From Cytophagaceae bacterium (lineage in GTDB: Bacteria; Bacteroidota; Bacteroidia; Cytophagales; Spirosomataceae), in assembly GCA_027491315.1 (NCBI GenBank), contig JAIXWL010000001.1, positions 186,001-250,000 of the forward strand: a stretch of DNA of 64,000 nucleotides, written 5' to 3'. Both the position numbers and the translations under genes were made by a program. The notes under the pieces are model-generated. The model saw only the letters and a program-made list of their open reading frames with translations. It was not told where the DNA came from and made no database searches. This document shows, piece after piece, positions 1 through 64,000 of the stretch (position 1 is its first letter; every line of letters starts with the position of its first letter).

Positions 1-364
1 TTTGCATGCCAATTTTAGGATAATAGCCTTGAGCTGCAGGAGCCGCTAACAATATTAATTTGGCCCTAGGGTGTAATTTTTTTACTCGAATCAGTAATTC
101 TTTTCCAATTCCCTGATGTTGAAAGTCAACATCAACGGCTAAATCTGCCAAATAGGTGGTGTAAACAAAATCCGTCATTCCTCTGGCTAAGCCCACTAAT
201 GTATCTCCATCATAAGCCCCCACATAAACGTTAGCATGATCTAGCATGGTTTGCATGGCTGCGAAATCGTGCATAGGTCTTCTTTGTCCTAAAGTAGACC
301 TTTCTAAAATGGCCATAAAATCCTTTAGTTCAATTATTGGATTTTCTCGGTAGCTAATTTCCAT
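1..364 (-). CDS. GNAT family N-acetyltransferase (partial, C-terminus beyond window edge)
   Basis: The frame opens with ATG at 364 and runs without a stop to base 1, so about 121 N-terminal residues are visible. Near residues 60-80 it has the acetyl-CoA-binding core of the GNAT fold: a beta-strand with LADLAVDVDFQHQGIGKELL, where QHQGIGKEL is the Q/RxxGxG/A motif A. The segment GAYDGDTLVGLARG just before it matches beta-strands 2-3. It probably acetylates an amine on a small molecule or protein; the substrate cannot be told. It is divergently oriented from the gene at 495, with a shared 130-nt spacer. Confidence 0.85.
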   Translation of the reverse strand, partial: MEISYRENPIIELKDFMAILERSTLGQRRPMHDFAAMQTMLDHANVYVGAYDGDTLVGLARGMTDFVYTTYLADLAVDVDFQHQGIGKELLIRVKKLHPRAKLILLAAPAAQGYYPKIGMQ

Positions 365-420
365 TTGATATACATTTTATTCATTCTAATCTAGTTTCAG
401 CCTTTGTGTAGCATTTTACC

Positions 421-440
421 AAATCATTAAAAAATGATTT
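421..440. repeat. Perfect 8-bp inverted repeat in divergent spacer
   Basis: AAATCATT and AATGATTT flank a four-base AAAA loop in the 130-nt spacer between the divergent GNAT and phosphoesterase genes. There is no following T-run on either strand, so it does not look like an intrinsic terminator. Its place between two divergent starts would suit an operator or mRNA leader structure. This is inference from position only. Confidence 0.35.
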
Positions 441-494
441 CAGGATTCATTTATTTAAAAATGCTTGTAAATTGAACAATCAAAACCTTTCACT

Positions 495-2957
495 ATGAAA
501 ATACATTTTTCTAAAAGCCTTTTTTTAGGCTTAGCCTGCTCATTCTTGATGGGTCACCCAATGCTGGGCCAAGGTAGCAGCAAATTACAACAAGATTTAC
601 AAAAAAAGAGGGTAAGACTACCTAATGGCTGGAAATTATCCCCCCATGGAAAATCTCTTTCCCTTGGTGATTTACCACTAAATTTAGCGGTAACGGCCAA
701 CAAACAATGGATGGTGGCGACTAATAATGGCCAAAGCATACAAAGTTTACAATTAATCGATACTCAATCGAACGAGGTAGTACATAGTGTAGAAGTAGCC
801 AAATCTTGGTACGGCTTAGCTATTTCAAAAGACAATAAAACTGTTTATGCCTCCGGTGGGAATGACAATAAAGTGTTAAAGTTTGAAATAAGTAATAAAC
901 AACTCGTTGCGAAGGGTTCTATTTCATTAACGGATAAAGCAAAAGACATCATATCTCCAACAGGCATGGCTTTGGATGATGAACGTGGAATATTATATGT
1001 TGTATCCAAAGACAATAATAAACTCTATTTGGTGGATGTTCGTCAGAATAAGGTAAGCGAATCATTTGCCTTACCTGCTGAAGGATTTACGTGTATATTA
1101 AGTCCCAATAGAGAAAAATTGTATATCTCCATTTGGGGAGGTGCTCAAGTGCTACCTTTTAATTGCCAGTCAAAAAGCTTTGACAAAGGCATAGCCGTAG
1201 GCGATCACCCAAATGAGATTTTATTGACCAAAGATGGTAAAACTTTGTTTGTAGCAAATGCCAACGATAATTCAGTTTCTGTAATCAATACAAGCAATCA
1301 TCAAGTAATAGAAGTATTAAATGCTGCCTTATTTCCAAATGCTTTAGAGGGTTCTTCTACTAACGGATTAGCCCTGTCAGAGGATGAGGAAAGGCTATAT
1401 ATTTCAAATGCAGACAATAACTGCTTGGCAGTATTTGAAGTGGAAAAGCCTGGAAAATCTAAATCATTAGGCTTTATTCCTGTAGGTTGGTATCCTACCG
1501 CCGTCAAGGTAATTGGAAAAACAGTCTACGTGGCCAATGGAAAAGGATTTTCTTCCTTTGCCAACCCCAAAGGACCAAATCCATTAGCTAAAATTCAAAA
1601 AGTAACCTACCAGCAAGCAGATAATGAGAGAAAGGCAAAAGTAGAATACATTGGAGGCTTAATGAAAGGCACAATGTCGTTATTTCAAGAGCCAACAGGT
1701 GCTGAATTAGCTATACTTTCCCGTGCTGTGTATACCAATACACCCTACAATAAGCAGATTGAACTTCAAGCCAAAGGAGAAAAAGGGAACCCGATACCTT
1801 CCCGAGTTGGAGGAAAGTCACCCATTAAATATGTGTTTTATATTTTAAAAGAAAACCGCACCTACGATCAGGTATTAGCTGATGTCAAGGGTGGTAATGG
1901 CGATTTATCTTTGCTTTTATTTGGAGAGAAAGTTACTCCTAACCAACATAAATTAGTGAAAGACTTTGTCTTACTCGATAATTTTTATGTAGATGGAGAA
2001 GTGAGTTCGGACGGCCACAACTGGTCTACTTCAGCTCATGCGACGGATTATTTAGAAAAAACATGGCCAACGGGTTATGGCGGAAGAGGAGGAAAATATG
2101 ACGGAGAGGGGAATCGCAGCATTGCTAATCCTAAAAATGGATTTATTTGGGATTACTGCAAAAGAGCAGGTGTTTCATATAGAACTTATGGAGAATTTGC
2201 AGATGATTTCAAACCCAATATCCCGTCCATTGCTGGGCATTTTTGTCCAGATTTTCCTTCTTTCGACCAGAAAATCATGGATACGCTTCGTTTCCATCGT
2301 TGGAAAAAGGATTTTGATGCCTTATTAGCCAAAAACCAGGTTCCTCAATTTAATTCATTGAGATTCCCGAATGACCATACGGAAGGTCAAAAACTGGGTT
2401 CTTATACACCTACGGCCTTTGTGGCAGAAAATGACTATGCCATTGGTTTATTCGTAGAGCATCTATCAAAATCTAAAATTTGGAAAGAAACTGCCATTTT
2501 TATTGTGGAAGATGATGCTCAAAATGGATCCGATCACGTAGATGCACACCGAACTACGGCTTATGTTGCGGGAGGTTTTGTTAAAAGAGGTTTTGTTGAT
2601 CATACTCCTTATTCTACTTCTTCTATGTTGAGAACCATGGAATTAATCTTAGGATTACCCCCAATGAGCCAGTATGATGCCGCAGCTACGCCGATGTATA
2701 GATGCTTTACTTCCAAAGCCGATCTTAGACCTTTCCAACATATAGCTCCTCAAGTAGATATTTTTGAGAAGAACAAAGCCGATACAGAAAGTGCTCGATT
2801 AAGTGAAAAACTAGATTTTTCTAAGGAGGATGCTATTCCTGATTTAGTATTAAATCAAATTATTTGGAAATCAGTACATGGCGAGCATTCTGAAATGCCA
2901 GCTCCACGCCGAGCAGCCATTTTAAATACGAAAGAAGACGATGAGGATGAGGATTAA
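495..2957 (+). CDS. Secreted bifunctional YncE-like beta-propeller / phosphoesterase protein
   Basis: An 820-residue exported protein. Residues 1-26 form a signal peptide ending near HPMLGQ. Residues about 45-360 contain repeated YVTN/YncE-type propeller blades (for example AISKDNKTVYASGG, LLTKDGKTLFVANAND, ALSEDEERLYISNADN). Residues about 445-740 match the alkaline-phosphatase-superfamily phosphoesterase domain (PF04185 type): KENRTYDQVLADVKGGNGD at the start, DGHNWSTSAHATDY in the middle and EDDAQNGSDHVDAHRTTAYV as the metal-binding C-terminal part. The likely role is periplasmic or surface hydrolysis of a phosphoester, with the propeller binding substrate or partner. It overlaps the following TonB-dependent receptor by 17 nt, which suggests a coupled phosphorus or nutrient scavenging pair. 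The tail is very acidic (KEDDEDED). The true substrate is unknown. Confidence 0.88.
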   Translation: MKIHFSKSLFLGLACSFLMGHPMLGQGSSKLQQDLQKKRVRLPNGWKLSPHGKSLSLGDLPLNLAVTANKQWMVATNNGQSIQSLQLIDTQSNEVVHSVEVAKSWYGLAISKDNKTVYASGGNDNKVLKFEISNKQLVAKGSISLTDKAKDIISPTGMALDDERGILYVVSKDNNKLYLVDVRQNKVSESFALPAEGFTCILSPNREKLYISIWGGAQVLPFNCQSKSFDKGIAVGDHPNEILLTKDGKTLFVANANDNSVSVINTSNHQVIEVLNAALFPNALEGSSTNGLALSEDEERLYISNADNNCLAVFEVEKPGKSKSLGFIPVGWYPTAVKVIGKTVYVANGKGFSSFANPKGPNPLAKIQKVTYQQADNERKAKVEYIGGLMKGTMSLFQEPTGAELAILSRAVYTNTPYNKQIELQAKGEKGNPIPSRVGGKSPIKYVFYILKENRTYDQVLADVKGGNGDLSLLLFGEKVTPNQHKLVKDFVLLDNFYVDGEVSSDGHNWSTSAHATDYLEKTWPTGYGGRGGKYDGEGNRSIANPKNGFIWDYCKRAGVSYRTYGEFADDFKPNIPSIAGHFCPDFPSFDQKIMDTLRFHRWKKDFDALLAKNQVPQFNSLRFPNDHTEGQKLGSYTPTAFVAENDYAIGLFVEHLSKSKIWKETAIFIVEDDAQNGSDHVDAHRTTAYVAGGFVKRGFVDHTPYSTSSMLRTMELILGLPPMSQYDAAATPMYRCFTSKADLRPFQHIAPQVDIFEKNKADTESARLSEKLDFSKEDAIPDLVLNQIIWKSVHGEHSEMPAPRRAAILNTKEDDEDED

Positions 2958-4965
2958 AATTTTCGTTTATATTTTTTTGATTTTAATGAGCCAAAGGGTG
3001 TCGCTATTTGCACAAAAAAATGCTAGCGACACCTTACAGAATATCGTTGTCAGTGCCAGTAGAAGCGCCCAAAACGCCCTAAAATCACCGTATTCCATTC
3101 AAGTTTGGACAGATTCTTCAATCCAACAAAAAAGTGCCAGGACTAGTCCTGAGCTTTTAATGAATATGCCAGGCATTTTCCTTCAAAAAACCAATCATGG
3201 AGGAGGTTCTATGTTCGTGAGAGGACTAACGGGGAATCAAACCCTTTTGATGCTTGATGGCATCAGATTTAATAATTCCACTTTTCGGTATGGGCCTAAT
3301 CAATACCTTAATACCATTGACCCCTTCACGCTGGAAAAAGTAGAAAGTGTCATGGGTTCTGGTGCAGTGCAATATGGCTCAGATGCTTTAACGGGAGTTA
3401 TTCATCTATATAGCCAAAGGCCACAATTTAGTTCGAATCCCTCTTTACAAGTTAACTTACAATCGCGTTGGGCAAGTAGTGACATGGAAAATTCCTATCA
3501 AGGAAAAATCATGTATAGTGAGAAAAAATGGGGATTATTGGTTGCTGGATCTAGTAAAAAATTTGGTGATTTAATCCGCGGAAATCAATTAGGAGCACAA
3601 AGTCCAAGTGCTTATCGAGAGGGTTCATACATGTTAAAGTTTAGGCATCAAGCAAGCAGATTTTTTGAATGGGAGATCGGTCACCAACAATTGGTTCAAT
3701 CCAATGTGCCCGTTTATCATAAAATAGTCTTGGAAAACTTTGCCATTAATGAGATGGAAAAGCAAAAATATGAACGTGTCTATTGGAAAGGAATTGTTAC
3801 GACCCAACAAGCTTGGGCAAAAAAAATTATAGGAACTTTAGCCTATCAGTCTAGTTTAGAAAACCGAAGAGCACAGAAAAATGGCAGTAGTATATTACGG
3901 GTTGAATCTGATCAAGTGAATACACAAAGTGTGAGTATCGATATTGAAAGCCAATGGAGCAAGTATTGGTCTTCTACCTCAGGTTTTGAAATATACCATG
4001 ATGGAGTAGGAAGCTCAAGGGCCGACATCAATCAAAATACCCTAAAAAACACTCCTTTGAGAGGCCTTTATCCGGATCAATCGAAATATGAGCAGAGCTC
4101 CATTTTTTCTTTACATCATATCCGAATTCCCCATTACCAAATTGAGTTAGGCTTACGATGGCATCAAGTCAAAGCCACCTTACCAGATACCACCTTAGGC
4201 TTAAGCATTGTTCAAAACCAAGCTATGGTTTATACTGCCGGGATAAGTAGATTTTTAGGCCATAATTCTTCCATTTTTATATCTAGTAGTTCTGGATTTC
4301 GTTCTCCTAATTTAGATGATTTAGGAAGCTTAGGAATTGTTGATTTTAGGTATGAAAAACCCGCTTACCAATTAAAACCTGAGTACTCTTTAAACTTGGA
4401 AATGGGTTATAAATTTGAAAATTATCGTTTTCGTCAACAAGTTTCTGTTTTTAGAACTAGCCTAAGCAATTTAATTACGCGCGTGAAAACATCTGCCGTC
4501 ATACAAGGATATCCTGTTTACGAAAAAAGGAATGTGGAAGAGAGTTATTTAGCAGGTGGAGAATGGTCAGGATTATATAAAATCAATCCAAAAAGTGCTT
4601 TACAAGGACAATTATCCTATGTTTTTGGTCAAAATTTGACACAAAATGAACCTATGCGCCGAATCCCCCCCTTGCATGGATCTATTCAATATTTGATTCA
4701 AACGGGTCGATTTACTTCCCAAATAGAACATGTTTTTGCCCTTAGTCAAAACCGCTTAAGTACCGGTGATAAATCGGATAATCGGATGAATCCTTTAGGT
4801 ACTGCGGGCTGGGGGGTGGTCAATTTACAAACAACCTATTCACGTAAGCATTGGCAATTAAGTCTTCAGCTTCAAAATTTAGGTGATGTAGATTACCGCA
4901 TGCATGGCTCTGGCATCAATGGCGTAGGTAGAAGCATCTGGGGACAGTTTCAGGTATTTCTTTAG
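2941..4965 (+). CDS. TonB-dependent receptor
   Basis: A 674-residue outer-membrane receptor with a signal peptide (residues 1-25, ending LFAQ). The plug domain comes first: NIVVSASRSAQNALKSPYSI, then PGIFLQKTNHGGGSMFVRGL, LMLDGIRFNNSTFRYGPNQ and VESVMGSGAVQYGSDALTGV. A 22-strand-type barrel follows with many alternating aromatic strands and a final strand ending IWGQFQVFL. No N-terminal carboxypeptidase-like domain of the SusC type is present and no SusD lies beside it, so it is a cobalamin/siderophore-like TBDR rather than a SusC. ATG 2941 or 2947 are both possible; both lie inside the end of the upstream gene. The coupling suggests uptake of a product or complex released by the phosphoesterase. 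Confidence 0.9.
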   Translation: MRMRIKIFVYIFLILMSQRVSLFAQKNASDTLQNIVVSASRSAQNALKSPYSIQVWTDSSIQQKSARTSPELLMNMPGIFLQKTNHGGGSMFVRGLTGNQTLLMLDGIRFNNSTFRYGPNQYLNTIDPFTLEKVESVMGSGAVQYGSDALTGVIHLYSQRPQFSSNPSLQVNLQSRWASSDMENSYQGKIMYSEKKWGLLVAGSSKKFGDLIRGNQLGAQSPSAYREGSYMLKFRHQASRFFEWEIGHQQLVQSNVPVYHKIVLENFAINEMEKQKYERVYWKGIVTTQQAWAKKIIGTLAYQSSLENRRAQKNGSSILRVESDQVNTQSVSIDIESQWSKYWSSTSGFEIYHDGVGSSRADINQNTLKNTPLRGLYPDQSKYEQSSIFSLHHIRIPHYQIELGLRWHQVKATLPDTTLGLSIVQNQAMVYTAGISRFLGHNSSIFISSSSGFRSPNLDDLGSLGIVDFRYEKPAYQLKPEYSLNLEMGYKFENYRFRQQVSVFRTSLSNLITRVKTSAVIQGYPVYEKRNVEESYLAGGEWSGLYKINPKSALQGQLSYVFGQNLTQNEPMRRIPPLHGSIQYLIQTGRFTSQIEHVFALSQNRLSTGDKSDNRMNPLGTAGWGVVNLQTTYSRKHWQLSLQLQNLGDVDYRMHGSGINGVGRSIWGQFQVFL

Positions 4966-5003
4966 AATGTAGAATGTGGAATGAAGAATGTAGAATGAAG
5001 AAT
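4964..5003 (+). repeat. Heptad repeat array (GTAGAAT/GAAGAAT), plus orientation
   Basis: Directly at the TAG stop codon of the TonB-dependent receptor, the sequence continues as units of 7 bp: GTAGAAT, GTGGAAT, GAAGAAT, GTAGAAT, GAAGAAT, preceded by a partial unit AGAAT that overlaps the stop. The same heptad in reverse complement forms the array at 5134-5220, so the two can pair as a long stem around a loop of about 130 nt. Confidence 0.85.
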
Positions 5004-5133
5004 TATTATGGGTATACATACTCTCTAGGTGTAGTACTTCTATTTTCCAGCTAATCCCAAAATATACATTCTACTAAATAAAGCCGCAACCGGAGAGAAT
5101 CAACTATTGCTAGAACTGAACAATAGAGAAAAA

Positions 5134-5220
5134 TCTTCATTCTACATTCTACATTCCTCATTCTTCATTCTACATTCTACATTCTACATTCTTCATTCTA
5201 CATTCTACATTCTTCATTCC
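5134..5220 (-). repeat. Heptad repeat array, minus orientation, 11 units
   Basis: Eleven consecutive 7-bp units of ATTCTAC, ATTCTTC or ATTCCTC occupy 5139-5215, followed by ATTCC, and end exactly at the stop codon of the GH95 gene (5221). Read on the minus strand, which is the sense strand of that gene, the units are GTAGAAT/GAAGAAT, as in the array at 4964. The region 5004-5133 between the arrays holds no gene that I can see. It could act as a shared bidirectional 3' end structure for the two convergent genes. Confidence 0.85.
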
Positions 5221-7638
5221 CTACAATATTCTCACTTTTTTCCCCTTAGCAATGTTTATTTCCTGAGATTTTCCATTGACAAATAATGAAGTTTTACCAC
5301 CTGGAACACCTTTGATGAATAATTGTACCACTTTACCATTTTTCCAGGCCATATCAATTTCAAATCCACCTCTGGCTTTTAATCCTTTCACCTCTCCTTC
5401 TACTTTCCATTCGTCTGAAATGGCAGGCAAAAGATAAATTTTATTCATGTCGGATTGTACTAACATCTCTGCTACAGCGGCCGCTCCTCCAAAGTTTCCG
5501 TCTATTTGGAAAGGAGGATGAGCATCAAATAAATTCGGGTAGGTTCCACCTCCACGGCGATACTCAATTTTAACACCGTCGGGTTCAACATACTTCAACA
5601 ACTCACGGTACATTTTATAGGCATGATTTCCGTCTTTTAATCTAGCCCATAAATTAATCCGCCATCCTTTAGACCAGCCCGTTGTTTCATCTCCTTTTAT
5701 TTCCAAGGTTCTTTTAGCGGCATCGGTTAATTTAGGCGTATTTTCCACGGTAAGATGGGTTCCTGGAAATAGTCCAAATAAGTGACTTTGATGTCTGTGA
5801 GTAGGTTCAACATCTTCCCAGTCAAAATACCATTCTTGCAAGTTTCCTTTTTTACCCACTTGATAAGGGTACAATTTCTTGATGGCATCCTGAAGCTGTT
5901 GACTGAAAGCCGCGTCTTGTTTTAAAATTTTATCTGCCTCAATCAGGTCTTGAAAAAGCTCACGAATCATGGCCAAATCGGCAGCTCCTCCATAAACTGT
6001 TTCACCTTGGTATCCGCTAGGTGTGATGTAGCGGTTTTCTGGAGAAGTGGATGGAGAAGTAATTAAGTTTCCATTCTTATCTTGAATTAGCATGGCCAAA
6101 CAAAATTCAGCTGCACCTTTCATCAGGGGATAAGCCTTTTCTTTCAAGAACTTTTGATCTTTAGTAAAACTATAATGTTCCCATAAATGGGTTGCTGCCC
6201 AAGCACCACCCATGTACCAGTTAGCCCAACTAGGGGAACCGTTTCCAAAATCTCCTACAGGATTTGTCATCGCCCAGATGTCAGAATTATGGTGCACTGT
6301 CCAGCCTGGGGCGTCATAAAATGTTTTGGCCGTGATTTTTCCCGTTTTTTCTAGGTTCTCAATGAAACTTAAGAAAGGAACATGCATCTCCGATAAATTC
6401 GTATTCTCGGCAAGCCAATAATTCTCTTCTGCGTTAATGTTCATGGTGTAATTACTACTCCATGGTGGTTGGATGTGTGGATTCCATAAACCTTGTAAAT
6501 TAGCTGGAACACCAGGAGTTCTGGAACTAGATATCAACAAATAGCGACCAAATTGAAAATACAAAGTCTCTAAATATGGGTCTTTTTCACCTTTGGCATA
6601 CCTTTTTAATCGGTCATCTGTAGGTAGTTCGGGGGCTTGTTCTCCACCCAAGCGGAGATTCACTCGATTGAAAAATTGTTGGTAATCTTGAATATGTCGA
6701 GCGCGCATTTCCACGACTGTTTTTCGACTGGCCACTTGCAATTGTTCTTGGGCAATCGCGTCATCATTTAAACCTTGGCTATTAGGGTTTTTATCAAAGC
6801 CATTGAAGCTGGTAGCCAAAGAAACTAAAATGGTGGCTTCTGTGGCATTAGCTAGGCTGACAGTGCTATCCGTTCTTGATACTTGTCCATCTGTGGATTG
6901 TAATAAGACATCAGCGGAGAAACGGGTCCCTTGATTTTCTTTAAAAATGATGGGATTCCCTTTTTTTCTGACATAATTAGGTTCTGCTCGAACAGGAGCC
7001 ACACCTTGAAAATGCAAATGGTTGATCGTAGATTTCGACTTATATTTTAATTGCGAACCAAATCGAACACTAAAGTTGAGTCCTTTGGCTTGAGAACTTT
7101 TCAAGTGAATGACTAAAATTTTGTCAGGAGAGGACACAAAATACTCCTTAGAAATAGTTTGATTTCCTGCTTCATATTTCACGGAGGCAATTGCCTTTTC
7201 TAAATCCAATTCTCGATAATAATTCTTTACTGGACTTGATTTGAAATCAATGTATAAGTCGCCAAGCGGGGCATAAGACTCAGAAAATTTACCTTGTAAT
7301 TTTCGAACCAAAGAATCTGCCAATTTATAATTTTCGTTTTTTAGCGCCTCTCGAACGGCAGGAAGATGTTTATAAGCTTGCGGATTCATATAAGGATCCA
7401 TGGGCTCGCCTGACCAAAGAGTGATATCATTTAAATGAATCTTATCGGTTTCTGTGCCACCGTATACAGTTGCACCAATTCGACCATTTCCTAAAACCAG
7501 CGCTTCTTCAAAATATTGGGCAGGTTTATTATACCAAAGCTTGAGTTTTTTTGTGGGGGCAAGGTTAGCGGGTTTTAGCGCAATGGATCCAAAGGTAACT
7601 CCACACAAGAGCGTTAGCAGTAAACTTAATTTTTTCAT
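5221..7638 (-). CDS. Glycoside hydrolase family 95 alpha-L-fucosidase-type enzyme
   Basis: An 805-residue exported enzyme with a signal peptide (MKKLSLLLTLLCGVTFG). The N-terminal GH95 signature LWYNKPAQYFEEALVLGNGR, GATVYGG and HLNDITLWSGEP is clear at residues about 34-78. The (alpha/alpha)6 domain carries NINAEENYW near residue 400, SPSTSPENRY near 525 (region of the catalytic acid) and DAHPPFQIDGNFGG near 705. Length and motif order fit the family. GH95 members invert alpha-1,2-fucosyl (some alpha-L-galactosyl) linkages in the periplasm. It is cotranscribed with, and 8 nt downstream of, a Tat-type sugar isomerase, which suggests use of fucosylated glycans. In NINAEENYW, Glu stands where many members have Met or another residue; this is a minor variation. 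Confidence 0.92.
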   Translation of the reverse strand: MKKLSLLLTLLCGVTFGSIALKPANLAPTKKLKLWYNKPAQYFEEALVLGNGRIGATVYGGTETDKIHLNDITLWSGEPMDPYMNPQAYKHLPAVREALKNENYKLADSLVRKLQGKFSESYAPLGDLYIDFKSSPVKNYYRELDLEKAIASVKYEAGNQTISKEYFVSSPDKILVIHLKSSQAKGLNFSVRFGSQLKYKSKSTINHLHFQGVAPVRAEPNYVRKKGNPIIFKENQGTRFSADVLLQSTDGQVSRTDSTVSLANATEATILVSLATSFNGFDKNPNSQGLNDDAIAQEQLQVASRKTVVEMRARHIQDYQQFFNRVNLRLGGEQAPELPTDDRLKRYAKGEKDPYLETLYFQFGRYLLISSSRTPGVPANLQGLWNPHIQPPWSSNYTMNINAEENYWLAENTNLSEMHVPFLSFIENLEKTGKITAKTFYDAPGWTVHHNSDIWAMTNPVGDFGNGSPSWANWYMGGAWAATHLWEHYSFTKDQKFLKEKAYPLMKGAAEFCLAMLIQDKNGNLITSPSTSPENRYITPSGYQGETVYGGAADLAMIRELFQDLIEADKILKQDAAFSQQLQDAIKKLYPYQVGKKGNLQEWYFDWEDVEPTHRHQSHLFGLFPGTHLTVENTPKLTDAAKRTLEIKGDETTGWSKGWRINLWARLKDGNHAYKMYRELLKYVEPDGVKIEYRRGGGTYPNLFDAHPPFQIDGNFGGAAAVAEMLVQSDMNKIYLLPAISDEWKVEGEVKGLKARGGFEIDMAWKNGKVVQLFIKGVPGGKTSLFVNGKSQEINIAKGKKVRIL

Positions 7639-7646
7639 GAATTTGA

Positions 7647-8594
7647 TTAAACTTTATATTGGGCATTAACTCGTTGAACCACGGCCTTCATTTTCTCTAG
7701 CCCTGTTTTTGCCACAACTAATGGATCTTGAGCGTAAAGCTGTTTATTAAATAATTCTAAGGAGAGTACTACGGGCTTAGCACTAGGTTTTAGAGCATGT
7801 ACAATTTTATCAATTGGCGCTTCTCCATCACCTGCATAGATACGATCTGCATCTTTTATTTGTTCAGGCTTGATGGTGGTGACATAGTCATTGATATGAA
7901 AAATCTCAATGGAATTTTCTCCAACCAAATGAAGGCTTTCATGGCTAGATCCTCCTTTATAAATATGAAATACGTCTAACAATAAACGTGCTTTAGCGTG
8001 TCCACTTTCTGCTGCTACGAATAGTACATCAGCTACCCGATGCAAATTTTTGGAATGGCCCCACATTTCTAATTGAGGGATTACATTCATTTGTTCTCCC
8101 AATTCTAATATCGTTCGGTAACGTTCTGCGGCAGCTTTTAAGTTTAAACCTGCTTCCAAAGTGGCTCCCATTGGAGGAGCAGCAGTACGTTTACAACCTA
8201 ATTCGGCCAATAAAGCCATTTCTCTTTTTAATTGCTCTATTCCTTTATTACGGGTTGTTGAATCATCCACTATCCATTGAGCGAAGCCAATTGCATTTTC
8301 AATGCTTAACCCTAGGTCGGAAATACGTTTTTTGGCATCCGCGATGGTTCCTCCTCCGGCTAAGTATTTTTCTAGGGTAGGCATCCAAATTTCCACGGAT
8401 CGGAAGCCTGCTTGAGATGCCACTTCTAATTCTTTGATAAAACCTAAATTTTGACCCATGATGGTACTTAGGTTTAAACTCAAACGAAAGGTTTTCTTGT
8501 TGGGGGTGTTTTGGACAGAAGAAAGCTGAGGCAATAGCCCCAAACTAGCAGTAGCACTTGAGGCCTTCAATATGTCCCTTCGACTCATTTTCAT
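7647..8594 (-). CDS. Tat-exported sugar phosphate isomerase/epimerase (xylose isomerase-like TIM barrel)
   Basis: A 315-residue protein with a twin-arginine leader (SRRDILKASSATASLGLLPQ, residues 4-23), then a TIM barrel of the AP endonuclease 2/xylose isomerase-like family. Visible elements are EVASQAGFRSVEIWMPTLE (strand 1), GCKRTAAPP, IPQLEMWGHSK (metal Glu), RLLLDVFHIYKGG (metal Asp/His), EIFHINDYV and PVVLSLELFN (C-terminal metal Glu). It probably interconverts a free sugar or keto-sugar in the periplasm. It is the first gene of the two-gene fucosidase operon. Exported members of this family in Bacteroidota are common but rarely assigned a substrate. Confidence 0.85.
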   Translation of the reverse strand: MKMSRRDILKASSATASLGLLPQLSSVQNTPNKKTFRLSLNLSTIMGQNLGFIKELEVASQAGFRSVEIWMPTLEKYLAGGGTIADAKKRISDLGLSIENAIGFAQWIVDDSTTRNKGIEQLKREMALLAELGCKRTAAPPMGATLEAGLNLKAAAERYRTILELGEQMNVIPQLEMWGHSKNLHRVADVLFVAAESGHAKARLLLDVFHIYKGGSSHESLHLVGENSIEIFHINDYVTTIKPEQIKDADRIYAGDGEAPIDKIVHALKPSAKPVVLSLELFNKQLYAQDPLVVAKTGLEKMKAVVQRVNAQYKV

Positions 8595-8642
8595 AGTAAT
8601 TATCAGGTTAAAATCAGTTTAGTGATATTATTCGCGCACCTA

Positions 8643-8842
8643 TTTGACAAATGAATGGTAGATTTGTCTACTCAGGTTTATCGATTAAAGTTTGTTTGTT
8701 AGGGTTGTCAATTAAGGTTATCAATTAGGTTATCAATTAAGATTTGTCAACTTTTTAAAAGTTGACAAATCTGGGTTAACAAATCTGAGTTGACAAATCT
8801 CTAAAGCCTAAAATAAATAGCTAATCTAACAGAAACAAATCT
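8643..8842. repeat. Repeat-rich intergenic region with 33-nt palindrome
   Basis: The 309-nt gap 8595-8903 has no gene apart from a terminator at its right end. It contains direct copies of GGTTATCAATTAA (8703-8715, 8716-8727, 8728-8740, with a variant at 8675-8688) and a perfect palindrome at 8740-8772: arms AGATTTGTCAACTTTT and its complement around one central T. Further copies of (G)TTGACAAATCT or close variants lie at about 8643, 8776 and 8789, and AGATTTGTC is also seen near 8660. The palindrome could fold in either transcript. It lies upstream of the fucosidase operon and downstream of tRNA-Phe. Confidence 0.7.
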
Positions 8843-8858
8843 AATCCAATATGTAGAT

Positions 8859-8891
8859 AAAAAAAAGACCCCAACTTTCGTCAGGGTCTTT
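8859..8891 (-). terminator. Rho-independent terminator of tRNA-Phe
   Basis: On the minus strand AAAGACCC (8891-8884) and GGGTCTTT (8871-8864) form an 8-bp stem with a 12-nt loop, followed by a continuous T-run to 8859. It begins 13 nt downstream of the tRNA 3' end, as expected for a monocistronic tRNA transcript. Confidence 0.85.
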
Positions 8892-8903
8892 CTAAAATTG
8901 AAG

Positions 8904-8976
8904 TGGTAGAGCCCGGACTCGAACCGGGGACACACGGATTTTCAGTCCGATGCTCTACCAACTGAGCTACTCCACC
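8904..8976 (-). tRNA. tRNA-Phe (GAA)
   Basis: A 73-nt cloverleaf on the minus strand. The acceptor stem is GGTGGAG/CTCTACC with one G-T pair and discriminator A. The D arm is GCTC AGTTGGTA GAGC. The anticodon loop is CTGAAAA with anticodon GAA at positions 34-36. The T arm is CCCGG TTCGAGT CCGGG. The base pair 27-43 is T-T, a weak end of the anticodon stem. CCA is not encoded. It has its own promoter (9004-9035) and terminator (8859-8891). Confidence 0.96.
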
Positions 8977-9003
8977 TCAATTGCCCGATTGCTTTCGGGA
9001 TTG

Positions 9004-9035
9004 CAAAAGTAGGAATATTTTTTAAAAATGGCAAT
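9004..9035 (-). promoter_or_regulatory. Bacteroidota-type promoter for tRNA-Phe
   Basis: On the minus strand ATTG (9035-9032), a 20-nt spacer and TACTTTTG (9011-9004) match the Bacteroidota housekeeping consensus TTTG-N19-TAnnTTTG closely. The predicted start lies near 8998, giving a short leader before the tRNA at 8976. The leader contains a small CCCGA/TCGGG stem (8984-8999). Confidence 0.7.
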
Positions 9036-9078
9036 CTCACAATTAAAAAAAATGAAAAAGCTTGGAATGAGTAATCTG

Positions 9079-9110
9079 CTTGCTGACCCCAACTCTTTTC
9101 CCTATTTTTG
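9079..9110 (+). promoter_or_regulatory. Possible promoter of lptB
   Basis: CTTG (9079-9082), 20 nt and TATTTTTG (9103-9110) match the TAnnTTTG-type promoter. The -7 box ends only 4 nt before the ATG at 9115, so the transcript would be leaderless or nearly so. This rests on a short motif only. Confidence 0.35.
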
Positions 9111-9114
9111 AAAT

Positions 9115-9846
9115 ATGATCCTAAGAACAGAAAATCTGGTAAAAAAATATGGCCAACGTTTGGTCAATGACCACATTAGCTATCAGGTTGCCCAAGGAGA
9201 AATCGTTGGACTTTTGGGGCCAAATGGTGCAGGGAAAACCACTTCATTTTATATAGCCACTGGATTGGTAAAGCCCAATGAGGGAAAAGTCTATTTGGAT
9301 GATTTAGATGTTACCCACCTACCCATGTACAAGCGGGCAAGGCTAGGCATTGGCTATTTAGCTCAGGAAGCGTCTGTGTTCAGAACACTTACTGTGGAAG
9401 AAAACATTCTAGCCGTCCTAGAAATGACTTCTTTAAGTAAAAGCGAGCAAAAAGAAAAAACAGAGGTGCTTTTAGAAGAGTTCTCTTTGACCCATGTGAG
9501 AAAAAGTTTAGGACAAGTCTTATCAGGGGGAGAACGTAGACGTACTGAAATTGCCAGAGCCTTAGCTGTAGATCCTAAGTTTATCCTCTTGGACGAACCC
9601 TTTGCTGGTGTAGACCCCATCGCAGTAGAAGAAATCCAAAGTATAGTTGCTAAGTTAAAATATCGAAATATTGGCATCTTAATTACCGATCATAATGTGG
9701 ATGAAACTCTATCCATCACTGACCGTGCCTATTTGTTATTTGAAGGCAGAATCCTAAAAGCGGGAACACCACAAGAATTAGCCGATGATGAGCAAGTTCG
9801 TCGCCTGTATTTGGGTAAGAATTTCGAATTAAGAAAGAAAAACTAA
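9115..9846 (+). CDS. lptB: LPS export ABC transporter ATP-binding protein LptB
   Basis: A 243-residue ABC ATPase of the LptB family, which with LptF/G drives LPS out of the inner membrane to the Lpt bridge. Walker A GPNGAGKT is at residues 35-42, Q-loop at YLAQEASVF, signature LSGGE at 136-140, Walker B FILLDE at 156-161, D-loop GVDP and switch His193 ([11 protein letters not shown]). The sequence [12 protein letters not shown]-like region and ITDHNV are typical of LptB rather than of amino-acid transporters. It stands alone here, without lptA/C/F/G. A heptad repeat follows its stop codon. Confidence 0.95.
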
Positions 9847-9864
9847 TCAGTTGTTAGGGATATT

Positions 9865-9896
9865 GAATGAAGTATGTAGAATGAAGAATGTAGAAT
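9865..9896 (+). repeat. Heptad repeat, third copy
   Basis: GAAT followed by units GAAGTAT, GTAGAAT, GAAGAAT and GTAGAAT lies 18 nt after the lptB stop codon and just before the next start at 9907. Orientation relative to the upstream gene is the same as in the arrays at 4964 and 5134. Confidence 0.8.
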
Positions 9897-9906
9897 TTCA
9901 ATATTT

Positions 9907-11034
9907 ATGAAAAAAGAAACACTTGCCATACACAGTACCCATTTAAAAGATGAAACAGCGGCTTCTATAGCTGCTCCCATCTTTTTAAGCACCACTTTTG
10001 AGCGTTCTGAAGACGGGACTTATCCCAAAGGGCACATGTATTCAAGAAACTCAAGCCCCAACAGAGAAGTATTAGAAAAAGGTTTAGCTGCATTGGAAGG
10101 TGGCAGTCGAGCATTTGCTTTTAGTTCGGGTTTAGCAGCAGTCAATGCCGTATTTCAATGCTTAAAATCAGGTGATCATATTTTAATGCCTTCTGTAGGC
10201 TATTATGCCAGCTATAAACTGGCCGAAGAAATTTTAGGACCATGGGGATTACAAGTTTCACAGGTCGACATGACGGACCTGGTCGCTATTAAAAATGCTA
10301 TTCAATCAAATACCAAGCTGATTTGGGTAGAGTCACCAGCTAACCCTTTATTAAGTTTGAGCGATATTGAGGGAATCTGCCAAATTGCCGGAAAATTGGG
10401 CATCAAAGTGGGGGTTGACAATACCTTAGCTAGCCCTATTTTACAGAACCCAATTGCCTTCGGAGCCGATATCGTCATGCATGCTACTACCAAGTACATT
10501 GGCGGACATTCTGACATATTAGGAGGAGCCATTATCCTCAAAAATGATGATGATTGGGCGCACAGAATCCAGCGAGTTCAGATTTTAATGGGTGCTACGC
10601 CAAATCCGCTTGATTGTTACTTACTAGCCCGTGGCTTAAAAACACTCGCTTTGAGAATGAGAGAACACAGTAGAAATGCCGCCATTTTGGCAGAAAAACT
10701 AGAAAATCATCCTGCTGTAGAAAAAGTTCATTACCCAGGGTTACCAAGTCACCCACAGTTTGAATTAGCTAGGAAACAAATGCCCATCGGACAAAGTGGC
10801 ATGATTGCTATTCAACTCAAAGCCACCGAAAGTACTACACAACATTTCGCTTCAACACTACAATTATTCCAACAAGCCACCAGTTTAGGGGGAGTTGAAA
10901 GCCTAATTGAACACCGAAAGTCCATCGAAGGACCACAAAGTACTACACCTGGAAATTTATTGCGCATATCAGTGGGATTAGAACATGTGGATGATTTATG
11001 GGCCGATTTACAAGCTGCGTTAGATAAATTATAA
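9907..11034 (+). CDS. Cystathionine gamma-synthase/lyase-type PLP enzyme
   Basis: A 375-residue cytosolic enzyme of the Cys/Met metabolism PLP family (fold type I), which acts in trans-sulfuration between homoserine derivatives and cysteine. Motifs: YSRNSSPNREVLEKGLAALE (residues 45-64), SSGLAAVNA phosphate-binding turn (73-81), VESPANPLL (141-149), VDNTLASP (170-177) and HATTKYIGGHSD with PLP lysine Lys196. The C-terminal RISVGLEHVDDLWADL is standard. From sequence alone I cannot separate gamma-synthase from gamma-lyase or methionine gamma-lyase. It starts 60 nt after lptB and may be cotranscribed with it. Confidence 0.9.
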   Translation: MKKETLAIHSTHLKDETAASIAAPIFLSTTFERSEDGTYPKGHMYSRNSSPNREVLEKGLAALEGGSRAFAFSSGLAAVNAVFQCLKSGDHILMPSVGYYASYKLAEEILGPWGLQVSQVDMTDLVAIKNAIQSNTKLIWVESPANPLLSLSDIEGICQIAGKLGIKVGVDNTLASPILQNPIAFGADIVMHATTKYIGGHSDILGGAIILKNDDDWAHRIQRVQILMGATPNPLDCYLLARGLKTLALRMREHSRNAAILAEKLENHPAVEKVHYPGLPSHPQFELARKQMPIGQSGMIAIQLKATESTTQHFASTLQLFQQATSLGGVESLIEHRKSIEGPQSTTPGNLLRISVGLEHVDDLWADLQAALDKL

Positions 11035-11122
11035 AAAGAAGATGTTCTTTTTATCGAGCATATTAGTAAATTAAGGGAATAGATTATTTTACAGTTCAAT
11101 CTATTGCTTATTCATTGTATAC

Positions 11123-12532
11123 ATGCTTCTTTCTCTTCTATTAAGTTCTTTTATTGGTTTTAGTAGTACCACAGCAATCAAAGATACCCTGAATCATACT
11201 TCGGTAGATTTCTTGGCTGTCGGATCAAGCGATTCCATGAATCCTTTTTGGACAAGAAGTTTACAGTATGGAACTGTACCCGTAGAAAATCCTACGGGAA
11301 TTATTCGAGCTAGAACGGGCAAATGGTATCATCCCAAAAAAGATGTTGATTGGACCTTCCGGGTTGAAACAACTGGCTGGTTAGGAAAAGAATCCAAATT
11401 TTTACTTTCAGAAGCTTATGTTGGCCTCAAAAAAGGAGCATTTGAAATTTGGGCTGGATCCAAAAGAGAAGTAATTGGATTGGGAGATACTACTTTGACA
11501 GGTGGATTTTTTATTTGGTCGGGTAATGCCTTACCCATGCCAAAAGTCCATATAGGCACTCGAAATTATGTAAATCTTTTACAAGATTGGTTAGGAGTCA
11601 ATTTTCAATTGGCACATGGATGGTTCGATAATCAAGGAGCTATTGCCAACTCTTATTTACATCAAAAATCCCTTTACTTGCGTTTGGGGCAGCCTCAATC
11701 TACTTTAAATGTTTACCTAGGTTATAATCATCAAGCCCAATGGGGAGGAAGTAGAAAAGATCCCAAAGGAAGTATTTATGACGTATATCCTTCCGATTTC
11801 AACACATTTACCAAGGTATTATTAGGTACAGGGGAAGGCATTTTGCCAGATGATGATGAAAATAATAAATACGGAAACCACTTAGGTAGTTTGGACATGG
11901 GCCTTCGCTATCAAAATGACTTTGTAGAAATTTTACTATACCGCCAAAATCCCTATGAATCGGATAGGATTTGGTCATTAAACACAATAGACGATGGTCT
12001 GACGGGCCTTTCATTTAAGTTCAAAGAAGCTAAAATCATAGAAGGCTTTAGTTTAGAATACCTGTATACGGGTAATCAAGGAACTTACCAGAGCATTTTG
12101 GGAAAATTATTGAATAAGCAGGATCAGGATTATCCCAATATGGTTAATTATTTCAATGTTCGAGGAAGAGATGGATGGATATTTCAAGGCAGAGGTTTAG
12201 GAACTCCATTAATCATTATGGATCAAGAAAGTCAACAAGGTGGAGGGCTTTCATTTTCTTATAATGTCCTTAGATCCATTTATGTAGGTATCCGAGGTAC
12301 CTTAGCGCAGCAAATTCATTGGATGGCAAGGCTTTCCTCCACATCTTATGATTATCCAGTTATTCCAGCCAATAGCCCAAATTCTTATTTAAAACAAATC
12401 TCCGCTTCATTAAGCCTACAAAAACAAGTCAATAAACGGGTAGGGATAAGTATTCAGTTAGCCACTGACCAAGGAGATCGCACTAAAAATACCTTCGGAG
12501 GCACGCTCGGACTGAAATATAGTTTCCGTTAG
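11123..12532 (+). CDS. Wzi-like capsule assembly outer-membrane protein (copy 1)
   Basis: A 469-residue beta-barrel of the capsule-assembly Wzi family (PF14052 type) with a signal peptide (LLLSSFIGFSSTTA). Family features: MNPFWTRSLQYGTVP near residue 36, EIWAGSKREVIGLGDTTLTG, KVHIGTRNYVN and LAHGWFDNQG. Wzi proteins bind capsular polysaccharide at the surface. It is a clear paralogue of the protein at 16429 (for example GLGDTTLTGGFxxWSGNA and IGTR in both). Its stop lies 4 nt from the stop of the convergent SGNH gene, leaving no room for separate terminators. Confidence 0.88.
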   Translation: MLLSLLLSSFIGFSSTTAIKDTLNHTSVDFLAVGSSDSMNPFWTRSLQYGTVPVENPTGIIRARTGKWYHPKKDVDWTFRVETTGWLGKESKFLLSEAYVGLKKGAFEIWAGSKREVIGLGDTTLTGGFFIWSGNALPMPKVHIGTRNYVNLLQDWLGVNFQLAHGWFDNQGAIANSYLHQKSLYLRLGQPQSTLNVYLGYNHQAQWGGSRKDPKGSIYDVYPSDFNTFTKVLLGTGEGILPDDDENNKYGNHLGSLDMGLRYQNDFVEILLYRQNPYESDRIWSLNTIDDGLTGLSFKFKEAKIIEGFSLEYLYTGNQGTYQSILGKLLNKQDQDYPNMVNYFNVRGRDGWIFQGRGLGTPLIIMDQESQQGGGLSFSYNVLRSIYVGIRGTLAQQIHWMARLSSTSYDYPVIPANSPNSYLKQISASLSLQKQVNKRVGISIQLATDQGDRTKNTFGGTLGLKYSFR

Positions 12533-12536
12533 AGGG

Positions 12537-13475
12537 TTATTTCCAAGAATCTTCGTGGGCTTTGATGTATTTCACTAGGCCCTGAGAGTAAATGATTGAA
12601 CCTCGTAAGTTCAAATGATTTTTATCCATCAAGTGCTCCGAACGAGACACGCTTCTTAAAAATGAAGAATCATACTCCCATTTAGAATCTTTTGGAATTA
12701 AGTGATAAAGTGGAACTGAATATTTTAATTCACTTTTATCTAGAGTAGTTACTGGGAGAAAAAATATCACTTTAAATTCCCCTCTTTTTTGATTTTTTAA
12801 TAAACTATATAATTTATCAATTGATATTGAGTCATATAGCTTATTAAAATTGAACACTAAATTTTCTTTAGTGATAAATGATTCCAGTTTGTGATAACTA
12901 TTAACATTATGAGGAACAAATCCAATTGTTTGATTTTTTGAAATATCATCAGTGGACAATAGTTGTTTTAATTCATTTTGGTTGAAATTTACCCAATCTA
13001 AAAATTCGTTCTCTAAATTATTTATTTTAAAAAATATGTCTGTCTTTTGCTCAACAAAATCGAAATAAGAATTAGGAAAATTCGCCAAACCTATTGCTTT
13101 TGTGGCTGAATTAAAAGAAAGTGGATATTTTTTGTGAAACCTTGAAAGCTCAACAAAGACAATTTTATTTCCAGGCATTTTCCTAAAATAATCTGCTAAA
13201 TAAAGATTTTGGGCCAAACTGCTCCCTGAAATCCCAATATTAATGGAATTCCAATATTTTAAAGAATCATTTAATAAAAAGGTATTTACTCCAAGCATAA
13301 CTCGGCTTGACCCCACATAAAATATTGTTTTTGAATTTGAGTTTAATGCTTCAATACAAGTTTTAATTTTAAAATGGTTACTATTTGAATTTCTATCTTT
13401 GCCCTGCTTTAAAATAATCGAAAAAATCAACAAAATAATTAGAATCCAACACCCAAACTTAAATAAAACTTGCAT
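12537..13475 (-). CDS. Membrane-anchored SGNH-like protein, partner of the MBOAT acyltransferase
   Basis: A 312-residue protein with an N-terminal membrane anchor (residues 5-23) and then a single extracytoplasmic domain. The GSSR at residues 55-58 resembles the block I serine turn of DltD/AlgX/AlgJ-type SGNH proteins. SGSSLAQNL (near residue 85) could hold the Gly block. DKNHLNLRG with Asp284 and His287 fits the DxxH catalytic pair. In alginate, D-alanyl-teichoic-acid and peptidoglycan acetylation systems such a protein takes the acyl group from the MBOAT protein and places it on the polymer. It is the last gene of the ACP-P450-MBOAT operon, 1 nt after the MBOAT stop. Overall similarity to named families is weak, so the role is inferred from motifs and context. 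Confidence 0.72.
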   Translation of the reverse strand: MQVLFKFGCWILIILLIFSIILKQGKDRNSNSNHFKIKTCIEALNSNSKTIFYVGSSRVMLGVNTFLLNDSLKYWNSINIGISGSSLAQNLYLADYFRKMPGNKIVFVELSRFHKKYPLSFNSATKAIGLANFPNSYFDFVEQKTDIFFKINNLENEFLDWVNFNQNELKQLLSTDDISKNQTIGFVPHNVNSYHKLESFITKENLVFNFNKLYDSISIDKLYSLLKNQKRGEFKVIFFLPVTTLDKSELKYSVPLYHLIPKDSKWEYDSSFLRSVSRSEHLMDKNHLNLRGSIIYSQGLVKYIKAHEDSWK

Positions 13476-13476
13476 T

Positions 13477-14847
13477 TTAAAATCTTAAGTAATAATTATC
13501 CAATCCTCCATAAAAAAGCCCAAACAAAACAATTGAGGAAATTATAAATAAATATAAAATTCTACGTCTCAATGGAGCTAAAGATTCAAAATACATATCC
13601 ATTCTAAGATTTTTAGCATCTAAATGAATTAAATCTACAACTATAAATGAAAGTAAAATGATAAAAATATTTCGCTTATAAAGTAAAAATACATCTATGG
13701 GGAAAAAATCGTCAAGGAGAAATCTCTCCATTAGCTCATTCAAGTCTTTAAACGTAAAAATTAGGGCAACTAAAGAACTCAACAAAATATGATAACCTAC
13801 CCCAAGAAAATACCTAAATGAAAATTTTACCTTAACATTATTTTTAATAAGTAATTTTTCGAAAAGAATCCACATTCCATTAATCCCTCCCCATATAAAA
13901 TATTGCCAATTCATACCATGCCACAAACCTATCAACAAATAAGAAAATAATAAAAGTAAGTAAGGTTTATCGCGCCAAAACCGAAATTTAATTTGCCAAT
14001 AAAAAAAATAATCTCGAAACCATTCATTCAAAGTAATATGCCAACCCTTCCAAAATTCATGTCGATTGGAAGAAAAATAAACTCGTTTTTGAAAATTATC
14101 TTTTAATCGTACATTAAATATTTCCGATACACCTTGAAAGAAATCCACAAATGAACTAAAACTAAAATAGATATAAAAGAAGAAAACCATACCAATTAGA
14201 ATGGTCCACCAACCAGCGGTTTCACTGTCCTTCAAGGAAATAAAAAGTTGATTTAATCGGTGCGCTACGACAAAATTCTTGAAGCTCCCCCATAGAATCA
14301 ATCTTAAGCCATTAGTAAATGATTTTTGAGATATGGAAGCTTGTGCAAACTGACCATTTATATATTTGAAACGGTGCAAAGGGCCAGACATTAAGGTAGG
14401 GAAATACAATAAATAGGCTAATAGTTTAAAAAATGAATCTGCCGGTTTCACAAAACCTTTTTTTATATCTATTAAATAACTAATAGCATTAAAAACAAAG
14501 AAACTTAGGCCTAAAACTTCCCAAGAAATTTCAAAATCAAAAAAGTTTATTCTAGTTACTTGGAGGAGACTCCCCCAATTCTCTACTAGCTTATATATAA
14601 CCAATGACAACAATAAAATGGTAGTTCCAACCACTTTCCATGATTTCTCCGATTGAATTGTATTACCACAATAATAGGTAATAATACACCCCAATATTAA
14701 TATAAGAAGCGTGAAAGGCATGAAAAGGCCTAGGGTAATCACGGAACTTAGGAATAGGGATTTCCATATTTGCTTTTTAAAAATCAAACTAAAACAAATG
14801 GATAAAATAAGAAAGATAAGACTAGAGAATAGTCCAATTTGTGCCAT
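13477..14847 (-). CDS. MBOAT family O-acyltransferase (AlgI/PatA/DltB type)
   Basis: A 456-residue integral membrane protein with about 11-12 hydrophobic segments. It has the two MBOAT hallmarks: FWKGWHITLNEWFRDYFFY with His270 and GLWHGMNWQYFIWG with the presumed catalytic His310. FPTLMSGPLHRF (149-160) also fits AlgI-type proteins. These proteins move an acyl group from a cytoplasmic thioester to the outer face, for transfer to a polysaccharide. It lies 1 nt downstream of the P450 stop and 1 nt upstream of the SGNH gene. The natural donor here may be the ACP at 16015 after action by the P450; this is inference. Confidence 0.9.
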   Translation of the reverse strand: MAQIGLFSSLIFLILSICFSLIFKKQIWKSLFLSSVITLGLFMPFTLLILILGCIITYYCGNTIQSEKSWKVVGTTILLLSLVIYKLVENWGSLLQVTRINFFDFEISWEVLGLSFFVFNAISYLIDIKKGFVKPADSFFKLLAYLLYFPTLMSGPLHRFKYINGQFAQASISQKSFTNGLRLILWGSFKNFVVAHRLNQLFISLKDSETAGWWTILIGMVFFFYIYFSFSSFVDFFQGVSEIFNVRLKDNFQKRVYFSSNRHEFWKGWHITLNEWFRDYFFYWQIKFRFWRDKPYLLLLFSYLLIGLWHGMNWQYFIWGGINGMWILFEKLLIKNNVKVKFSFRYFLGVGYHILLSSLVALIFTFKDLNELMERFLLDDFFPIDVFLLYKRNIFIILLSFIVVDLIHLDAKNLRMDMYFESLAPLRRRILYLFIISSIVLFGLFYGGLDNYYLRF

Positions 14848-14848
14848 A

Positions 14849-16036
14849 TTATTTCAATTTTATCATGGCACTCTGTAGTGTTCTCATAAATATTTGATTG
14901 GCCCATTGTAAAGGTTCTAATGTATCTACCTCAAATTTTTGAAGAAACTCCACTATAGGTTTAAGTCCAATCTCCATTTCTTTTCGGGCAATTAAAGCCC
15001 CTAAACATAAATGCGACCCTGCGCCAAAAGCTAAATGTGGATTAACTTTACGATCAAAAATAATTTCATCGGGGGCTTCAAAAATTTCCTCATCTCGATT
15101 AGCACTTGCTATTCCCAAAATAAATCGAGTCCCTGGTTTATATTGCCTACCTTGAATAATAACAACTTTTTTATTGATTCTAACTGTAAATTGTAAGGGA
15201 GAGACAAATCGTATACTCTCTTCCGTTAGCAATTTGATTGCTTTATTATCTGCCTCCAAAACAAATTTTATCAACTTGGGACTAGATAATAATAGATAAA
15301 TTGAATAGGATAAATTGTCCTTAGAAGTTTCAAAAAATGCCATTAATGTCACGGCTAAAATAGAATAATAATCCTCTTCTTCATATTCTAATCCCTTCAA
15401 TTCTTTTTTCAACTTAGCCTTAAAATTTGATTCGGCAAAAAGCCCCACTCCTTCAATGAAACACTCATTCATTTTAAGGTACATTTGTTTTGAAACAAAT
15501 AAATCCTGACTTCGCGCAGCCAAATTAGAAAACTCAACTACCTTATCTAGGCTAGTGAAATCCTTTAAACCAATAAACTGGCTTAAAATTTGATAAATGA
15601 AATGTTTAGAAAAATCAACTAAATCTAATTTTTTATGATGTTTAAAATAGAATATGGTTTCCTGTACTGATTCTTGAATTAATTGATCGAAATCATAACT
15701 AAACAATACTTTTCCCAAAGCAATCCGTAACTTTCTATGGGATTCTCCATTTAAATACATCAACCACTTATTAGTGGCCTTAGCTAGAAAAGGGCATTGC
15801 GAATTGTTTTTAAAAATGTAACTCTCCTTACTGGCAAAATACGTTGATAAACTACTTACTTCAAAGTCCTCAGAATCTAAAATAGGTGCTATATCGCGGT
15901 ATTTGAACAAAATCACATTACCAAAACTATCTTGTTGAATAGGATTACTCGTTCTACATTGAGCATAAATCGCATAGGGATCATTAAAATAATTTGGAGC
16001 AAATGGATTCCATTTTATAGCCGATTTTCCATCCAT
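14849..16036 (-). CDS. Cytochrome P450
   Basis: A 395-residue soluble bacterial P450. The heme-binding loop is FGAGSHLCLG with ligand Cys344. The ExxR pair is E273-S-I-R276. The I-helix shows AFFETSKDNL (233-242) with the Glu236/Thr237 proton-relay position. The segment NGESHRKLRIALG (96-108) is the C-helix heme-propionate site. I take ATG 16036 as start; a TTG two codons upstream is possible. Either start overlaps the ACP gene (22 nt with ATG), so the two are translated together. P450s coupled to carrier proteins (BioI type, or those acting on PCP-bound amino acids) oxidise the carrier-bound substrate. No ferredoxin or ferredoxin reductase lies beside it. The gene is AT-rich compared with flanking genes. 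Confidence 0.92.
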   Translation of the reverse strand: MDGKSAIKWNPFAPNYFNDPYAIYAQCRTSNPIQQDSFGNVILFKYRDIAPILDSEDFEVSSLSTYFASKESYIFKNNSQCPFLAKATNKWLMYLNGESHRKLRIALGKVLFSYDFDQLIQESVQETIFYFKHHKKLDLVDFSKHFIYQILSQFIGLKDFTSLDKVVEFSNLAARSQDLFVSKQMYLKMNECFIEGVGLFAESNFKAKLKKELKGLEYEEEDYYSILAVTLMAFFETSKDNLSYSIYLLLSSPKLIKFVLEADNKAIKLLTEESIRFVSPLQFTVRINKKVVIIQGRQYKPGTRFILGIASANRDEEIFEAPDEIIFDRKVNPHLAFGAGSHLCLGALIARKEMEIGLKPIVEFLQKFEVDTLEPLQWANQIFMRTLQSAMIKLK

Positions 16037-16245
16037 AAACAAAGCTTATTGATTGTATTAAACTCCGAGAATATGGAAGGATCAATACTTTCCAACTGAA
16101 ATTCAGTTTCCATTTCAAAAGAAATAGACACTATAGATAAAGAATCTAGATCAAAACTTTCAAAAGTAGAATCACAATCTACCTCTTGTTCTGATATTGA
16201 AGCCTCTAATGCAATTTGTTTAATTAACCAATTCCTAAAATTCAT
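16015..16245 (-). CDS. Acyl carrier protein (cassette with P450 and MBOAT)
   Basis: A 76-residue four-helix carrier protein. The 4'-phosphopantetheine site is FDLDSLS with Ser35 near the middle, and the protein is strongly acidic (ESIDPSIFSEF in the last loop). It is the first gene of the operon and overlaps the P450. Unlike a fatty-acid ACP gene it is not beside fabF/fabD. It resembles stand-alone carriers of secondary metabolism or DltC more than AcpP. No phosphopantetheinyl transferase or adenylating enzyme is seen nearby. Confidence 0.88.
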   Translation of the reverse strand: MNFRNWLIKQIALEASISEQEVDCDSTFESFDLDSLSIVSISFEMETEFQLESIDPSIFSEFNTINKLCLWMENRL

Positions 16246-16288
16246 TAAGTACCATTTTTTATTAATTTCAAAGTTAATTCATTAAGTA

Positions 16289-16296
16289 CAAATCTA
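16289..16296 (-). promoter_or_regulatory. Possible -7 box of ACP-P450-MBOAT-SGNH operon
   Basis: TAGATTTG on the minus strand matches the TAnnTTTG -7 consensus, 43 nt upstream of the ACP start. I do not find a convincing TTG box at 19-20 nt upstream. The 183-nt spacer (16246-16428) is very AT-rich and also serves the divergent Wzi gene. Confidence 0.3.
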
Positions 16297-16428
16297 CATT
16301 TCAAATTTAAGTTATATATACCTTATTTAATGATTAATTTTTTATGAAAAATTCAAGATTAACCATTTAATAATTATAACCTTTACCCTTTGACTTTTCT
16401 AAAAATATTGACTTATTTTAGTTAATAC

Positions 16429-17916
16429 ATGGACGAAAACCACATGTCCCAAAAAAGAAACAAAACCTTTTCAATAAAGAACTTCTTATTCTGTTGGGGA
16501 TTATTTCTATTCCTACATTTAGAGGTAAAAGGTAACCCAGACACCAGCATTCATGCGAGCATAGAAGCCCAAGTTTTAGCTTCTGATGCTGGTGTAAGTC
16601 CATTTTGGATACGAAGTCTACAATATGGTCAAGTTCCCCTTGAAAATACCAGTGCTGTACTAAAAGCTTGGTCAGGCAAAAACTACCATTTAAAGAAAAA
16701 ATACGATTGGAAATATGAACTGGAAGCTACCGGTTGGGTAGGCAAACAGAATGATTTTTGGCTAACCCAAGCTTATATAAGTGGTAGAAGGGGCAAATGG
16801 GAATTATGGGCCGGTAGGAGAAAAGAAGTATATGGGTTAGGAGATACTACTTTAACTGGCGGGTTTTACGCTTGGTCGGGGAATGCCGTACCAATACCCA
16901 AAGTTCAAATCGGAACCAGAGATTACCTCAATTTTGCTAAAGGATGGTTAGGGGTTCACATGACCTTTTCTCATGGGTGGATGGATAATCAAGGCCCGAC
17001 AATACATGGTTTTTTACACCAAAAAAGTCTTTATGGTCGTTTTGGCAAGCCCGATAGTTTCATCAATGTATTCGCAGGACTAAACCACCAAGTGATGTGG
17101 GGTGGAGAATCTAAAATAAAAACAGGCGGAGATTATGATTACTACCCAAGTAGCCTTAATTCCTATTTTTATGTGGTCACTGTTTTAAAAGATCGAGAGA
17201 TTATTCCTACAGATACTTTAGCAAAATATGATGATTTAGGTAATCAATTCGGAAATCATTTGGGTTCATTTGATGTAGCCATAAAATTTCAGCCTACTTG
17301 GGGAGAAGTTCTAGTTTATAAACAATCTGCCTATGAGACTGGCAGAGGCTTTGCATTAACTCAAATCAATGACGGACTGACTGGAATTTCCATAAAAAAT
17401 AAAAGCGGAGGCATCATAGATCAAATCACCTTGGAATACCTCTACACAGCAAATCAAGGAAATTATATTTCTGGATTAGCTGAATTCCTAAAAATCAAAG
17501 ACCCCCATCAAATAGAAATTGAATCCTATTTTAATAATGGAAGGGGTGGATGGCAATATTGGGGAAAAGGAATTGGGACCCCTATCATGGTGATAGACAA
17601 TGAAAGTCAAGGAAATAAAGGATTAGGATTTACCCTGAATGCTATTAAATCCTATTACTTAGGTATTTCAGGCCATTTTAGCGATACCTTTTCCTGGAAA
17701 ACCAGAATATCACATTCATATTATGCTAGTCCTAGGAACCATTTAGCCCCAAGATTAAGTGACGCAGATTTTATATCCCAATTTTCAGGAATGATATCAC
17801 TTCAGAAAATATTGAGTGAAAAGTGTAGTTTAACCCTACAATTCGGATATGATGAAGGAAGACGAGTGAAGAATACACTCGGTGCTAGCTTTGGAATAAA
17901 ATATATCCTTCTTTAA
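16429..17916 (+). CDS. Wzi-like capsule assembly outer-membrane protein (copy 2)
   Basis: A 495-residue Wzi-family barrel. A signal segment follows a basic start (residues about 18-35, LFCWGLFLFLHLEVKG). The core is homologous along its length to the copy at 11123: SPFWIRSLQYGQVP, ELWAGRRKEVYGLGDTTLTG, KVQIGTRDYLN and GTPIMVIDNESQG. ATG 16444 is an alternative start giving a more compact signal peptide. It ends 1 nt from the stop of the convergent epimerase gene. It probably anchors or organises the surface polysaccharide made by the adjoining locus. Confidence 0.88.
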   Translation: MDENHMSQKRNKTFSIKNFLFCWGLFLFLHLEVKGNPDTSIHASIEAQVLASDAGVSPFWIRSLQYGQVPLENTSAVLKAWSGKNYHLKKKYDWKYELEATGWVGKQNDFWLTQAYISGRRGKWELWAGRRKEVYGLGDTTLTGGFYAWSGNAVPIPKVQIGTRDYLNFAKGWLGVHMTFSHGWMDNQGPTIHGFLHQKSLYGRFGKPDSFINVFAGLNHQVMWGGESKIKTGGDYDYYPSSLNSYFYVVTVLKDREIIPTDTLAKYDDLGNQFGNHLGSFDVAIKFQPTWGEVLVYKQSAYETGRGFALTQINDGLTGISIKNKSGGIIDQITLEYLYTANQGNYISGLAEFLKIKDPHQIEIESYFNNGRGGWQYWGKGIGTPIMVIDNESQGNKGLGFTLNAIKSYYLGISGHFSDTFSWKTRISHSYYASPRNHLAPRLSDADFISQFSGMISLQKILSEKCSLTLQFGYDEGRRVKNTLGASFGIKYILL

Positions 17917-17917
17917 G

Positions 17918-18814
17918 CTAGGTAGTTGATTGTAAAAAGGAAGATAATGTTCTTAAAATCCCTTCTCTGGATTTTTGAGGCATTTTTTTCCCTAGAGCCC
18001 TAGTAATTTTTTCATTACTTACTACATAGCTCTCAGTTAATTTTGTTAGCCTTTCTGAATTTAAAGGTAAATGAAGCATATCCCCCAAACGGGCTATTCC
18101 ACGAATCCATTTTGATGGAAAATTCCAAATTATTGGCTGCTTACCCACAGATTGAGCCATCAATTGAATTAGTTCATTGGTAGATAAGGATTCATCGTCA
18201 GCCACTTGATATACTCCGGATGGGATTTCTGCCCTTATCAACAATTCATGTATAACAAACAAAAGATTATCTATACTACAAAACGAACGCTGATTACTAA
18301 ATGCCCCCAATGGCCAAGGCATTCCTCGTCGAACAACCTCATACAATAAGTTCAAATTCCCCTTATTACCTGGGCCATGAATCATGCAAGGTCGTAGAAT
18401 ATACACTCTTTTCCCCTCGGGAATCGATTGGCTAAGCACATACTCTTCCGCTAGAAGCTTACTCTTCCCATAATGGGTTAGAGGGCTTGGATATACTTCT
18501 TCTGTTAATATACCTTCTACCATATCCGCAGAAGCTTTCACGGAACTCATGAAAATAAAGGTGGAAGCATTTGAATGTAAAAATGCATCAAATACGCGCT
18601 TGCTTAATTCCGTATTAACCTCATAATATTCCCTCGGATCACTTACATTTTTTACATCATGCGCCTTCCCTGCTAAATGAAGAACAACGTCAACGTCTGA
18701 TTCAATAGATAATTTCTCACGTTCAAATATGTGAAAGTTGAATTGGTATTTTTTAAATGTTTCAATAACATTCGTTCCTACAAATCCAGATGCTCCCGTT
18801 ATAAATATTTTCAC
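17918..18814 (-). CDS. NAD-dependent epimerase/dehydratase (SDR), nucleotide-sugar type
   Basis: A 298-residue extended SDR. The Rossmann motif is TGASGFVGTN (residues 6-15), the catalytic pair is YGKSK (Tyr-x-x-x-Lys), and MSSVKAS carries the catalytic Ser. LHLAGKAHDVK resembles WbpV/Gne-type enzymes of O-antigen loci, which act as UDP-sugar 4-epimerases or reductases. It starts with GTG, which overlaps the stop of the upstream glycosyltransferase gene as GTGA. It is the last gene of the 46-kb minus-strand polysaccharide locus. Confidence 0.86.
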   Translation of the reverse strand: MKIFITGASGFVGTNVIETFKKYQFNFHIFEREKLSIESDVDVVLHLAGKAHDVKNVSDPREYYEVNTELSKRVFDAFLHSNASTFIFMSSVKASADMVEGILTEEVYPSPLTHYGKSKLLAEEYVLSQSIPEGKRVYILRPCMIHGPGNKGNLNLLYEVVRRGMPWPLGAFSNQRSFCSIDNLLFVIHELLIRAEIPSGVYQVADDESLSTNELIQLMAQSVGKQPIIWNFPSKWIRGIARLGDMLHLPLNSERLTKLTESYVVSNEKITRALGKKMPQKSREGILRTLSSFLQSTT

Positions 18815-19992
18815 AAATATTGAATGATTGAATCCGCCATGGCGCGATTAATGTTATCTCTTTTATACTTTTTTAAAAATGCGCTTCTATCCATCGCTTT
18901 GCCTTGACTGAATTCTTGAATCCCTCGAACCATAGCTTGAGCGTCACAAGGAGAGAAAACATAAGATTCACTAATTTCTCTCTCAATAAACTCTTTGGCA
19001 TATCCAGATACTCCAGCAATCATCGGAATTGGGAAGGTTGCCAATTCAAATATCTTACTTGGCAATACTTTTTTAAAAGCATCTAAATCATTCAAATGAA
19101 GAAATAAAAAATCTGCTTTTTGATATTCATCCATTAATAATTGGCGCTGTATAGGTTTTCTAATTTCTACATTTTGCACTCCGACATTTTGTATTTCTGC
19201 AAGTAATTTAGCTTTGGCTCCTCCATCTCCAATAACAATAAATTGATAGTCTGGCCCCAAAAGCTTAGCTGCTTGGGGTATAATTTTATGAAGTCCTTGT
19301 CCTTCTCCAATATTCCCAGCATAGACAATCGTCTTACTATTTTTTGACTCAAGAATTGGGCCTTTTATTTTCTTCTCAAGAAGTAAAAATTCATCATCAA
19401 TTCCATTTGTATATTCCGTAAATGGAACTCCCTTGAATTGTTCAAAATAAGGTCTAAAGCCACCACTAATTAAATTAATATGACTAGCCGAAGAAAAAGT
19501 AAGGTATTCAATTAACTTCAATACTGGCAACATGAAAAATTTAAAAACAGGGGATTTGATAACATCACTTATAGTATCCACAAATATGTCTCTAACATCT
19601 AGATAAAGTGGCTTTTTGCTTTTTCTAGATAATATATAGCCTAGAAATGCCGTAAATAAGCGACTCGATGAAGCAAAAATCAAATCCGCTTTTTTCCCTT
19701 TATTCAATCGGATTACTTCCCTGAAATAGGTATAAAATGACTTGATTTGATCCATCATCCCGCTTTCATGCACCGGCAGTGCAATTCGATGAATAATTAA
19801 ATTGCCTCTTTCTTCATATTTACTTGCTTCAGCATGGTACGTCTCATAACGATTTGGCATCGTAGTATATACCTCCACCACACATTCTCCTTTTACTTTA
19901 TCTGCTAAAACCTTGGCCAATGGGCTATTTCTAAAAGAACCAGCACATAAATCAGGCTCGAAATAAAATGTTAAATAGACGATTCTTTTCAA
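18811..19992 (-). CDS. Glycosyltransferase family 4 (WbuB-like)
   Basis: A 393-residue GT-B enzyme. The N-terminal YLTFYFEPDLCAGSFRN (6-22) is the entry motif of WbuB-type GT4 proteins; DLIFASSSRLFTAFLG and DVRDIFVDTI follow. The nucleotide-sugar domain has VYAGNIGEGQGLHKIIP and the late acidic motif LPSKIFELA. WbuB-type enzymes transfer an N-acetylhexosamine (often L-FucNAc) in O-antigen assembly; the donor is not provable here. The only start that keeps the conserved N-terminus is TTG at 19992, 4 nt after the heparinase stop. The gene is coupled to the epimerase. Confidence 0.88.
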   Translation of the reverse strand: MKRIVYLTFYFEPDLCAGSFRNSPLAKVLADKVKGECVVEVYTTMPNRYETYHAEASKYEERGNLIIHRIALPVHESGMMDQIKSFYTYFREVIRLNKGKKADLIFASSSRLFTAFLGYILSRKSKKPLYLDVRDIFVDTISDVIKSPVFKFFMLPVLKLIEYLTFSSASHINLISGGFRPYFEQFKGVPFTEYTNGIDDEFLLLEKKIKGPILESKNSKTIVYAGNIGEGQGLHKIIPQAAKLLGPDYQFIVIGDGGAKAKLLAEIQNVGVQNVEIRKPIQRQLLMDEYQKADFLFLHLNDLDAFKKVLPSKIFELATFPIPMIAGVSGYAKEFIEREISESYVFSPCDAQAMVRGIQEFSQGKAMDRSAFLKKYKRDNINRAMADSIIQYL

Positions 19993-19996
19993 TGAC

Positions 19997-21637
19997 TTAA
20001 AATGCTAAATTCAATATTATTTTTTGAGTCTCATTCATTTCAATTTCTAGACAAATTGTAGGAACAGAAAGTCCAAAGTTAGGATGATAAGTTGAATTTA
20101 CCTGCTTGATTTCAACCATTTTCTGACCATCTTCCGCAAATAAAGTGGCCAAATGTTTACCATTTTTTTCTAAAGTAAAAACATGCATATCCTGCTTCAT
20201 AGTAATATCAGGATGTAAGAAATACCTCGCTTTTGCCTTTCTAATTTTACCGAATACCTGATCTTGAATGCTCAACCTTTGTCCTTCCTTTTTCCAAATT
20301 CTCCTATGAACGATATCTTTAGAAAACCTTTGATAACCGGTATGCGAGCAAGCCAAAGTGAAATCTGCACCAACTTGATCCCATTCTAAATCCATTGGTT
20401 CAGCTCGCCTAGCAACTCTGAACCCAGACCATACTTCCGATGAATTTTCTCCATTTACTTCTACCGTAGAATGGGCACTTGTGCTTCTTTGCCTTAACCG
20501 TTCAGAACTTAAACCATAAAGCGAAGTTCCAGAATTAACAAAGACTCGTTCACCCTGTAAAGCTAATTCGAAGGATAATGAATCAGCGTGTGCATGTCCT
20601 GGCAAATAGCTTGGGCCAATTTTACCTACGTCAGCTATTAGTTTAAATTCTTTACTTTGAGCCACAAAAAAACCAGATGCTTGTAATAAACTAGCTTCTG
20701 ATTTATGCGCTATTTTGTCAAGTCTCAAGCCCAAAAATTTGGCAAAAGACTCTAATTCATCCCTTGTAGGTGCAATTCCGTTAGCACAATCATTAAAATG
20801 AGCCAATTCATCTTGTGAATAAGACATGAGCGCTAACCAAACTAATCCCTTTTGAATTTTAAGTGCCACTTCAGCTTGTGGAAATATGGGTACTTGTGAT
20901 TGACAAATTGCAAAAAGATCCAACAAATCCTCCATTCCCAAAGCATGATACATGGGACTTAATTCAAAATGAGCTCCATCATCTAAAAATTGCTCATTTA
21001 ATTCTTTTTTGAGGATTTCTAAACCCTGATTTAAATATTGCTCAGCCTCAGCTCCTTCAAAAAATACCCCTGCAAAAATCAGTGCTTTAGCATTCATGAA
21101 TAAATGATTGCCCAAAAGGTGATATTCAGGCCTATCTCCCAAATAGCGCACTTGATTCCACAAGCTAGCCATGGCTTTGTCAGTCAATGATTGGGTACTC
21201 CAATGCCACTTAATCCAATTAATAATTCGCAAAGAAATCGGGTAGGACTCCCAGCCAGTTCCCTTCCCAAAAGGATTTTCATCCATCCAGTGATGTAAGA
21301 GACTTATCACTTGATCAATCTTTTCGGGATGCTTAAATGCAGGATCATTAATGAAATCGAAATAATGTAAATTATATCGCCAAAGTTTAGAAACTTGATT
21401 ATTATCCCAGCCTATTTCAGACAAACAATTTGTCTCTGATAAAAAAGTGAAATGATTTAAATCATGTGTACTTGATTTTTTAGCAATAAATCCTTGCTGA
21501 AAAGTAGTTTTACTTAGTTTTGGATAAATTGATTTTTCCTGAATATTTCTTGGCAAAAAATGAACAAACCGACCTATAATCTGGGCCGGTTTTAAGAACT
21601 TAATGGTATGAAACAGTAAAGAGATTTTACGCCACAT
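19997..21637 (-). CDS. Heparinase II/III family protein (copy 1)
   Basis: A 546-residue protein with an N-terminal alpha/alpha toroid (WRYNLHYFDFIND and GTGWESYPISLRIINWIKW, about residues 88-165) and a C-terminal beta-sandwich with the heparinase II/III motif LPGHAHADSLSFEL near residue 345, whose His and nearby Tyr take part in uronate elimination. No signal peptide is visible, so it may act in the cytoplasm or on lipid-linked material. Such proteins are common in exopolysaccharide loci beside GT4 and WecB genes, as here, but their reaction there is not established. Confidence 0.85.
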   Translation of the reverse strand: MWRKISLLFHTIKFLKPAQIIGRFVHFLPRNIQEKSIYPKLSKTTFQQGFIAKKSSTHDLNHFTFLSETNCLSEIGWDNNQVSKLWRYNLHYFDFINDPAFKHPEKIDQVISLLHHWMDENPFGKGTGWESYPISLRIINWIKWHWSTQSLTDKAMASLWNQVRYLGDRPEYHLLGNHLFMNAKALIFAGVFFEGAEAEQYLNQGLEILKKELNEQFLDDGAHFELSPMYHALGMEDLLDLFAICQSQVPIFPQAEVALKIQKGLVWLALMSYSQDELAHFNDCANGIAPTRDELESFAKFLGLRLDKIAHKSEASLLQASGFFVAQSKEFKLIADVGKIGPSYLPGHAHADSLSFELALQGERVFVNSGTSLYGLSSERLRQRSTSAHSTVEVNGENSSEVWSGFRVARRAEPMDLEWDQVGADFTLACSHTGYQRFSKDIVHRRIWKKEGQRLSIQDQVFGKIRKAKARYFLHPDITMKQDMHVFTLEKNGKHLATLFAEDGQKMVEIKQVNSTYHPNFGLSVPTICLEIEMNETQKIILNLAF

Positions 21638-22732
21638 TTATGCTATTTCTAATTGAATCAAGACATTTATTATGCGTTCTCCTGTTTTTCCATCCCATAA
21701 TGGTGGAATTCCTCCCTTTTTCCAATCGCCTTTAAATAACTTTTCTAAAGCAGGACCTATGGATTTAGGATTTACTCCCAATAATTCATTGGTGCCTAAA
21801 CTAATCGTTTCAGGTCTTTCCGTATTATTTCTCAAAGTCATGCAAGGAATTCCCATCATGGTTGTTTCTTCCGTGATACCTCCTGAATCAGTAATGACCG
21901 CTTTAGCATGTTTAACTAAATAATTAAACTCTAAATAAGACAAAGGATCTATTTGAATTAAGGTTTCAACGTTTACCTCCAATCGATTCAATATCTGTTT
22001 CGTGCGTGGATGCACAGGAAATATCAAAGGTAAGTGCCTAGAGTGATTGACTATTTCATGAATTAATTCTTTCAATTTACTTTCTTCGTCCACATTGGCT
22101 GGCCGATGCAAGGTCATGACCAAATATTTTCCAGGCTCAAGTTTCTTTTTATCCCAAATTTCTGGTTTAATAAACCTAGATTGATTCACCAACAAAGTGT
22201 CAATCATCGTATTGCCAACAAAAAATATTCGATCATCGGGAACCCCAGATTTCCGCAGATTTTCATTGGCTATTTCTGAGGTAGTAAAAAAATAATCTGT
22301 GATGCTATCTGTTAAAAGGCGATTTATTTCCTCAGGCATACTCAAATCATGTGACCTAATTCCTGCCTCCACATGAGCTACTTTGATTTGCATTTTTTTA
22401 GCTACAATAGCACATGCCATGGTGGAAGTAACATCTCCAACAACTAAGCATAAATCGGTGGATTCCTGCGATAAAAGCTTTTCGTAACCCATCATGATTT
22501 TGGCCGTTTGCTCTGCTTGGGTTCCACCACCTGCTCCTAAATTCACATCGGGTTCAGGTAAATTTAATTGCTCAAAAAAGGAATCACTCATATTTCGATC
22601 GAAATGCTGACCCGTATGAATCAATCGAAATTGAATGTTTTGATGATTGGTTTGCGCCATTTTAATCGCATTGATGATGGATGCAATTTTTATAAAATTC
22701 GGTCTGGCACCAGCTATTAAATCTATTTTCAT
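21638..22732 (-). CDS. wecB: UDP-N-acetylglucosamine 2-epimerase (non-hydrolysing)
   Basis: The chosen ATG at 22732 (MKIDLIAGARPNFIK) gives 364 residues; an upstream TTG frame adds nine unlikely residues. Family features: ARPNFIKIA, HTGQHFDRNMSDSFF, VGDVTSTMA, HVEAGIRSHDLSMPEEINRLLTD, TLHRPANVD and TDSGGITEE. The enzyme interconverts UDP-GlcNAc and UDP-ManNAc (or a relative such as UDP-FucNAc precursors). It begins 1 nt after the bi-domain oxidoreductase and ends beside the heparinase gene. Confidence 0.92.
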   Translation of the reverse strand: MKIDLIAGARPNFIKIASIINAIKMAQTNHQNIQFRLIHTGQHFDRNMSDSFFEQLNLPEPDVNLGAGGGTQAEQTAKIMMGYEKLLSQESTDLCLVVGDVTSTMACAIVAKKMQIKVAHVEAGIRSHDLSMPEEINRLLTDSITDYFFTTSEIANENLRKSGVPDDRIFFVGNTMIDTLLVNQSRFIKPEIWDKKKLEPGKYLVMTLHRPANVDEESKLKELIHEIVNHSRHLPLIFPVHPRTKQILNRLEVNVETLIQIDPLSYLEFNYLVKHAKAVITDSGGITEETTMMGIPCMTLRNNTERPETISLGTNELLGVNPKSIGPALEKLFKGDWKKGGIPPLWDGKTGERIINVLIQLEIA

Positions 22733-22733
22733 A

Positions 22734-24854
22734 TTAAACGCTAATCCAAGTTCCTTCACGCAAACTCTTTAATGCTGCCAATGAGGTTTTTGTTGTATTA
22801 TATATTTCTTCGAATGGAATGAGTGGTCCTTTGCCTTGTTTTACATGTTCTATCAACGATTTAAATTGGTCTTTGTGCCCTTTATCCAAAGTTCCTCCCA
22901 TGGAACTAAAGCCCTTAAAACCATAAGCACTTAGTTTCCTGAAATTATCTACAATTAATGTTCTTCCTTGCGAATATACCTCAATCCGCTCTTTGGCATA
23001 GGCTTTACTACCATTGGCGAAGTAATTGATAACTCCCTGGGAGCCATTTTCAAATTTCAAGGTAATGATGGCATTGTCAGTTTGCTCTGTAGGATTTTTA
23101 CCCAAAGCACTCATGGTCACTTCGGCCACATTACTTCCTGTTAAATACACCATCAAATCAATAAAGTGACAGGCCTCTCCCACAATCCTTCCGCCTCCTA
23201 CTTGTAAATCCTGAACCCATACATCAACAGGGATAAAACCAGCATTCATTGTCGCAATAATATTCAGAGAATCTGTACTGCCACCCAACAAGGTTTTAGC
23301 CTGCTTAATAAAAGGAGAAAATCTTCTGTTAAACCCAACGGTTAAGGTAAGAGACTCTTCTTTTGTTTGATATACTTGTTTGATTTCTTCTAATTGGACT
23401 TCATTGATAGCTAAAGGTTTCTCCACAAAAACATGTTTACCTGCTAACAATGATTCTTTAACCATAAGGGCATGTGCATCGTGTCGCGTAGTTATCAGCA
23501 CTAAATCCACTTCCTCATCCTTTAAAATTTGTTGATAGTCGGTCGTACTATATTCAAATCCATACTTATTAGCCAGTGATTTGGCTGTAAGCCCACCGGC
23601 ACTAGAAATATACTTGTACTGAGCACCACTATTTTTCAAGGCAGGCATCATGGTCATTTTAGTAAAATTACCTGCACCAATTACGCCAATGACACCCGAA
23701 GACTTTTGAGCTTGAAAAGCTTTTCCTGAAACAACCGTCTGATTCCAATCAATGGTATCAGGATATTCTAAAATGGAAGCTATAGAGCCTCCACCCATTT
23801 TATTATAAATCTGTAAATAATCCTGGAGAGGTACTCTTTCTGTAATTAAGTCGGCAACATGCAATCTTTTTGTCGCCAAAGCAGTCAATATAGCTTCAAA
23901 ATTCCTTTTCTCAGTCCACCTTACATAGCCAATGGGATAATCAAGCCCCTTTTGCTCATAATCTTCATCATATCTTCCTGGACCATAAGAGCAGGATACT
24001 TGAAAACTTAACTCCTTCTTGAAAAAATCAGCCCGTTGAATGTCCAATCCAATGACGCCTACTAAGACTATTTTACCACGCTTCCGACTCATTTGGGCGG
24101 CTTGACTAATCACTTCGTCACTTTTAGTAGAGGCCGTAATGATAACGGCATCGGCCCCCACTTGATTGGTGAGTGATTCCACTGTTTTAACCACATCCGT
24201 ATGATTGGATTGAAAAGCATGAACACCCTTCTTTTGAGCTAGTTCAACTTTCTGAATATCAAAATCAATGCCAATCACCTGACAGCCATTGGCCAATAAT
24301 AATTCTGCCGTAATCAAACCAATTAGACCTAATCCAATAACCACCACTGTTTCTCCAAAACTTGGATTGATCAAGCGAATTCCTTGTAAACCAATGGACC
24401 CAATGACGGTAAAAGCCGCTTCCTCATCACTGACTTGATCAGGAATTTTAGCCACTAAATTTTGAGGAATACAAACCACTTCTGCATGATGTCCATTACT
24501 AGCCACACGGTCCCCAATCGCAAATTCTTTAACCCCTTCTCCTACAGCAACCACTTCCCCTACATTGCAATAGCCCAAAGGTAGAGGCTCATCTAACTTA
24601 TTAAATACAGCCTCCAAGGTTGGCATTAAACCTTCCGTTTTAATCTTATCTAAAACCTGTTTTACCTTATCGGGCTGTTGCCTAGCTTTTGAAATGAGGT
24701 TCCCTTTGCCAAACTCCACCAACATTTTCTCGGTACCCAAAGAAACTAAGGAACGCCTCGTTTTAATCAGAACAGTTCCTTTTCTAACCAAGGGTGCGGG
24801 AACCTCCTCTAAGAGGGTATCTCCTTTTTTTAAATCTTGAATTATTTGTAGCAT
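22734..24854 (-). CDS. Bi-domain oxidoreductase: MDR alcohol dehydrogenase-like plus Gfo/Idh/MocA (copy 1)
   Basis: The start MLQIIQDLKKGD at 24854 gives 706 residues; the frame upstream of it is not conserved. Residues about 1-345 form a medium-chain dehydrogenase with the NAD site VVIGLGLIGLI. Residues about 365-700 form a Gfo/Idh/MocA domain with GVIGAGNFTK and EKPLAINE. The structural cysteines of zinc MDRs are not evident. The same fusion occurs at 38416. These fusions are frequent in Bacteroidota and proteobacterial exopolysaccharide loci; a nucleotide-sugar redox reaction is likely but unproved. It lies 1 nt upstream of wecB. Confidence 0.87.
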   Translation of the reverse strand: MLQIIQDLKKGDTLLEEVPAPLVRKGTVLIKTRRSLVSLGTEKMLVEFGKGNLISKARQQPDKVKQVLDKIKTEGLMPTLEAVFNKLDEPLPLGYCNVGEVVAVGEGVKEFAIGDRVASNGHHAEVVCIPQNLVAKIPDQVSDEEAAFTVIGSIGLQGIRLINPSFGETVVVIGLGLIGLITAELLLANGCQVIGIDFDIQKVELAQKKGVHAFQSNHTDVVKTVESLTNQVGADAVIITASTKSDEVISQAAQMSRKRGKIVLVGVIGLDIQRADFFKKELSFQVSCSYGPGRYDEDYEQKGLDYPIGYVRWTEKRNFEAILTALATKRLHVADLITERVPLQDYLQIYNKMGGGSIASILEYPDTIDWNQTVVSGKAFQAQKSSGVIGVIGAGNFTKMTMMPALKNSGAQYKYISSAGGLTAKSLANKYGFEYSTTDYQQILKDEEVDLVLITTRHDAHALMVKESLLAGKHVFVEKPLAINEVQLEEIKQVYQTKEESLTLTVGFNRRFSPFIKQAKTLLGGSTDSLNIIATMNAGFIPVDVWVQDLQVGGGRIVGEACHFIDLMVYLTGSNVAEVTMSALGKNPTEQTDNAIITLKFENGSQGVINYFANGSKAYAKERIEVYSQGRTLIVDNFRKLSAYGFKGFSSMGGTLDKGHKDQFKSLIEHVKQGKGPLIPFEEIYNTTKTSLAALKSLREGTWISV

Positions 24855-24856
24855 TG

Positions 24857-25666
24857 TTATTTTATTGCCTTTATGAGCATAAATAATCCATGTCCAGGTA
24901 ACAATTTTTTTACTAATGTTCTTGGAAATAGGCATCTCGCTATTGTAAGTAATAAACCTTGATGTCTTTGGCCTGCTTTTGACTCTAACAAATCGCCATG
25001 AGTTAAAACACAATTAATTTCTACCTTACTAAAGTTAGCAAACATAATTTTGGCTTCTTCTTTTGAATAGGCTTTTGTGCCAGGACTTTCCAAATACTTG
25101 TCATAGATTTCTTTCAGATTAGTAAATGGTCTTAATTTTAATAATGCATATCTTATCCAAAGCATATATCCTACTAAACTATAAGTATGATAAATCATTA
25201 TTTTAACCTCTCCTCCTTTTTTTGTAATTCTATAAATCTCATCTATTGCCTTCTTGGTATTAGGACTATGGTGAATTACTCCCCATGAATATACTAAATC
25301 GAAATTCTCATCAGGAAAACTTAAATTTTCAGCATCACCTTTCTTTAAATTAGAATATAACTCAAATATTGAAAGTCGTTTTGCCGTATTGAAAATTGCT
25401 CTTTCTGTTAAGTCTATACCATATAATTCAGCTCCAGCCTCTGCAAATTTTTGATGATCTGCTCCTAAGCCTACTCCTATTTCTAATACTTTTTTATTTC
25501 TATACCTTTCGAAATCTGCAAATGTAAGTATATACGGTTCTAGCTCATATCGACTTTTTTCTTGAGCTAAAAATGCTTCTTTTTCTGTATTACCATGTAA
25601 ATACAATGATTCTCCACAAGAGGCCAAATTCCAAAACTCTTCAACTAATTCTTTATCTTTCTCCAA
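24857..25666 (-). CDS. Class I SAM-dependent methyltransferase
   Basis: The fold is clear: motif I VLEIGVGLGADHQKFAEAGA, YGIDLTERAI, then FDLVYSWGVIHHSPNTKKAI (motif post-I to II) and KGGEVKIMIYHTYSL. The frame extends upstream to ATG 25741, but that part overlaps and translates the conserved tail of the AsnB gene out of frame. I therefore prefer TTG 25666, one base after the AsnB stop (about 270 residues); conserved sequence begins at EEFWNLASCGE. The methyl acceptor is probably a sugar or a glycan end. It sits between AsnB copy 1 and bi-domain oxidoreductase copy 1. Confidence 0.82.
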   Translation of the reverse strand: MEKDKELVEEFWNLASCGESLYLHGNTEKEAFLAQEKSRYELEPYILTFADFERYRNKKVLEIGVGLGADHQKFAEAGAELYGIDLTERAIFNTAKRLSIFELYSNLKKGDAENLSFPDENFDLVYSWGVIHHSPNTKKAIDEIYRITKKGGEVKIMIYHTYSLVGYMLWIRYALLKLRPFTNLKEIYDKYLESPGTKAYSKEEAKIMFANFSKVEINCVLTHGDLLESKAGQRHQGLLLTIARCLFPRTLVKKLLPGHGLFMLIKAIK

Positions 25667-25667
25667 G

Positions 25668-27566
25668 TTAATTTTTATTAATTTTAAATTGAGTAATCCA
25701 GCTTTCAATAGCAAGTATTGCCCAAATAGAATAAGATGCATCAATCTTATTTTCTTTATTATCTCTTATCAGCTTCCAAACAGCATCATAATCAAAAATC
25801 CCTTGTTTTTCTAAATTGGACTTTGATAATCGCTGCTCCAACATATTTGACATATCTTCTGTTATCCACTTCCTTACAGGTGCACCAAATCCCGTTTTAG
25901 GTCGATAAATTATATCCTTAGGCAAATATCGCTCTGCCACTTTTTTAAGAATATACTTTGTCTCCTTTCCATTCATTTTCATAGTTGGAGGCAACTTTTG
26001 TGAAAACTCCACCAATATGGTATCAAGAAATGGCACCCTAATTTCTACACCAGTAGCCATGCCCATTTTATCTGTATAATTCAAATTATGATCTACTAAA
26101 AAGGTCTTAAGCTCCCAGTAAAGCATTTGATTCAGAAGGCTTTTTTCTAAAGGAATTTGATGTAATAATTCATCAAAATAGAGACTTGGATCATATCCTT
26201 TTAATTCTTGTTGTGTCGACTTATTAAATAATGAATAAACCCTTTCAGATGGCAGCCATTTAAAATATCCCTTCATTCGAGAAATTTGTGGCAAATCCAT
26301 GTTTTCTGAAATCTTTCGTATTCTCCTTAATAGGGCACTTTTAATCGGCAAAAATGATATGATTTTTTTACATAATTTCCCAATTCCTTGAGGCACTTTC
26401 CCTAAAATAGACTCCAACAAAAGAGCTTTATGTCTTCTATAGCCAGAAAACAAATCATCTCCTCCAGTTCCACCGATCAACACTTTAATTCCTTTTTGCC
26501 TAGCTAAATGAGCAATGTTCAATACATTGATTGGAGCAGCATCCGCTTGAGGTTCATCTAAGTGCCAAATCATTTGATCGAAGCTATCAACAATGTCAAT
26601 GTTTGCTTTAACAATATGTAAATCAACTTTTAAATAATCGGCTGCCTTTTTTGCATAGGTTAAATCGTCTGCAAACCCTTCCGCATTTCCATTCTCAAAA
26701 TCAATATCAATAGTAAAACAAGGAAAATTATTCTCAGGATATATTTTTTTTGCTATTGCTACTAATAGGGTAGAATCCAAACCACCAGATAAAAAGAACC
26801 CAACTGGCACATCTGAAAGCATTTGTCTCTCCACCGCATTAACCAACAACTGATCTAATTGATTAATTAGCTCCTCTTCGGAATCTGGTAGATATTCTCC
26901 CTTGAAACTAGGCTGGTAATAAGAAATTGGAATTGCTTGTTTATATTCAGAAACAATAAATTTCAAATAATGACCTGGAAGTAATTTTTTTACTAGTTTA
27001 AATGGTGTTTTTTCTCCTGGCGACCATAAATAACTTAAGTAATTCATTAAGGCCTCCTTATCCAAATCAAATTGGATTGGTAATGAAAGGAATGCTTTTA
27101 TTTCTGATGAAAATAAAAACAAATTCTCATCTTGGTATAGGTACAATGGTTTCACTCCAAAATGATCCCTTGCAATAAATAGCTCTTTTGTTTGTAAATC
27201 AAATACGGAAAAACTAAAAATACCATTGAACATATTAAGGCTTTCCTCTCCATATTTGATATAAGCGTACAATACCGTTTCAGTATCTCCAGAGGATTTA
27301 AAGTCAAATTCTCCAAGTGATTGTCTTATTTCTACATGATTATAGATTTCTCCATTAAATACAATGACAAATCGCCCATCTTTTGAAAACATAGGTTGAT
27401 TTCCATTTTCAGACAAATCTTGAATGGAAAGACGCTGATGACCCAGAGACACGTTAGTATCGTGATAAATTCCTGTATGGTCAGGTCCACGATGAGCAAC
27501 CTTACTGAGGGCCTTTATGAAATTTTCTCTTTCAAATTTTCCAACTACTCCAATTATTCCGCACAT
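25668..27566 (-). CDS. Asparagine synthase-like amidotransferase (copy 1)
   Basis: A 632-residue class II glutamine amidotransferase fused to an AsnB synthetase domain. Cys2 (MCGIIG) is the glutaminase nucleophile; RGPDHTG, NGEIYNH and SGDTETVLYAY complete that domain. The ATP-PPi motif is FLSGGLDST near residue 260, and the C-terminal RVPFLDTILVEF and KTGFGAPV are typical. In O-antigen loci (WbpS type) such enzymes amidate uronic acids rather than aspartate. With copies at 28672 and 36392 there are three in one locus, which supports such a role. It overlaps the GT4 gene by 13 nt. Confidence 0.9.
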   Translation of the reverse strand: MCGIIGVVGKFERENFIKALSKVAHRGPDHTGIYHDTNVSLGHQRLSIQDLSENGNQPMFSKDGRFVIVFNGEIYNHVEIRQSLGEFDFKSSGDTETVLYAYIKYGEESLNMFNGIFSFSVFDLQTKELFIARDHFGVKPLYLYQDENLFLFSSEIKAFLSLPIQFDLDKEALMNYLSYLWSPGEKTPFKLVKKLLPGHYLKFIVSEYKQAIPISYYQPSFKGEYLPDSEEELINQLDQLLVNAVERQMLSDVPVGFFLSGGLDSTLLVAIAKKIYPENNFPCFTIDIDFENGNAEGFADDLTYAKKAADYLKVDLHIVKANIDIVDSFDQMIWHLDEPQADAAPINVLNIAHLARQKGIKVLIGGTGGDDLFSGYRRHKALLLESILGKVPQGIGKLCKKIISFLPIKSALLRRIRKISENMDLPQISRMKGYFKWLPSERVYSLFNKSTQQELKGYDPSLYFDELLHQIPLEKSLLNQMLYWELKTFLVDHNLNYTDKMGMATGVEIRVPFLDTILVEFSQKLPPTMKMNGKETKYILKKVAERYLPKDIIYRPKTGFGAPVRKWITEDMSNMLEQRLSKSNLEKQGIFDYDAVWKLIRDNKENKIDASYSIWAILAIESWITQFKINKN

Positions 27567-28675
27567 GTAGGATTTTCGCTAAGTATAATATTAAATTTTT
27601 CAACCGCCTTTTCTAACACAAACCTATCCCTTACTGTTTCTTCAGCATTTTTTGCAATTGTTAGTCTGAATGACTGATCTTCAATCAACACCAGTAACTT
27701 CTTATAAGCTTCAGCGGGATTATGTGGAGGTATAGCAAAGCCATTGACCCCATCGGTCACTAAGTCAGAGACAGCACCCACATTTGTACAAAGAACAGGT
27801 TTTCCACTTGCCATTGCCTCAAGGATTGAATTAGGAAAACCTTCTACATGTGATAGTTGAAGATAAATATCTGTATCCTTTAAAAGCTTCGTTTTTTCTT
27901 CATTTTTAACCCAGCCTAAAAGAATCACATTATTATAACTCTTTGAATTTACTTGGCTGGAAATCTCCTGAAATTTGCTACCCATACCAGCCAGGCGAAA
28001 CTCAACTTGTGAACCTAAATCTGAGTTTGAATTAATCAGATCAATAACCTGAATTAAATCTTGTACCCCTTTAAACTCTTCAAACCACCCGATATAGGTA
28101 ATTATAATCTTTTGTGTGGGAATATATTTTATACGGTCAGCATATAGCTCAGGATTAATCCAATTATTAATAATAATCAACTTATCAGAATTAAGGCTAT
28201 TAACTTCAGCTAGAAAAAAGTCTTTCCATGATTGTCCCTGGCATACAATCCAATCTGCCTTTTTAAATACCAGCCTAATAAACCATTTGAAAATGGGCCG
28301 CTTGAAGTTATTTGGAAACAAGCCTGATCGGGGAGCGATGATCGTCCGCTTACCGAATAGTTTTCCAAGTAATAATATTGATCCTTTTTCAATAAATGAA
28401 TACCCATCAACCGTGAAAATTAATAAAGTATCAACCTTACTTCCATTTCCAACCAAAATACTAAGGCATTTAAATATCCTTTTAAATGCTTTTGAAACTC
28501 TGTTTAAAAATGAAGGGGTGAAAACTGATTCAGATGTGGAATCGACCAGAAACCAATTATAGTCATCTGCTATCTTTGAATTTAAAAGAGAATTGCAGGC
28601 AAACATTTGCCCTCCTACATGACCATCCTTTGCCTCCTTCATGAAAGAGCCTACAAATAATACTCCTTTTTTCAT
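27554..28675 (-). CDS. Glycosyltransferase family 4
   Basis: A 373-residue GT-B enzyme. The N-terminal domain has VGSFMKEAKDGHVGGQMFAC (Gly-rich acceptor loop). The C-terminal Rossmann domain has ITYIGWFEEFKGVQDLIQV and EGFPNSILEAMASGKPVLCT, the EX7E donor-binding motif. The start overlaps the stop of AsnB copy 2 (ATGA). Donor and acceptor are unknown. Confidence 0.88.
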   Translation of the reverse strand: MKKGVLFVGSFMKEAKDGHVGGQMFACNSLLNSKIADDYNWFLVDSTSESVFTPSFLNRVSKAFKRIFKCLSILVGNGSKVDTLLIFTVDGYSFIEKGSILLLGKLFGKRTIIAPRSGLFPNNFKRPIFKWFIRLVFKKADWIVCQGQSWKDFFLAEVNSLNSDKLIIINNWINPELYADRIKYIPTQKIIITYIGWFEEFKGVQDLIQVIDLINSNSDLGSQVEFRLAGMGSKFQEISSQVNSKSYNNVILLGWVKNEEKTKLLKDTDIYLQLSHVEGFPNSILEAMASGKPVLCTNVGAVSDLVTDGVNGFAIPPHNPAEAYKKLLVLIEDQSFRLTIAKNAEETVRDRFVLEKAVEKFNIILSENPTCAE

Positions 28676-30570
28676 AATTTTAAGTCCAGTATCATACTTG
28701 GCTGTTTCCTAATCCAAATTGCAAGAATAAGACATTTCCATAGCAAGAAACCATAATTTCCTTTACCTTTTTGATGTTTTTCGATATAATCATTAATAAG
28801 CTGATGATTAAAAATACCTGAAGCAATTACTTTCGGATCATTAATATTTGATTTCATGTAATCTACCAAGGATTTTTGAATCCAAAAGGAATACGGGACT
28901 CCAAATCCTGTTTTCGGGCCATACAATATATCATGTGGGATTAAATCTTCGAATGCCTTTTTTAAGAGATACTTTTTTACCCCATTTTTCACTTTTAATG
29001 AAGAAGGGATCGAAAGAGCGAATTGGACCAGGTCATTATCGAGAAATGGCACCCTGATTTCAACACCATTTGCCATTGTAGATTTATCAACTTTTTCAAG
29101 AAAAGTATCCGGTAAAATACAGGATAAATCGATATTGAACAATCTTTGAATTAAGTCCTTATTCTTAAACTCATCATTCAAATCATGGTAGCGTTTAAAT
29201 GGGTTGAGATTTTTGAGCCTATTATTGACGGAATGGCTAAATATATTAGTTGGCAACTGGCGCTTGCTTTCCATCGTAAGAAGGAGAGCTAACCTATCAG
29301 CATCATTATCTGTAGTAATTGCATCTAAAAATCTGACTTTTTGTAAGAGGGCAGTATTGCTTATCATTTGCCACGGCAGTCCAGAAAGCAATTTCCAAGG
29401 CTTAAAGTAGTCTTCCTTGGTGAGGGTAAAATATCTGCTATAACCACCAAATATTTCATCCCCTCCATCACCCTGCAAAACAACTTTCACCTCCTTTTTC
29501 ACCTGGTTTGTCAGAAGATACAATGGAATGTCAGCAGCATCAGCAAATGGTTCTCCATGAGCGTCAACCAATTTTTCTATTACATCAGGTAAATTTTTTG
29601 CTTCTACATATACTTCGTGATGGTCTGTTCCAAATCGCTCAGCAAGCATCTTTGCCTTAGGCAATTCATTAATTCCCTTATCAAAATCAAATCCTACTGA
29701 ATAAGTTTTAATCTTGCCGGTATAAAATTCAGAAGAGAGCGCAGTAATAACAGATGAGTCTATTCCACCACTGAGAAAAATTCCGACAGGAACGTCGCTT
29801 ATTAAATGTCGTTTCACAGATTCTTGCATCAAATTCCTGATGCGCTTTACAACGTCTTTTTCGGGTAAATGTAGATTATCTTTAATTTCAGAAGGTTCCC
29901 AAAATCTTGTGATTTCTAGTCCGTTTTCAGTTAAGGTAAAGGTCCTGCCTGGTAAAACCTCTTTGACATTTTCAAAAAATGTATTTTCTCCTAAAGGATT
30001 CCCAAACCAGGCATATTCAACAAGTGCCTGCTCTTTTACATTGTATTTAAACGACCCACCGAGATAGCTTTTTATGCCTACTATTTCGGATGCAAAAACA
30101 AATGTATTATTGTAATTTGTATAATAAAGAGGCTTAATCCCAAATCTGTCTCTTGCTAAAATAATTTTGTTTTCCAGTTGATCAAAAATCCCGAGAGCGA
30201 ACATTCCATTTAGTCTTCTGAAAGAATCGTAGTTCCATGCGATAAAAGCATTTAGTACTACCTCTGTGTCTGATTCTGAAGAAAACAGAATATTAAATTC
30301 CTCAACAAGCTGTTTTCGTAACTCAATAAAATTATAGATTTCACCATTAAATACTATGGTGTATCTCCCGTCTGAAGACGACATGGGTTGGCTACCATTT
30401 TCAGAGAGATCCATAATACTTAATCTTCTATGTGCTAAGCCAACATTTTTATGAATAAAAATATTTCCAGCGTCAGGCCCACGATGAATAAGGCATTCAT
30501 TCGCGTCAAATAAAGCCGATTCTGAGACTGATTCTTTTTTGAAATTATAAACTCCTACTATTCCGCACAT
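28672..30570 (-). CDS. Asparagine synthase-like amidotransferase (copy 2)
   Basis: A 632-residue AsnB-type protein. Cys2 (MCGIVG), RGPDAGN, NGEIYNF and SESDTEVVLNA form the glutaminase domain. FLSGGIDSSVITAL near residue 265 is the ATP pyrophosphatase loop, and VDKSTMANGVEIRVPFLDND with GPKTGFGVPY ends the synthetase domain. It differs in sequence from copies 1 and 3, so the three are old paralogues or were acquired separately. It starts immediately after the glycosyltransferase at 30571. Confidence 0.9.
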   Translation of the reverse strand: MCGIVGVYNFKKESVSESALFDANECLIHRGPDAGNIFIHKNVGLAHRRLSIMDLSENGSQPMSSSDGRYTIVFNGEIYNFIELRKQLVEEFNILFSSESDTEVVLNAFIAWNYDSFRRLNGMFALGIFDQLENKIILARDRFGIKPLYYTNYNNTFVFASEIVGIKSYLGGSFKYNVKEQALVEYAWFGNPLGENTFFENVKEVLPGRTFTLTENGLEITRFWEPSEIKDNLHLPEKDVVKRIRNLMQESVKRHLISDVPVGIFLSGGIDSSVITALSSEFYTGKIKTYSVGFDFDKGINELPKAKMLAERFGTDHHEVYVEAKNLPDVIEKLVDAHGEPFADAADIPLYLLTNQVKKEVKVVLQGDGGDEIFGGYSRYFTLTKEDYFKPWKLLSGLPWQMISNTALLQKVRFLDAITTDNDADRLALLLTMESKRQLPTNIFSHSVNNRLKNLNPFKRYHDLNDEFKNKDLIQRLFNIDLSCILPDTFLEKVDKSTMANGVEIRVPFLDNDLVQFALSIPSSLKVKNGVKKYLLKKAFEDLIPHDILYGPKTGFGVPYSFWIQKSLVDYMKSNINDPKVIASGIFNHQLINDYIEKHQKGKGNYGFLLWKCLILAIWIRKQPSMILDLKL

Positions 30571-31788
30571 CTAAAATGAGGATTCAACTTGATTAACTGA
30601 ATACAATTTCAACAGAAGTTCTTTGAAGGAGCTCCAGTCATAATACTCCTTTGCTATCATTCTTGATTTTTTTGCAACAACTTCCTGACCATTCGACAAA
30701 AGATTAATCAAAAAATCATTTAACTGGTTTGTACCTGCCTTTAAATCCAAAGGGTCAATAAGAACACCAAGCTGATGTGCAATAATCAGACCGCTAGCAT
30801 CACCTGTGCCTGGAGAAGCTGCAACTGCAAGCCCTGAAGCAAGATATTCTGGGAATTTTACTGGTGAGGCAGCATTGTTTAAGCTCCTTGAATCTCTTAA
30901 CATAAATCCTATGTTCGCAAGAGATAAAATCTGAGGGATATCTGATCTTGGAACACTCAAATGGGTTAATTTTTCTCCAAACTGATTTAAATCATTCAAC
31001 GTAACCGGATGACTATGTGGATCTTCGTTGGTAAGTAACAGAAATTTAATATTATTCCGATTTATAAATCCTGCCCAGAGTTTTAGCATTGCCGGAACTT
31101 GCTGATAATGACTTAAGCCTCCAGAATAAACGAATACAATATCATCATCCCCAAACCCAAGTCGCTCACGGTTAAAGGTCTTGCTTGCCTGGTCAATGTT
31201 ATATAAATTATAATTAATACAACAAGGGATTACAGTAACATTTCTGCCAATTTCCTTTGATACTTTATCTGCAAGAACTTTAGTGACCGCAGTAATATTT
31301 GAAGCATTTCTTATACCCCAAGCTTCTAACTTTAGGTAAATTTTTTGTTTGAATGGACTAGATTGAACAGCATCGAATTCATCTTTAAGATCTCCCCTCA
31401 CATCATAATTGTAGGGAATGGGATTTAATATATTCGCAAATTTTAACAAAAGTGGGCCCCAAAGACCTCTGACATATGCTCTTCGAGTAGATCCCTTGAA
31501 CTTCCTTAAAGCCAAAGCCATAGAGAAAAAATCACTAGCAAAATTTTTCGCCTTTAAAGCAACAAATGAAATTTCTCTGTCATCTAATTTATTTCCTACC
31601 AGTTCCTTAAACCGACCTGGGTCATTATACATTGCTACCAATGAAACACTTAGCCCAAATGAATGCATGGCAAGCAACTGATCAAGTACCTGAGATTGAA
31701 AAACTGCAGAATTTTCAAGTGTTAGGCCCACATCAAAAATAACGTATAAAACATCAATTTTTTTAGGCTTTGGAGTTTTAGAATGCAT
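30571..31788 (-). CDS. Glycosyltransferase, GT-B fold (family 4-like)
   Basis: I take ATG 31788 (MHSKTPKPKKIDVLYV), giving 405 residues; a TTG frame 54 nt upstream overlaps the heparinase stop and looks non-coding. The protein has YNYDVRGDLKDEFDA, ITAVTKVLADKVS, VIPCCINYNLY and VYSGGLSHYQQVPAMLKLW, all placed as in GT4 proteins. The donor-site region is VKFPEYLASGLAVAASPGTGD. Substrate unknown. It is 43 nt downstream of heparinase copy 2. Confidence 0.82.
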   Translation of the reverse strand: MHSKTPKPKKIDVLYVIFDVGLTLENSAVFQSQVLDQLLAMHSFGLSVSLVAMYNDPGRFKELVGNKLDDREISFVALKAKNFASDFFSMALALRKFKGSTRRAYVRGLWGPLLLKFANILNPIPYNYDVRGDLKDEFDAVQSSPFKQKIYLKLEAWGIRNASNITAVTKVLADKVSKEIGRNVTVIPCCINYNLYNIDQASKTFNRERLGFGDDDIVFVYSGGLSHYQQVPAMLKLWAGFINRNNIKFLLLTNEDPHSHPVTLNDLNQFGEKLTHLSVPRSDIPQILSLANIGFMLRDSRSLNNAASPVKFPEYLASGLAVAASPGTGDASGLIIAHQLGVLIDPLDLKAGTNQLNDFLINLLSNGQEVVAKKSRMIAKEYYDWSSFKELLLKLYSVNQVESSF

Positions 31789-31831
31789 AAATTTAAATTG
31801 TGAAATTGGGTAAGTTTGCCAAAAAAAGGCT

Positions 31832-33949
31832 TTACCAAACAATCTTAGTGATAGTATTAGGCCCTGTCATATATGCTGACAATCTTTGATTAGGAATAAT
31901 AATACCATAACCTTCGCTATAAGCTCCTTCCTCAACTTTAGGGTTTGATGCTCCATCCATTTGAATAAAAATAGAAAGGCCAGATAAATGCATTAGTTCA
32001 ACAGATAATTGATTATCATTTGAACTAATAATTTTGCACTTAACATCAGGATGAAGGTTAAAAGATATTTTTCTTTCCAATTCAGAAGGAAAATTATCTT
32101 CGATAATTAAGCTGTTTTCAGATAACTCAAATTTACGTTTGTGCTTAACTGAATATCCAAAATGGTGCCCAATTATTATATTTCGCCCAAAGAATCTTAG
32201 ATTTGGAAAAGAACGTTCTCTTAATACAAATAAACCATGCATAGAATCTGGCCATTTGTCCTGTTCTTGACCTCCTGCCATTAACGTAGAATGTGCGGCA
32301 GTTCCTCTGAACTTATTTCGAATCTTGGGATTTGCAGTATATATTGGGCATCCACCATCAACAATTAAATCCAACCTATTAATGTTTAATTCAAATGAGA
32401 GTTTATCATTATGGTTATGTCCTCCTCTTCCATTTTGACCGTTCTGGCCACAAGTAACCAATAAAAACACCCTATTCCTTCGTATGATGGCCATGCCAGC
32501 ATCTTTGTGAAGAATATTATCCTTAACAAGTGCTGGATTAACAACCTTCTCCAAGTCAATTCCCCCAGATAATAAATTTGCTTCAAAATTATCCAGCTCT
32601 GACATAATTGAACGCTGGCCTAATAATTTCCGAATTCCTGCAACCAGGTTACCATGATTCAACAAATTATATTCAGGGTTCGGAATTAATTTGTGGACTC
32701 GGGCTGAATCATTATCCCCAATTTGCGGTACAAGGCCGTTAGGTTTAATCAGGCTTTCTGTAAAATCAGCCATTCTAGAAAGGCTAATATAAAACTCCTT
32801 TGGAAAAATCCGTCCATCATCATTTAAATTTAGCAAGGTTTTAGTCGTGTTCCTAAGAGCGGGTCTAACTTTATGCTGATTCGGCTCTACTTGTCTCAAT
32901 CTTACCCTTCTGGCAAGTGGTAGTCTTTCTGCAAGTGCTGCACTACTAAGAAACAACTCTGCTACCAAACGGTGATAATTTGTCGACCCCTCATGGGATG
33001 CGCCATCATCATAAACCTCCCGATTCATTTCTGAAATAAGCTCCTGTAATCCAAATAATAACCAGCGATCTGATTCTGGGAACTCAGGAAAAGCGCATGC
33101 TATATAAATTAACCCCACTATATTTGATAAATAATGATTCCCTGTTGAGCTTTCATAATATTCAAGATTATTTTCAATAAAACATCCGTGCTGATGTAAT
33201 GAGATCTTAACCTTACTTATAATTTCGGGATACTGTTCTATAGCCTGACCAAAATACCGGAGCCCCCAAATCCAGTTTATTGCTCTAAGTGCTACATCCA
33301 TAGTGCAACCCCAATTTACACCATATCCATAAGGATTAGAAACAATCCAGTCTAAAACTTCCAATAGAAACTCATGTGAAGATTCAGAAAGCGATCCTGA
33401 AGCTAACAATCCTATGTGCTGAAAGCGGGATAATTCTCTTGGGATTTTAATCTCGACACCAGGCTCGGGTGCTACCTTAACGTTCAGGTAAAACTGTGAT
33501 TCTTCCCACACATAACCTGATCTAAAATCTTTATGCCAATCTATTAATTTATAATTTTCTACTAAGTTTAACGGTAATCTCACAGCAATTTTCCGGATTC
33601 TTTCCATCCGATTTTCATCATTCGCTTGAATACAAAAAGTGAATTTTGAAAGAATTTTCAGTTTACGATCATAAAAATCTTCTAGAGCATTTAAATCCTT
33701 ATTCAACCAATTTTCAGGTTGATTTGCTGGTAAACATTCAGAATTCCCCGGCAAGGTTGAATTATTGTCCCATAGCCCATCTTTATCTAAAATTGTTACT
33801 GGAATATAACTTTCAATTTTCTTTAGTGATGTTTGATAGTGACTATGAGTGCCATACCTGTTTCTTATTTTCTCAGGCAGAAACCTTAAGTGATACCCCA
33901 ATTCCTTAAATATTTTTGAATAAAGAAGTGCTTTTTTTTTTATACCCAT
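31832..33949 (-). CDS. Heparinase II/III family protein (copy 2)
   Basis: A 705-residue protein, larger than copy 1. The alpha/alpha domain contains NPYGYGVNWGCTMDVALRAINWIW (near residue 215) and SSTGNHYLSNIVGLIYIA. The beta-sandwich holds GRGGHNHNDKLSFELNI, the His/Asp motif of the family. No signal peptide is visible. It overlaps the Wzy-like gene by one base (TAATG). Its partner genes (AsnB, bi-domain oxidoreductase, GT4) match those around copy 1, which suggests a repeated functional module. Confidence 0.85.
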   Translation of the reverse strand: MGIKKKALLYSKIFKELGYHLRFLPEKIRNRYGTHSHYQTSLKKIESYIPVTILDKDGLWDNNSTLPGNSECLPANQPENWLNKDLNALEDFYDRKLKILSKFTFCIQANDENRMERIRKIAVRLPLNLVENYKLIDWHKDFRSGYVWEESQFYLNVKVAPEPGVEIKIPRELSRFQHIGLLASGSLSESSHEFLLEVLDWIVSNPYGYGVNWGCTMDVALRAINWIWGLRYFGQAIEQYPEIISKVKISLHQHGCFIENNLEYYESSTGNHYLSNIVGLIYIACAFPEFPESDRWLLFGLQELISEMNREVYDDGASHEGSTNYHRLVAELFLSSAALAERLPLARRVRLRQVEPNQHKVRPALRNTTKTLLNLNDDGRIFPKEFYISLSRMADFTESLIKPNGLVPQIGDNDSARVHKLIPNPEYNLLNHGNLVAGIRKLLGQRSIMSELDNFEANLLSGGIDLEKVVNPALVKDNILHKDAGMAIIRRNRVFLLVTCGQNGQNGRGGHNHNDKLSFELNINRLDLIVDGGCPIYTANPKIRNKFRGTAAHSTLMAGGQEQDKWPDSMHGLFVLRERSFPNLRFFGRNIIIGHHFGYSVKHKRKFELSENSLIIEDNFPSELERKISFNLHPDVKCKIISSNDNQLSVELMHLSGLSIFIQMDGASNPKVEEGAYSEGYGIIIPNQRLSAYMTGPNTITKIVW

Positions 33950-35298
33950 TATAGAAACTCAACTTCATTTTCAATATGCCGTTCTATTTTTACTTTCCTA
34001 TAAAGAAACCCAATCATAAAAAAATAAAACATAACGGCAGGTATATTTAACAAAAATGTATTTACCAGGCCTGGTAAAATAAAAGGTAAAATAACAATAT
34101 GTCCCAACGGCAGGCAATAACTCCGTAGAATTATTAGCATTAAAATGACCCCAATTAACCCTGATGTTAATATCAACCTAAACCAATCATTGTGATAGTT
34201 TTCAGTAGGATGATCAAAAGGAAAGGGATGTCCACTAGTATATCCAGAACCAAAAATTGGTGAATAAGCAAATCGATTAGCAGCATTTTCGAGCATCAAC
34301 AATGGCCTTGATATACCCTGATTACGTGCTTCATAGGTTGATTCAGCCTTGTCTTGATTTAACACTTCTACAAAGGACCAGATACGATCTAGGCTGGCGG
34401 TGATACTGCCATTTTCATCAAATTTTTGCAATGCATAAATACCTATACAAAACATAATTGCAGATGTAAAGGCAAAAGCCACAATTTTAGTCTTTAAAGG
34501 AATACGGTTCAATAATATCCGATAATTTAGAACAGCAAGAATAAAACCTACAATCATTTCACCACGACTTGCCAGTAAAATACTGACTAAAACAGGTAAA
34601 AATATTATTCCTATACTCAAAGGTACATTTGGCACTACAAGGACTTTGTTCTTGAAGGAAACGTAAAGAAATAATGCAATAATATTTACCATAAAGGCAG
34701 AACCATTTGGATTTGGAAATAATCCACGAGGACGAGCTAACTCCAATAATGCATTTACGTCCGTGATACCAAGATCAATCCAGGAGGACAAAACTAATGG
34801 AGGATAATACAGGTCAATAAGAAAGGAGGGGAGGCTACTCTTGTAAAAAATAAATAGCAAATTTAAAAATACTGCAATATACAAAACCCAAATGAGGTTT
34901 CTTGTTGAAAATTTAACAGAACAAAGCCCTAGGCCAAATGAAAGAATCATCAGTACATAGATTGTCAAACTTTTAAATGCTTCTGTTAGACTCTTTACGC
35001 CAAAAAGGAAAACTGTAAGAAATTCACCCGCAACAGAACAAAGCATGATACAGATTACTATGAGTGAAAATCTATAAAATTGGCTTTTTATAGCAATAGA
35101 TTTAAATACGCTATCTGAATTTATGAATACGGCAAATAGCAAAATGCCAACTAAAAAATATGACACCTTATAAGGAAAACTTCCTATATGAAACATAGGC
35201 AACAATAATTGGTCATACACTAAAATAGCTCCAAATAGAGAAAAGTTTAAAATTAGCCTCTTTTTAGTTTCATTTACTCCCAATTTAAGATTTTCCAT
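33949..35298 (-). CDS. O-antigen ligase/polymerase-like membrane protein (Wzy/WaaL family)
   Basis: About 449 residues from ATG 35298 (MENLKLGVNETKK); the frame upstream has only a TTG start and overlaps the acyltransferase. There are roughly ten to twelve transmembrane helices and a large periplasmic loop (about residues 305-385). The loop has TENYHNDWFRLILTSGLIG, the HN..-type motif at the ligase/polymerase active-site region, preceded by RPRGLFPNPNGSAFM. Wzy polymerises repeat units and WaaL joins them to lipid A core; sequence does not separate the two. As the only such protein in the locus, Wzy is more likely. Confidence 0.82.
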   Translation of the reverse strand: MENLKLGVNETKKRLILNFSLFGAILVYDQLLLPMFHIGSFPYKVSYFLVGILLFAVFINSDSVFKSIAIKSQFYRFSLIVICIMLCSVAGEFLTVFLFGVKSLTEAFKSLTIYVLMILSFGLGLCSVKFSTRNLIWVLYIAVFLNLLFIFYKSSLPSFLIDLYYPPLVLSSWIDLGITDVNALLELARPRGLFPNPNGSAFMVNIIALFLYVSFKNKVLVVPNVPLSIGIIFLPVLVSILLASRGEMIVGFILAVLNYRILLNRIPLKTKIVAFAFTSAIMFCIGIYALQKFDENGSITASLDRIWSFVEVLNQDKAESTYEARNQGISRPLLMLENAANRFAYSPIFGSGYTSGHPFPFDHPTENYHNDWFRLILTSGLIGVILMLIILRSYCLPLGHIVILPFILPGLVNTFLLNIPAVMFYFFMIGFLYRKVKIERHIENEVEFL

Positions 35299-35311
35299 CA
35301 CACAATTAAGT

Positions 35312-36391
35312 CTATAAATGTAGGGATACTTTTTTAAAATGTAATGCGGGTTGTTCGACAAAATTCCAAGAGGCAACAGCTATGATAATTGTAAAGCATA
35401 AACAAATTATTAATCCCAAGATTTCTTGAAATCCTAGTACAATTAACAAGTTAAGAATCGGTTGATGGTAGATATAAATTCCATAAGAAATATCATTTCT
35501 GCGAAGGATTCTGTCAGAGAGGCTTCTGTTTGAAAAAGCTGTGCTCATAATCAAAAAGCACAAAACGATATAATTAAAAATTCCAATACTATTTCCTAAT
35601 CGCACAAAAATAGTAGAACTATACCAAAATGGAATTGAAGAAATTAGAATAAAAAAAAGGACGATATAAATAAATCTCCCTGCAGTTAAATTATAAAGGA
35701 ATTCAATATGTCTGTTGAATAGAATCCCAACACAAAACATCCCTATCCAAGGTAAAGGTGTTATGAAAATAATCTTTCTTGAAAATTCACTTAAAAAACC
35801 TGACGAGTAGTCACTTTGACAATAATAATTTAAAGTAAAAGAAGCTATAATTATGCAAGTCAATAATACATCCATTTTGATTTTTGGAAACTTCTGTACA
35901 AGGAAAAGTATAGGTGAAAATACGTAAAATGATATTTCAACTGCGATAGTCCATAAAGAACCATTAACAACACCAATTCCGTATCCCCTTAAAAAAGCTG
36001 GATTCCAGGCTTGAAATAAAGTAGCTTGGGTAAATATCCATAAAATGAAATTGGACAAATTATCACATATAAGTGAAATATCATAGAATGCCAGGGTTAT
36101 AGCACTAAACAAAACACAAACCCATAGGCCTGGAAAGATCCTGTAAATCCTGTTTAATGCAAACACTTTTAAATCAGGATTGCGCTCCCATGCGGCTGAA
36201 ATTAAAAAACCACTTATAAAGAAGAAAATTGGAACACCAGGAAATATAGATATTATTGAACTAAACCAAGCCAGTGAAACCGCATGAAAATGCTCAATTA
36301 AATGAACAATCACTACCTGTAGGGCAGCAAATAGTCGAATGATATCAAAGTTATTCGACTTATAGTAGCCTGATTTGCTTGCTTCTATCAC
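35312..36391 (-). CDS. Acyltransferase 3 family protein (OafA/YrhL-like)
   Basis: A 359-residue membrane protein with ten or so helices. The family motifs are FDIIRLFAALQVVIVHLIEH (conserved Arg and His, residues 15-34), PIFFFISGFLISAAW and GVVNGSLWTIAVEISFYVFSP. It probably O-acetylates a sugar of the repeat unit. The start is GTG 36391, directly after the AsnB copy 3 stop (TAAGTG). There is no SGNH domain fused to it. Confidence 0.88.
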   Translation of the reverse strand: MIEASKSGYYKSNNFDIIRLFAALQVVIVHLIEHFHAVSLAWFSSIISIFPGVPIFFFISGFLISAAWERNPDLKVFALNRIYRIFPGLWVCVLFSAITLAFYDISLICDNLSNFILWIFTQATLFQAWNPAFLRGYGIGVVNGSLWTIAVEISFYVFSPILFLVQKFPKIKMDVLLTCIIIASFTLNYYCQSDYSSGFLSEFSRKIIFITPLPWIGMFCVGILFNRHIEFLYNLTAGRFIYIVLFFILISSIPFWYSSTIFVRLGNSIGIFNYIVLCFLIMSTAFSNRSLSDRILRRNDISYGIYIYHQPILNLLIVLGFQEILGLIICLCFTIIIAVASWNFVEQPALHFKKVSLHL

Positions 36392-38413
36392 TTATTTTAC
36401 TCCTGCATCTCCAACTATCCAGTAGTCATACCAGGCTGTCAAATTAAATAGTGTCCATAAATAAAGACTATTATCTTTTTTACCTGTGAAATGATCTGAG
36501 AATAGTTGTTCAATATAGTTTTTATTGAAAAAGCCCTTTTCCATAAGTTTTGAAGAAAATAAAGAATTACGGACCTTCTTTCCAAAATCACCTTTTAACC
36601 ATTCGGCCATTGGGGCATTAAACCCCATTTTTTTTCTGTCTATAATTTCGTCAGGAATTATGCCTCTGACAGCCTTCTTAAAGAGATATTTTGCTTCATC
36701 ATTCCTGATCTTAAATCTCTGAGGGATATCCATCGTAAACTCAATAAGCTTATGATCGAGGAATGGCACTCTTGCCTCAAGGGATACTGACATAGCTATT
36801 TTATCCACTCTCATTAATAATAATTCTGGGAGACGTAACTGAAACTCATTGTATATCATCCTGTTAAGAGTATCAGTACCAGGATGTTCCTTATAAAGCG
36901 GTGCTAAAAAGGATTTAATAACATTAAATGAATCTAACTCATAATAATCTGGATTTATTAATCCTGAATCCCTTAACTCTTTACTAATAACAGGTACGGG
37001 AAATTTATCCTTATTCAACAATCGCGACTTCATTACATCCCAGAAAACTGTAGCTCCGGTCCAGAACAGTTCCCTGTTGCGTGTTGCCCTATCAATAATA
37101 TCTGCGTAAAATTCCCATTTGGGATAATATCCAGACAATTTATTTGCTAGTGCTGAAATTATTTGCTTTCCGAACTTCGGAATCCATTTTCTGTAGGGAT
37201 TCCAAAATTTCTTCTCCAGTTTCATATAATTTATGAAGCTGCCATATCCTGAAAATTGCTCATCTGAGCCTTCACCCACCTGAACTACGGTTACTCCTTT
37301 TTCTTTTGCAAGTTTTGAAACAAAATATAAAGGAATACATACCCAATCAGCCACTGGTTCATCCTGTTGATAAATCAAATCATCCAGATATGATATCATA
37401 TCAGCCTCATCAATCAGGACCTCATGGTGATTCGTATTAAACTTATCAGATACCAGCCTGGCATGTTCAAGTTCATTTAAATGTTTATAATCTTTAAACC
37501 CAACAGTAAAGGTTTCAAGGGGGCGTTGAGTACATTTGCTCATCAGCGCCACATTAACGGAAGAGTCGATACCTCCTGAAAGAAAAACACCTATAGGAAC
37601 GTCTGACATCATCCTTTTCTCAACACCATTTATCAGATGTTTTCTTATTCCATCAAGATAAAACTGTTCTTCTTGCTCTTCAGAAAGGCCTTTAACCTGA
37701 GACTTATTGTCAGTTTTCCCAGGTACTGCATCCCAATACCGCCTACTTTCAACTTCACCATCAGATGATAACTTCAAATAATACCCGGATGGAAGTTTAA
37801 AAATCCCTTTGAACATAGTCATCGGAGCGGGGGTAGTCAAAAAGCTCAGGTAATGAAACATTGCCTGTGGATCTATATCTCTTTCGACCAAAGGGTTACT
37901 TATTATACTCTTAATTTCTGATCCGAAAAGGAAAGTTCCATCCTGAAACGAAAAATAGAGTGGTTTTACTCCAACTCTGTCACGAGCTAAAACCAACTCT
38001 TTAATATTTTCATCCCAAATAGCAAATGCATAATCACCCTCGATTTTTTCAAGTAGCCCGTCAATACCCCATTCTTCATACCCGTGAATAAGCACTTCAG
38101 TGTCAGAATGATCAGTTTGGAAAAAATGCCCTTTAGAAACCAGTTGCTCTCTAAGACCTAAATGGTTATATATCTCTCCGTTGAAGGTTATAATTACTTT
38201 TCCATCCTCATTGGCCATGGGCTGGGCAGCGCTTGTGGTCAAATCAATGATAGATAACCTTCTATGTGCAAGTCCTACCTTCTTATTATCTGAGATCCAA
38301 TTTTCACCCCCGTCTGGCCCCCTGTGCAGCATCGAATCCCGCATACCGGTTAAAACAGCAGCGTCTACTTTTTCTACAGAATTGAAACAAAATATTCCGG
38401 TTATACCACACAT
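36392..38413 (-). CDS. Asparagine synthase-like amidotransferase (copy 3)
   Basis: A 673-residue AsnB-type protein. Cys2 (MCGITG), RGPDGGEN and NGEIYNHLG mark the glutaminase domain. FLSGGIDSSVNVALMSK near residue 278 is the ATP loop, and LLMRVDKIAMSVSLEARVPFLDHK and KKMGFNAPMAEW end the synthetase domain. It is about 40 residues longer than copies 1 and 2, with the extra length between the domains and in the C-terminal half. It starts 2 nt after bi-domain oxidoreductase copy 2. Confidence 0.9.
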   Translation of the reverse strand: MCGITGIFCFNSVEKVDAAVLTGMRDSMLHRGPDGGENWISDNKKVGLAHRRLSIIDLTTSAAQPMANEDGKVIITFNGEIYNHLGLREQLVSKGHFFQTDHSDTEVLIHGYEEWGIDGLLEKIEGDYAFAIWDENIKELVLARDRVGVKPLYFSFQDGTFLFGSEIKSIISNPLVERDIDPQAMFHYLSFLTTPAPMTMFKGIFKLPSGYYLKLSSDGEVESRRYWDAVPGKTDNKSQVKGLSEEQEEQFYLDGIRKHLINGVEKRMMSDVPIGVFLSGGIDSSVNVALMSKCTQRPLETFTVGFKDYKHLNELEHARLVSDKFNTNHHEVLIDEADMISYLDDLIYQQDEPVADWVCIPLYFVSKLAKEKGVTVVQVGEGSDEQFSGYGSFINYMKLEKKFWNPYRKWIPKFGKQIISALANKLSGYYPKWEFYADIIDRATRNRELFWTGATVFWDVMKSRLLNKDKFPVPVISKELRDSGLINPDYYELDSFNVIKSFLAPLYKEHPGTDTLNRMIYNEFQLRLPELLLMRVDKIAMSVSLEARVPFLDHKLIEFTMDIPQRFKIRNDEAKYLFKKAVRGIIPDEIIDRKKMGFNAPMAEWLKGDFGKKVRNSLFSSKLMEKGFFNKNYIEQLFSDHFTGKKDNSLYLWTLFNLTAWYDYWIVGDAGVK

Positions 38414-38415
38414 AA

Positions 38416-40566
38416 TTAATTTGGTGTTGAAATTGTATTCAATAATTGTTCGACTTTAAAGCTGATTTCGGTGGCTGAAAATTGTTCTTCCAGCGTTATA
38501 GGCCATACCCCACCTTTACTTAAACAATCGGCTAAGGCTGATAACTCCTCAAGATGGCCTTTACCTGAACAATTGTAAACTTTTTTTCCTTTTGAGCTAT
38601 AATGAATAATTTCCTTATAGTCGTTAAGCATAATTACCTGACCATCAAAAAATATTTCACATGACTCTTTTGGATAAGTTTTAACTCCCATACTTGTGTA
38701 AGAGAGTGTGCAGACAGATCCGTTGGAGTATTTAAGTGTTGCTATAAAATTATCATTGCTTTTCCATTGCGAACCAATGGGTGTGATATAATCAACACTT
38801 ACTGAAATACAAAACGAACCCGTAAAATAATTGAATAAATCATAAATGTGACATGCTTCTCCAATATTGCGACCACCCCCTTCTATTCCTTGAACCCAAA
38901 CATCATTTGCAATGAAACCTGCATTCATTTTATAGTTTATCATTAATGGTGTGGTGGTCTCAGAGGTAAGCTTTTTAATTATCCCAGCCGTACTTGAAAA
39001 GCGCCTGTTAAAGCCTGTCATTAATACCGGGGCTTCTGCATTTGACTGATAGAAATTTTTAATATCAGCAATCTCTTGACTCGTCATAGCCAATGGCTTC
39101 TCAACGAATACATTTTTTCCTGATTTAAGTGCATCCAAGGTCATTGAAGCATGCAAATTATGCCTTGTACATATCATAACAAGATTTACCTCAGGGTCGG
39201 AAAGCAACTCAGCATAATCAGTTGTTGCAAACTTAGCTTCAAACTGTTTGGCTACACCAAGGGCATTAGAACCCGTTCGGTTCATAACTGAATATATCTC
39301 GAATTCACTATTCAGCTGTTTCAGATTTGGCAAATGAGTTGATTGGGCAAAGCCTCCTGCTCCGGCAATTCCCACCTTTATGATACCGGGATTACCTTGA
39401 TTAGTTACTGGCAACTTAACTAATCTTGAAATCGTTGCATCCTTGGAATCAACCGGATAGTTTAGAACAATAACCATCGACTTAAGTAATCCTGATTTAA
39501 GATCAGCATAAACTTCAGGCGCGTCGGTTAATGAAAAACTTTTATCAATTAATGCGTCGAGTTGAATACTTCCTTGATTAAGTAAACGTAAATACTCCTG
39601 CATATTTCTGTTTTCTGTCCATCTGACATAAGCGAATGGATAATCCTGTCCATCCTCTTCATAAAGAGAATCATATCTTCCAGGTCCATAGGAAGTTGAA
39701 ATAAGAAAATCAATTTCCTTTCTATAAAAATCTTCCCTGGAAAAGTCTAATGATACACTTCCTACGAGAACAACTTTGCCCTTTTTACGGCAAATTTTCA
39801 TCGACTGGTTAATAATATCATCAGCCGTAGCTGCTGCAGTGATAATTACAGTATCCGCACCAAGATTATTGGTGTATAGATTTACTCTTTCTACCACATC
39901 TTGTAAAACTGGGTTTATTCCAGCCTCCATGCCACTTTTTGTTCCTAAATCAATGCGTTTCTGATCCAGATCAATTCCAATCACACGGCACCCCGCGTTT
40001 TTCAAAAGTTGCACAGTCAATTGCCCGAGAATACCAAGACCAAAGACTACTACAAACTCCCCTAACACGGGATTAGCACGACGAACCCCTTGTAAAGCAA
40101 TTGCCCCCAGAGTAACAGTAGATGCAATATCTAAACTCATATCTGGATCTAATTTGACTACAAGATTTACCGGGACTTCGATTAATTCTGCATGGTTGGC
40201 ATAACCTGCCCCAGCGCAAGCAACCCGATCACCAACTGATATACCTGTTACATTTATACCAGTAGAGATAACAATACCTGACGCAGAATAGCCTATTTGC
40301 TGTGCAGCACCAATCTTACCTTGAAGTAAACTTTTGGCATTGCTAAATCCTTTCTCCTTTACAAGATCAAAGACTTTTTTAATATACTCCGGCCTCTTCA
40401 AAAGTCGTTTGTAAATAGGCTCACCTGATCCCTTTACAGTTGTCATTTCAGTGCCGGGACTTATGCATGAATAGTAAACCTGTACTAAAACATTATTGGG
40501 GCTAACTAACGGAGCTGGAACCTGTTCAACCACAACCTGACCTTTCTTCACTAATAACTGTTTCAT
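38416..40566 (-). CDS. Bi-domain oxidoreductase: MDR dehydrogenase-like plus Gfo/Idh/MocA (copy 2)
   Basis: A 716-residue fusion with the same plan as 22734. The MDR half begins VEQVPAPLVSPNNVLVQVYYSCISPGTEM and has FGLGILGQLTVQLL as the NAD motif; KGKVVLVGSVSLD and STSYGPGRYD are shared with copy 1. The Gfo/Idh/MocA half has VGIAGAGGFAQSTHL and EKPLAMTSQEI. Both halves align with copy 1 throughout, so the fusion predates the duplication. Substrate unknown. Confidence 0.87.
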   Translation of the reverse strand: MKQLLVKKGQVVVEQVPAPLVSPNNVLVQVYYSCISPGTEMTTVKGSGEPIYKRLLKRPEYIKKVFDLVKEKGFSNAKSLLQGKIGAAQQIGYSASGIVISTGINVTGISVGDRVACAGAGYANHAELIEVPVNLVVKLDPDMSLDIASTVTLGAIALQGVRRANPVLGEFVVVFGLGILGQLTVQLLKNAGCRVIGIDLDQKRIDLGTKSGMEAGINPVLQDVVERVNLYTNNLGADTVIITAAATADDIINQSMKICRKKGKVVLVGSVSLDFSREDFYRKEIDFLISTSYGPGRYDSLYEEDGQDYPFAYVRWTENRNMQEYLRLLNQGSIQLDALIDKSFSLTDAPEVYADLKSGLLKSMVIVLNYPVDSKDATISRLVKLPVTNQGNPGIIKVGIAGAGGFAQSTHLPNLKQLNSEFEIYSVMNRTGSNALGVAKQFEAKFATTDYAELLSDPEVNLVMICTRHNLHASMTLDALKSGKNVFVEKPLAMTSQEIADIKNFYQSNAEAPVLMTGFNRRFSSTAGIIKKLTSETTTPLMINYKMNAGFIANDVWVQGIEGGGRNIGEACHIYDLFNYFTGSFCISVSVDYITPIGSQWKSNDNFIATLKYSNGSVCTLSYTSMGVKTYPKESCEIFFDGQVIMLNDYKEIIHYSSKGKKVYNCSGKGHLEELSALADCLSKGGVWPITLEEQFSATEISFKVEQLLNTISTPN

Positions 40567-40581
40567 TATAAAAAATATCTT

Positions 40582-41796
40582 TTACGAAAACTCACGAATA
40601 ATATCTAAATGTTCCTCTACTATTTGATCATTAGTAAAAAGCTTTAGAGCGCGCTTTCTTCCTTGCTCTCCATATTCATTCCTGATTTGAGGATTCTTAA
40701 CTAGGATGTTGAGCTTATCAATATAGAATTCTACACTTAATTTGCCATTTTCAAAAGGTACTAATATGCCCGAAACATTATCTTCGATAGTTTCCGGATG
40801 ACCACCTGATCGCGAAGCAATAACCGCTTTCCCTGACATCATAGCTTCTATATTAGCAATTCCCATACATGCATGTTTGTCTTTAGTGGGAGCAGTAAAT
40901 ATATCACATGCAGCGAAAAAATAATGTTTTTCTTCAATTGGAATACTGAAAGCGAATCTTACCTGTGTGTTACTTTTGGCAAGTAGTTCAACAGAGTCAC
41001 ATAATTCTGCTCTGGCACCTACAAAAAATACTATTAAATTTTTGTCGATAGAAGTAATACTATCAATCTCACGAATCAAGAAATCAATTCCCATATCAAC
41101 TCCAATTCTTCCCATGGTCATCAAAACAATTGCATTTTCAGGGATGTTATATTTCTCCCTAATTTTATTACCATCATTTTGGGGATTAAACAAAATTTCA
41201 TCCACATTATTATAGATAACTTTTGTCGGATAATCTATCCCCAAAAATTCCTTTCCTGAATCAGCACAATAACGGCTACAAGAGAGTATTTTATCTGTAT
41301 GGCTCACAGCATGTCGTAAAAACTTCTTTTCATTCAAGTAAACGTCAGGAGTTAAAAAGAACGCACCGTAAATCGAGCAAAAAATTCTTGGACTTTTATT
41401 TTTTCGTTTTATAAATGGGGAGAGGTGTAATTGATCATTATCATAGGTAAATATGAATGAAATATCTTCTTGTTCAACAATTTTATTTACCCGTTCTGCA
41501 ATTGTCACTGCCCTTATAAATTTCTTTATTGTGAGGCCCTTCTGATGTTTTAGCCCCCTAATAGCATTACTTATAATTGAAAATGTATTCTTTTTAAAAA
41601 ATGAAACAGGAGAGAAATAGATATTGTTAACTCCCATTTCTTGCCTGTGAATTTCTACTTCTGATTCAGTATAGGAAAGAGTAATAACGTTATAACCCTT
41701 ATTTTTGATCGCTGGGAGTAATACAAAAAGATTACTTGCGATACCTCCAAAAGGGGGAGGCCAGGGTCCAACAAAAAGTAAATTGTATTTAGCCAT
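40582..41796 (-). CDS. Glycosyltransferase family 4
   Basis: The start is ATG 41796 (MAKYNLLFVGPWPPPFGGIA); 404 residues. The N-terminal PPPFGGIASN is the acceptor loop of GT4 enzymes. The C-terminal domain has LMTMGRIGVDMGIDFLIRE and ACMGIANIEAMMSGKAVIAS (EX7E-like). The ATG overlaps the TGA stop of an upstream open frame (TGATG), a sign that this gene was once coupled to a membrane-protein gene now reduced to a remnant. Confidence 0.88.
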   Translation of the reverse strand: MAKYNLLFVGPWPPPFGGIASNLFVLLPAIKNKGYNVITLSYTESEVEIHRQEMGVNNIYFSPVSFFKKNTFSIISNAIRGLKHQKGLTIKKFIRAVTIAERVNKIVEQEDISFIFTYDNDQLHLSPFIKRKNKSPRIFCSIYGAFFLTPDVYLNEKKFLRHAVSHTDKILSCSRYCADSGKEFLGIDYPTKVIYNNVDEILFNPQNDGNKIREKYNIPENAIVLMTMGRIGVDMGIDFLIREIDSITSIDKNLIVFFVGARAELCDSVELLAKSNTQVRFAFSIPIEEKHYFFAACDIFTAPTKDKHACMGIANIEAMMSGKAVIASRSGGHPETIEDNVSGILVPFENGKLSVEFYIDKLNILVKNPQIRNEYGEQGRKRALKLFTNDQIVEEHLDIIREFS

Positions 41797-42005
41797 CAAT
41801 TCGTAATAATAGAGTTTTTAGAGTATTGTTTTAGATAATTTGAAAAACCTTTAACAGAAAAATCAGTGGTTGCCAATAAAAGTATACTTAATAATAACAG
41901 AGCCAAAATGTCACTGGAAACTACAATTAATTTTTTAGGTTGCTTTGAAGTTGGGATTTGAAAATTAATTTTAAAATGATAAATCGAAAAAGTAGGTGAC
42001 TTACA
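41796..42005 (-). pseudogene. C-terminal remnant of a membrane protein gene, or a small membrane ORF without ATG
   Basis: The whole gap between the DegT gene (ends 42011) and the GT4 gene is open in one frame: about 69 codons to TGA at 41796-41798. The product has a basic stretch (SKQPKK), a hydrophobic helix (DILALLLLSILLLA) and a polar tail (GFSNYLKQYSKNSIITN). No ATG or GTG start is present; only an internal TTG. In such AT-rich DNA a frame this long is unlikely by chance, and its stop overlaps the next start like true neighbours here. I read it as the 3' end of a gene whose 5' part was lost. A short TTG-started protein remains possible. Confidence 0.45.
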
Positions 42006-42010
42006 AACTA

Positions 42011-43288
42011 TTACAACCCAAGCCAGATTAATTTTTGCTCGGGATATTTCAAAAGGAAGTTTCTAACTAACGATGATATTTTTCTAACATCACTGGGGGT
42101 AAGTCTGCAATGGAATGGAAGATTCACTATATGTGAAGCAACAGCATTAGCGTTAGGAAATAATTCAGGGTCAAAATTGAACTTTTCAGATTCAGGAAGG
42201 GGCGATAAGGGACCATCAAACCAATATCCAACTTCAACACCATTTTCAAGAAACCAGTCTGTAAATAATTGACGATCCTCCGTGTAGAAACAAATACGGG
42301 GCGAAACCGCATGTTGTAAATCATCGTAATCAGAGATTTTAATATTTTCAAGTGCAGCTAAACTAGTAGTAATATATGATATATTGTTTGAGTATTGGAA
42401 TTGAATTGCACTCATTTTTTTCCATTGAAAAATCAATAACATTAATTGAGGGCCAGCAAGTTTCAAAATAAAGTCAGAAGAAGGTGAACCCTTAATTTCA
42501 TTGTCAGGAGTTGAATATCTAAATATCTTAAACTTAAAAAATAAGTAAATGATGTATTTACCAATCCAGTGGATTCCCGGCTTATGACAAATTCCAGAGA
42601 TAGCGGTTTGAAAGGTCTCTTTTATGACCCTTTTAAACCCAGGTTTACCCAGTATTTCATAATGTTCAGTTAAGCGTATTGAAAGTTTATCATTTCTTGA
42701 AAGCAGAACTCCACCCCACCCTGTGGAAATTGTTTTGGAAAGCTCCATTGAAAATATAACAGCATCCGCTTTAGAACCAAGTAAAATCCCTGACTTGGCA
42801 GCTCCCCAGGATAATGCGCAATCCTCAATTATTAAAATCCCTTTTTCTGAGGCTATTTCTTTAATCTTTGAAAAACTCACACCAAAACCCATAGTATGCT
42901 GTACTATTATTGCCTTAACAGAGTCATCAATCAAATTGATCAGTTGATCTTCACCATTATTTAAACTAGAATGTTTTATATCTGCATAAATTGGTTTAGC
43001 TCCAACAGCAATAATTCCGGTAGGTACTGCAAGGCATGTGAATGCAGAAATTAAGACCTTATCACCCGGGCCAATTCCCCAGGCGCCAAGACATGCTGCA
43101 ATAGAGCTTCTTGCTGAGGAATAAGAATAAACCTTGGTATTTGGGAAGTATTTATTGATATGTTCAGAAATCTTTCTTCTCTTTTGCTCGTCTGTTTCCC
43201 AAATTGCGGAAATCAATCCATAAACTAATACCAAAGCCTCTGAAAAGCCTATTGAGCCATAGTATAAAGAAATAAATCGCTTAAACAT
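42011..43288 (-). CDS. DegT/DnrJ/EryC1/StrS-type aminotransferase (divergent)
   Basis: A 425-residue fold-type I PLP protein. SSARSSIAACLGAWGIGPGDKVL (near 57-79) and PIYADIKHSSLN match the N-terminal half. EDCALSWGA carries the PLP Asp. The presumed PLP lysine lies in SMELSKTISTGWGG; most sugar aminotransferases have GEGG where this one has GWGG, so it is a divergent branch. The C-terminus is longer than usual. It is flanked by two non-coding stretches with gene remnants and is the least coupled gene of the locus. Confidence 0.75.
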   Translation of the reverse strand: MFKRFISLYYGSIGFSEALVLVYGLISAIWETDEQKRRKISEHINKYFPNTKVYSYSSARSSIAACLGAWGIGPGDKVLISAFTCLAVPTGIIAVGAKPIYADIKHSSLNNGEDQLINLIDDSVKAIIVQHTMGFGVSFSKIKEIASEKGILIIEDCALSWGAAKSGILLGSKADAVIFSMELSKTISTGWGGVLLSRNDKLSIRLTEHYEILGKPGFKRVIKETFQTAISGICHKPGIHWIGKYIIYLFFKFKIFRYSTPDNEIKGSPSSDFILKLAGPQLMLLIFQWKKMSAIQFQYSNNISYITTSLAALENIKISDYDDLQHAVSPRICFYTEDRQLFTDWFLENGVEVGYWFDGPLSPLPESEKFNFDPELFPNANAVASHIVNLPFHCRLTPSDVRKISSLVRNFLLKYPEQKLIWLGL

Positions 43289-43433
43289 TCAGATGAATAA
43301 TTATTTATAAATAAAGAAAAAATGCTAAGGACATTTCATTGAGAAAATAAAGAATTTTGTCTATCCAGAATTATAAAATCAAGGAAAAATTCTTTCAGAT
43401 TAGTTGTTAAAATAAATTTTTTATACTTGATTT

Positions 43434-43610
43434 TTAATCAAATGGATGAATTTTAGGCCCCTTAAAATCAACCAGACTGTTTTTATCTCCTGAAAATAAC
43501 CAGAGTAATTTATGATTTAGGCCAGTTAAGAATACAGGAATTATAGAAGTAAAATAGCCGAATACACCCAAAATGGTTTATAAAAAGGTCGCAACAGAAT
43601 AATCAGTTGG
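43434..43610 (-). pseudogene. Probable frameshifted C-terminal gene remnant
   Basis: In the 373-nt gap 43289-43661 the minus strand reads NQLIILLRPFYKPFWVYSAI in one frame (about 43610-43545) and, after a frame change, FTSIIPVFLTGLNHKLLWLF followed by SGDKNSLVDFKG and PKIHPFD to a stop at 43434. The two pieces read as one hydrophobic C-terminal region ending in a basic/polar tail, as in membrane-associated glycan enzymes. I cannot name the family. The rest of the gap (43289-43433) shows no gene. Confidence 0.38.
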
Positions 43611-43661
43611 TTTCATAATCAATAATTAAACTAAAGAAGAGCTATTATATCTAGTTTAGTA

Positions 43662-44756
43662 TTACCGGCATTTTTCCACTGCAATTATAAATTCTTCGGA
43701 TATAAACTTTATTTGAGCCTCCGTTAAACCAGGAAAAGTTGGCAGGTTGATGCCAATTTTGGAAAGATGCGATGAAACCGGTTGAGAATCTGTCTGATAC
43801 ATAGGCAATTCCGACAAACAATAGAAGAATGGTCTTGAATCAATTCCCCTTTCCTTCAGAATCAATTGAATATTGTCTCTTTGCGTTTTTTCTATACCAT
43901 CAATTAAAACACAGGTAATCCAATTAACCGGCCTGTTATTTTCAAGAGATGGATTCAGAGTGAATCCCGCAGGTTCTAAATAATGACGATAAATACTCAA
44001 AATTTCATCTCTTTGAGCTATCAGAGAATCGATACGTTTCATTTGTGCGACACCTAATGCGGCTTGCATATTGGTCATACGGTAGTTGAATCCAATCTGC
44101 GTGTACCAGTATCTTTTGGTAGTACTCATACCATGATCTCTCAGCAATCTTGCTCGGCTGGCAATTTCCTCCGAATTTGTAGTGAGCCCGCCGCCTTCTC
44201 CTGTCGTAATTATTTTATTGCCAAAAAAACTAAATGATCCCATTAACCCTATTCCTCCAACTTTTTGGCCAAAATGTAAAGCACCATGAGCTTCCGCCGC
44301 ATCTTCAATTAAAGGAATCTTAAACTCATCGGCAATTACCTTCAAGGCAGTCATATCTGCAGGGTGTCCGTACAAATGCACAGGTATGATTGCTTTTGTG
44401 CGTGGGGTAATTTTCCTTCGAACATCATCCGAATCAATACACCAATCATTCTTCCTTACATCAGCAAAAACTGGAGTTGCTCCTGCAACTTTAACAATAT
44501 TAGCAGTGGCCACAAAAGTTAAATCAGGAACTATTACCTCATCACCGGGACCAATATTTAATACCGCCATTGCTAAATGTAAAGATACAGTCCCATTAGC
44601 AGTTAAAATACAGTATTTAGTACCGCAATAGGCAGCAAATAACTCTTCAAATTCCTGGGTGAATTTACCTTGAGATGAAACCCACCCACTGGAAACTGCC
44701 TCTGAAACAAGGCGTAATTCTTCTTCTCCTATCGTGGGTTGTGAAATATTTATCAT
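43662..44756 (-). CDS. DegT/DnrJ/EryC1/StrS family sugar aminotransferase (perosamine synthase-like)
   Basis: A 364-residue PLP enzyme. INISQPTIGEEEL and VSSGWVSSQGKFTQEFE form the N-terminus. ILTANGTVSLHLAMAVL is the phosphate site and IEDAAEAHGA holds the PLP Asp and Gln/Glu region. SFFGNKIITTGEGGGL carries the PLP lysine. NYRMTNMQAALGVAQ is standard. The length and start resemble GDP-perosamine synthase and UDP-4-keto-sugar aminotransferases. It sits 18 nt downstream of a GNAT gene, the usual partner that N-acylates the new amine. Confidence 0.9.
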   Translation of the reverse strand: MINISQPTIGEEELRLVSEAVSSGWVSSQGKFTQEFEELFAAYCGTKYCILTANGTVSLHLAMAVLNIGPGDEVIVPDLTFVATANIVKVAGATPVFADVRKNDWCIDSDDVRRKITPRTKAIIPVHLYGHPADMTALKVIADEFKIPLIEDAAEAHGALHFGQKVGGIGLMGSFSFFGNKIITTGEGGGLTTNSEEIASRARLLRDHGMSTTKRYWYTQIGFNYRMTNMQAALGVAQMKRIDSLIAQRDEILSIYRHYLEPAGFTLNPSLENNRPVNWITCVLIDGIEKTQRDNIQLILKERGIDSRPFFYCLSELPMYQTDSQPVSSHLSKIGINLPTFPGLTEAQIKFISEEFIIAVEKCR

Positions 44757-44774
44757 ATAATCGTACTATTTGTT

Positions 44775-45386
44775 TTAAGAATATGCTGAAATCTCGGGAA
44801 ATTGTGTTGTGTCAAAATTTAAATTTAGTTTTTTATAGATTTCTTGCCATCTAACCACCATGCCCTTAGTATAGAAAAAGGGGACCCAACCTGTATTTAA
44901 ATAAATTTTCAAAGCAGGCAATCGAAAGTCATGTGTCTCTAAATATATACGTTCGTACCCTGCTCTTTGAAGCCGGTTAACCACCGCATTTATCAAAATT
45001 TCACCTAATTTATTACCTCGATGTTGTGGATCGACAGCCAACCATCCCAAATTGCCGGCAAACTTATGCCTTTCTCTACTCTGGTGCGACGCGAAGCAAG
45101 CGCCAACAATATTACCCGTATCAATATGCTCAATTACAAAGAATCCGTTAGGAAGAATATAATTTTTCCAATATTCTAAAGGACACTGACCCATTTCAGA
45201 TAACTCCAACAACTTAAAATATTTATCCCTATCGCTATCATTATACTGCCTCAAACGGTAGTTCTTATTTAAAACTTTATAAGTACCCGAAGATTTTCCA
45301 TTCTTCGGCCAAAGCATTTCCAGGAGATTTTCTTGTTTAGGTTTTTTTATTCGGTTAAGAATCTTGCCAATTATTCGTATGTACAT
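44775..45386 (-). CDS. GNAT family N-acetyltransferase
   Basis: A 203-residue protein. Residues about 40-190 form the GNAT fold: YRLRQYNDSDRDKYFKL at the start, GNLGWLAVDPQHRGNKLGEIL as motif A (QHRGNKLG), and YERIYLETHDFRLPALKIYLNTGWVPF as motif B. It is placed directly before a sugar aminotransferase gene, so N-acylation of an amino sugar is likely. A basic N-terminus of about 35 residues is additional to the fold. Confidence 0.85.
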   Translation of the reverse strand: MYIRIIGKILNRIKKPKQENLLEMLWPKNGKSSGTYKVLNKNYRLRQYNDSDRDKYFKLLELSEMGQCPLEYWKNYILPNGFFVIEHIDTGNIVGACFASHQSRERHKFAGNLGWLAVDPQHRGNKLGEILINAVVNRLQRAGYERIYLETHDFRLPALKIYLNTGWVPFFYTKGMVVRWQEIYKKLNLNFDTTQFPEISAYS

Positions 45387-45437
45387 ATTAGTTTGACTAT
45401 TATCTCATGAATGGCCGATTGTAAAATTAAATATTTA

Positions 45438-46853
45438 TTATACAATTTGCTCACGCATATCATTTTTACGCCGCTTTAATACCCAACTAAGTTTATTTTT
45501 AAAATCCTGACCAGGATAATCCCATTGTTGAACAGTAAATTGTGTTTGTATTTTTCCGGCAATTGGATCATCCAAAAGTTTTTGTGCCAATGCCAGCAAT
45601 TCTGAATAACTATTAGCTACTGGAATAGCCTCGATTCCTTCTATTCTTCCAGAAAGATTTAATCTCAGGTGGGAATGTCGTTTAGTTAGTGTTCCTGTTG
45701 GGTCAACAAAATTAGAAATGGAGGGAACTCCTAAATAGGCCAAATCGATGGATAAGGTTGTGGCATATGCCATTATTAGTAAATCTAATCCTATCGATTG
45801 TCCAATATATTCTCTTAATTGTTCCTCCTGTGACTGGGAGTCCATCTCGTCGAGACTATAACAAGCCTTTTGTGCGATTTGAATATTCAAAAATGAGATA
45901 TTACCATACCTTTCGAATATTTTTATCCTATCATCTTCCGATTCAACAAGAGGACGATAAACTAAATTTACATTCTTTAATTGATTTTCCTCAATTGCAT
46001 TGATTAAAAAATCAAGACCTGCAAATTCAGATACAGTTGGGAAATATAAATTCGAACATCCTGCATAGCAAATTGTTTTCTCAGCAGTTTTAGGTTTTCT
46101 AGGGATTTGGTTTTTCAATATGTCAATATGTCTAAACCATGCCGAACCAAGTTTAACTATATTAATTTTATCGATCCCATGAAAGTGTTTGGCAAAATAA
46201 TCCTCCTTCTCCCCCTGAACACATACTGAATCATAGTTAGCAAGTAGATATCCATTACAATACAATTGATCAGTTGTATACGGTAAGATTACATTTCGCC
46301 ACCTTGATCGACCGGCTAGATTAGCTAACATCCGATCCTGATCGCCCCAAGAAGCTGACTGTATTAGGGTTACATCCTCAAAATCGTTTGCCAAATTTAA
46401 TAATTCGTCAAACTTATAAATGGTACCACTTAATAACCTGTCTAAAATTTCCCATGATTTAGAATGAGATCCAATTAAACATAAGATCTTAAAAATTATA
46501 CGGTAAGCAAAACTATATTTAGTATCAGCTCCGTTTCTTCCAACTTTTAGCTTACTTATTTCATAATGGTATTTAGTGCCTATTTTCCTAAATTTCCGCC
46601 AATGCCCATTCATTCTTAGGATTTCAGATACTTCATATATCATAGAAACCAGCTTCACCTGTTTGTTTAATGGGGGGCAGAGCATAATTGTAGTATTCTC
46701 ATCACTATATTCCGCAATGAAATCAGGATGGGTTGCGAAGGGAGAAATAATGGTAAGTTTATATTCTTGTCTGATTACATTTAAAACAATAGGAGACAGT
46801 AGGACGCGATTGATGCGTTGAAAAGGGACTGATAAAATAACTAACTTTTTCAT
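45438..46853 (-). CDS. Hypothetical glycosyltransferase-like protein (GT-B fold suspected)
   Basis: A 471-residue protein from ATG 46853 (MKKLVILSVPFQRINRVLLS). The first strand-loop resembles GT-B proteins. Later features are DFEDVTLIQSASWGDQDRML, LPYTTDQLYCNGYLLANYDSVCVQGEKE (receptor for Rossmann domain), KTICYAGCSNLYF and DLLIMAYATTLSIDLAYLGVPSISN, which looks like a donor-site region. I do not recognise a named family. Its place after the ACP and before the GNAT gene suits a transferase for the decorated sugar. Confidence 0.6.
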   Translation of the reverse strand: MKKLVILSVPFQRINRVLLSPIVLNVIRQEYKLTIISPFATHPDFIAEYSDENTTIMLCPPLNKQVKLVSMIYEVSEILRMNGHWRKFRKIGTKYHYEISKLKVGRNGADTKYSFAYRIIFKILCLIGSHSKSWEILDRLLSGTIYKFDELLNLANDFEDVTLIQSASWGDQDRMLANLAGRSRWRNVILPYTTDQLYCNGYLLANYDSVCVQGEKEDYFAKHFHGIDKINIVKLGSAWFRHIDILKNQIPRKPKTAEKTICYAGCSNLYFPTVSEFAGLDFLINAIEENQLKNVNLVYRPLVESEDDRIKIFERYGNISFLNIQIAQKACYSLDEMDSQSQEEQLREYIGQSIGLDLLIMAYATTLSIDLAYLGVPSISNFVDPTGTLTKRHSHLRLNLSGRIEGIEAIPVANSYSELLALAQKLLDDPIAGKIQTQFTVQQWDYPGQDFKNKLSWVLKRRKNDMREQIV

Positions 46854-46952
46854 AAAAGTCAAGGGTTTTAGGAGTCAATTTAAGACCTCTGAACACAAAA
46901 AATAAAATCACACAATATTTTACTTGTGTAAGAGTGAAACTCCATCCAAAAC

Positions 46953-47180
46953 TTAGACAGTTTTTGAATCGAGGGAGTTTTCAATTGCTTTCAAGGAAGT
47001 CAGTTCGACTATCTCATCATCCTCAAAACGCACATTAAATTCTTCCTCTAAAGCCACAATAAGATTCATCTGATTTAGCGAATCCCAGTTAGGAATGGTT
47101 GTTGAGTCATCTGAATCTTTAATATCCGCCGCATTTATTTCAAACACAGCCGCCATAATTTCTTTAATTTTTTCTTTCAT
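46953..47180 (-). CDS. Acyl carrier protein (FkbH partner)
   Basis: A 75-residue carrier protein with the phosphopantetheine site NWDSLNQMN (Ser34) and an acidic helix ALEEEFNVRFEDDEI. It overlaps the FkbH-like gene by 17 nt. In other clusters FkbH proteins load a three-carbon glyceryl unit on such stand-alone carriers. It is only distantly like the ACP at 16015. Confidence 0.92.
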   Translation of the reverse strand: MKEKIKEIMAAVFEINAADIKDSDDSTTIPNWDSLNQMNLIVALEEEFNVRFEDDEIVELTSLKAIENSLDSKTV

Positions 47181-48900
47181 ATTTTACCGATATATAGTTT
47201 ATAGCTACTTTTTTTTGATTCTTTATAATCAATTCGTAATTCTTTAATTCCCCGAAATCACCGGTTAAAGTAAAACCTGCACGTTCATAAAAATCTTCGA
47301 CTTGTTGGTTTTTTTGCGTTTTGACATAGGATGATTTAATCTTTTTAATCCCTTTGGTTTCCAGATATAGAACCAACTCCTCCAAAAATTTAAACTCAAT
47401 GTTTCTACCAAGTACTCTGCAACTCATTAAAAAAGTATCGATCGTCGCTTCATAGTCATTAATAGAGACGAATGATTCGCCGGTTATTCCAAACCTTCCA
47501 AATTTGTCATTTACCTCAAAAGCAAAAGTGATATACTGATTTGTTTTAACAAACTCTTCGACCTGCGTAAAGGTATACCTTTTGGTAGTAAGATTAAATT
47601 GATTGGTCTTTTGGGTAAGTTGAGCCATCCTTTCAATAAGATCCTTGTGATCAATGTATATGATCATCTCCAGATCAAGTGATTCCAAATATTCATTTAT
47701 ACTCCCATAGCTATTTTTCGCCTGCTCACGCACAACCTGATCTTTGTATGACTTAACTCTTGCAACATCATCCTTAGTGCTCAGAATCGAGTAGAACAGG
47801 TCGATGTTTTTCCTGAATATTGCGGGGTATTCATACAAATTTTGGGGTACCTTTATGGTATAAACTTCCTGAAGGTATTTTTTAACCAGATTGATTTCGA
47901 AATCAGAATCATCAATGAAAACAATACTATCCAGCCCAATATTTAATTCCTTTGCTATATCCTGAAGATTAGAAACCTTGTCGTTCCAATTGACTTTTTC
48001 AATTACAATATCTGATTCTTTCAGGCTCATTGATTCATGATTATTAATAACTTTCTTTACATCTTCGGGATTATTTTTTGAGTTCAGACCAATAATAACA
48101 CCTCTTGAGGCAAGCTCTTTTGCCATAAACTGTACTTCTTCAAAGAATACACCTTTGGCAGATTTTCCAGACATATCTATTCCACTTTCACCGTCTTCCC
48201 CCAAAATTCCTTTCCATAGTGTATTATCACAATCAAATATTAATGCCTTCTTCGACTTCCCAAAAACAGAAGTGATGATCGGGGTAATCATAGTTGAATA
48301 AGCCTCAAAGAAATCCAGAGTATATAGTGTTTTAGACGAATAATAGTTTCTAAAATCAACACTAGAGCTCACTGAAATTTTAGCAAAAATTTTATCAATA
48401 TCAAACAATACTACATTTTGCGTTTTTTTTGATTCAAGGTAATTGTTTAATTCCCTACAAATTACATCATAATTATTACGACCTATGAATTGGTGATTAA
48501 AAACTGTTGTGCTGAAATAATTAATTACAACAATGGATGTACTATTGAGGTTAGTTAAAGTATAATCGATTTCAGATTTTGTTTTTTCAATAATTGCAAA
48601 TTTTTCCGATTCGGTAAGAAGGTTAGATTTATACTGGAAGCCATCAACGATATTACACAACTCCCAGAAAATTAAAACACAGTTGCTTTTGTTAAACTGA
48701 ATGCTATCTTGGACTATATTATCAAAATTTCCACACGAGGCAATGGCATTAACCCCTATCTTTTGAAGTGGGTATTCTACTATTTGAGTAAGTTGGTTAA
48801 CGATAATGTTTGAAAGAATTTTTATATTGTATTCCTCAGAAGAATTACCTTCCTTCAACTCTTTATTTAACTTTAGAAGTTCTGAATATTTAATCTCCAT
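47164..48900 (-). CDS. FkbH-like HAD-IIIC family protein (glyceryl-ACP forming type)
   Basis: A 578-residue protein with three parts: an N-terminal SGNH-like region (residues 1-200), a HAD domain with FDCDNTLWKGILGEDG near residue 220 and FIDDSDFEINLVKK near 335, and a C-terminal GNAT-like part with QKTNQFNLTTKRYT and FGRFGITG. FkbH enzymes take glycerate from 1,3-bisphosphoglycerate, remove phosphate and attach the glyceryl group to an ACP. The overlapping ACP gene supports the same here. The methyltransferase gene ends on the base just before the FkbH start. Confidence 0.9.
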   Translation of the reverse strand: MEIKYSELLKLNKELKEGNSSEEYNIKILSNIIVNQLTQIVEYPLQKIGVNAIASCGNFDNIVQDSIQFNKSNCVLIFWELCNIVDGFQYKSNLLTESEKFAIIEKTKSEIDYTLTNLNSTSIVVINYFSTTVFNHQFIGRNNYDVICRELNNYLESKKTQNVVLFDIDKIFAKISVSSSVDFRNYYSSKTLYTLDFFEAYSTMITPIITSVFGKSKKALIFDCDNTLWKGILGEDGESGIDMSGKSAKGVFFEEVQFMAKELASRGVIIGLNSKNNPEDVKKVINNHESMSLKESDIVIEKVNWNDKVSNLQDIAKELNIGLDSIVFIDDSDFEINLVKKYLQEVYTIKVPQNLYEYPAIFRKNIDLFYSILSTKDDVARVKSYKDQVVREQAKNSYGSINEYLESLDLEMIIYIDHKDLIERMAQLTQKTNQFNLTTKRYTFTQVEEFVKTNQYITFAFEVNDKFGRFGITGESFVSINDYEATIDTFLMSCRVLGRNIEFKFLEELVLYLETKGIKKIKSSYVKTQKNQQVEDFYERAGFTLTGDFGELKNYELIIKNQKKVAINYISVKYERKN

Positions 48901-49710
48901 TTATTTTTTTGTGATATACCAGGTATTACTTGCCATCAGCTTCGAATCTATTGACTCATGTTCGATTTGCTCACTAACTAGAATGTCAAACCCTCGGTCT
49001 TTTAAAGATTGTTCCCATTTCTTCTTATCATTGAAGTTATAGAGATGGTCAATTTGAGGTATATTGGTTGCAGTTGTAAAGTAAAATTTCCCATTATGCC
49101 TTAGGGAATCATAAGACATTTTTACAAAATCTATTGGACGAGACAAATGTTCAAGTAACTCAATTGCAAAAATATTGGAATATTTTTCACTAACTCCCTC
49201 AAAGAATGTTTCATATAATTCTATTCCAGTGTATTTTTTCTTTATAAAATCAGAAATGCTTATATCATATGCATGAACGTCATGATTAAGACTATTTAAA
49301 AAATTTAACTCTACTCCTGAACCAATACCAATTAAAAGTACGTTACCCTTTATTTGTTGCGCTGCCTTATTAAGTTCTACAAATATTCTATGCCTATGAA
49401 TGGACAATACAACAGAAAGTATCAGTACAATATCGTAATCAATTCTCTTTAAATCTGGTACAATATTATTCTGAAAAGGATATTTACCAGTCGATAAGAA
49501 AACTCTTATATGCTCCGAGTATTGTCTTGTAAAATTATTATAAATCTTAATAATTTCCTCAGCAGACAATCCATAAAAAGATGCGTAATCATTTAAATGG
49601 TTACTTATTATATCGGCAATTTCAACACTGTACTCAGGGGATTTCTGAACTTTCGAGTTAGCTATACGAATCCACCTGTCTTTTACTAAAATCTCTGCAA
49701 GGATACTCAT
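48901..49710 (-). CDS. SAM-dependent methyltransferase (in FkbH cassette)
   Basis: A 269-residue protein. VLLIGIGSGVELNFL is motif I and FAIELLEHLSRPIDFVKMSYDSLRHNG the motif II-III region. It resembles class I methyltransferases with a helical N-terminal extension (residues 1-110). It lies between a GNAT gene (4-nt ATGA overlap) and the FkbH gene. O-methylation of a glyceryl or sugar group is a reasonable guess. Confidence 0.75.
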   Translation of the reverse strand: MSILAEILVKDRWIRIANSKVQKSPEYSVEIADIISNHLNDYASFYGLSAEEIIKIYNNFTRQYSEHIRVFLSTGKYPFQNNIVPDLKRIDYDIVLILSVVLSIHRHRIFVELNKAAQQIKGNVLLIGIGSGVELNFLNSLNHDVHAYDISISDFIKKKYTGIELYETFFEGVSEKYSNIFAIELLEHLSRPIDFVKMSYDSLRHNGKFYFTTATNIPQIDHLYNFNDKKKWEQSLKDRGFDILVSEQIEHESIDSKLMASNTWYITKK

Positions 49711-50279
49711 ATCTTGAACCAGTTATTGCGTAACTGAAGGTATTTTTCTCTCAAAATACCAAACAAATAAACATCTAAATATTCTCCATTTTTATAAACC
49801 TGTTGCTTAAGACAACCTTCGCTTGAATATCCCAGCGCTCTGCAAAAAAGTAAGTCAATCTCTTTGATTAATGAACCTCCATAAACACGATGTAGATTCA
49901 TTGTTTCAAAAGCATGCCGGATGATTAATTTATGGGCTTCAACAAGATTTCGAAGATTCTGAAATTCCTTCTCTCCGATAACCAAAGAAACTTCACAATT
50001 ACTATTTATAAAATCAATATTGTTCAAGGAAATTGTACCAATCATTATTTGCGCTTTCTTATGATAGATTCCGAGCTGGACCCTCGAGGGGTTTTTTGCA
50101 ATTGAATCTCTATAAAAATCAATTTGATTCTGCTTACTATTGGGGTAGTAATGCCGTTGCATAAATTTAGTTGTCTCTTCATCATTAAACCACTTATACC
50201 AATTTGTGTGTTCAATGGTAGATTCATCTAAGCAAATTAGATCAATTTCTTTCCCGCTAATAAATATGTCAACGTTCAT
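49707..50279 (-). CDS. GNAT family N-acetyltransferase (RimJ/PseH-like)
   Basis: A 190-residue protein. WYKWFNDEETTKFMQRHYYP at the start, IGTISLNNIDFINSNCEVSLVIG in the centre, FQNLRNLVEAHKLIIRHAF at the CoA site and LHRVYGGSLIKEIDLLFCRALGYSSEG near the end fit the RimJ/RimL group, to which the pseudaminate-pathway enzyme PseH belongs. It may acylate a 4-amino group of a UDP-sugar. In motif A the usual Gly-rich loop is weak (QNLRNL). Confidence 0.8.
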   Translation of the reverse strand: MNVDIFISGKEIDLICLDESTIEHTNWYKWFNDEETTKFMQRHYYPNSKQNQIDFYRDSIAKNPSRVQLGIYHKKAQIMIGTISLNNIDFINSNCEVSLVIGEKEFQNLRNLVEAHKLIIRHAFETMNLHRVYGGSLIKEIDLLFCRALGYSSEGCLKQQVYKNGEYLDVYLFGILREKYLQLRNNWFKI

Positions 50280-50303
50280 TATTTATTGTTTATATAAATT
50301 TGA

Positions 50304-50732
50304 TTACTTTTTAGGTATTCTTACTTTCACTGTAACAGATCCCGAGACAGCTTTAAGACCATATTTATTAAAAATGGTATAAAGTAATATAAATGTCGAA
50401 AATCTCAGGTCAATTTTTGTTATTTCACAATTATAGGTAACTACTTCATCGATATAAATCGGTCTGATAAATTTTGACTCCTGGGATAGAATTAATGCAT
50501 TTTCACCTGGCAATTCCATTCCAACTACGTATGACATCAATGATGTCAATAAAAAGCCTTGAATAATAATGTTATCAAACTCATGAAGGTTGGCATAATG
50601 TTTGTCAGTATGAAGGGGATGATAATCACCGGTAAGGGCACTGAAAGTTTCAATGATATCTCTAGTAAATTTCTTCTTAAATGAATATTGCTGACCTTCA
50701 ACTAGATCGCTAATAAGGAATTTACCTATCAT
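50304..50732 (-). CDS. MaoC-like dehydratase (hot-dog fold)
   Basis: A 142-residue protein with the R-hydratase motif ALTGDYHPLHTDKHYA (Asp and His catalytic pair, near residues 33-48) followed by IIIQGFLLTSLMSYVV and FIRPIYIDEVVTY. The fold hydrates or dehydrates acyl thioesters. It lies 1 nt from the Old-Yellow-Enzyme gene and 24 nt from the GNAT gene, in the middle of the ACP cassette, so an ACP-linked substrate is likely. Confidence 0.86.
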   Translation of the reverse strand: MIGKFLISDLVEGQQYSFKKKFTRDIIETFSALTGDYHPLHTDKHYANLHEFDNIIIQGFLLTSLMSYVVGMELPGENALILSQESKFIRPIYIDEVVTYNCEITKIDLRFSTFILLYTIFNKYGLKAVSGSVTVKVRIPKK

Positions 50733-51809
50733 CTAATAAATCGTATTAATATGTTTTTCATAATCAAAGCTTACGATTTCTGATTCCCTATTATTTTTAA
50801 ACATATCTATTAAACCAGGATTCGGAATAAAATTTCTTCCAAATGCTATTATGGAATTTATATCCTCAGAAATCAGGGAGTTTGCTTCAGCAAGTGATTT
50901 TATACCCCCACAAACAACTATAGGGAGGTCAGTTAATTCCCTTACTATTTTGTGTAATGTTTTATTAGAGCCAAAGAGCGGCCTTTTTGAATCAATCTGC
51001 GAGCAATGAAATACATCTACCCCTTTTTGTTCTAATGTGCGTACAAGAAACTCGAAATCCATATCATCTTTGGAATATCGCATCAAAGGATTGTCAACCA
51101 TATGAATTGAACAGCGAAAGGACAGTACTGTAGACCTGTTCATTACTTTACGGCACTCTCCAATTAATTCCGATACAAATTTATCACTCTCTGCATATTC
51201 ATCGGATCGACAGTTTACTCGTTTTGTCATAAATGTATGAATGAGATATCCGTGTGCACCATGAATCTCTACACCATCAAAACCAGCCTCCTCGGCAAGT
51301 AAAACTGCAGTTGCAAACTGTTCAATAACAATTTTAATGGATTCTTTAGATATCTCTTGCGGCAAGGTGTAGGGTGTATTTGTTTGGAAGTTAACCACCT
51401 GATCGGTAATCTTAGGTCTCCAAAATGATTGATGATCTCCTGCTTTTTTTGCAGAAGCGGAAAACACACTCCCACCAGTTATTTCAGGAACTGTTAACCG
51501 ACCGGCATGAAAAAGTTGAATCCAGACTTTTGCTCCTGCATCATGAATTTTCTCAACAATTGGCTTCCAACAGTTTACATGTGATTTCGAGTGAAATTGC
51601 ATACCATGTAAATATCCCATAGCATCTTCCGAATTGATTGCACAACTTTCTATAATGATTAATCCAACATTAGCTTTTGCACGTCGAATATAATAATCGG
51701 CTAATTCCGATGTTGGATTCCCTAGCCTAGAACTATGATACCTCGTAAGTGGTGCCATTACGCTCCGATTGCGAAGTCCTAATTTTTCAAATGAACTAAA
51801 TAGATCCAT
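50733..51809 (-). CDS. NADH:flavin oxidoreductase, Old Yellow Enzyme family
   Basis: A 358-residue FMN TIM barrel. NRSVMAPLTRYHSS is the N-terminal FMN site, VWIQLFHAGR the substrate site, and DGVEIHGAHGYLIHTFMTKRVNCRSDEY the family motif with the active-site His pair. LPIVVCGGIKSLAEA and IAFGRNFIPNP bind FMN phosphate. OYE proteins reduce activated C=C bonds. Next to a MaoC dehydratase and an ACP it could reduce an enoyl intermediate. Confidence 0.9.
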   Translation of the reverse strand: MDLFSSFEKLGLRNRSVMAPLTRYHSSRLGNPTSELADYYIRRAKANVGLIIIESCAINSEDAMGYLHGMQFHSKSHVNCWKPIVEKIHDAGAKVWIQLFHAGRLTVPEITGGSVFSASAKKAGDHQSFWRPKITDQVVNFQTNTPYTLPQEISKESIKIVIEQFATAVLLAEEAGFDGVEIHGAHGYLIHTFMTKRVNCRSDEYAESDKFVSELIGECRKVMNRSTVLSFRCSIHMVDNPLMRYSKDDMDFEFLVRTLEQKGVDVFHCSQIDSKRPLFGSNKTLHKIVRELTDLPIVVCGGIKSLAEANSLISEDINSIIAFGRNFIPNPGLIDMFKNNRESEIVSFDYEKHINTIY

Positions 51810-51830
51810 AATAAAATCTGTCCGTTAAAA

Positions 51831-52907
51831 TTATAGGCTATTCAATAAATCCACTATTTTATCAATAGCGCTTATTTCATTATTGGGTTTATACCCTGAA
51901 ATTTGGCTTCCGGCTAGACTCAACTGCTCGCATACCTCTTCAATTGTTCCACAACTAATAATTCCATACGTTTCAAACGGAATATAAAGGAATTTTCTAT
52001 TTCCCTTGATACCGACTTGAAAACTAAATGTAAATTTTCCCATGATCGAGGCCTCGATAAGTGCCATTGACGAAACTCCAAATGTCAATAAAGATTTTTC
52101 AATGCTAATTCTCAAATCCGAAGTATCATCCAGGCAAATCGTAATAAACTTGTTAAGCTGAGATTCAGGCCCGTTTATAAAATTTTCCCAATGAGTTCTA
52201 GACTCGAGCGGGTGCGGACGAACAACAATTTGAAGTTTCCTTGTATAATTATAATTTGATAAAATATTATGTAGTACAGCTATTTCATTAAATTTCTCAG
52301 ATGGGTAATAGTGTTTTAAGTTTTCACAAAAAAATAGGATTCGATCTTCTTCAATTTGGACCATACTCGTTTCCCTTTGAAATTCAGTTACAAGTTTTTC
52401 AAGGTGAGGGTTACCCACAGTTAATATTTTGCAATTTTCTGACTCAAACTTAAGATAAGGTCCTTTCATTTGCTCATCACAAACTAGTATATAATTCGGA
52501 CAGACATCAATTATATCAGTATTGAACCGAATATCTTCTCCAATCCAGGAATCAATAATACTCATAGTAGGAACACCTGACTTTTTCCCATAATCAATGA
52601 CATATCGTTCAATATTTGAGTTAATGCTGGTGGATGTAAATAGGATATCAGGCTTTATTTCACCTAATACAACCGCTATTTCAGATGATAGAACATCATA
52701 CTCATTGGGAAAATTCTCCAATGGGAATGTTGTGAGTTCAATTTGCCTGTCACCGAAATCCGAAAACCTCATAGTTTTCATCTTTGCCGGACCAGCCATG
52801 AGTAGGAAAATCATATAGTTTGGATTACTACTTAAAGCATCAATTATAGGGACAAGTAAATTACAGCCTCCCGGATCATGTGATGCAAAAACGATTTTCC
52901 TTTTCAC
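51831..52907 (-). CDS. Hypothetical GT-B-like polysaccharide biosynthesis protein
   Basis: A 358-residue protein with a GTG start at 52907. KIVFASHDPGGCNLLVPIID at the N-terminus is a Gly-rich loop as in GT-B or epimerase-like proteins. SIIDSWIGEDIRF, NYILVCDEQMKGPY, ILTVGNPHLEKL, VVRPHPLESRTHWE and FGVSSMALIEASIMGK resemble UDP-GlcNAc epimerase or CDP-glycerol-type transferases. No exact family is recognised. It sits inside the nonulosonate block, 13 nt after a DegT gene, so a nonulosonate transferase is possible. Confidence 0.6.
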   Translation of the reverse strand: MKRKIVFASHDPGGCNLLVPIIDALSSNPNYMIFLLMAGPAKMKTMRFSDFGDRQIELTTFPLENFPNEYDVLSSEIAVVLGEIKPDILFTSTSINSNIERYVIDYGKKSGVPTMSIIDSWIGEDIRFNTDIIDVCPNYILVCDEQMKGPYLKFESENCKILTVGNPHLEKLVTEFQRETSMVQIEEDRILFFCENLKHYYPSEKFNEIAVLHNILSNYNYTRKLQIVVRPHPLESRTHWENFINGPESQLNKFITICLDDTSDLRISIEKSLLTFGVSSMALIEASIMGKFTFSFQVGIKGNRKFLYIPFETYGIISCGTIEEVCEQLSLAGSQISGYKPNNEISAIDKIVDLLNSL

Positions 52908-52920
52908 TGATCAGCCTAGA

Positions 52921-54258
52921 TTAAACATAATCAACAATGTCATCATTCACTTCAGGAAAAGCTTCCCTTATCTGACCTGCAGAATTAACAACTTTATTTA
53001 TTGCTGTTAAAATATCATCTATATCACTAAATTCAAGGGGTTCCCTTATCAACGGCGACAATACAAGTTCACGTTCATATAGCCTTTCAGCTACCGGAGA
53101 AATGCCTTTGCTGTAATCATACTTAACACCCTTGTTCAAGTTGAATGGGAATCCCTTTTTCCCGATAGCAATTTGTCTCTGGTAAATCGGATTAAGATAA
53201 AGCGGCTTTAAATAACCACCGGCCAAGGCAGTGTCTTCAAAATCAATGGGATCAGGCAACTCCGCCAAAACTGCCTTTACAAATAAATTTCTAGATAATC
53301 CTATTACCTTTCTGTCATATTTAAATGGATATAAATAATAAGCATTATTTTCCAGGTCATTTTGGTCGGCATTCAGACCTTTAATTTTATTAAGTCCCTC
53401 GGTGAAACGGAATGCAAGAGATTGTCTCGTGACTACGTATTTATTTAATTTTTTTAATTGTTCTATACCAATTGCTGCCTGCAGTTCAGTTAGTCTAAAA
53501 TTTCCCCCAACATAGTTCACAAAGTTTTCCGGAGACTCGGTTTCAATCGTATTTTCGCCATGATTCCGTATAGCTCTTGCTATTTTCGCAATTTCAGGAT
53601 CGTTGGTTGCCAGCATTCCTCCTTCGCCGGTATGAATATGTTTATGATAATTAAGGCTATATCCACCAATATCACCAAGACAGCCCACAGGTCTACCCTT
53701 GTATTTTACACCCGGGGCTTGTGCGGCATCTTCAATCACTTTGATATTATGCTTTTTTGCAATGTCAAGTATAGCATCCATATCAGCCACTCCACCAAAA
53801 AGGTGAACTACTATAATCGCCTTTGTCCTTGGTGTAATTAGTTTTTCGAAAGATTCCGGGTCGATACAGTAATTCCTGGGATTGATATCAGCAAACACAG
53901 GAATAGCCCCATAGAAAAAGCAACACGATGCCGAAGCGGACATCGTATAACTAGAGCAAATTACTTCATCACCAGGCTCAATCCCTACACTTCCTAATGC
54001 AATTATCAACCCTGAAGTCCAGGAATTGACGCTTATGGCATACTTAAATCCAAAATCCCTCGCCCAATTATTCTCAAATTCTTTGATTTTAGGTCCGCCT
54101 AAAAACAGTTCCCCCGGGCTTCCAAAAAATGCGGAAAGAACGTCGCTTTCCATCACATCCTGAACTGCCTTCTTTTCCTCAGCACCCATGGTTATACGTC
54201 TTGGGAATGGCTTTTCCCTAACCTTATCGCCTCCCAATATTGAAGGTAAATTTCTCAT
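52921..54258 (-). CDS. DegT/DnrJ/EryC1/StrS family aminotransferase
   Basis: A 445-residue PLP protein, longer than the family mean by about 70 residues, with extra C-terminal sequence after YPFKYD. Motifs: VNSWTSGLIIALGSVGIEPGDEV, IEDAAQAPGVKYKGRPVG, and SLNYHKHIHTGEGGML with the PLP lysine. NFRLTELQAAIG is standard. The start overlaps the Gfo/Idh/MocA stop (ATGA). With that oxidoreductase and the SpsF-like gene it forms a likely three-gene amino-sugar module. Confidence 0.88.
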   Translation of the reverse strand: MRNLPSILGGDKVREKPFPRRITMGAEEKKAVQDVMESDVLSAFFGSPGELFLGGPKIKEFENNWARDFGFKYAISVNSWTSGLIIALGSVGIEPGDEVICSSYTMSASASCCFFYGAIPVFADINPRNYCIDPESFEKLITPRTKAIIVVHLFGGVADMDAILDIAKKHNIKVIEDAAQAPGVKYKGRPVGCLGDIGGYSLNYHKHIHTGEGGMLATNDPEIAKIARAIRNHGENTIETESPENFVNYVGGNFRLTELQAAIGIEQLKKLNKYVVTRQSLAFRFTEGLNKIKGLNADQNDLENNAYYLYPFKYDRKVIGLSRNLFVKAVLAELPDPIDFEDTALAGGYLKPLYLNPIYQRQIAIGKKGFPFNLNKGVKYDYSKGISPVAERLYERELVLSPLIREPLEFSDIDDILTAINKVVNSAGQIREAFPEVNDDIVDYV

Positions 54259-55241
54259 ATATTAATCCCTGATTTTATACTTTGCAAAAATTCCAAAGTT
54301 TTAATTTGTAAATTAAACTGTTCATTAATTAGTTTCTCAGACGGTTTATTAAGAAATGTCTTGATTAAGTTAATTGCATTTTTCATCGCGTAATTATAGT
54401 CAATCCTATAATCATTGTCAGCAACAAATTCCTGAAGTTCGATACCATCCATGTAGGAATATTTTCCGGCTTCATTTACCAGGCTACCCTTAGATTCTAT
54501 ATATCTGACTCTCATTTTTTCACCAATGATATCTACTTCTGTCATATTTACTATCGATGAATCATAAGCCTCAATTGTCATAACAAATTTGTTATTATGT
54601 TTTTCACAATAAACGAGAGCAGAAAGCGAAGTGTCATCCGGGTGATAATCGGAGATTGAATTTGTTATAAATGTCCGTTTTATCACCGGATCAAACAAAA
54701 AAACGATCAGGTTAATTAAATGTGAACAGTTATGCAAAAAACCTCTATGGTACTTTAGCCCAATCGAAAGAATTTTGCCAAATTTCCCATTTTGTACCCG
54801 TTCTTTTAGCCCGATAAATTCAGGAATATATACCCTGGAATAATTAACAAGCAATAAGATCTTAAACTCCAAACAATATTTTTGAACTTCGATAGCTTTA
54901 TCTGAAGTAATATTTAATGGCTTTTCTATGAAAATGACCTTGGGCCGCATCTTCAATGCAGCATCTAAATAAAACTCATGAGTTATATCAGGTGTGCAGA
55001 TCGAAATCACATCGTACTCAATATGTTCAACAAGTGAAAAATCTGAATAATAATGAGGTATTTTCCAGCTCTTTGCTACATTCCCGGCCTTTTCAAAATC
55101 TATATCGAATATGGTATCTATTGAAAAATAATCACCATAATATTGATAGCCCTTTATATGAGTTCTTACTTCCGGACCTTCCGGCGAGTCATATGCCTGC
55201 GCTATATTTCCGGCTCCTATTACTAATACACTAGCCTTCAT
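54255..55241 (-). CDS. Gfo/Idh/MocA family oxidoreductase
   Basis: About 328 residues from ATG 55241 (MKASVLVIGAGNIAQAYD); an upstream TTG frame is unlikely. The Rossmann motif is VIGAGNIAQ, and SICTPDITHEFYLDAAL plus FIEKPLNIT (EKP motif) are present. YHRGFLHNCSHLINLIVFLF includes the active-site His. It likely oxidises or reduces a sugar at C3 or C2 ahead of the aminotransferase. It overlaps the SpsF-like gene by 11 nt. Confidence 0.87.
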   Translation of the reverse strand: MKASVLVIGAGNIAQAYDSPEGPEVRTHIKGYQYYGDYFSIDTIFDIDFEKAGNVAKSWKIPHYYSDFSLVEHIEYDVISICTPDITHEFYLDAALKMRPKVIFIEKPLNITSDKAIEVQKYCLEFKILLLVNYSRVYIPEFIGLKERVQNGKFGKILSIGLKYHRGFLHNCSHLINLIVFLFDPVIKRTFITNSISDYHPDDTSLSALVYCEKHNNKFVMTIEAYDSSIVNMTEVDIIGEKMRVRYIESKGSLVNEAGKYSYMDGIELQEFVADNDYRIDYNYAMKNAINLIKTFLNKPSEKLINEQFNLQIKTLEFLQSIKSGINI

Positions 55242-55974
55242 TATGTTTTGCAATTACCTTGTCTCGTTGTACAGGATGACTGTCTAGCCATTCAATGATA
55301 TCTTCTGCTGTAAATTCCTTTAGGTTCTGAATGCCAAAATCTTCTACTATTTCCTTAATCAGAAGATAATCTTCCAGATAATCTAGGGTAACCCTTAACT
55401 CAGGCCTGTTAAGGGGTGGGCCATATTTGATGTGAAGCAGATTATAAGTTTCTTTAAACTCTGCACTATAAAACCTTTGAGAGACATGTTCCTTATCTTC
55501 TTCACTTGGCGAATTGTCAATAACCTTTTTTAATTCATCTGCTTTGTAAACCTGGACATCAAATCCCCAGGGCATTGATATTTCCGGTCCAGTGTTAGAA
55601 ACAATCCTGGAGAAAGGATAATTTTCGGTAAATATTTCAATTAAATTATCTACCATTCTATAATCAATTAGCGGGCAATCGCCGGTTATTTGAACCAAAG
55701 TATCTGTTTCAAACTGTTTCGCAGCAGAATAAACTCTCTCCAATACATTATGCTCGCTTCCTCTGTAATAAGGCAAATTGTTCGCTATACAAAACTCTAT
55801 GATCGGATCATCCTGCTTATTTATTGTTGTAGCAACTATTATTTTATCTAAAAACTTACTTTGCGATAAACGTCTTATTAGTATTTCAAGCATTGTAATA
55901 CCGCCTGCAAGCATCAAAGGCTTTCCGGGCAGTCTGCTACTCGTCATCCGAACTTCAATAGTAGCGTTTATCAT
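55231..55974 (-). CDS. SpsF/NeuA-like cytidylyltransferase
   Basis: A 247-residue nucleotidyltransferase. IEVRMTSSRLPGKPLMLAGG holds the CTP-binding R..S.RLPGK motif, then EILIRRLSQS, YYRGSEHNVLERVYSAAKQF and QITGDCPLIDYRMVD with the metal Asp. This pattern fits SpsF and CMP-nonulosonate synthetases such as PseF. In this context it probably makes the CMP-activated form of the acid built by PseI. Confidence 0.85.
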   Translation of the reverse strand: MINATIEVRMTSSRLPGKPLMLAGGITMLEILIRRLSQSKFLDKIIVATTINKQDDPIIEFCIANNLPYYRGSEHNVLERVYSAAKQFETDTLVQITGDCPLIDYRMVDNLIEIFTENYPFSRIVSNTGPEISMPWGFDVQVYKADELKKVIDNSPSEEDKEHVSQRFYSAEFKETYNLLHIKYGPPLNRPELRVTLDYLEDYLLIKEIVEDFGIQNLKEFTAEDIIEWLDSHPVQRDKVIAKHNEG

Positions 55975-55989
55975 ATTGATTTTGGCAAA

Positions 55990-56700
55990 TTAGGATATTA
56001 AACGAACGATACAAAAAGCTTCTGCGAAATCACAGCCAACAGCAACCCCCCATCTTTGCGCTTGAATTTTCAATGCTTCAGGCGAACGAGGATGAGGGAA
56101 TGGTCTTTTTTCAAATTCATAACTCTCCATTCCAATGATTTTTTTTTCAAGATTTGAGGATGAAAAGGATATGAAAAAATTAGGGATAAAGTGTCTTGGG
56201 TCTGATGATGCTCGCCATTCAGTACCAGATGGAGTTTCAAAAGTAACAATAGCTTTAACGCGCTCATTCTCCATCGGTCTGGTTGATGTTATTACGGCTT
56301 CAAAAGTACGCTGATGGTCAATATTTACATCCCCGCCATGGTGTGTAAATATAACATCAGGCTGGAATTCTTGTTTCTCCTTTTCGATCACCTTAATAAT
56401 ATCGAGTAAGGCTACGGAATCGAATCGGTTATCTGGAAAATCATATATGCTAACAGAACTATAGCCAATTGCAGCCTGAGCCTGCTTAATGTTGTTCCTG
56501 TGTATCAACAACTGCTCTTCCCATTTTTGAACATCTCTATTATCAGATCTGGAAGTAATACCCTCTCCCAAAATTACCACATGGCCGATCACACCATAAT
56601 CGGATATCAATCGGCTCATACTAGCCCCAAGTCCAAGCAACTCGTCATCAGGGTGAGCAACAACAATAAGTATTTTCTTATTTCTTAAATATTCTAACAT
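55990..56700 (-). CDS. PIG-L/LmbE family deacetylase
   Basis: A 236-residue zinc deacetylase. VVAHPDDELLGLG (residues about 13-25) gives the His-Pro-Asp-Asp metal site; FTHHGGDVNIDHQRTFEAV supplies the third His. It removes N-acetyl groups from sugars. The gene overlaps one formyltransferase-like gene by 23 nt, so deacetylation followed by N-formylation of the same nitrogen is a natural reading. Confidence 0.9.
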   Translation of the reverse strand: MLEYLRNKKILIVVAHPDDELLGLGASMSRLISDYGVIGHVVILGEGITSRSDNRDVQKWEEQLLIHRNNIKQAQAAIGYSSVSIYDFPDNRFDSVALLDIIKVIEKEKQEFQPDVIFTHHGGDVNIDHQRTFEAVITSTRPMENERVKAIVTFETPSGTEWRASSDPRHFIPNFFISFSSSNLEKKIIGMESYEFEKRPFPHPRSPEALKIQAQRWGVAVGCDFAEAFCIVRLIS

Positions 56701-57370
56701 TAGCTTTTAACTCCCCATTTTCTGAAATAACAGCATCATTGAACTCAAATCGTAAAAATTCTGTCTCTGTGAACGCATGCGGATAGCCCTCTGCATCCAA
56801 CATCCTTATTAAGTCATAGGCATCTGCAACTGAACTGACATCCTTTAAATTGCTTTCTGCGGGCACCCTTCTCTTAAAAATTACAGGGTCACCATTCTGC
56901 GGGACAGGCTTTATATTACCCTCAATTATTTCTTCGATCATCTCTTTAATTATTCCTGATGCCCTTTTAAAAATTTCATCAGCTGACCCATCTAAATTTA
57001 GATCCTTTTTTAGATAAATCGGTCCGGCATCTAAATCCTCCTCGACCTTTAATGCAGAAATTTTCGTTTTCTTATGTCCCCTTACAATAAGATTCTGCAA
57101 TGGACTGCCTCCTCTCCCGTAAGGAAGGTCTGTCATATGAAATACGATGCACTCAAACTCCTTGAAGATTTCAGCCGGAATTATATAAGACCAATGTGGG
57201 ATAAAAATCTTGTCCGGACGTAAACTCACAATTTTGGATAACTGGAATTCATCCTTACTTCTCAACCGAACCCAGTTCACATCCGGATTTTTTTCCAATT
57301 CTGAGAACGCGATATCATTCCAGGGCTTAGCTGTTAAGAAAATGTAAGTTGGTTTTATAGCAGCTTCCAT
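56678..57370 (-). CDS. Formyltransferase-like protein (copy 1)
   Basis: A 230-residue protein of the methionyl-tRNA formyltransferase fold. FHMTDLPYGRGGSPLQNLI holds the catalytic His, and EEDLDAGPIY the Asp. The Asn normally two residues before that His is Val here. A short C-terminal domain (about residues 170-230) replaces the tRNA-binding part of Fmt. It probably formylates an amino sugar with N10-formyl-THF. It overlaps pseI by 16 nt. Confidence 0.83.
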   Translation of the reverse strand: MEAAIKPTYIFLTAKPWNDIAFSELEKNPDVNWVRLRSKDEFQLSKIVSLRPDKIFIPHWSYIIPAEIFKEFECIVFHMTDLPYGRGGSPLQNLIVRGHKKTKISALKVEEDLDAGPIYLKKDLNLDGSADEIFKRASGIIKEMIEEIIEGNIKPVPQNGDPVIFKRRVPAESNLKDVSSVADAYDLIRMLDAEGYPHAFTETEFLRFEFNDAVISENGELKANVRIFKK

Positions 57371-58404
57371 GACAACGGCGTGCCTGCGTTTATGTCCTGC
57401 CCGGCTTTTTTACCCAAAACCTGATCATAATATTTAGGCTGCATTCCATCTCCTGGTCTGATCACCCTTAAATTTTCCTTACTAAAAACCTCACCTGCTT
57501 TAATATCTTCCACCACATATAATGATCTCTTAAATCTTAGACTCTTAAGTTCCGAATCCTGAACACCATAATAAACGCTTCCTAGTGATAAAAAGGCGCG
57601 TTCTGATTCGATAACTAATGCTTGCAATTCTGATGGCTCTATAGAGAATGAACTATCAACCCCGCCGTCTGCACGGTTAAGTGTAAAATGCTTTTCTATT
57701 ACCCGTGCGCCTAAACTTACGGAAGCGATAGCAGCACCTATGCCCATTGTATGATCCGATAAACCAATATGGCAATTAAACATTGCCCGCAAATGAGGAA
57801 TGGTTAGCAGGTTTGTATTTTCAGGAGTCGCAGGATAAGTACTGGTACATTTTAATAAAATGAGATCCTTACAACCGTTTTTCCTGAGTATTTTCACAGC
57901 ATCGTCAAGATCTGCTAAAGTTGCCAGACCGGTAGACATAATTACAGGTTTCCCGGTAGAAGCAATCTTCTTTAACAAAGGCCAATCAGTATTCTCGAAT
58001 GAGGCCACTTTATATGCCGATACATTCATACTCTCTAAAAAATCAACTGCAGTCTCGTCGAATGGGGTACTAAAAACAATCAGCCCTTTGCTTTTTGCAC
58101 GCTCAAAAATAGGTTTATGCCATTCCCATGGGGTGTGAGCTTCTTTGTAAAGATCATAAAGATTCCTGCCTTTCCACAAGGAATTATTATCGTTAATATC
58201 AAATAATCCACCGGATGTATTTATTGTCATCGTATCAGGTGTATAGGTCTGCAACTTTATGGCATGTGCTCCGCAATTTGCTGCAGCATCCACAATATCC
58301 AGTGCCCTTTCCAAAGATTGGTTATGGTTTCCTGACATTTCTGCTATTACGAAAGGCTTCTGTGAGTCGCCAATGGTAACATGATCAATTTTTATATCGT
58401 TCAT
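57355..58404 (-). CDS. pseI: Pseudaminic acid synthase (NeuB family)
   Basis: A 349-residue synthase from ATG 58404. The start IAEMSGNHNQSLERALDIV and AIKLQTYTPDTMT are typical of PseI rather than NeuB. STPFDETAVDFLE, VIMSTGLA and LLKCTSTYPATPENTNL are barrel motifs; GLSDHTMG and EKHFTLNRADGGVDSSFS bind metal and substrate. Residues about 285-349 form the SAF (antifreeze-like) domain. It condenses a 2,4-diamido-6-deoxyhexose with phosphoenolpyruvate. It overlaps formyltransferase-like genes on both sides, by one base on the upstream side (TGATG). Confidence 0.93.
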   Translation of the reverse strand: MNDIKIDHVTIGDSQKPFVIAEMSGNHNQSLERALDIVDAAANCGAHAIKLQTYTPDTMTINTSGGLFDINDNNSLWKGRNLYDLYKEAHTPWEWHKPIFERAKSKGLIVFSTPFDETAVDFLESMNVSAYKVASFENTDWPLLKKIASTGKPVIMSTGLATLADLDDAVKILRKNGCKDLILLKCTSTYPATPENTNLLTIPHLRAMFNCHIGLSDHTMGIGAAIASVSLGARVIEKHFTLNRADGGVDSSFSIEPSELQALVIESERAFLSLGSVYYGVQDSELKSLRFKRSLYVVEDIKAGEVFSKENLRVIRPGDGMQPKYYDQVLGKKAGQDINAGTPLSWKLL

Positions 58405-59033
58405 CAAGCTTTTTCTATTTTTAAATTATATTTAATTCCTTCAACCATAATGAATGCAGGGTATCTCTCATTGTCACAAACCCGCAGCAGGTTAAACTGT
58501 TCTCTAATTGGTAAATCAATATTTAGCTCACTATCTTGTGCAGTTCGTCGGGGATAGAATGTCGAATTACCCACTTGTTTTACACCCTGGTTATTCGGAT
58601 AATCTGCCAAAAACTTATCAAGCAATGAGAAAGTGGACGCCGCCTGCAGAGCTCGGATTTCATTGATCAATTCATGTCCTTCGAGATTCACATATTCTAC
58701 TCCATAAATTAAACCGGAATCCACTTTTTCTTCAGCCTCAAATAACGTAACCGCTATCCTAGATTTCCCTTCAAGAATTTGCCATGTTAAAGGAGACCAT
58801 CCTTTTCCTTCAGGTAAAAGGCTCTCATGAACTACCAGATTATATTTGTTCAAATGTAGACCTTTAAACAGCTTTTCACAAGATAAAAGTACGAGAACGT
58901 CGCCTTCAGAAACATCATTGTGAACCTGACAAAACTTACAATTCAGGCCCTGATGAGTCTTATTCTCTACATAAGTAACTATATACGGAATAATCCATGA
59001 ATTCTTATTGTCACATAATATCTGGAGTTTCAT
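58404..59033 (-). CDS. Formyltransferase-like protein (copy 2)
   Basis: A 209-residue protein with the formyltransferase core: NLVVHESLLPEGKGWSPLTW with the catalytic His and SLLP loop, and EKVDSGLIYG with the Asp. As in copy 1 the Asn two residues before the His is replaced by Val. The N-terminal Rossmann part is short. The C-terminal FYPRRTAQDSELNIDLPIREQFNLLRVCDNERYPA resembles the tail of sugar formyltransferases. It is placed between PseG and PseI, so its substrate is probably the diamino-sugar or the nonulosonate. Confidence 0.82.
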   Translation of the reverse strand: MKLQILCDNKNSWIIPYIVTYVENKTHQGLNCKFCQVHNDVSEGDVLVLLSCEKLFKGLHLNKYNLVVHESLLPEGKGWSPLTWQILEGKSRIAVTLFEAEEKVDSGLIYGVEYVNLEGHELINEIRALQAASTFSLLDKFLADYPNNQGVKQVGNSTFYPRRTAQDSELNIDLPIREQFNLLRVCDNERYPAFIMVEGIKYNLKIEKA

Positions 59034-60046
59034 AACTGGCTAAATATTCTAACAATACGATTGGCAGAGTTCAAAGGCTCAGACAGCTTATCAGGAAGGT
59101 TAGATAGTACTCTTTTGAAGGTACTAAGATCTAAGGCTGAAAAATCTCCTAAGCCCCTAGCTAAATTACTATTGATGAATCCATTATAAATCATGCGCTG
59201 ATTTTTTGTATAATAACCGGCATAACAATACAAACTTCTAGCATAGCATTCTAACAGCACGGTACTTGCAGATACAAAAGCATGTGTAGACTCATCTGCT
59301 AAAGATATGAGTTCCTCAGCGCTCAAATCAAAATATAGATTTAAAGGCGTCTCTGATTTGTAATTATTGAGTTTCTTTATAAGCTCTTCTGGATACTTAG
59401 AACTGTATACCAGATTAATTGAATCAAAACCACCATGTAGATTTAACAGTTCCAAGAATAGCAGGGAATATTCAAAATAATCAGTTCCACCCATACACAC
59501 AAAGGCAATTTTTTTATCCTGAACTTTCATTTTAAACGGGCTAAGAAAAGGCTTTCTTAACATAGCATATTCAAGTCCCGTATAAAATTGTGTTAAGGAG
59601 TTATCTGCATATCTGGCAGCCGGCGCATGATTTATAACTACATCTGCTACGAATTGGTCACCACCTAAATCATCAATATAAACAAGTTTGTTGCCTAATT
59701 GTTTAATGCTTTGCTGGTAATTTAACCCGAAGTGGTATCCATCTAAGACAACTATTTCATCACCGTTCAACTTCATATCGAGCTTGATTTCAATACCAAA
59801 TTGCATATCAGGGACAGCCAAATCATAATCAGGAACAATTTCATGTTGAATCTTCAGATTTAATATATGCCTCATAATAGATTCAGGTATTGGTGAAGAT
59901 ATAAAAACAATTTTCTGAGCTACCGGTTTAACCATTTCAATCAAGGCCAGCATTCGATATATATGGCCAAAGCCAATTTTAGAATTACCGTCAGCCCTGA
60001 AGACTATTGTCCGATCAATGGTGCATTCTAATGTTGATCCCTGCAT
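59030..60046 (-). CDS. pseG: PseG-like UDP-sugar hydrolase
   Basis: The ATG at 60046 (MQGSTLECTIDRTIVFRADG) gives 338 residues; an upstream TTG frame adds 22 unlikely residues. IVFRADGNSKIGFGHIYRML is the PseG hallmark (Gly-x-Gly-His). VVLDGYHFGLNYQQ, YIDDLGG, VINHAPAA and FVCMGGTDYFEYS follow. PseG removes UDP from 2,4-diacetamido-trideoxy-altrose before PseI acts. It overlaps the HisF-like gene by 32 nt and the formyltransferase by 4 nt. Confidence 0.87.
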   Translation of the reverse strand: MQGSTLECTIDRTIVFRADGNSKIGFGHIYRMLALIEMVKPVAQKIVFISSPIPESIMRHILNLKIQHEIVPDYDLAVPDMQFGIEIKLDMKLNGDEIVVLDGYHFGLNYQQSIKQLGNKLVYIDDLGGDQFVADVVINHAPAARYADNSLTQFYTGLEYAMLRKPFLSPFKMKVQDKKIAFVCMGGTDYFEYSLLFLELLNLHGGFDSINLVYSSKYPEELIKKLNNYKSETPLNLYFDLSAEELISLADESTHAFVSASTVLLECYARSLYCYAGYYTKNQRMIYNGFINSNLARGLGDFSALDLSTFKRVLSNLPDKLSEPLNSANRIVRIFSQL

Positions 60047-60800
60047 TTTTGATTTGTGATCTTGTTTGCATAAAGTTTTGGTCCCTATGTGCAAAAAAAC
60101 TTCCTGCTGCAACCGCGTCTGCCTTTCCTTTTAAAAAGCCCTCAACAAAGTGTTGTGCAAGTCCGCATCCTCCACTTGCAATTATTGGAATAGTTGAATT
60201 CTCTGAAATAGATTTAATTATATCTAGGTCAAGACCTTCCCTCATCCCATCATGACTAATATTACATAAAAGTAATTCTCCTGCTCCAAGTTTCTCTGCC
60301 CTCAAGGCCCAATCTAATGGATGATAAGATGTTTTTGTTTGCCCACCGTTAATGTAGACCCTATATTCCCCCTCTTCGTCTTTTTTGAAATCGATACTGA
60401 CAACGACACATTGTGCGCCAAACTTTTCTGAGGTTTCTGTAATTAACTCTGGATGATTAAAAGCGGATGTATTTATAGATATTTTATCAGCACCATTATT
60501 TAATAATTCCCTAAAATCGTCGGAAGATTTAATACCCCCACCCACAGTGATTGGCATAAAAATTTCTTCAGACACATTGTTAATTATAGCTGAAAGTCTT
60601 TTTATTTCTTTATTATTTCTATCAATATTTATAAATACAAGTTCATCTGCAGCTTGAGCCTGAAATATTTTAGCCTGCGAAACAGGATCTCCTATTTCTA
60701 TAACACCATTAAATTGCTTTGTAACAACCAACACCATCTTATTGGGGTGAGCTAATGCAGTTTTTAATTGTAATTTAGGAATTAATCTTTTCTTTGACAT
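60015..60800 (-). CDS. hisF: HisF-like imidazole glycerol phosphate synthase subunit, polysaccharide type
   Basis: A 261-residue TIM barrel. RLIPKLQLKT stands where true HisF has RIIxCLDVKD, so residue 11, the catalytic Asp of histidine-pathway HisF, is Gln. The second catalytic Asp is kept (VVSIDFK, Asp137). PITVGGGIKSSDDF and IPIIASGGCG are standard phosphate loops. With HisH (61560) and the WbpG-like enzyme (62181) it forms the known ammonia-channel set for making acetamidino groups on sugars. It is probably not for histidine biosynthesis. Confidence 0.88.
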   Translation of the reverse strand: MSKKRLIPKLQLKTALAHPNKMVLVVTKQFNGVIEIGDPVSQAKIFQAQAADELVFINIDRNNKEIKRLSAIINNVSEEIFMPITVGGGIKSSDDFRELLNNGADKISINTSAFNHPELITETSEKFGAQCVVVSIDFKKDEEGEYRVYINGGQTKTSYHPLDWALRAEKLGAGELLLCNISHDGMREGLDLDIIKSISENSTIPIIASGGCGLAQHFVEGFLKGKADAVAAGSFFAHRDQNFMQTRSQIKNAGINIRMHH

Positions 60801-60801
60801 A

Positions 60802-61563
60802 CTAATATATTCCTATAGATTTAATGAAAATCTGCCCTTCTGGTTGCAAAGAAGGATCTGAATCAGCTGAAGTAGGGAATATAATAAGACCAAAATCAAT
60901 GTTAACATCTGAAATTGCATCCTTTAAAGGGATACAACTATATATCCCTGAATTATTAGCATTAGATCCAAGGCACGTCCAATCTGATGGTTTGCTTGTG
61001 AACTTTAGTTCAATTATTTTCATATTTTCATCTAAACTGATTTGCTCTTTAGTAAATACGAAATTTATATATTTACCATCTGAAGCTTTAGTTTGAAACC
61101 AAAATAAAAGCTTGGAATTTTTAAGATTCAATTTTTTTGACCTCAATTCAATATGCAATGTTCTATTGTCTAAATTAATTGATTTTCTTCTGCCAGAAAA
61201 AATTGTATCTACATAATTATAAAAAAGTAAATTTAAATACCCTGCTCCTGGTTGTGCGTGGTTACTATCTAACCACCATGGAGATTGTAATATAGCTTCA
61301 CCATTACTAATCGTGATAAATGATGTACAGGCAAACTTAGATTGCCATGATTTCCAACATCCAATTGTTTGTTTATTATTATTAGGTTCGTCAAGTAAGG
61401 TATAAACTGTTTGCCAACTATGATTTGTAATTTCAAAATCATGATAAAACAGCCATTCCTTATCTTTAATGGCATATTCAGGCATTTTACATCCAAAAAT
61501 AAATACCACAAAAACACTTAGCCTGAGGACATTTTTTAATGCTCTATATTTGGACCATATCAT
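60802..61563 (-). CDS. Probable lipoprotein of unknown function between hisF and hisH
   Basis: A 253-residue protein with a hydrophobic N-terminus ending in VFIFGC, a loose lipobox with Cys25. The mature part is beta-rich with many aromatic residues (EWLFYHDFEITNHSW, SPWWLDSNHAQPGAGYLNLL, LLFWFQTKASDGKYINFVF) and looks like a jelly-roll of the carbohydrate-binding or concanavalin type. I do not recognise a family. It overlaps hisH by 4 nt and ends 1 nt before hisF, so it is fully embedded in a cytosolic enzyme set. A role in glycan binding at the envelope is only a guess. Confidence 0.7.
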   Translation of the reverse strand: MIWSKYRALKNVLRLSVFVVFIFGCKMPEYAIKDKEWLFYHDFEITNHSWQTVYTLLDEPNNNKQTIGCWKSWQSKFACTSFITISNGEAILQSPWWLDSNHAQPGAGYLNLLFYNYVDTIFSGRRKSINLDNRTLHIELRSKKLNLKNSKLLFWFQTKASDGKYINFVFTKEQISLDENMKIIELKFTSKPSDWTCLGSNANNSGIYSCIPLKDAISDVNIDFGLIIFPTSADSDPSLQPEGQIFIKSIGIY

Positions 61564-62180
61564 CTAGGATTCCAATTTATAAAATTTTGTAAAATTTGTA
61601 AGCCAAAATCTTGGCTTTTTTCAGGATGGAATTGAGTTGCAAATATATTATCCTTTAAAACTGAAGCAGTTACATCGTAGGTGTAATCGTAAATTGCTAT
61701 CACGTCTTTTGGATCATTTGCCTTCATATAATAAGAGTGCACAAGATAAAAATCCGGATCTTCAGGTAAACCCTTGAATAAGGGGACTTCCTTATTATAT
61801 TTTATCGTGTTCCAGCCAATGTTGGGTACTCGAAGGTTAGAATCAGCAGGCGTAAGCCTAACAATATCTGCATCAAACCAGCCCAAGCCCATAAACTCTC
61901 CACCCTCAAAGCTGCGTGTGCCCATGACTTGCATGCCTAAGCAAATTCCCATGGTGGGTTTAGCGTTTTTTAAGACTTCCTGATTTAATGCTTCTGAGAA
62001 ACCTGTTTTGTTTATTTTATCAATACAGTCCTTAAAAGCACCTACTCCCGGAATAATTATTCGATCTACATGAGCAAGATCCTCGGGATGCTTACATATC
62101 GTAACAGGTGATCCCAGGTAATCAAATGCATTGTAGACAGATAAAAGATTACCCATCCCATAGTCAACAATTCCTATCAT
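61560..62180 (-). CDS. hisH: HisH-like glutaminase subunit, polysaccharide type
   Basis: A 206-residue class I glutamine amidotransferase. MGICLGMQVMG gives the nucleophile Cys80, and ATQFHPEKSQ the His185/Glu187 pair. IIPGVGAF (oxyanion) is intact. It supplies ammonia to HisF and from there to the WbpG-like enzyme. It ends overlapping the lipoprotein start (ATGA) and begins directly after the amidotransferase gene. Confidence 0.9.
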   Translation of the reverse strand: MIGIVDYGMGNLLSVYNAFDYLGSPVTICKHPEDLAHVDRIIIPGVGAFKDCIDKINKTGFSEALNQEVLKNAKPTMGICLGMQVMGTRSFEGGEFMGLGWFDADIVRLTPADSNLRVPNIGWNTIKYNKEVPLFKGLPEDPDFYLVHSYYMKANDPKDVIAIYDYTYDVTASVLKDNIFATQFHPEKSQDFGLQILQNFINWNPR

Positions 62181-63377
62181 TTATTGTGATCTTTTCCAGT
62201 TTTCAAGCTGCTTTTCTGCATCTTCACGTTTCATTTTACCGTCCCTTGTCCATTGATTAAAATCCGGAAGTTTGGTTCCAGCTTCTTGTTCAAAAACATT
62301 TAATTTCCACGGAGATACTGTATGGCTCTTAGATATTTCAAAAAACTCTTCTTCTGTTAACCCTACCATTTCAAGAAAAATTTCCAGACTAGCCGGTTTC
62401 TTTCCTTCATACTTGCTCAGCATATCCATTCCTTCTTCTCTTGTCAACCTGTCATGGCGTATATCAATCGAGGCTAGGTGAGTAGGCCGAGTATATCCTC
62501 TTTTAATATACTTAATATAGTCTCTAACGCCCTGCATGTGACATTCTATCTTCTCGTAATTATACTGCTCAGGAACATTTTCAACAAGATCTCCCTGCCA
62601 GCCTAATTCATCCATAATAATCCGGGATTGCGTTTTAACATCCCAGGGAATATAGGACCCCAAACAAACACTTCGGTAATTCAATTGTCTCAACTCCTTT
62701 AAGGGCGGATAAGTATATGGCTTAAAATCTCTTTCATCCATATCTCCACCCAATCTCACCGCCATATCCAGAGCAGTTATTCCAAGATTTACAAAACGGT
62801 TAAATCTCTTTTCATCTACCTCTTCAGGCTGGTCATAACTGTAATAGGATGTGTATTCAGCAGAAGGCTCTCCCCAAAATATCAGGGGTACTTTAAACTT
62901 TAAGGCAATATGCATAGGATAAGAAAATATCCCGGTATGACAATGCCAGCAAAAGTCACCTTTTTCAAGAAAGCTTTGTAGCATTAACTTTTGTACAACC
63001 TTCCAATTGGGGGTAAAGGATATAAAATCAGCACCAAGGTTTCTAAGCACCTTGGTGGTGTTATCGTTTAAATTTGGCCTTAGAAATCCATGATCAAAAC
63101 GTACGACGAGGGGTTTAACTTTAAACTCCTTCATCAAATAATAAAGTGTCCAGACACTGTCCTTTCCACCGCTAAAAGGAACTATACAATCATAGTCGTA
63201 AAGTCCCCGATGACTCTCAATGAGCTCAGAAAGATCCCTTTTCCTACTTTCCCAATCTATCATTCCTTCTTTAAACTCAACTTGCCTGCAGATACTGCAA
63301 ACTCCTGTTTCATCAAAAGTAATACTTTCATGTGTTTCAGGTAATAAACACTTTGTGCATCTTTTCAGTCCGCTCAT
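62181..63377 (-). CDS. N-acetyl sugar amidotransferase (WbpG/PseA-like)
   Basis: A 398-residue ATP-pyrophosphatase. Zinc-type cysteines lie at Cys7, Cys10 and Cys27, Cys30 (CTKC and CSIC). The PP-loop is SGGKDS at residues 69-74. FCWHCHTGIFSYP, FWGEPSAEY and LGSYIPWDVK are family motifs. WbpG and PseA convert an N-acetyl group of a sugar to an acetamidino group using ammonia made by HisH/HisF. Next to PseG and PseI the product is likely an acetamidino pseudaminic acid or its precursor. Confidence 0.9.
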   Translation of the reverse strand: MSGLKRCTKCLLPETHESITFDETGVCSICRQVEFKEGMIDWESRKRDLSELIESHRGLYDYDCIVPFSGGKDSVWTLYYLMKEFKVKPLVVRFDHGFLRPNLNDNTTKVLRNLGADFISFTPNWKVVQKLMLQSFLEKGDFCWHCHTGIFSYPMHIALKFKVPLIFWGEPSAEYTSYYSYDQPEEVDEKRFNRFVNLGITALDMAVRLGGDMDERDFKPYTYPPLKELRQLNYRSVCLGSYIPWDVKTQSRIIMDELGWQGDLVENVPEQYNYEKIECHMQGVRDYIKYIKRGYTRPTHLASIDIRHDRLTREEGMDMLSKYEGKKPASLEIFLEMVGLTEEEFFEISKSHTVSPWKLNVFEQEAGTKLPDFNQWTRDGKMKREDAEKQLENWKRSQ

Positions 63378-63495
63378 ACTCTTTTATAACTATATGATAA
63401 ATTTGCTTTTATACTTTTCAAATAAAAATAATCAACCCACAAGGTAAATCATGCTGAAATTAGAATTTTTCGGCATGTGATCAAATGTACTTCCT

Positions 63496-64000
63496 TTAAT
63501 TAAGTCTCTTAAACCCTGAATGGCATATAGGTCCTTCCAATAGGCTATTTACATCGATCGCACCGTTCTCACATTTTGCAATAAGCTTGTAAACTTCGTC
63601 TAAAGCAGTAAAATAAGATTCAAATTTATCATCTGTATGCTCGGTACATGCATAAAAGCTTGTACTTGCCAAAAATCCTTTTTTTAGCATCTCCTGAGTG
63701 ATCAAAGTTTTATATTCCAACGCATTTTTACTGTTGAAGCTATAAGTACTTAATGCAGGTATGCCGGATACGGAAATTGAAAGCTTATGTTGAGAGGCAA
63801 GATCCTGCCATCTCCGTTGCATTTGATTGCCTTTGTTAGTTATAATTTCCCATGATTTAACCCTTTCCATCACTTTCAAAGTGGCAAGGGCCGCAGTTGG
63901 ACCTATTCTTTCTGTCCAAAATGTACTACTTATAAAAGTAGTTTGTGCGGCCTCCATAACAGATCTTCTACCTACTATAGCAGTCAGAGCATAGCCATTT
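63496..64000 (-). CDS. Class III aminotransferase, glutamate-1-semialdehyde aminomutase-like (partial)
   Basis: The frame is open from the window edge (base 64000) to a stop at 63496, so only about 167 C-terminal residues are seen. NGYALTAIVGRRSVMEAA and FISSTFWTERIGPTAALATL are the family region just after the PLP lysine, which lies outside. In glycan loci such proteins often act on sugar or acyl chains rather than in heme synthesis. A 118-nt gap to the next gene suggests a possible internal promoter, although no good -7 box is seen. Confidence 0.85.
   Translation of the reverse strand, partial: NGYALTAIVGRRSVMEAAQTTFISSTFWTERIGPTAALATLKVMERVKSWEIITNKGNQMQRRWQDLASQHKLSISVSGIPALSTYSFNSKNALEYKTLITQEMLKKGFLASTSFYACTEHTDDKFESYFTALDEVYKLIAKCENGAIDVNSLLEGPICHSGFKRLN

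Follow-up and report, generated by a model that had tools for sequence, protein, structure and literature searches.

A conserved ACP-P450-MBOAT-SGNH operon of Aquirufa and pond Bacteroidota with a putative role in acylating an exported polymer

Four genes lie together on the minus strand at positions 12537-16245 of the window, the 64,000-nt stretch of a Cytophagaceae contig (JAIXWL010000001.1) that was analysed here. They form a single operon encoding a stand-alone acyl carrier protein (ACP), a complete cytochrome P450, an MBOAT of the AlgI/DltB type and a membrane-anchored SGNH protein, and the cassette is flanked on both sides by genes for Wzi-like proteins. The features are as follows:

16015-16245, minus strand: stand-alone acyl carrier protein, 76 aa, phosphopantetheine site Ser35 (Pfam PP-binding, 1e-8)
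14849-16036, minus strand: cytochrome P450, 395 aa from the ATG, heme ligand Cys344, ExxR, I-helix Glu236-Thr237 (Pfam p450, 4e-13)
13477-14847, minus strand: MBOAT O-acyltransferase, 456 aa, His270/His310, C-terminal shuttle-like motif NYYLRF (Pfam MBOAT, 1.6e-8)
12537-13475, minus strand: SGNH transferase, membrane-anchored, 312 aa, Ser56 (GSSR), His287 (predicted structure, Foldseek, VIA-align)
11123-12532, plus strand: Wzi-like capsule assembly protein, flanking, outside the cassette (Pfam PF14052, 1.3e-18)
16429-17916, plus strand: another Wzi-like protein, its gene divergent from that of the ACP, flanking, outside the cassette (Pfam PF14052, 2.5e-12)

The ACP and P450 genes overlap by 22 nt, and gaps of 1 nt separate the P450 gene from the MBOAT gene and the MBOAT gene from the SGNH gene. 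This gene set, its strand and its spacing had been put forward in the original prediction and are borne out by the open reading frames, Pfam matches and motifs.

The cassette occurs with identical gene order in seven genomes, namely those of five Aquirufa species (the window's and four others) and two distant pond Bacteroidota MAGs. Since gene order is equal in all seven, and the exact 22-nt, 1-nt and 1-nt spacing is kept in the five Aquirufa copies, the arrangement is clearly not one of chance. In a set of 59 genomes closest to that of the window, exactly the same five have the P450 and the ACP together with this MBOAT, and elsewhere in the genus Aquirufa the cassette is missing as a block. 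In one cassette-free Aquirufa genome (G005), the counterparts of the two flanking wzi genes lie 108 nt apart with the same neighbours around them, apparently representing an empty site. This all-or-none occurrence, in 7/7 genomes, supports the view that the four genes are one functional unit, and the linkage of MBOAT and SGNH genes to ACP and P450 genes, on which the original prediction hung, recurs in six genomes besides the window's. Within Aquirufa, identity declines from the ACP (81%) through the P450 (76%) and the MBOAT (66%) to the SGNH protein (45%), a fall from the donor to the acceptor end that would be expected if the donor were constant and the polymer variable; identity of the pond MAG proteins to the cassette is 40% for the P450, 37% for the ACP, 34% for the MBOAT and 22% for the SGNH protein. 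The P450 and MBOAT profiles found no further cassettes in 395 evenly drawn Bacteroidota genomes, and none came to light in 196 relatives of the pond MAG (besides the two known) or in plasmids; other P450s retrieved in the Bacteroidota survey had no ACP, MBOAT or SGNH matching the cassette profiles near them.

The MBOAT scores above the Pfam cut-off, and its predicted histidines, His270 (in WHITLN) and His310 (in GLWHG), proved invariant in 7/7 copies. Its C-terminus reads NYYLRF, NYYLAF or NYYFKF in every copy, with N451, Y452, Y453 and F456 invariant. When compared with the motif FXYXXF, whose tyrosine bears the acyl group in PatA (PMC12148441), these endings keep the Tyr at position 3 and the Phe at position 6 and have Asn, not Phe, at position 1; FIYFQF is the ending of 42 other MBOATs among those examined. 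The SGNH protein carries an N-terminal membrane anchor and has no Pfam match, and its fold is confirmed at the level of structure prediction, where the AlphaFold model (pLDDT 79.5) gave DltD as the top Foldseek match and aligned with TesA (Z 12) and PatB (Z 10.7) in VIA-align. Of the GSSR and DxxH motifs first ascribed to this protein, Ser56 and His287 (in DKNH) hold in all copies, while the Asp is replaced by Asn in three of the five from Aquirufa. The catalytic His, the C-terminal Tyr hexapeptide and the SGNH fold together support an acyl relay from the MBOAT to the SGNH protein.

Such a relay invites comparison with the Dlt system, which likewise combines a carrier protein (here the ACP, a dedicated carrier with Ser35 in every copy), an MBOAT and an SGNH partner in the logic of an acyl-Tyr relay. 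The cassette differs in having neither a DltA-type ligase nor DltX, in fusing the Tyr motif to the MBOAT itself, in adding a P450 and in its Gram-negative host. No DltX microprotein is encoded in the cassette, where the 1-nt gaps between abutting genes leave no room for one. Profile searches with the MBOAT did find DltB structures (5e-27), DltB being the sole solved MBOAT found. A specially DltB-like MBOAT was nevertheless rejected, since on the DltB model the cassette protein scores 117 bits, against a cut-off of 375 bits and 151-153 bits for ordinary Aquirufa MBOATs. Like the PatA/PatB and AlgI-type systems, the cassette has an MBOAT that bears a Tyr-containing hexapeptide at its own C-terminus, a separate SGNH protein and, as putative acceptor, an exported glycan (PMC12148441), whereas PatA uses acetyl-CoA, those systems have no carrier or P450, and in the cassette the hexapeptide reads NYYLxF/NYYFKF, not FIYFQF.

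It is conceivable, then, that this MBOAT uses acyl-CoA like PatA and that the ACP-P450 pair is unrelated to it and co-transcribed by happenstance. The enzyme does carry its own C-terminal motif, as acyl-CoA users do, it is no closer to DltB than its ordinary Aquirufa counterparts, and MBOAT-SGNH systems other than Dlt are said to be without a carrier (PMC12148441). We consider this very unlikely, however, as the four genes are linked all-or-none down to about 40% identity. A second argument comes from FkbH-ACP-MBOAT-SGNH operons found in other Bacteroidota (loci L173, L174 and L175), in which carrier genes adjoin MBOATs ending in FIYFQF, FIYAQF or similar, so that the C-terminal motif is no argument against a carrier donor. 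FkbH enzymes are known as carrier loaders, and because these operons pair an ACP with MBOAT-SGNH proteins, an ACP feeding such an MBOAT has a parallel. Like the cassette, these operons set a dedicated ACP next to an MBOAT and an SGNH-like protein; the differences are that the donor, probably glyceryl-ACP, comes from the FkbH enzyme instead of a P450, that the ACP is of another type (EWDSL), and that the MBOATs end in FIYFQF, FIYEQF, FIYAQF or FIYAMF. By analogy, we propose that the P450 may stand in the place of the donor-making enzyme of the FkbH operons, and a dedicated carrier is likely to be the donor here as well.

The cassette ACP is strongly acidic (pI about 4.1) and similar to natural-product-type stand-alone ACPs; the predicted Ser35, within LDSL, is invariant across six aligned copies, in keeping with the Pfam PP-binding match. 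As for its loading, the cassette encodes no adenylating enzyme, as had been noted at the outset for the DltA type, and no cassette-specific one was found in Aquirufa, where AMP-binding enzymes number five in all five cassette-positive genomes and five or six in the eight cassette-free genomes searched. An FkbH/ACP pair elsewhere in the window (46953-48900) was considered as the loader and is not supported by the other cassette genomes; on the side of the polysaccharide cluster, the four other Aquirufa have no FkbH out to about 60 kb from the cassette, and none lies in the pond MAG contigs over the stretches searched.

The P450 has Cys344 within FGAGSHLCLG, E273-x-x-R276 and an I helix with the acid-alcohol pair E236-T237, all invariant in 7/7 copies, which places it in the P450 superfamily and agrees with the complete enzyme originally described. 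It is the sole P450 of its genome, its predicted structure is weak (pLDDT 61), and no redox partner occurs within the cassette. Its gene overlaps the ACP gene in every copy, by 22 nt in Aquirufa and by 1 nt in the pond MAGs. The best PDB match of its profile is BioI (3ejb), which is also a P450 paired with an ACP, though one with a role in biotin synthesis and no MBOAT or SGNH partner. This likeness had been offered in the original prediction as a supporting parallel, and we dropped it as evidence of ACP binding because two control, unrelated Bacteroidota P450s also placed BioI first or second in the PDB. It is the gene linkage, then, that points to a P450 acting on an ACP-bound acyl group. 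The ACP could instead feed the MBOAT while the P450 works elsewhere, on a sugar nucleotide, an acylated glycan precursor or the free acid ahead of its loading, and as carrier-binding P450s are not set apart by sequence similarity, some room is left for this. Even so, the P450/ACP overlap in 7/7 copies and the conservation of the cassette without any free-acid activating enzyme make such a role rather unlikely.

Every Aquirufa cassette adjoins wzi and other polysaccharide genes, and this position within a polysaccharide cluster suggests a polysaccharide acceptor. The pond MAG cassettes have no polysaccharide genes directly flanking them, the nearest glycosyltransferase-like gene of the pond locus being about 6 kb off. 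This, and the resemblance of the ACP to natural-product carriers, would fit a scheme in which a small molecule or lipid is the product of the ACP and P450, and the MBOAT-SGNH pair has this product or a lipid as its acylation target, not a surface polysaccharide. We find this improbable: the cassette has no synthase, ligase or exporter, all Aquirufa copies have polysaccharide genes as neighbours, and envelope polymers are known targets of MBOAT-SGNH pairs that carry the C-terminal Tyr motif (PMC12148441).

The reading we prefer, and hold to be somewhat better than even, is a four-step ACP-P450-MBOAT-SGNH relay that O-acylates an exported polymer, the likeliest acceptor being the surface polysaccharide of the neighbouring cluster. 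An acyl group would be loaded onto the dedicated ACP by housekeeping enzymes and oxidised by the P450 while still bound, two steps suggested by gene linkage. At the cytoplasmic face the MBOAT would then take over the acyl group of the ACP and pass it to its own Tyr453 (in NYYLRF) at the outer face, from where it would move to Ser56 of the membrane-anchored SGNH protein and finally form an ester on the polymer, as we infer by analogy with the biochemistry of DltB/DltX/DltD and PatA/PatB. Of the acylation scheme first proposed, the single unit, the relay motifs and fold and the carrier as likely donor have stood, and the support from BioI has failed on the control P450s. Whether this would be the first envelope-polymer acylation in which the donor is oxidised by a P450 on a dedicated carrier and exported through an MBOAT acyl-Tyr relay, so that a surface polysaccharide receives an acyl ester that is hydroxylated or oxidised in some other way (perhaps with chain cleavage, cf. 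BioI), is to our minds an evenly balanced question.

The original prediction had also held that no such four-part plan was described, and no description was found in open-licence papers. The carrier feed is shared with the FkbH operons, however, and the novelty therefore lies in the P450. Together with the FkbH operons, the cassette suggests that Gram-negative bacteria have a class of MBOAT-SGNH systems fed by a carrier, of which the cassette would be the P450 variant, and in such a class the acyl group could be custom-made on its carrier ahead of export. If so, bacterial surfaces might bear a much wider range of acyl groups. With its four genes, the cassette is compact enough for reconstitution. 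As to where the hosts live, the Aquirufa are freshwater organisms, and the two distant MAGs represent pond bacteria.

The ACP (16015-16245), P450 (14849-16036), MBOAT (13477-14847) and SGNH (12537-13475) genes on the window's minus strand form a real, conserved four-gene unit at 12537-16245; the most likely role of this cassette is to pass an acyl group, oxidised by the P450, from a dedicated carrier to an MBOAT-SGNH relay. ORF reading bore out the tight packing claimed by the original prediction, with a 22-nt overlap between the ACP and P450 genes followed by two gaps of 1 nt each, and every active-site residue that it listed is present in the four proteins. A Pfam match backs each of ACP, P450 and MBOAT; the SGNH protein gave no Pfam match and no convincing NCBIfam match. 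Its AlphaFold model (mean pLDDT 79.5) nonetheless predicts an SGNH fold, with DltD structures top-ranked in Foldseek (E 6.5e-4) and VIA-align Z scores of 12 for TesA over ~160 residues and 10.7 for PatB. The DxxH motif claimed for this protein holds in the window copy and its Asp in both copies from two distant pond Bacteroidota MAGs, but that residue (Asp284 in the window) is replaced by Asn in three of the five Aquirufa copies. Because the Ser and His are kept where this replacement occurs, a Ser-His dyad may be sufficient in the cassette transferase.

The host belongs to the genus Aquirufa and has a genome of 2.9 Mb. Among 59 genomes of its nearest relatives, exactly five carry the P450 and ACP, and the same five carry a close MBOAT (59-60% identical), with cassette gene order and spacing identical in all of them. 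A wider scan of one genome per species (84,980 species), using strict peptide patterns, returned four of the same Aquirufa and the two pond MAGs, both of which hold all four genes in unchanged order at identities of 37% (ACP), 40% (P450), 34% (MBOAT) and 22% (SGNH). The linkage to ACP and P450 on which the original prediction hinged thus recurs, with the four genes together in seven genomes. Neither an even sample of 395 Bacteroidota genomes nor 196 relatives of a pond MAG yielded additional members; remoter ones may exist, since the scan patterns were strict. Members score ~680 bits or more against the P450 profile versus at most ~124 bits for the other Bacteroidota P450s seen here, and the cassette P450 family is therefore discrete.

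In the window, the cassette sits between two wzi-like genes. Their orthologues lie 108 nt apart in a cassette-free Aquirufa genome (G005), with the same flanks on both sides. Cassette GC is 0.300, against a window mean of 0.359, and is near-lowest for a stretch of its length; equally low values occur in 8 of 1206 such stretches, all overlapping the cassette. The apparently empty site and low GC are consistent with the four genes having been acquired or lost together, in either direction. In A. ecclesiirivi (L034, 8394-9833), the stretch separating the cassette from the epimerase gene lacks the second wzi gene; the order of the cassette is otherwise usual.

In PatA/PatB and Dlt, the MBOAT hands the acyl group to the Tyr of a C-terminal FXYXXF motif, from which it moves on to the SGNH Ser (PMC12148441). 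The C-termini of cassette MBOATs read NYYLRF, NYYLAF or NYYFKF, keeping the Tyr and last Phe but with Asn in place of the first Phe. Of the non-cassette MBOATs examined, 42 terminate in FIYFQF and three in one-letter variants of it, and the changed hexapeptide is a trait of the cassette family. His270, His310 and Tyr453 are invariant across cassette copies, and the relay is well supported.

MBOAT-SGNH systems except Dlt are stated to lack a carrier (PMC12148441), evidently since acyl-CoA is their donor. Across the 395 Bacteroidota genomes, 29 of the non-cassette MBOAT loci closest to the cassette type were fetched, and an ACP gene lay within 1.5 kb of the MBOAT at two. Both of these, and a third region, read as FkbH-ACP-MBOAT-SGNH operons of other Bacteroidota, the SGNH member being a putative one assigned by position and visible GDS/GSS/GAS-type motifs:
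L173, 3668-8218: FkbH-ACP-MBOAT-SGNH operon
L174, 3245-12370: FkbH-ACP-MBOAT-SGNH operon
L175, 6646-11060: FkbH-ACP-MBOAT-SGNH operon

One operon is interrupted by genes for a MaoC-like dehydratase and an SDR, and two carrier/MBOAT sets stand next to each other. FkbH-like domains charge a carrier with a glycerate unit, likely from 1,3-bisphosphoglycerate (PMC13122637), and a glyceryl-type donor is probable for these operons. They make a carrier-bound donor plausible for a cassette-type MBOAT outside Dlt, and the P450 would hold the place of the donor-making enzyme. Carrier feed in the cassette is likely. No paper on either arrangement was found in the open-licence literature. The claim of an undescribed four-part plan narrows to the P450 as the new element, since the FkbH operons, themselves apparently undescribed, are probably carrier-fed too.

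In every one of the seven copies, the P450 and ACP genes overlap (by 22 nt or 1 nt); the window's genome has no other P450, and no free-acid-activating enzyme occurs within the cassette. From gene linkage alone, it is plausible that the P450 acts on a carrier-bound group. The top PDB match of its profile was BioI (3ejb), an enzyme crystallised with acyl-ACP; this match carries no weight as a sign of ACP binding, since control searches with two unrelated Bacteroidota P450s ranked BioI first and second. The predicted P450 model (pLDDT 61) is too poor for surface analysis.

The lack of a DltA-type adenylating enzyme stated in the original prediction was upheld for the cassette: each of the five cassette-positive Aquirufa has five AMP-binding enzymes and eight cassette-free ones have five or six. 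By length and sequence, those of the window's genome are acetyl-CoA synthetase-like, long-chain acyl-CoA synthetase-like (two), malonyl-CoA-synthetase-like and MenE-like, and none is near the cassette. The ACP is therefore likely loaded by shared enzymes, for example through fatty-acid synthesis or acyl-pantetheine transfer. The window's own FkbH gene is a poor candidate loader, as no FkbH gene turned up in ~60 kb beside the cassette of each of the four further Aquirufa, nor in those parts of the pond MAG contigs that were read.

Within Aquirufa, mean identity falls from ACP (81%) through P450 (76%) and MBOAT (66%) to SGNH (45%), with neighbouring genes at 78-86%; such a gradient would follow if the donor stayed the same while the polymer varied. 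Aquirufa cassettes adjoin wzi and glycosyltransferase genes, a position that points to a surface polysaccharide as acceptor. This reading is weakened by a pond MAG, where the closest glycosyltransferase-like gene is ~6 kb away. Further candidate polysaccharide genes of the window, the second and third entries assigned by inspection, are:
46953-51809, minus strand: FkbH enzyme with its own ACP, methyltransferase, PseH-like N-acetyltransferase, MaoC-like dehydratase and Old Yellow Enzyme homologue
55990-59033, near the preceding set: NeuB-like, formyltransferase-like and deacetylase-like genes
60015-63377, minus strand: HisF-like, HisH-like and amidotransferase-like genes (WbuZ/AglZ, PseA/WbpG type)

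The first set probably makes a carrier-bound acyl donor for nonulosonic acid N-acylation, and the third suggests an acetamidino sugar in the polysaccharide. The polysaccharide cluster also holds duplicated parts:
19997-21637 and 31832-33949, minus strand: two heparinase II/III-like proteins
25668, 28672 and 36392, minus strand: three asparagine-synthetase-like proteins
22734-25013 and 38416-40566, minus strand: two fused dehydrogenase/oxidoreductase proteins
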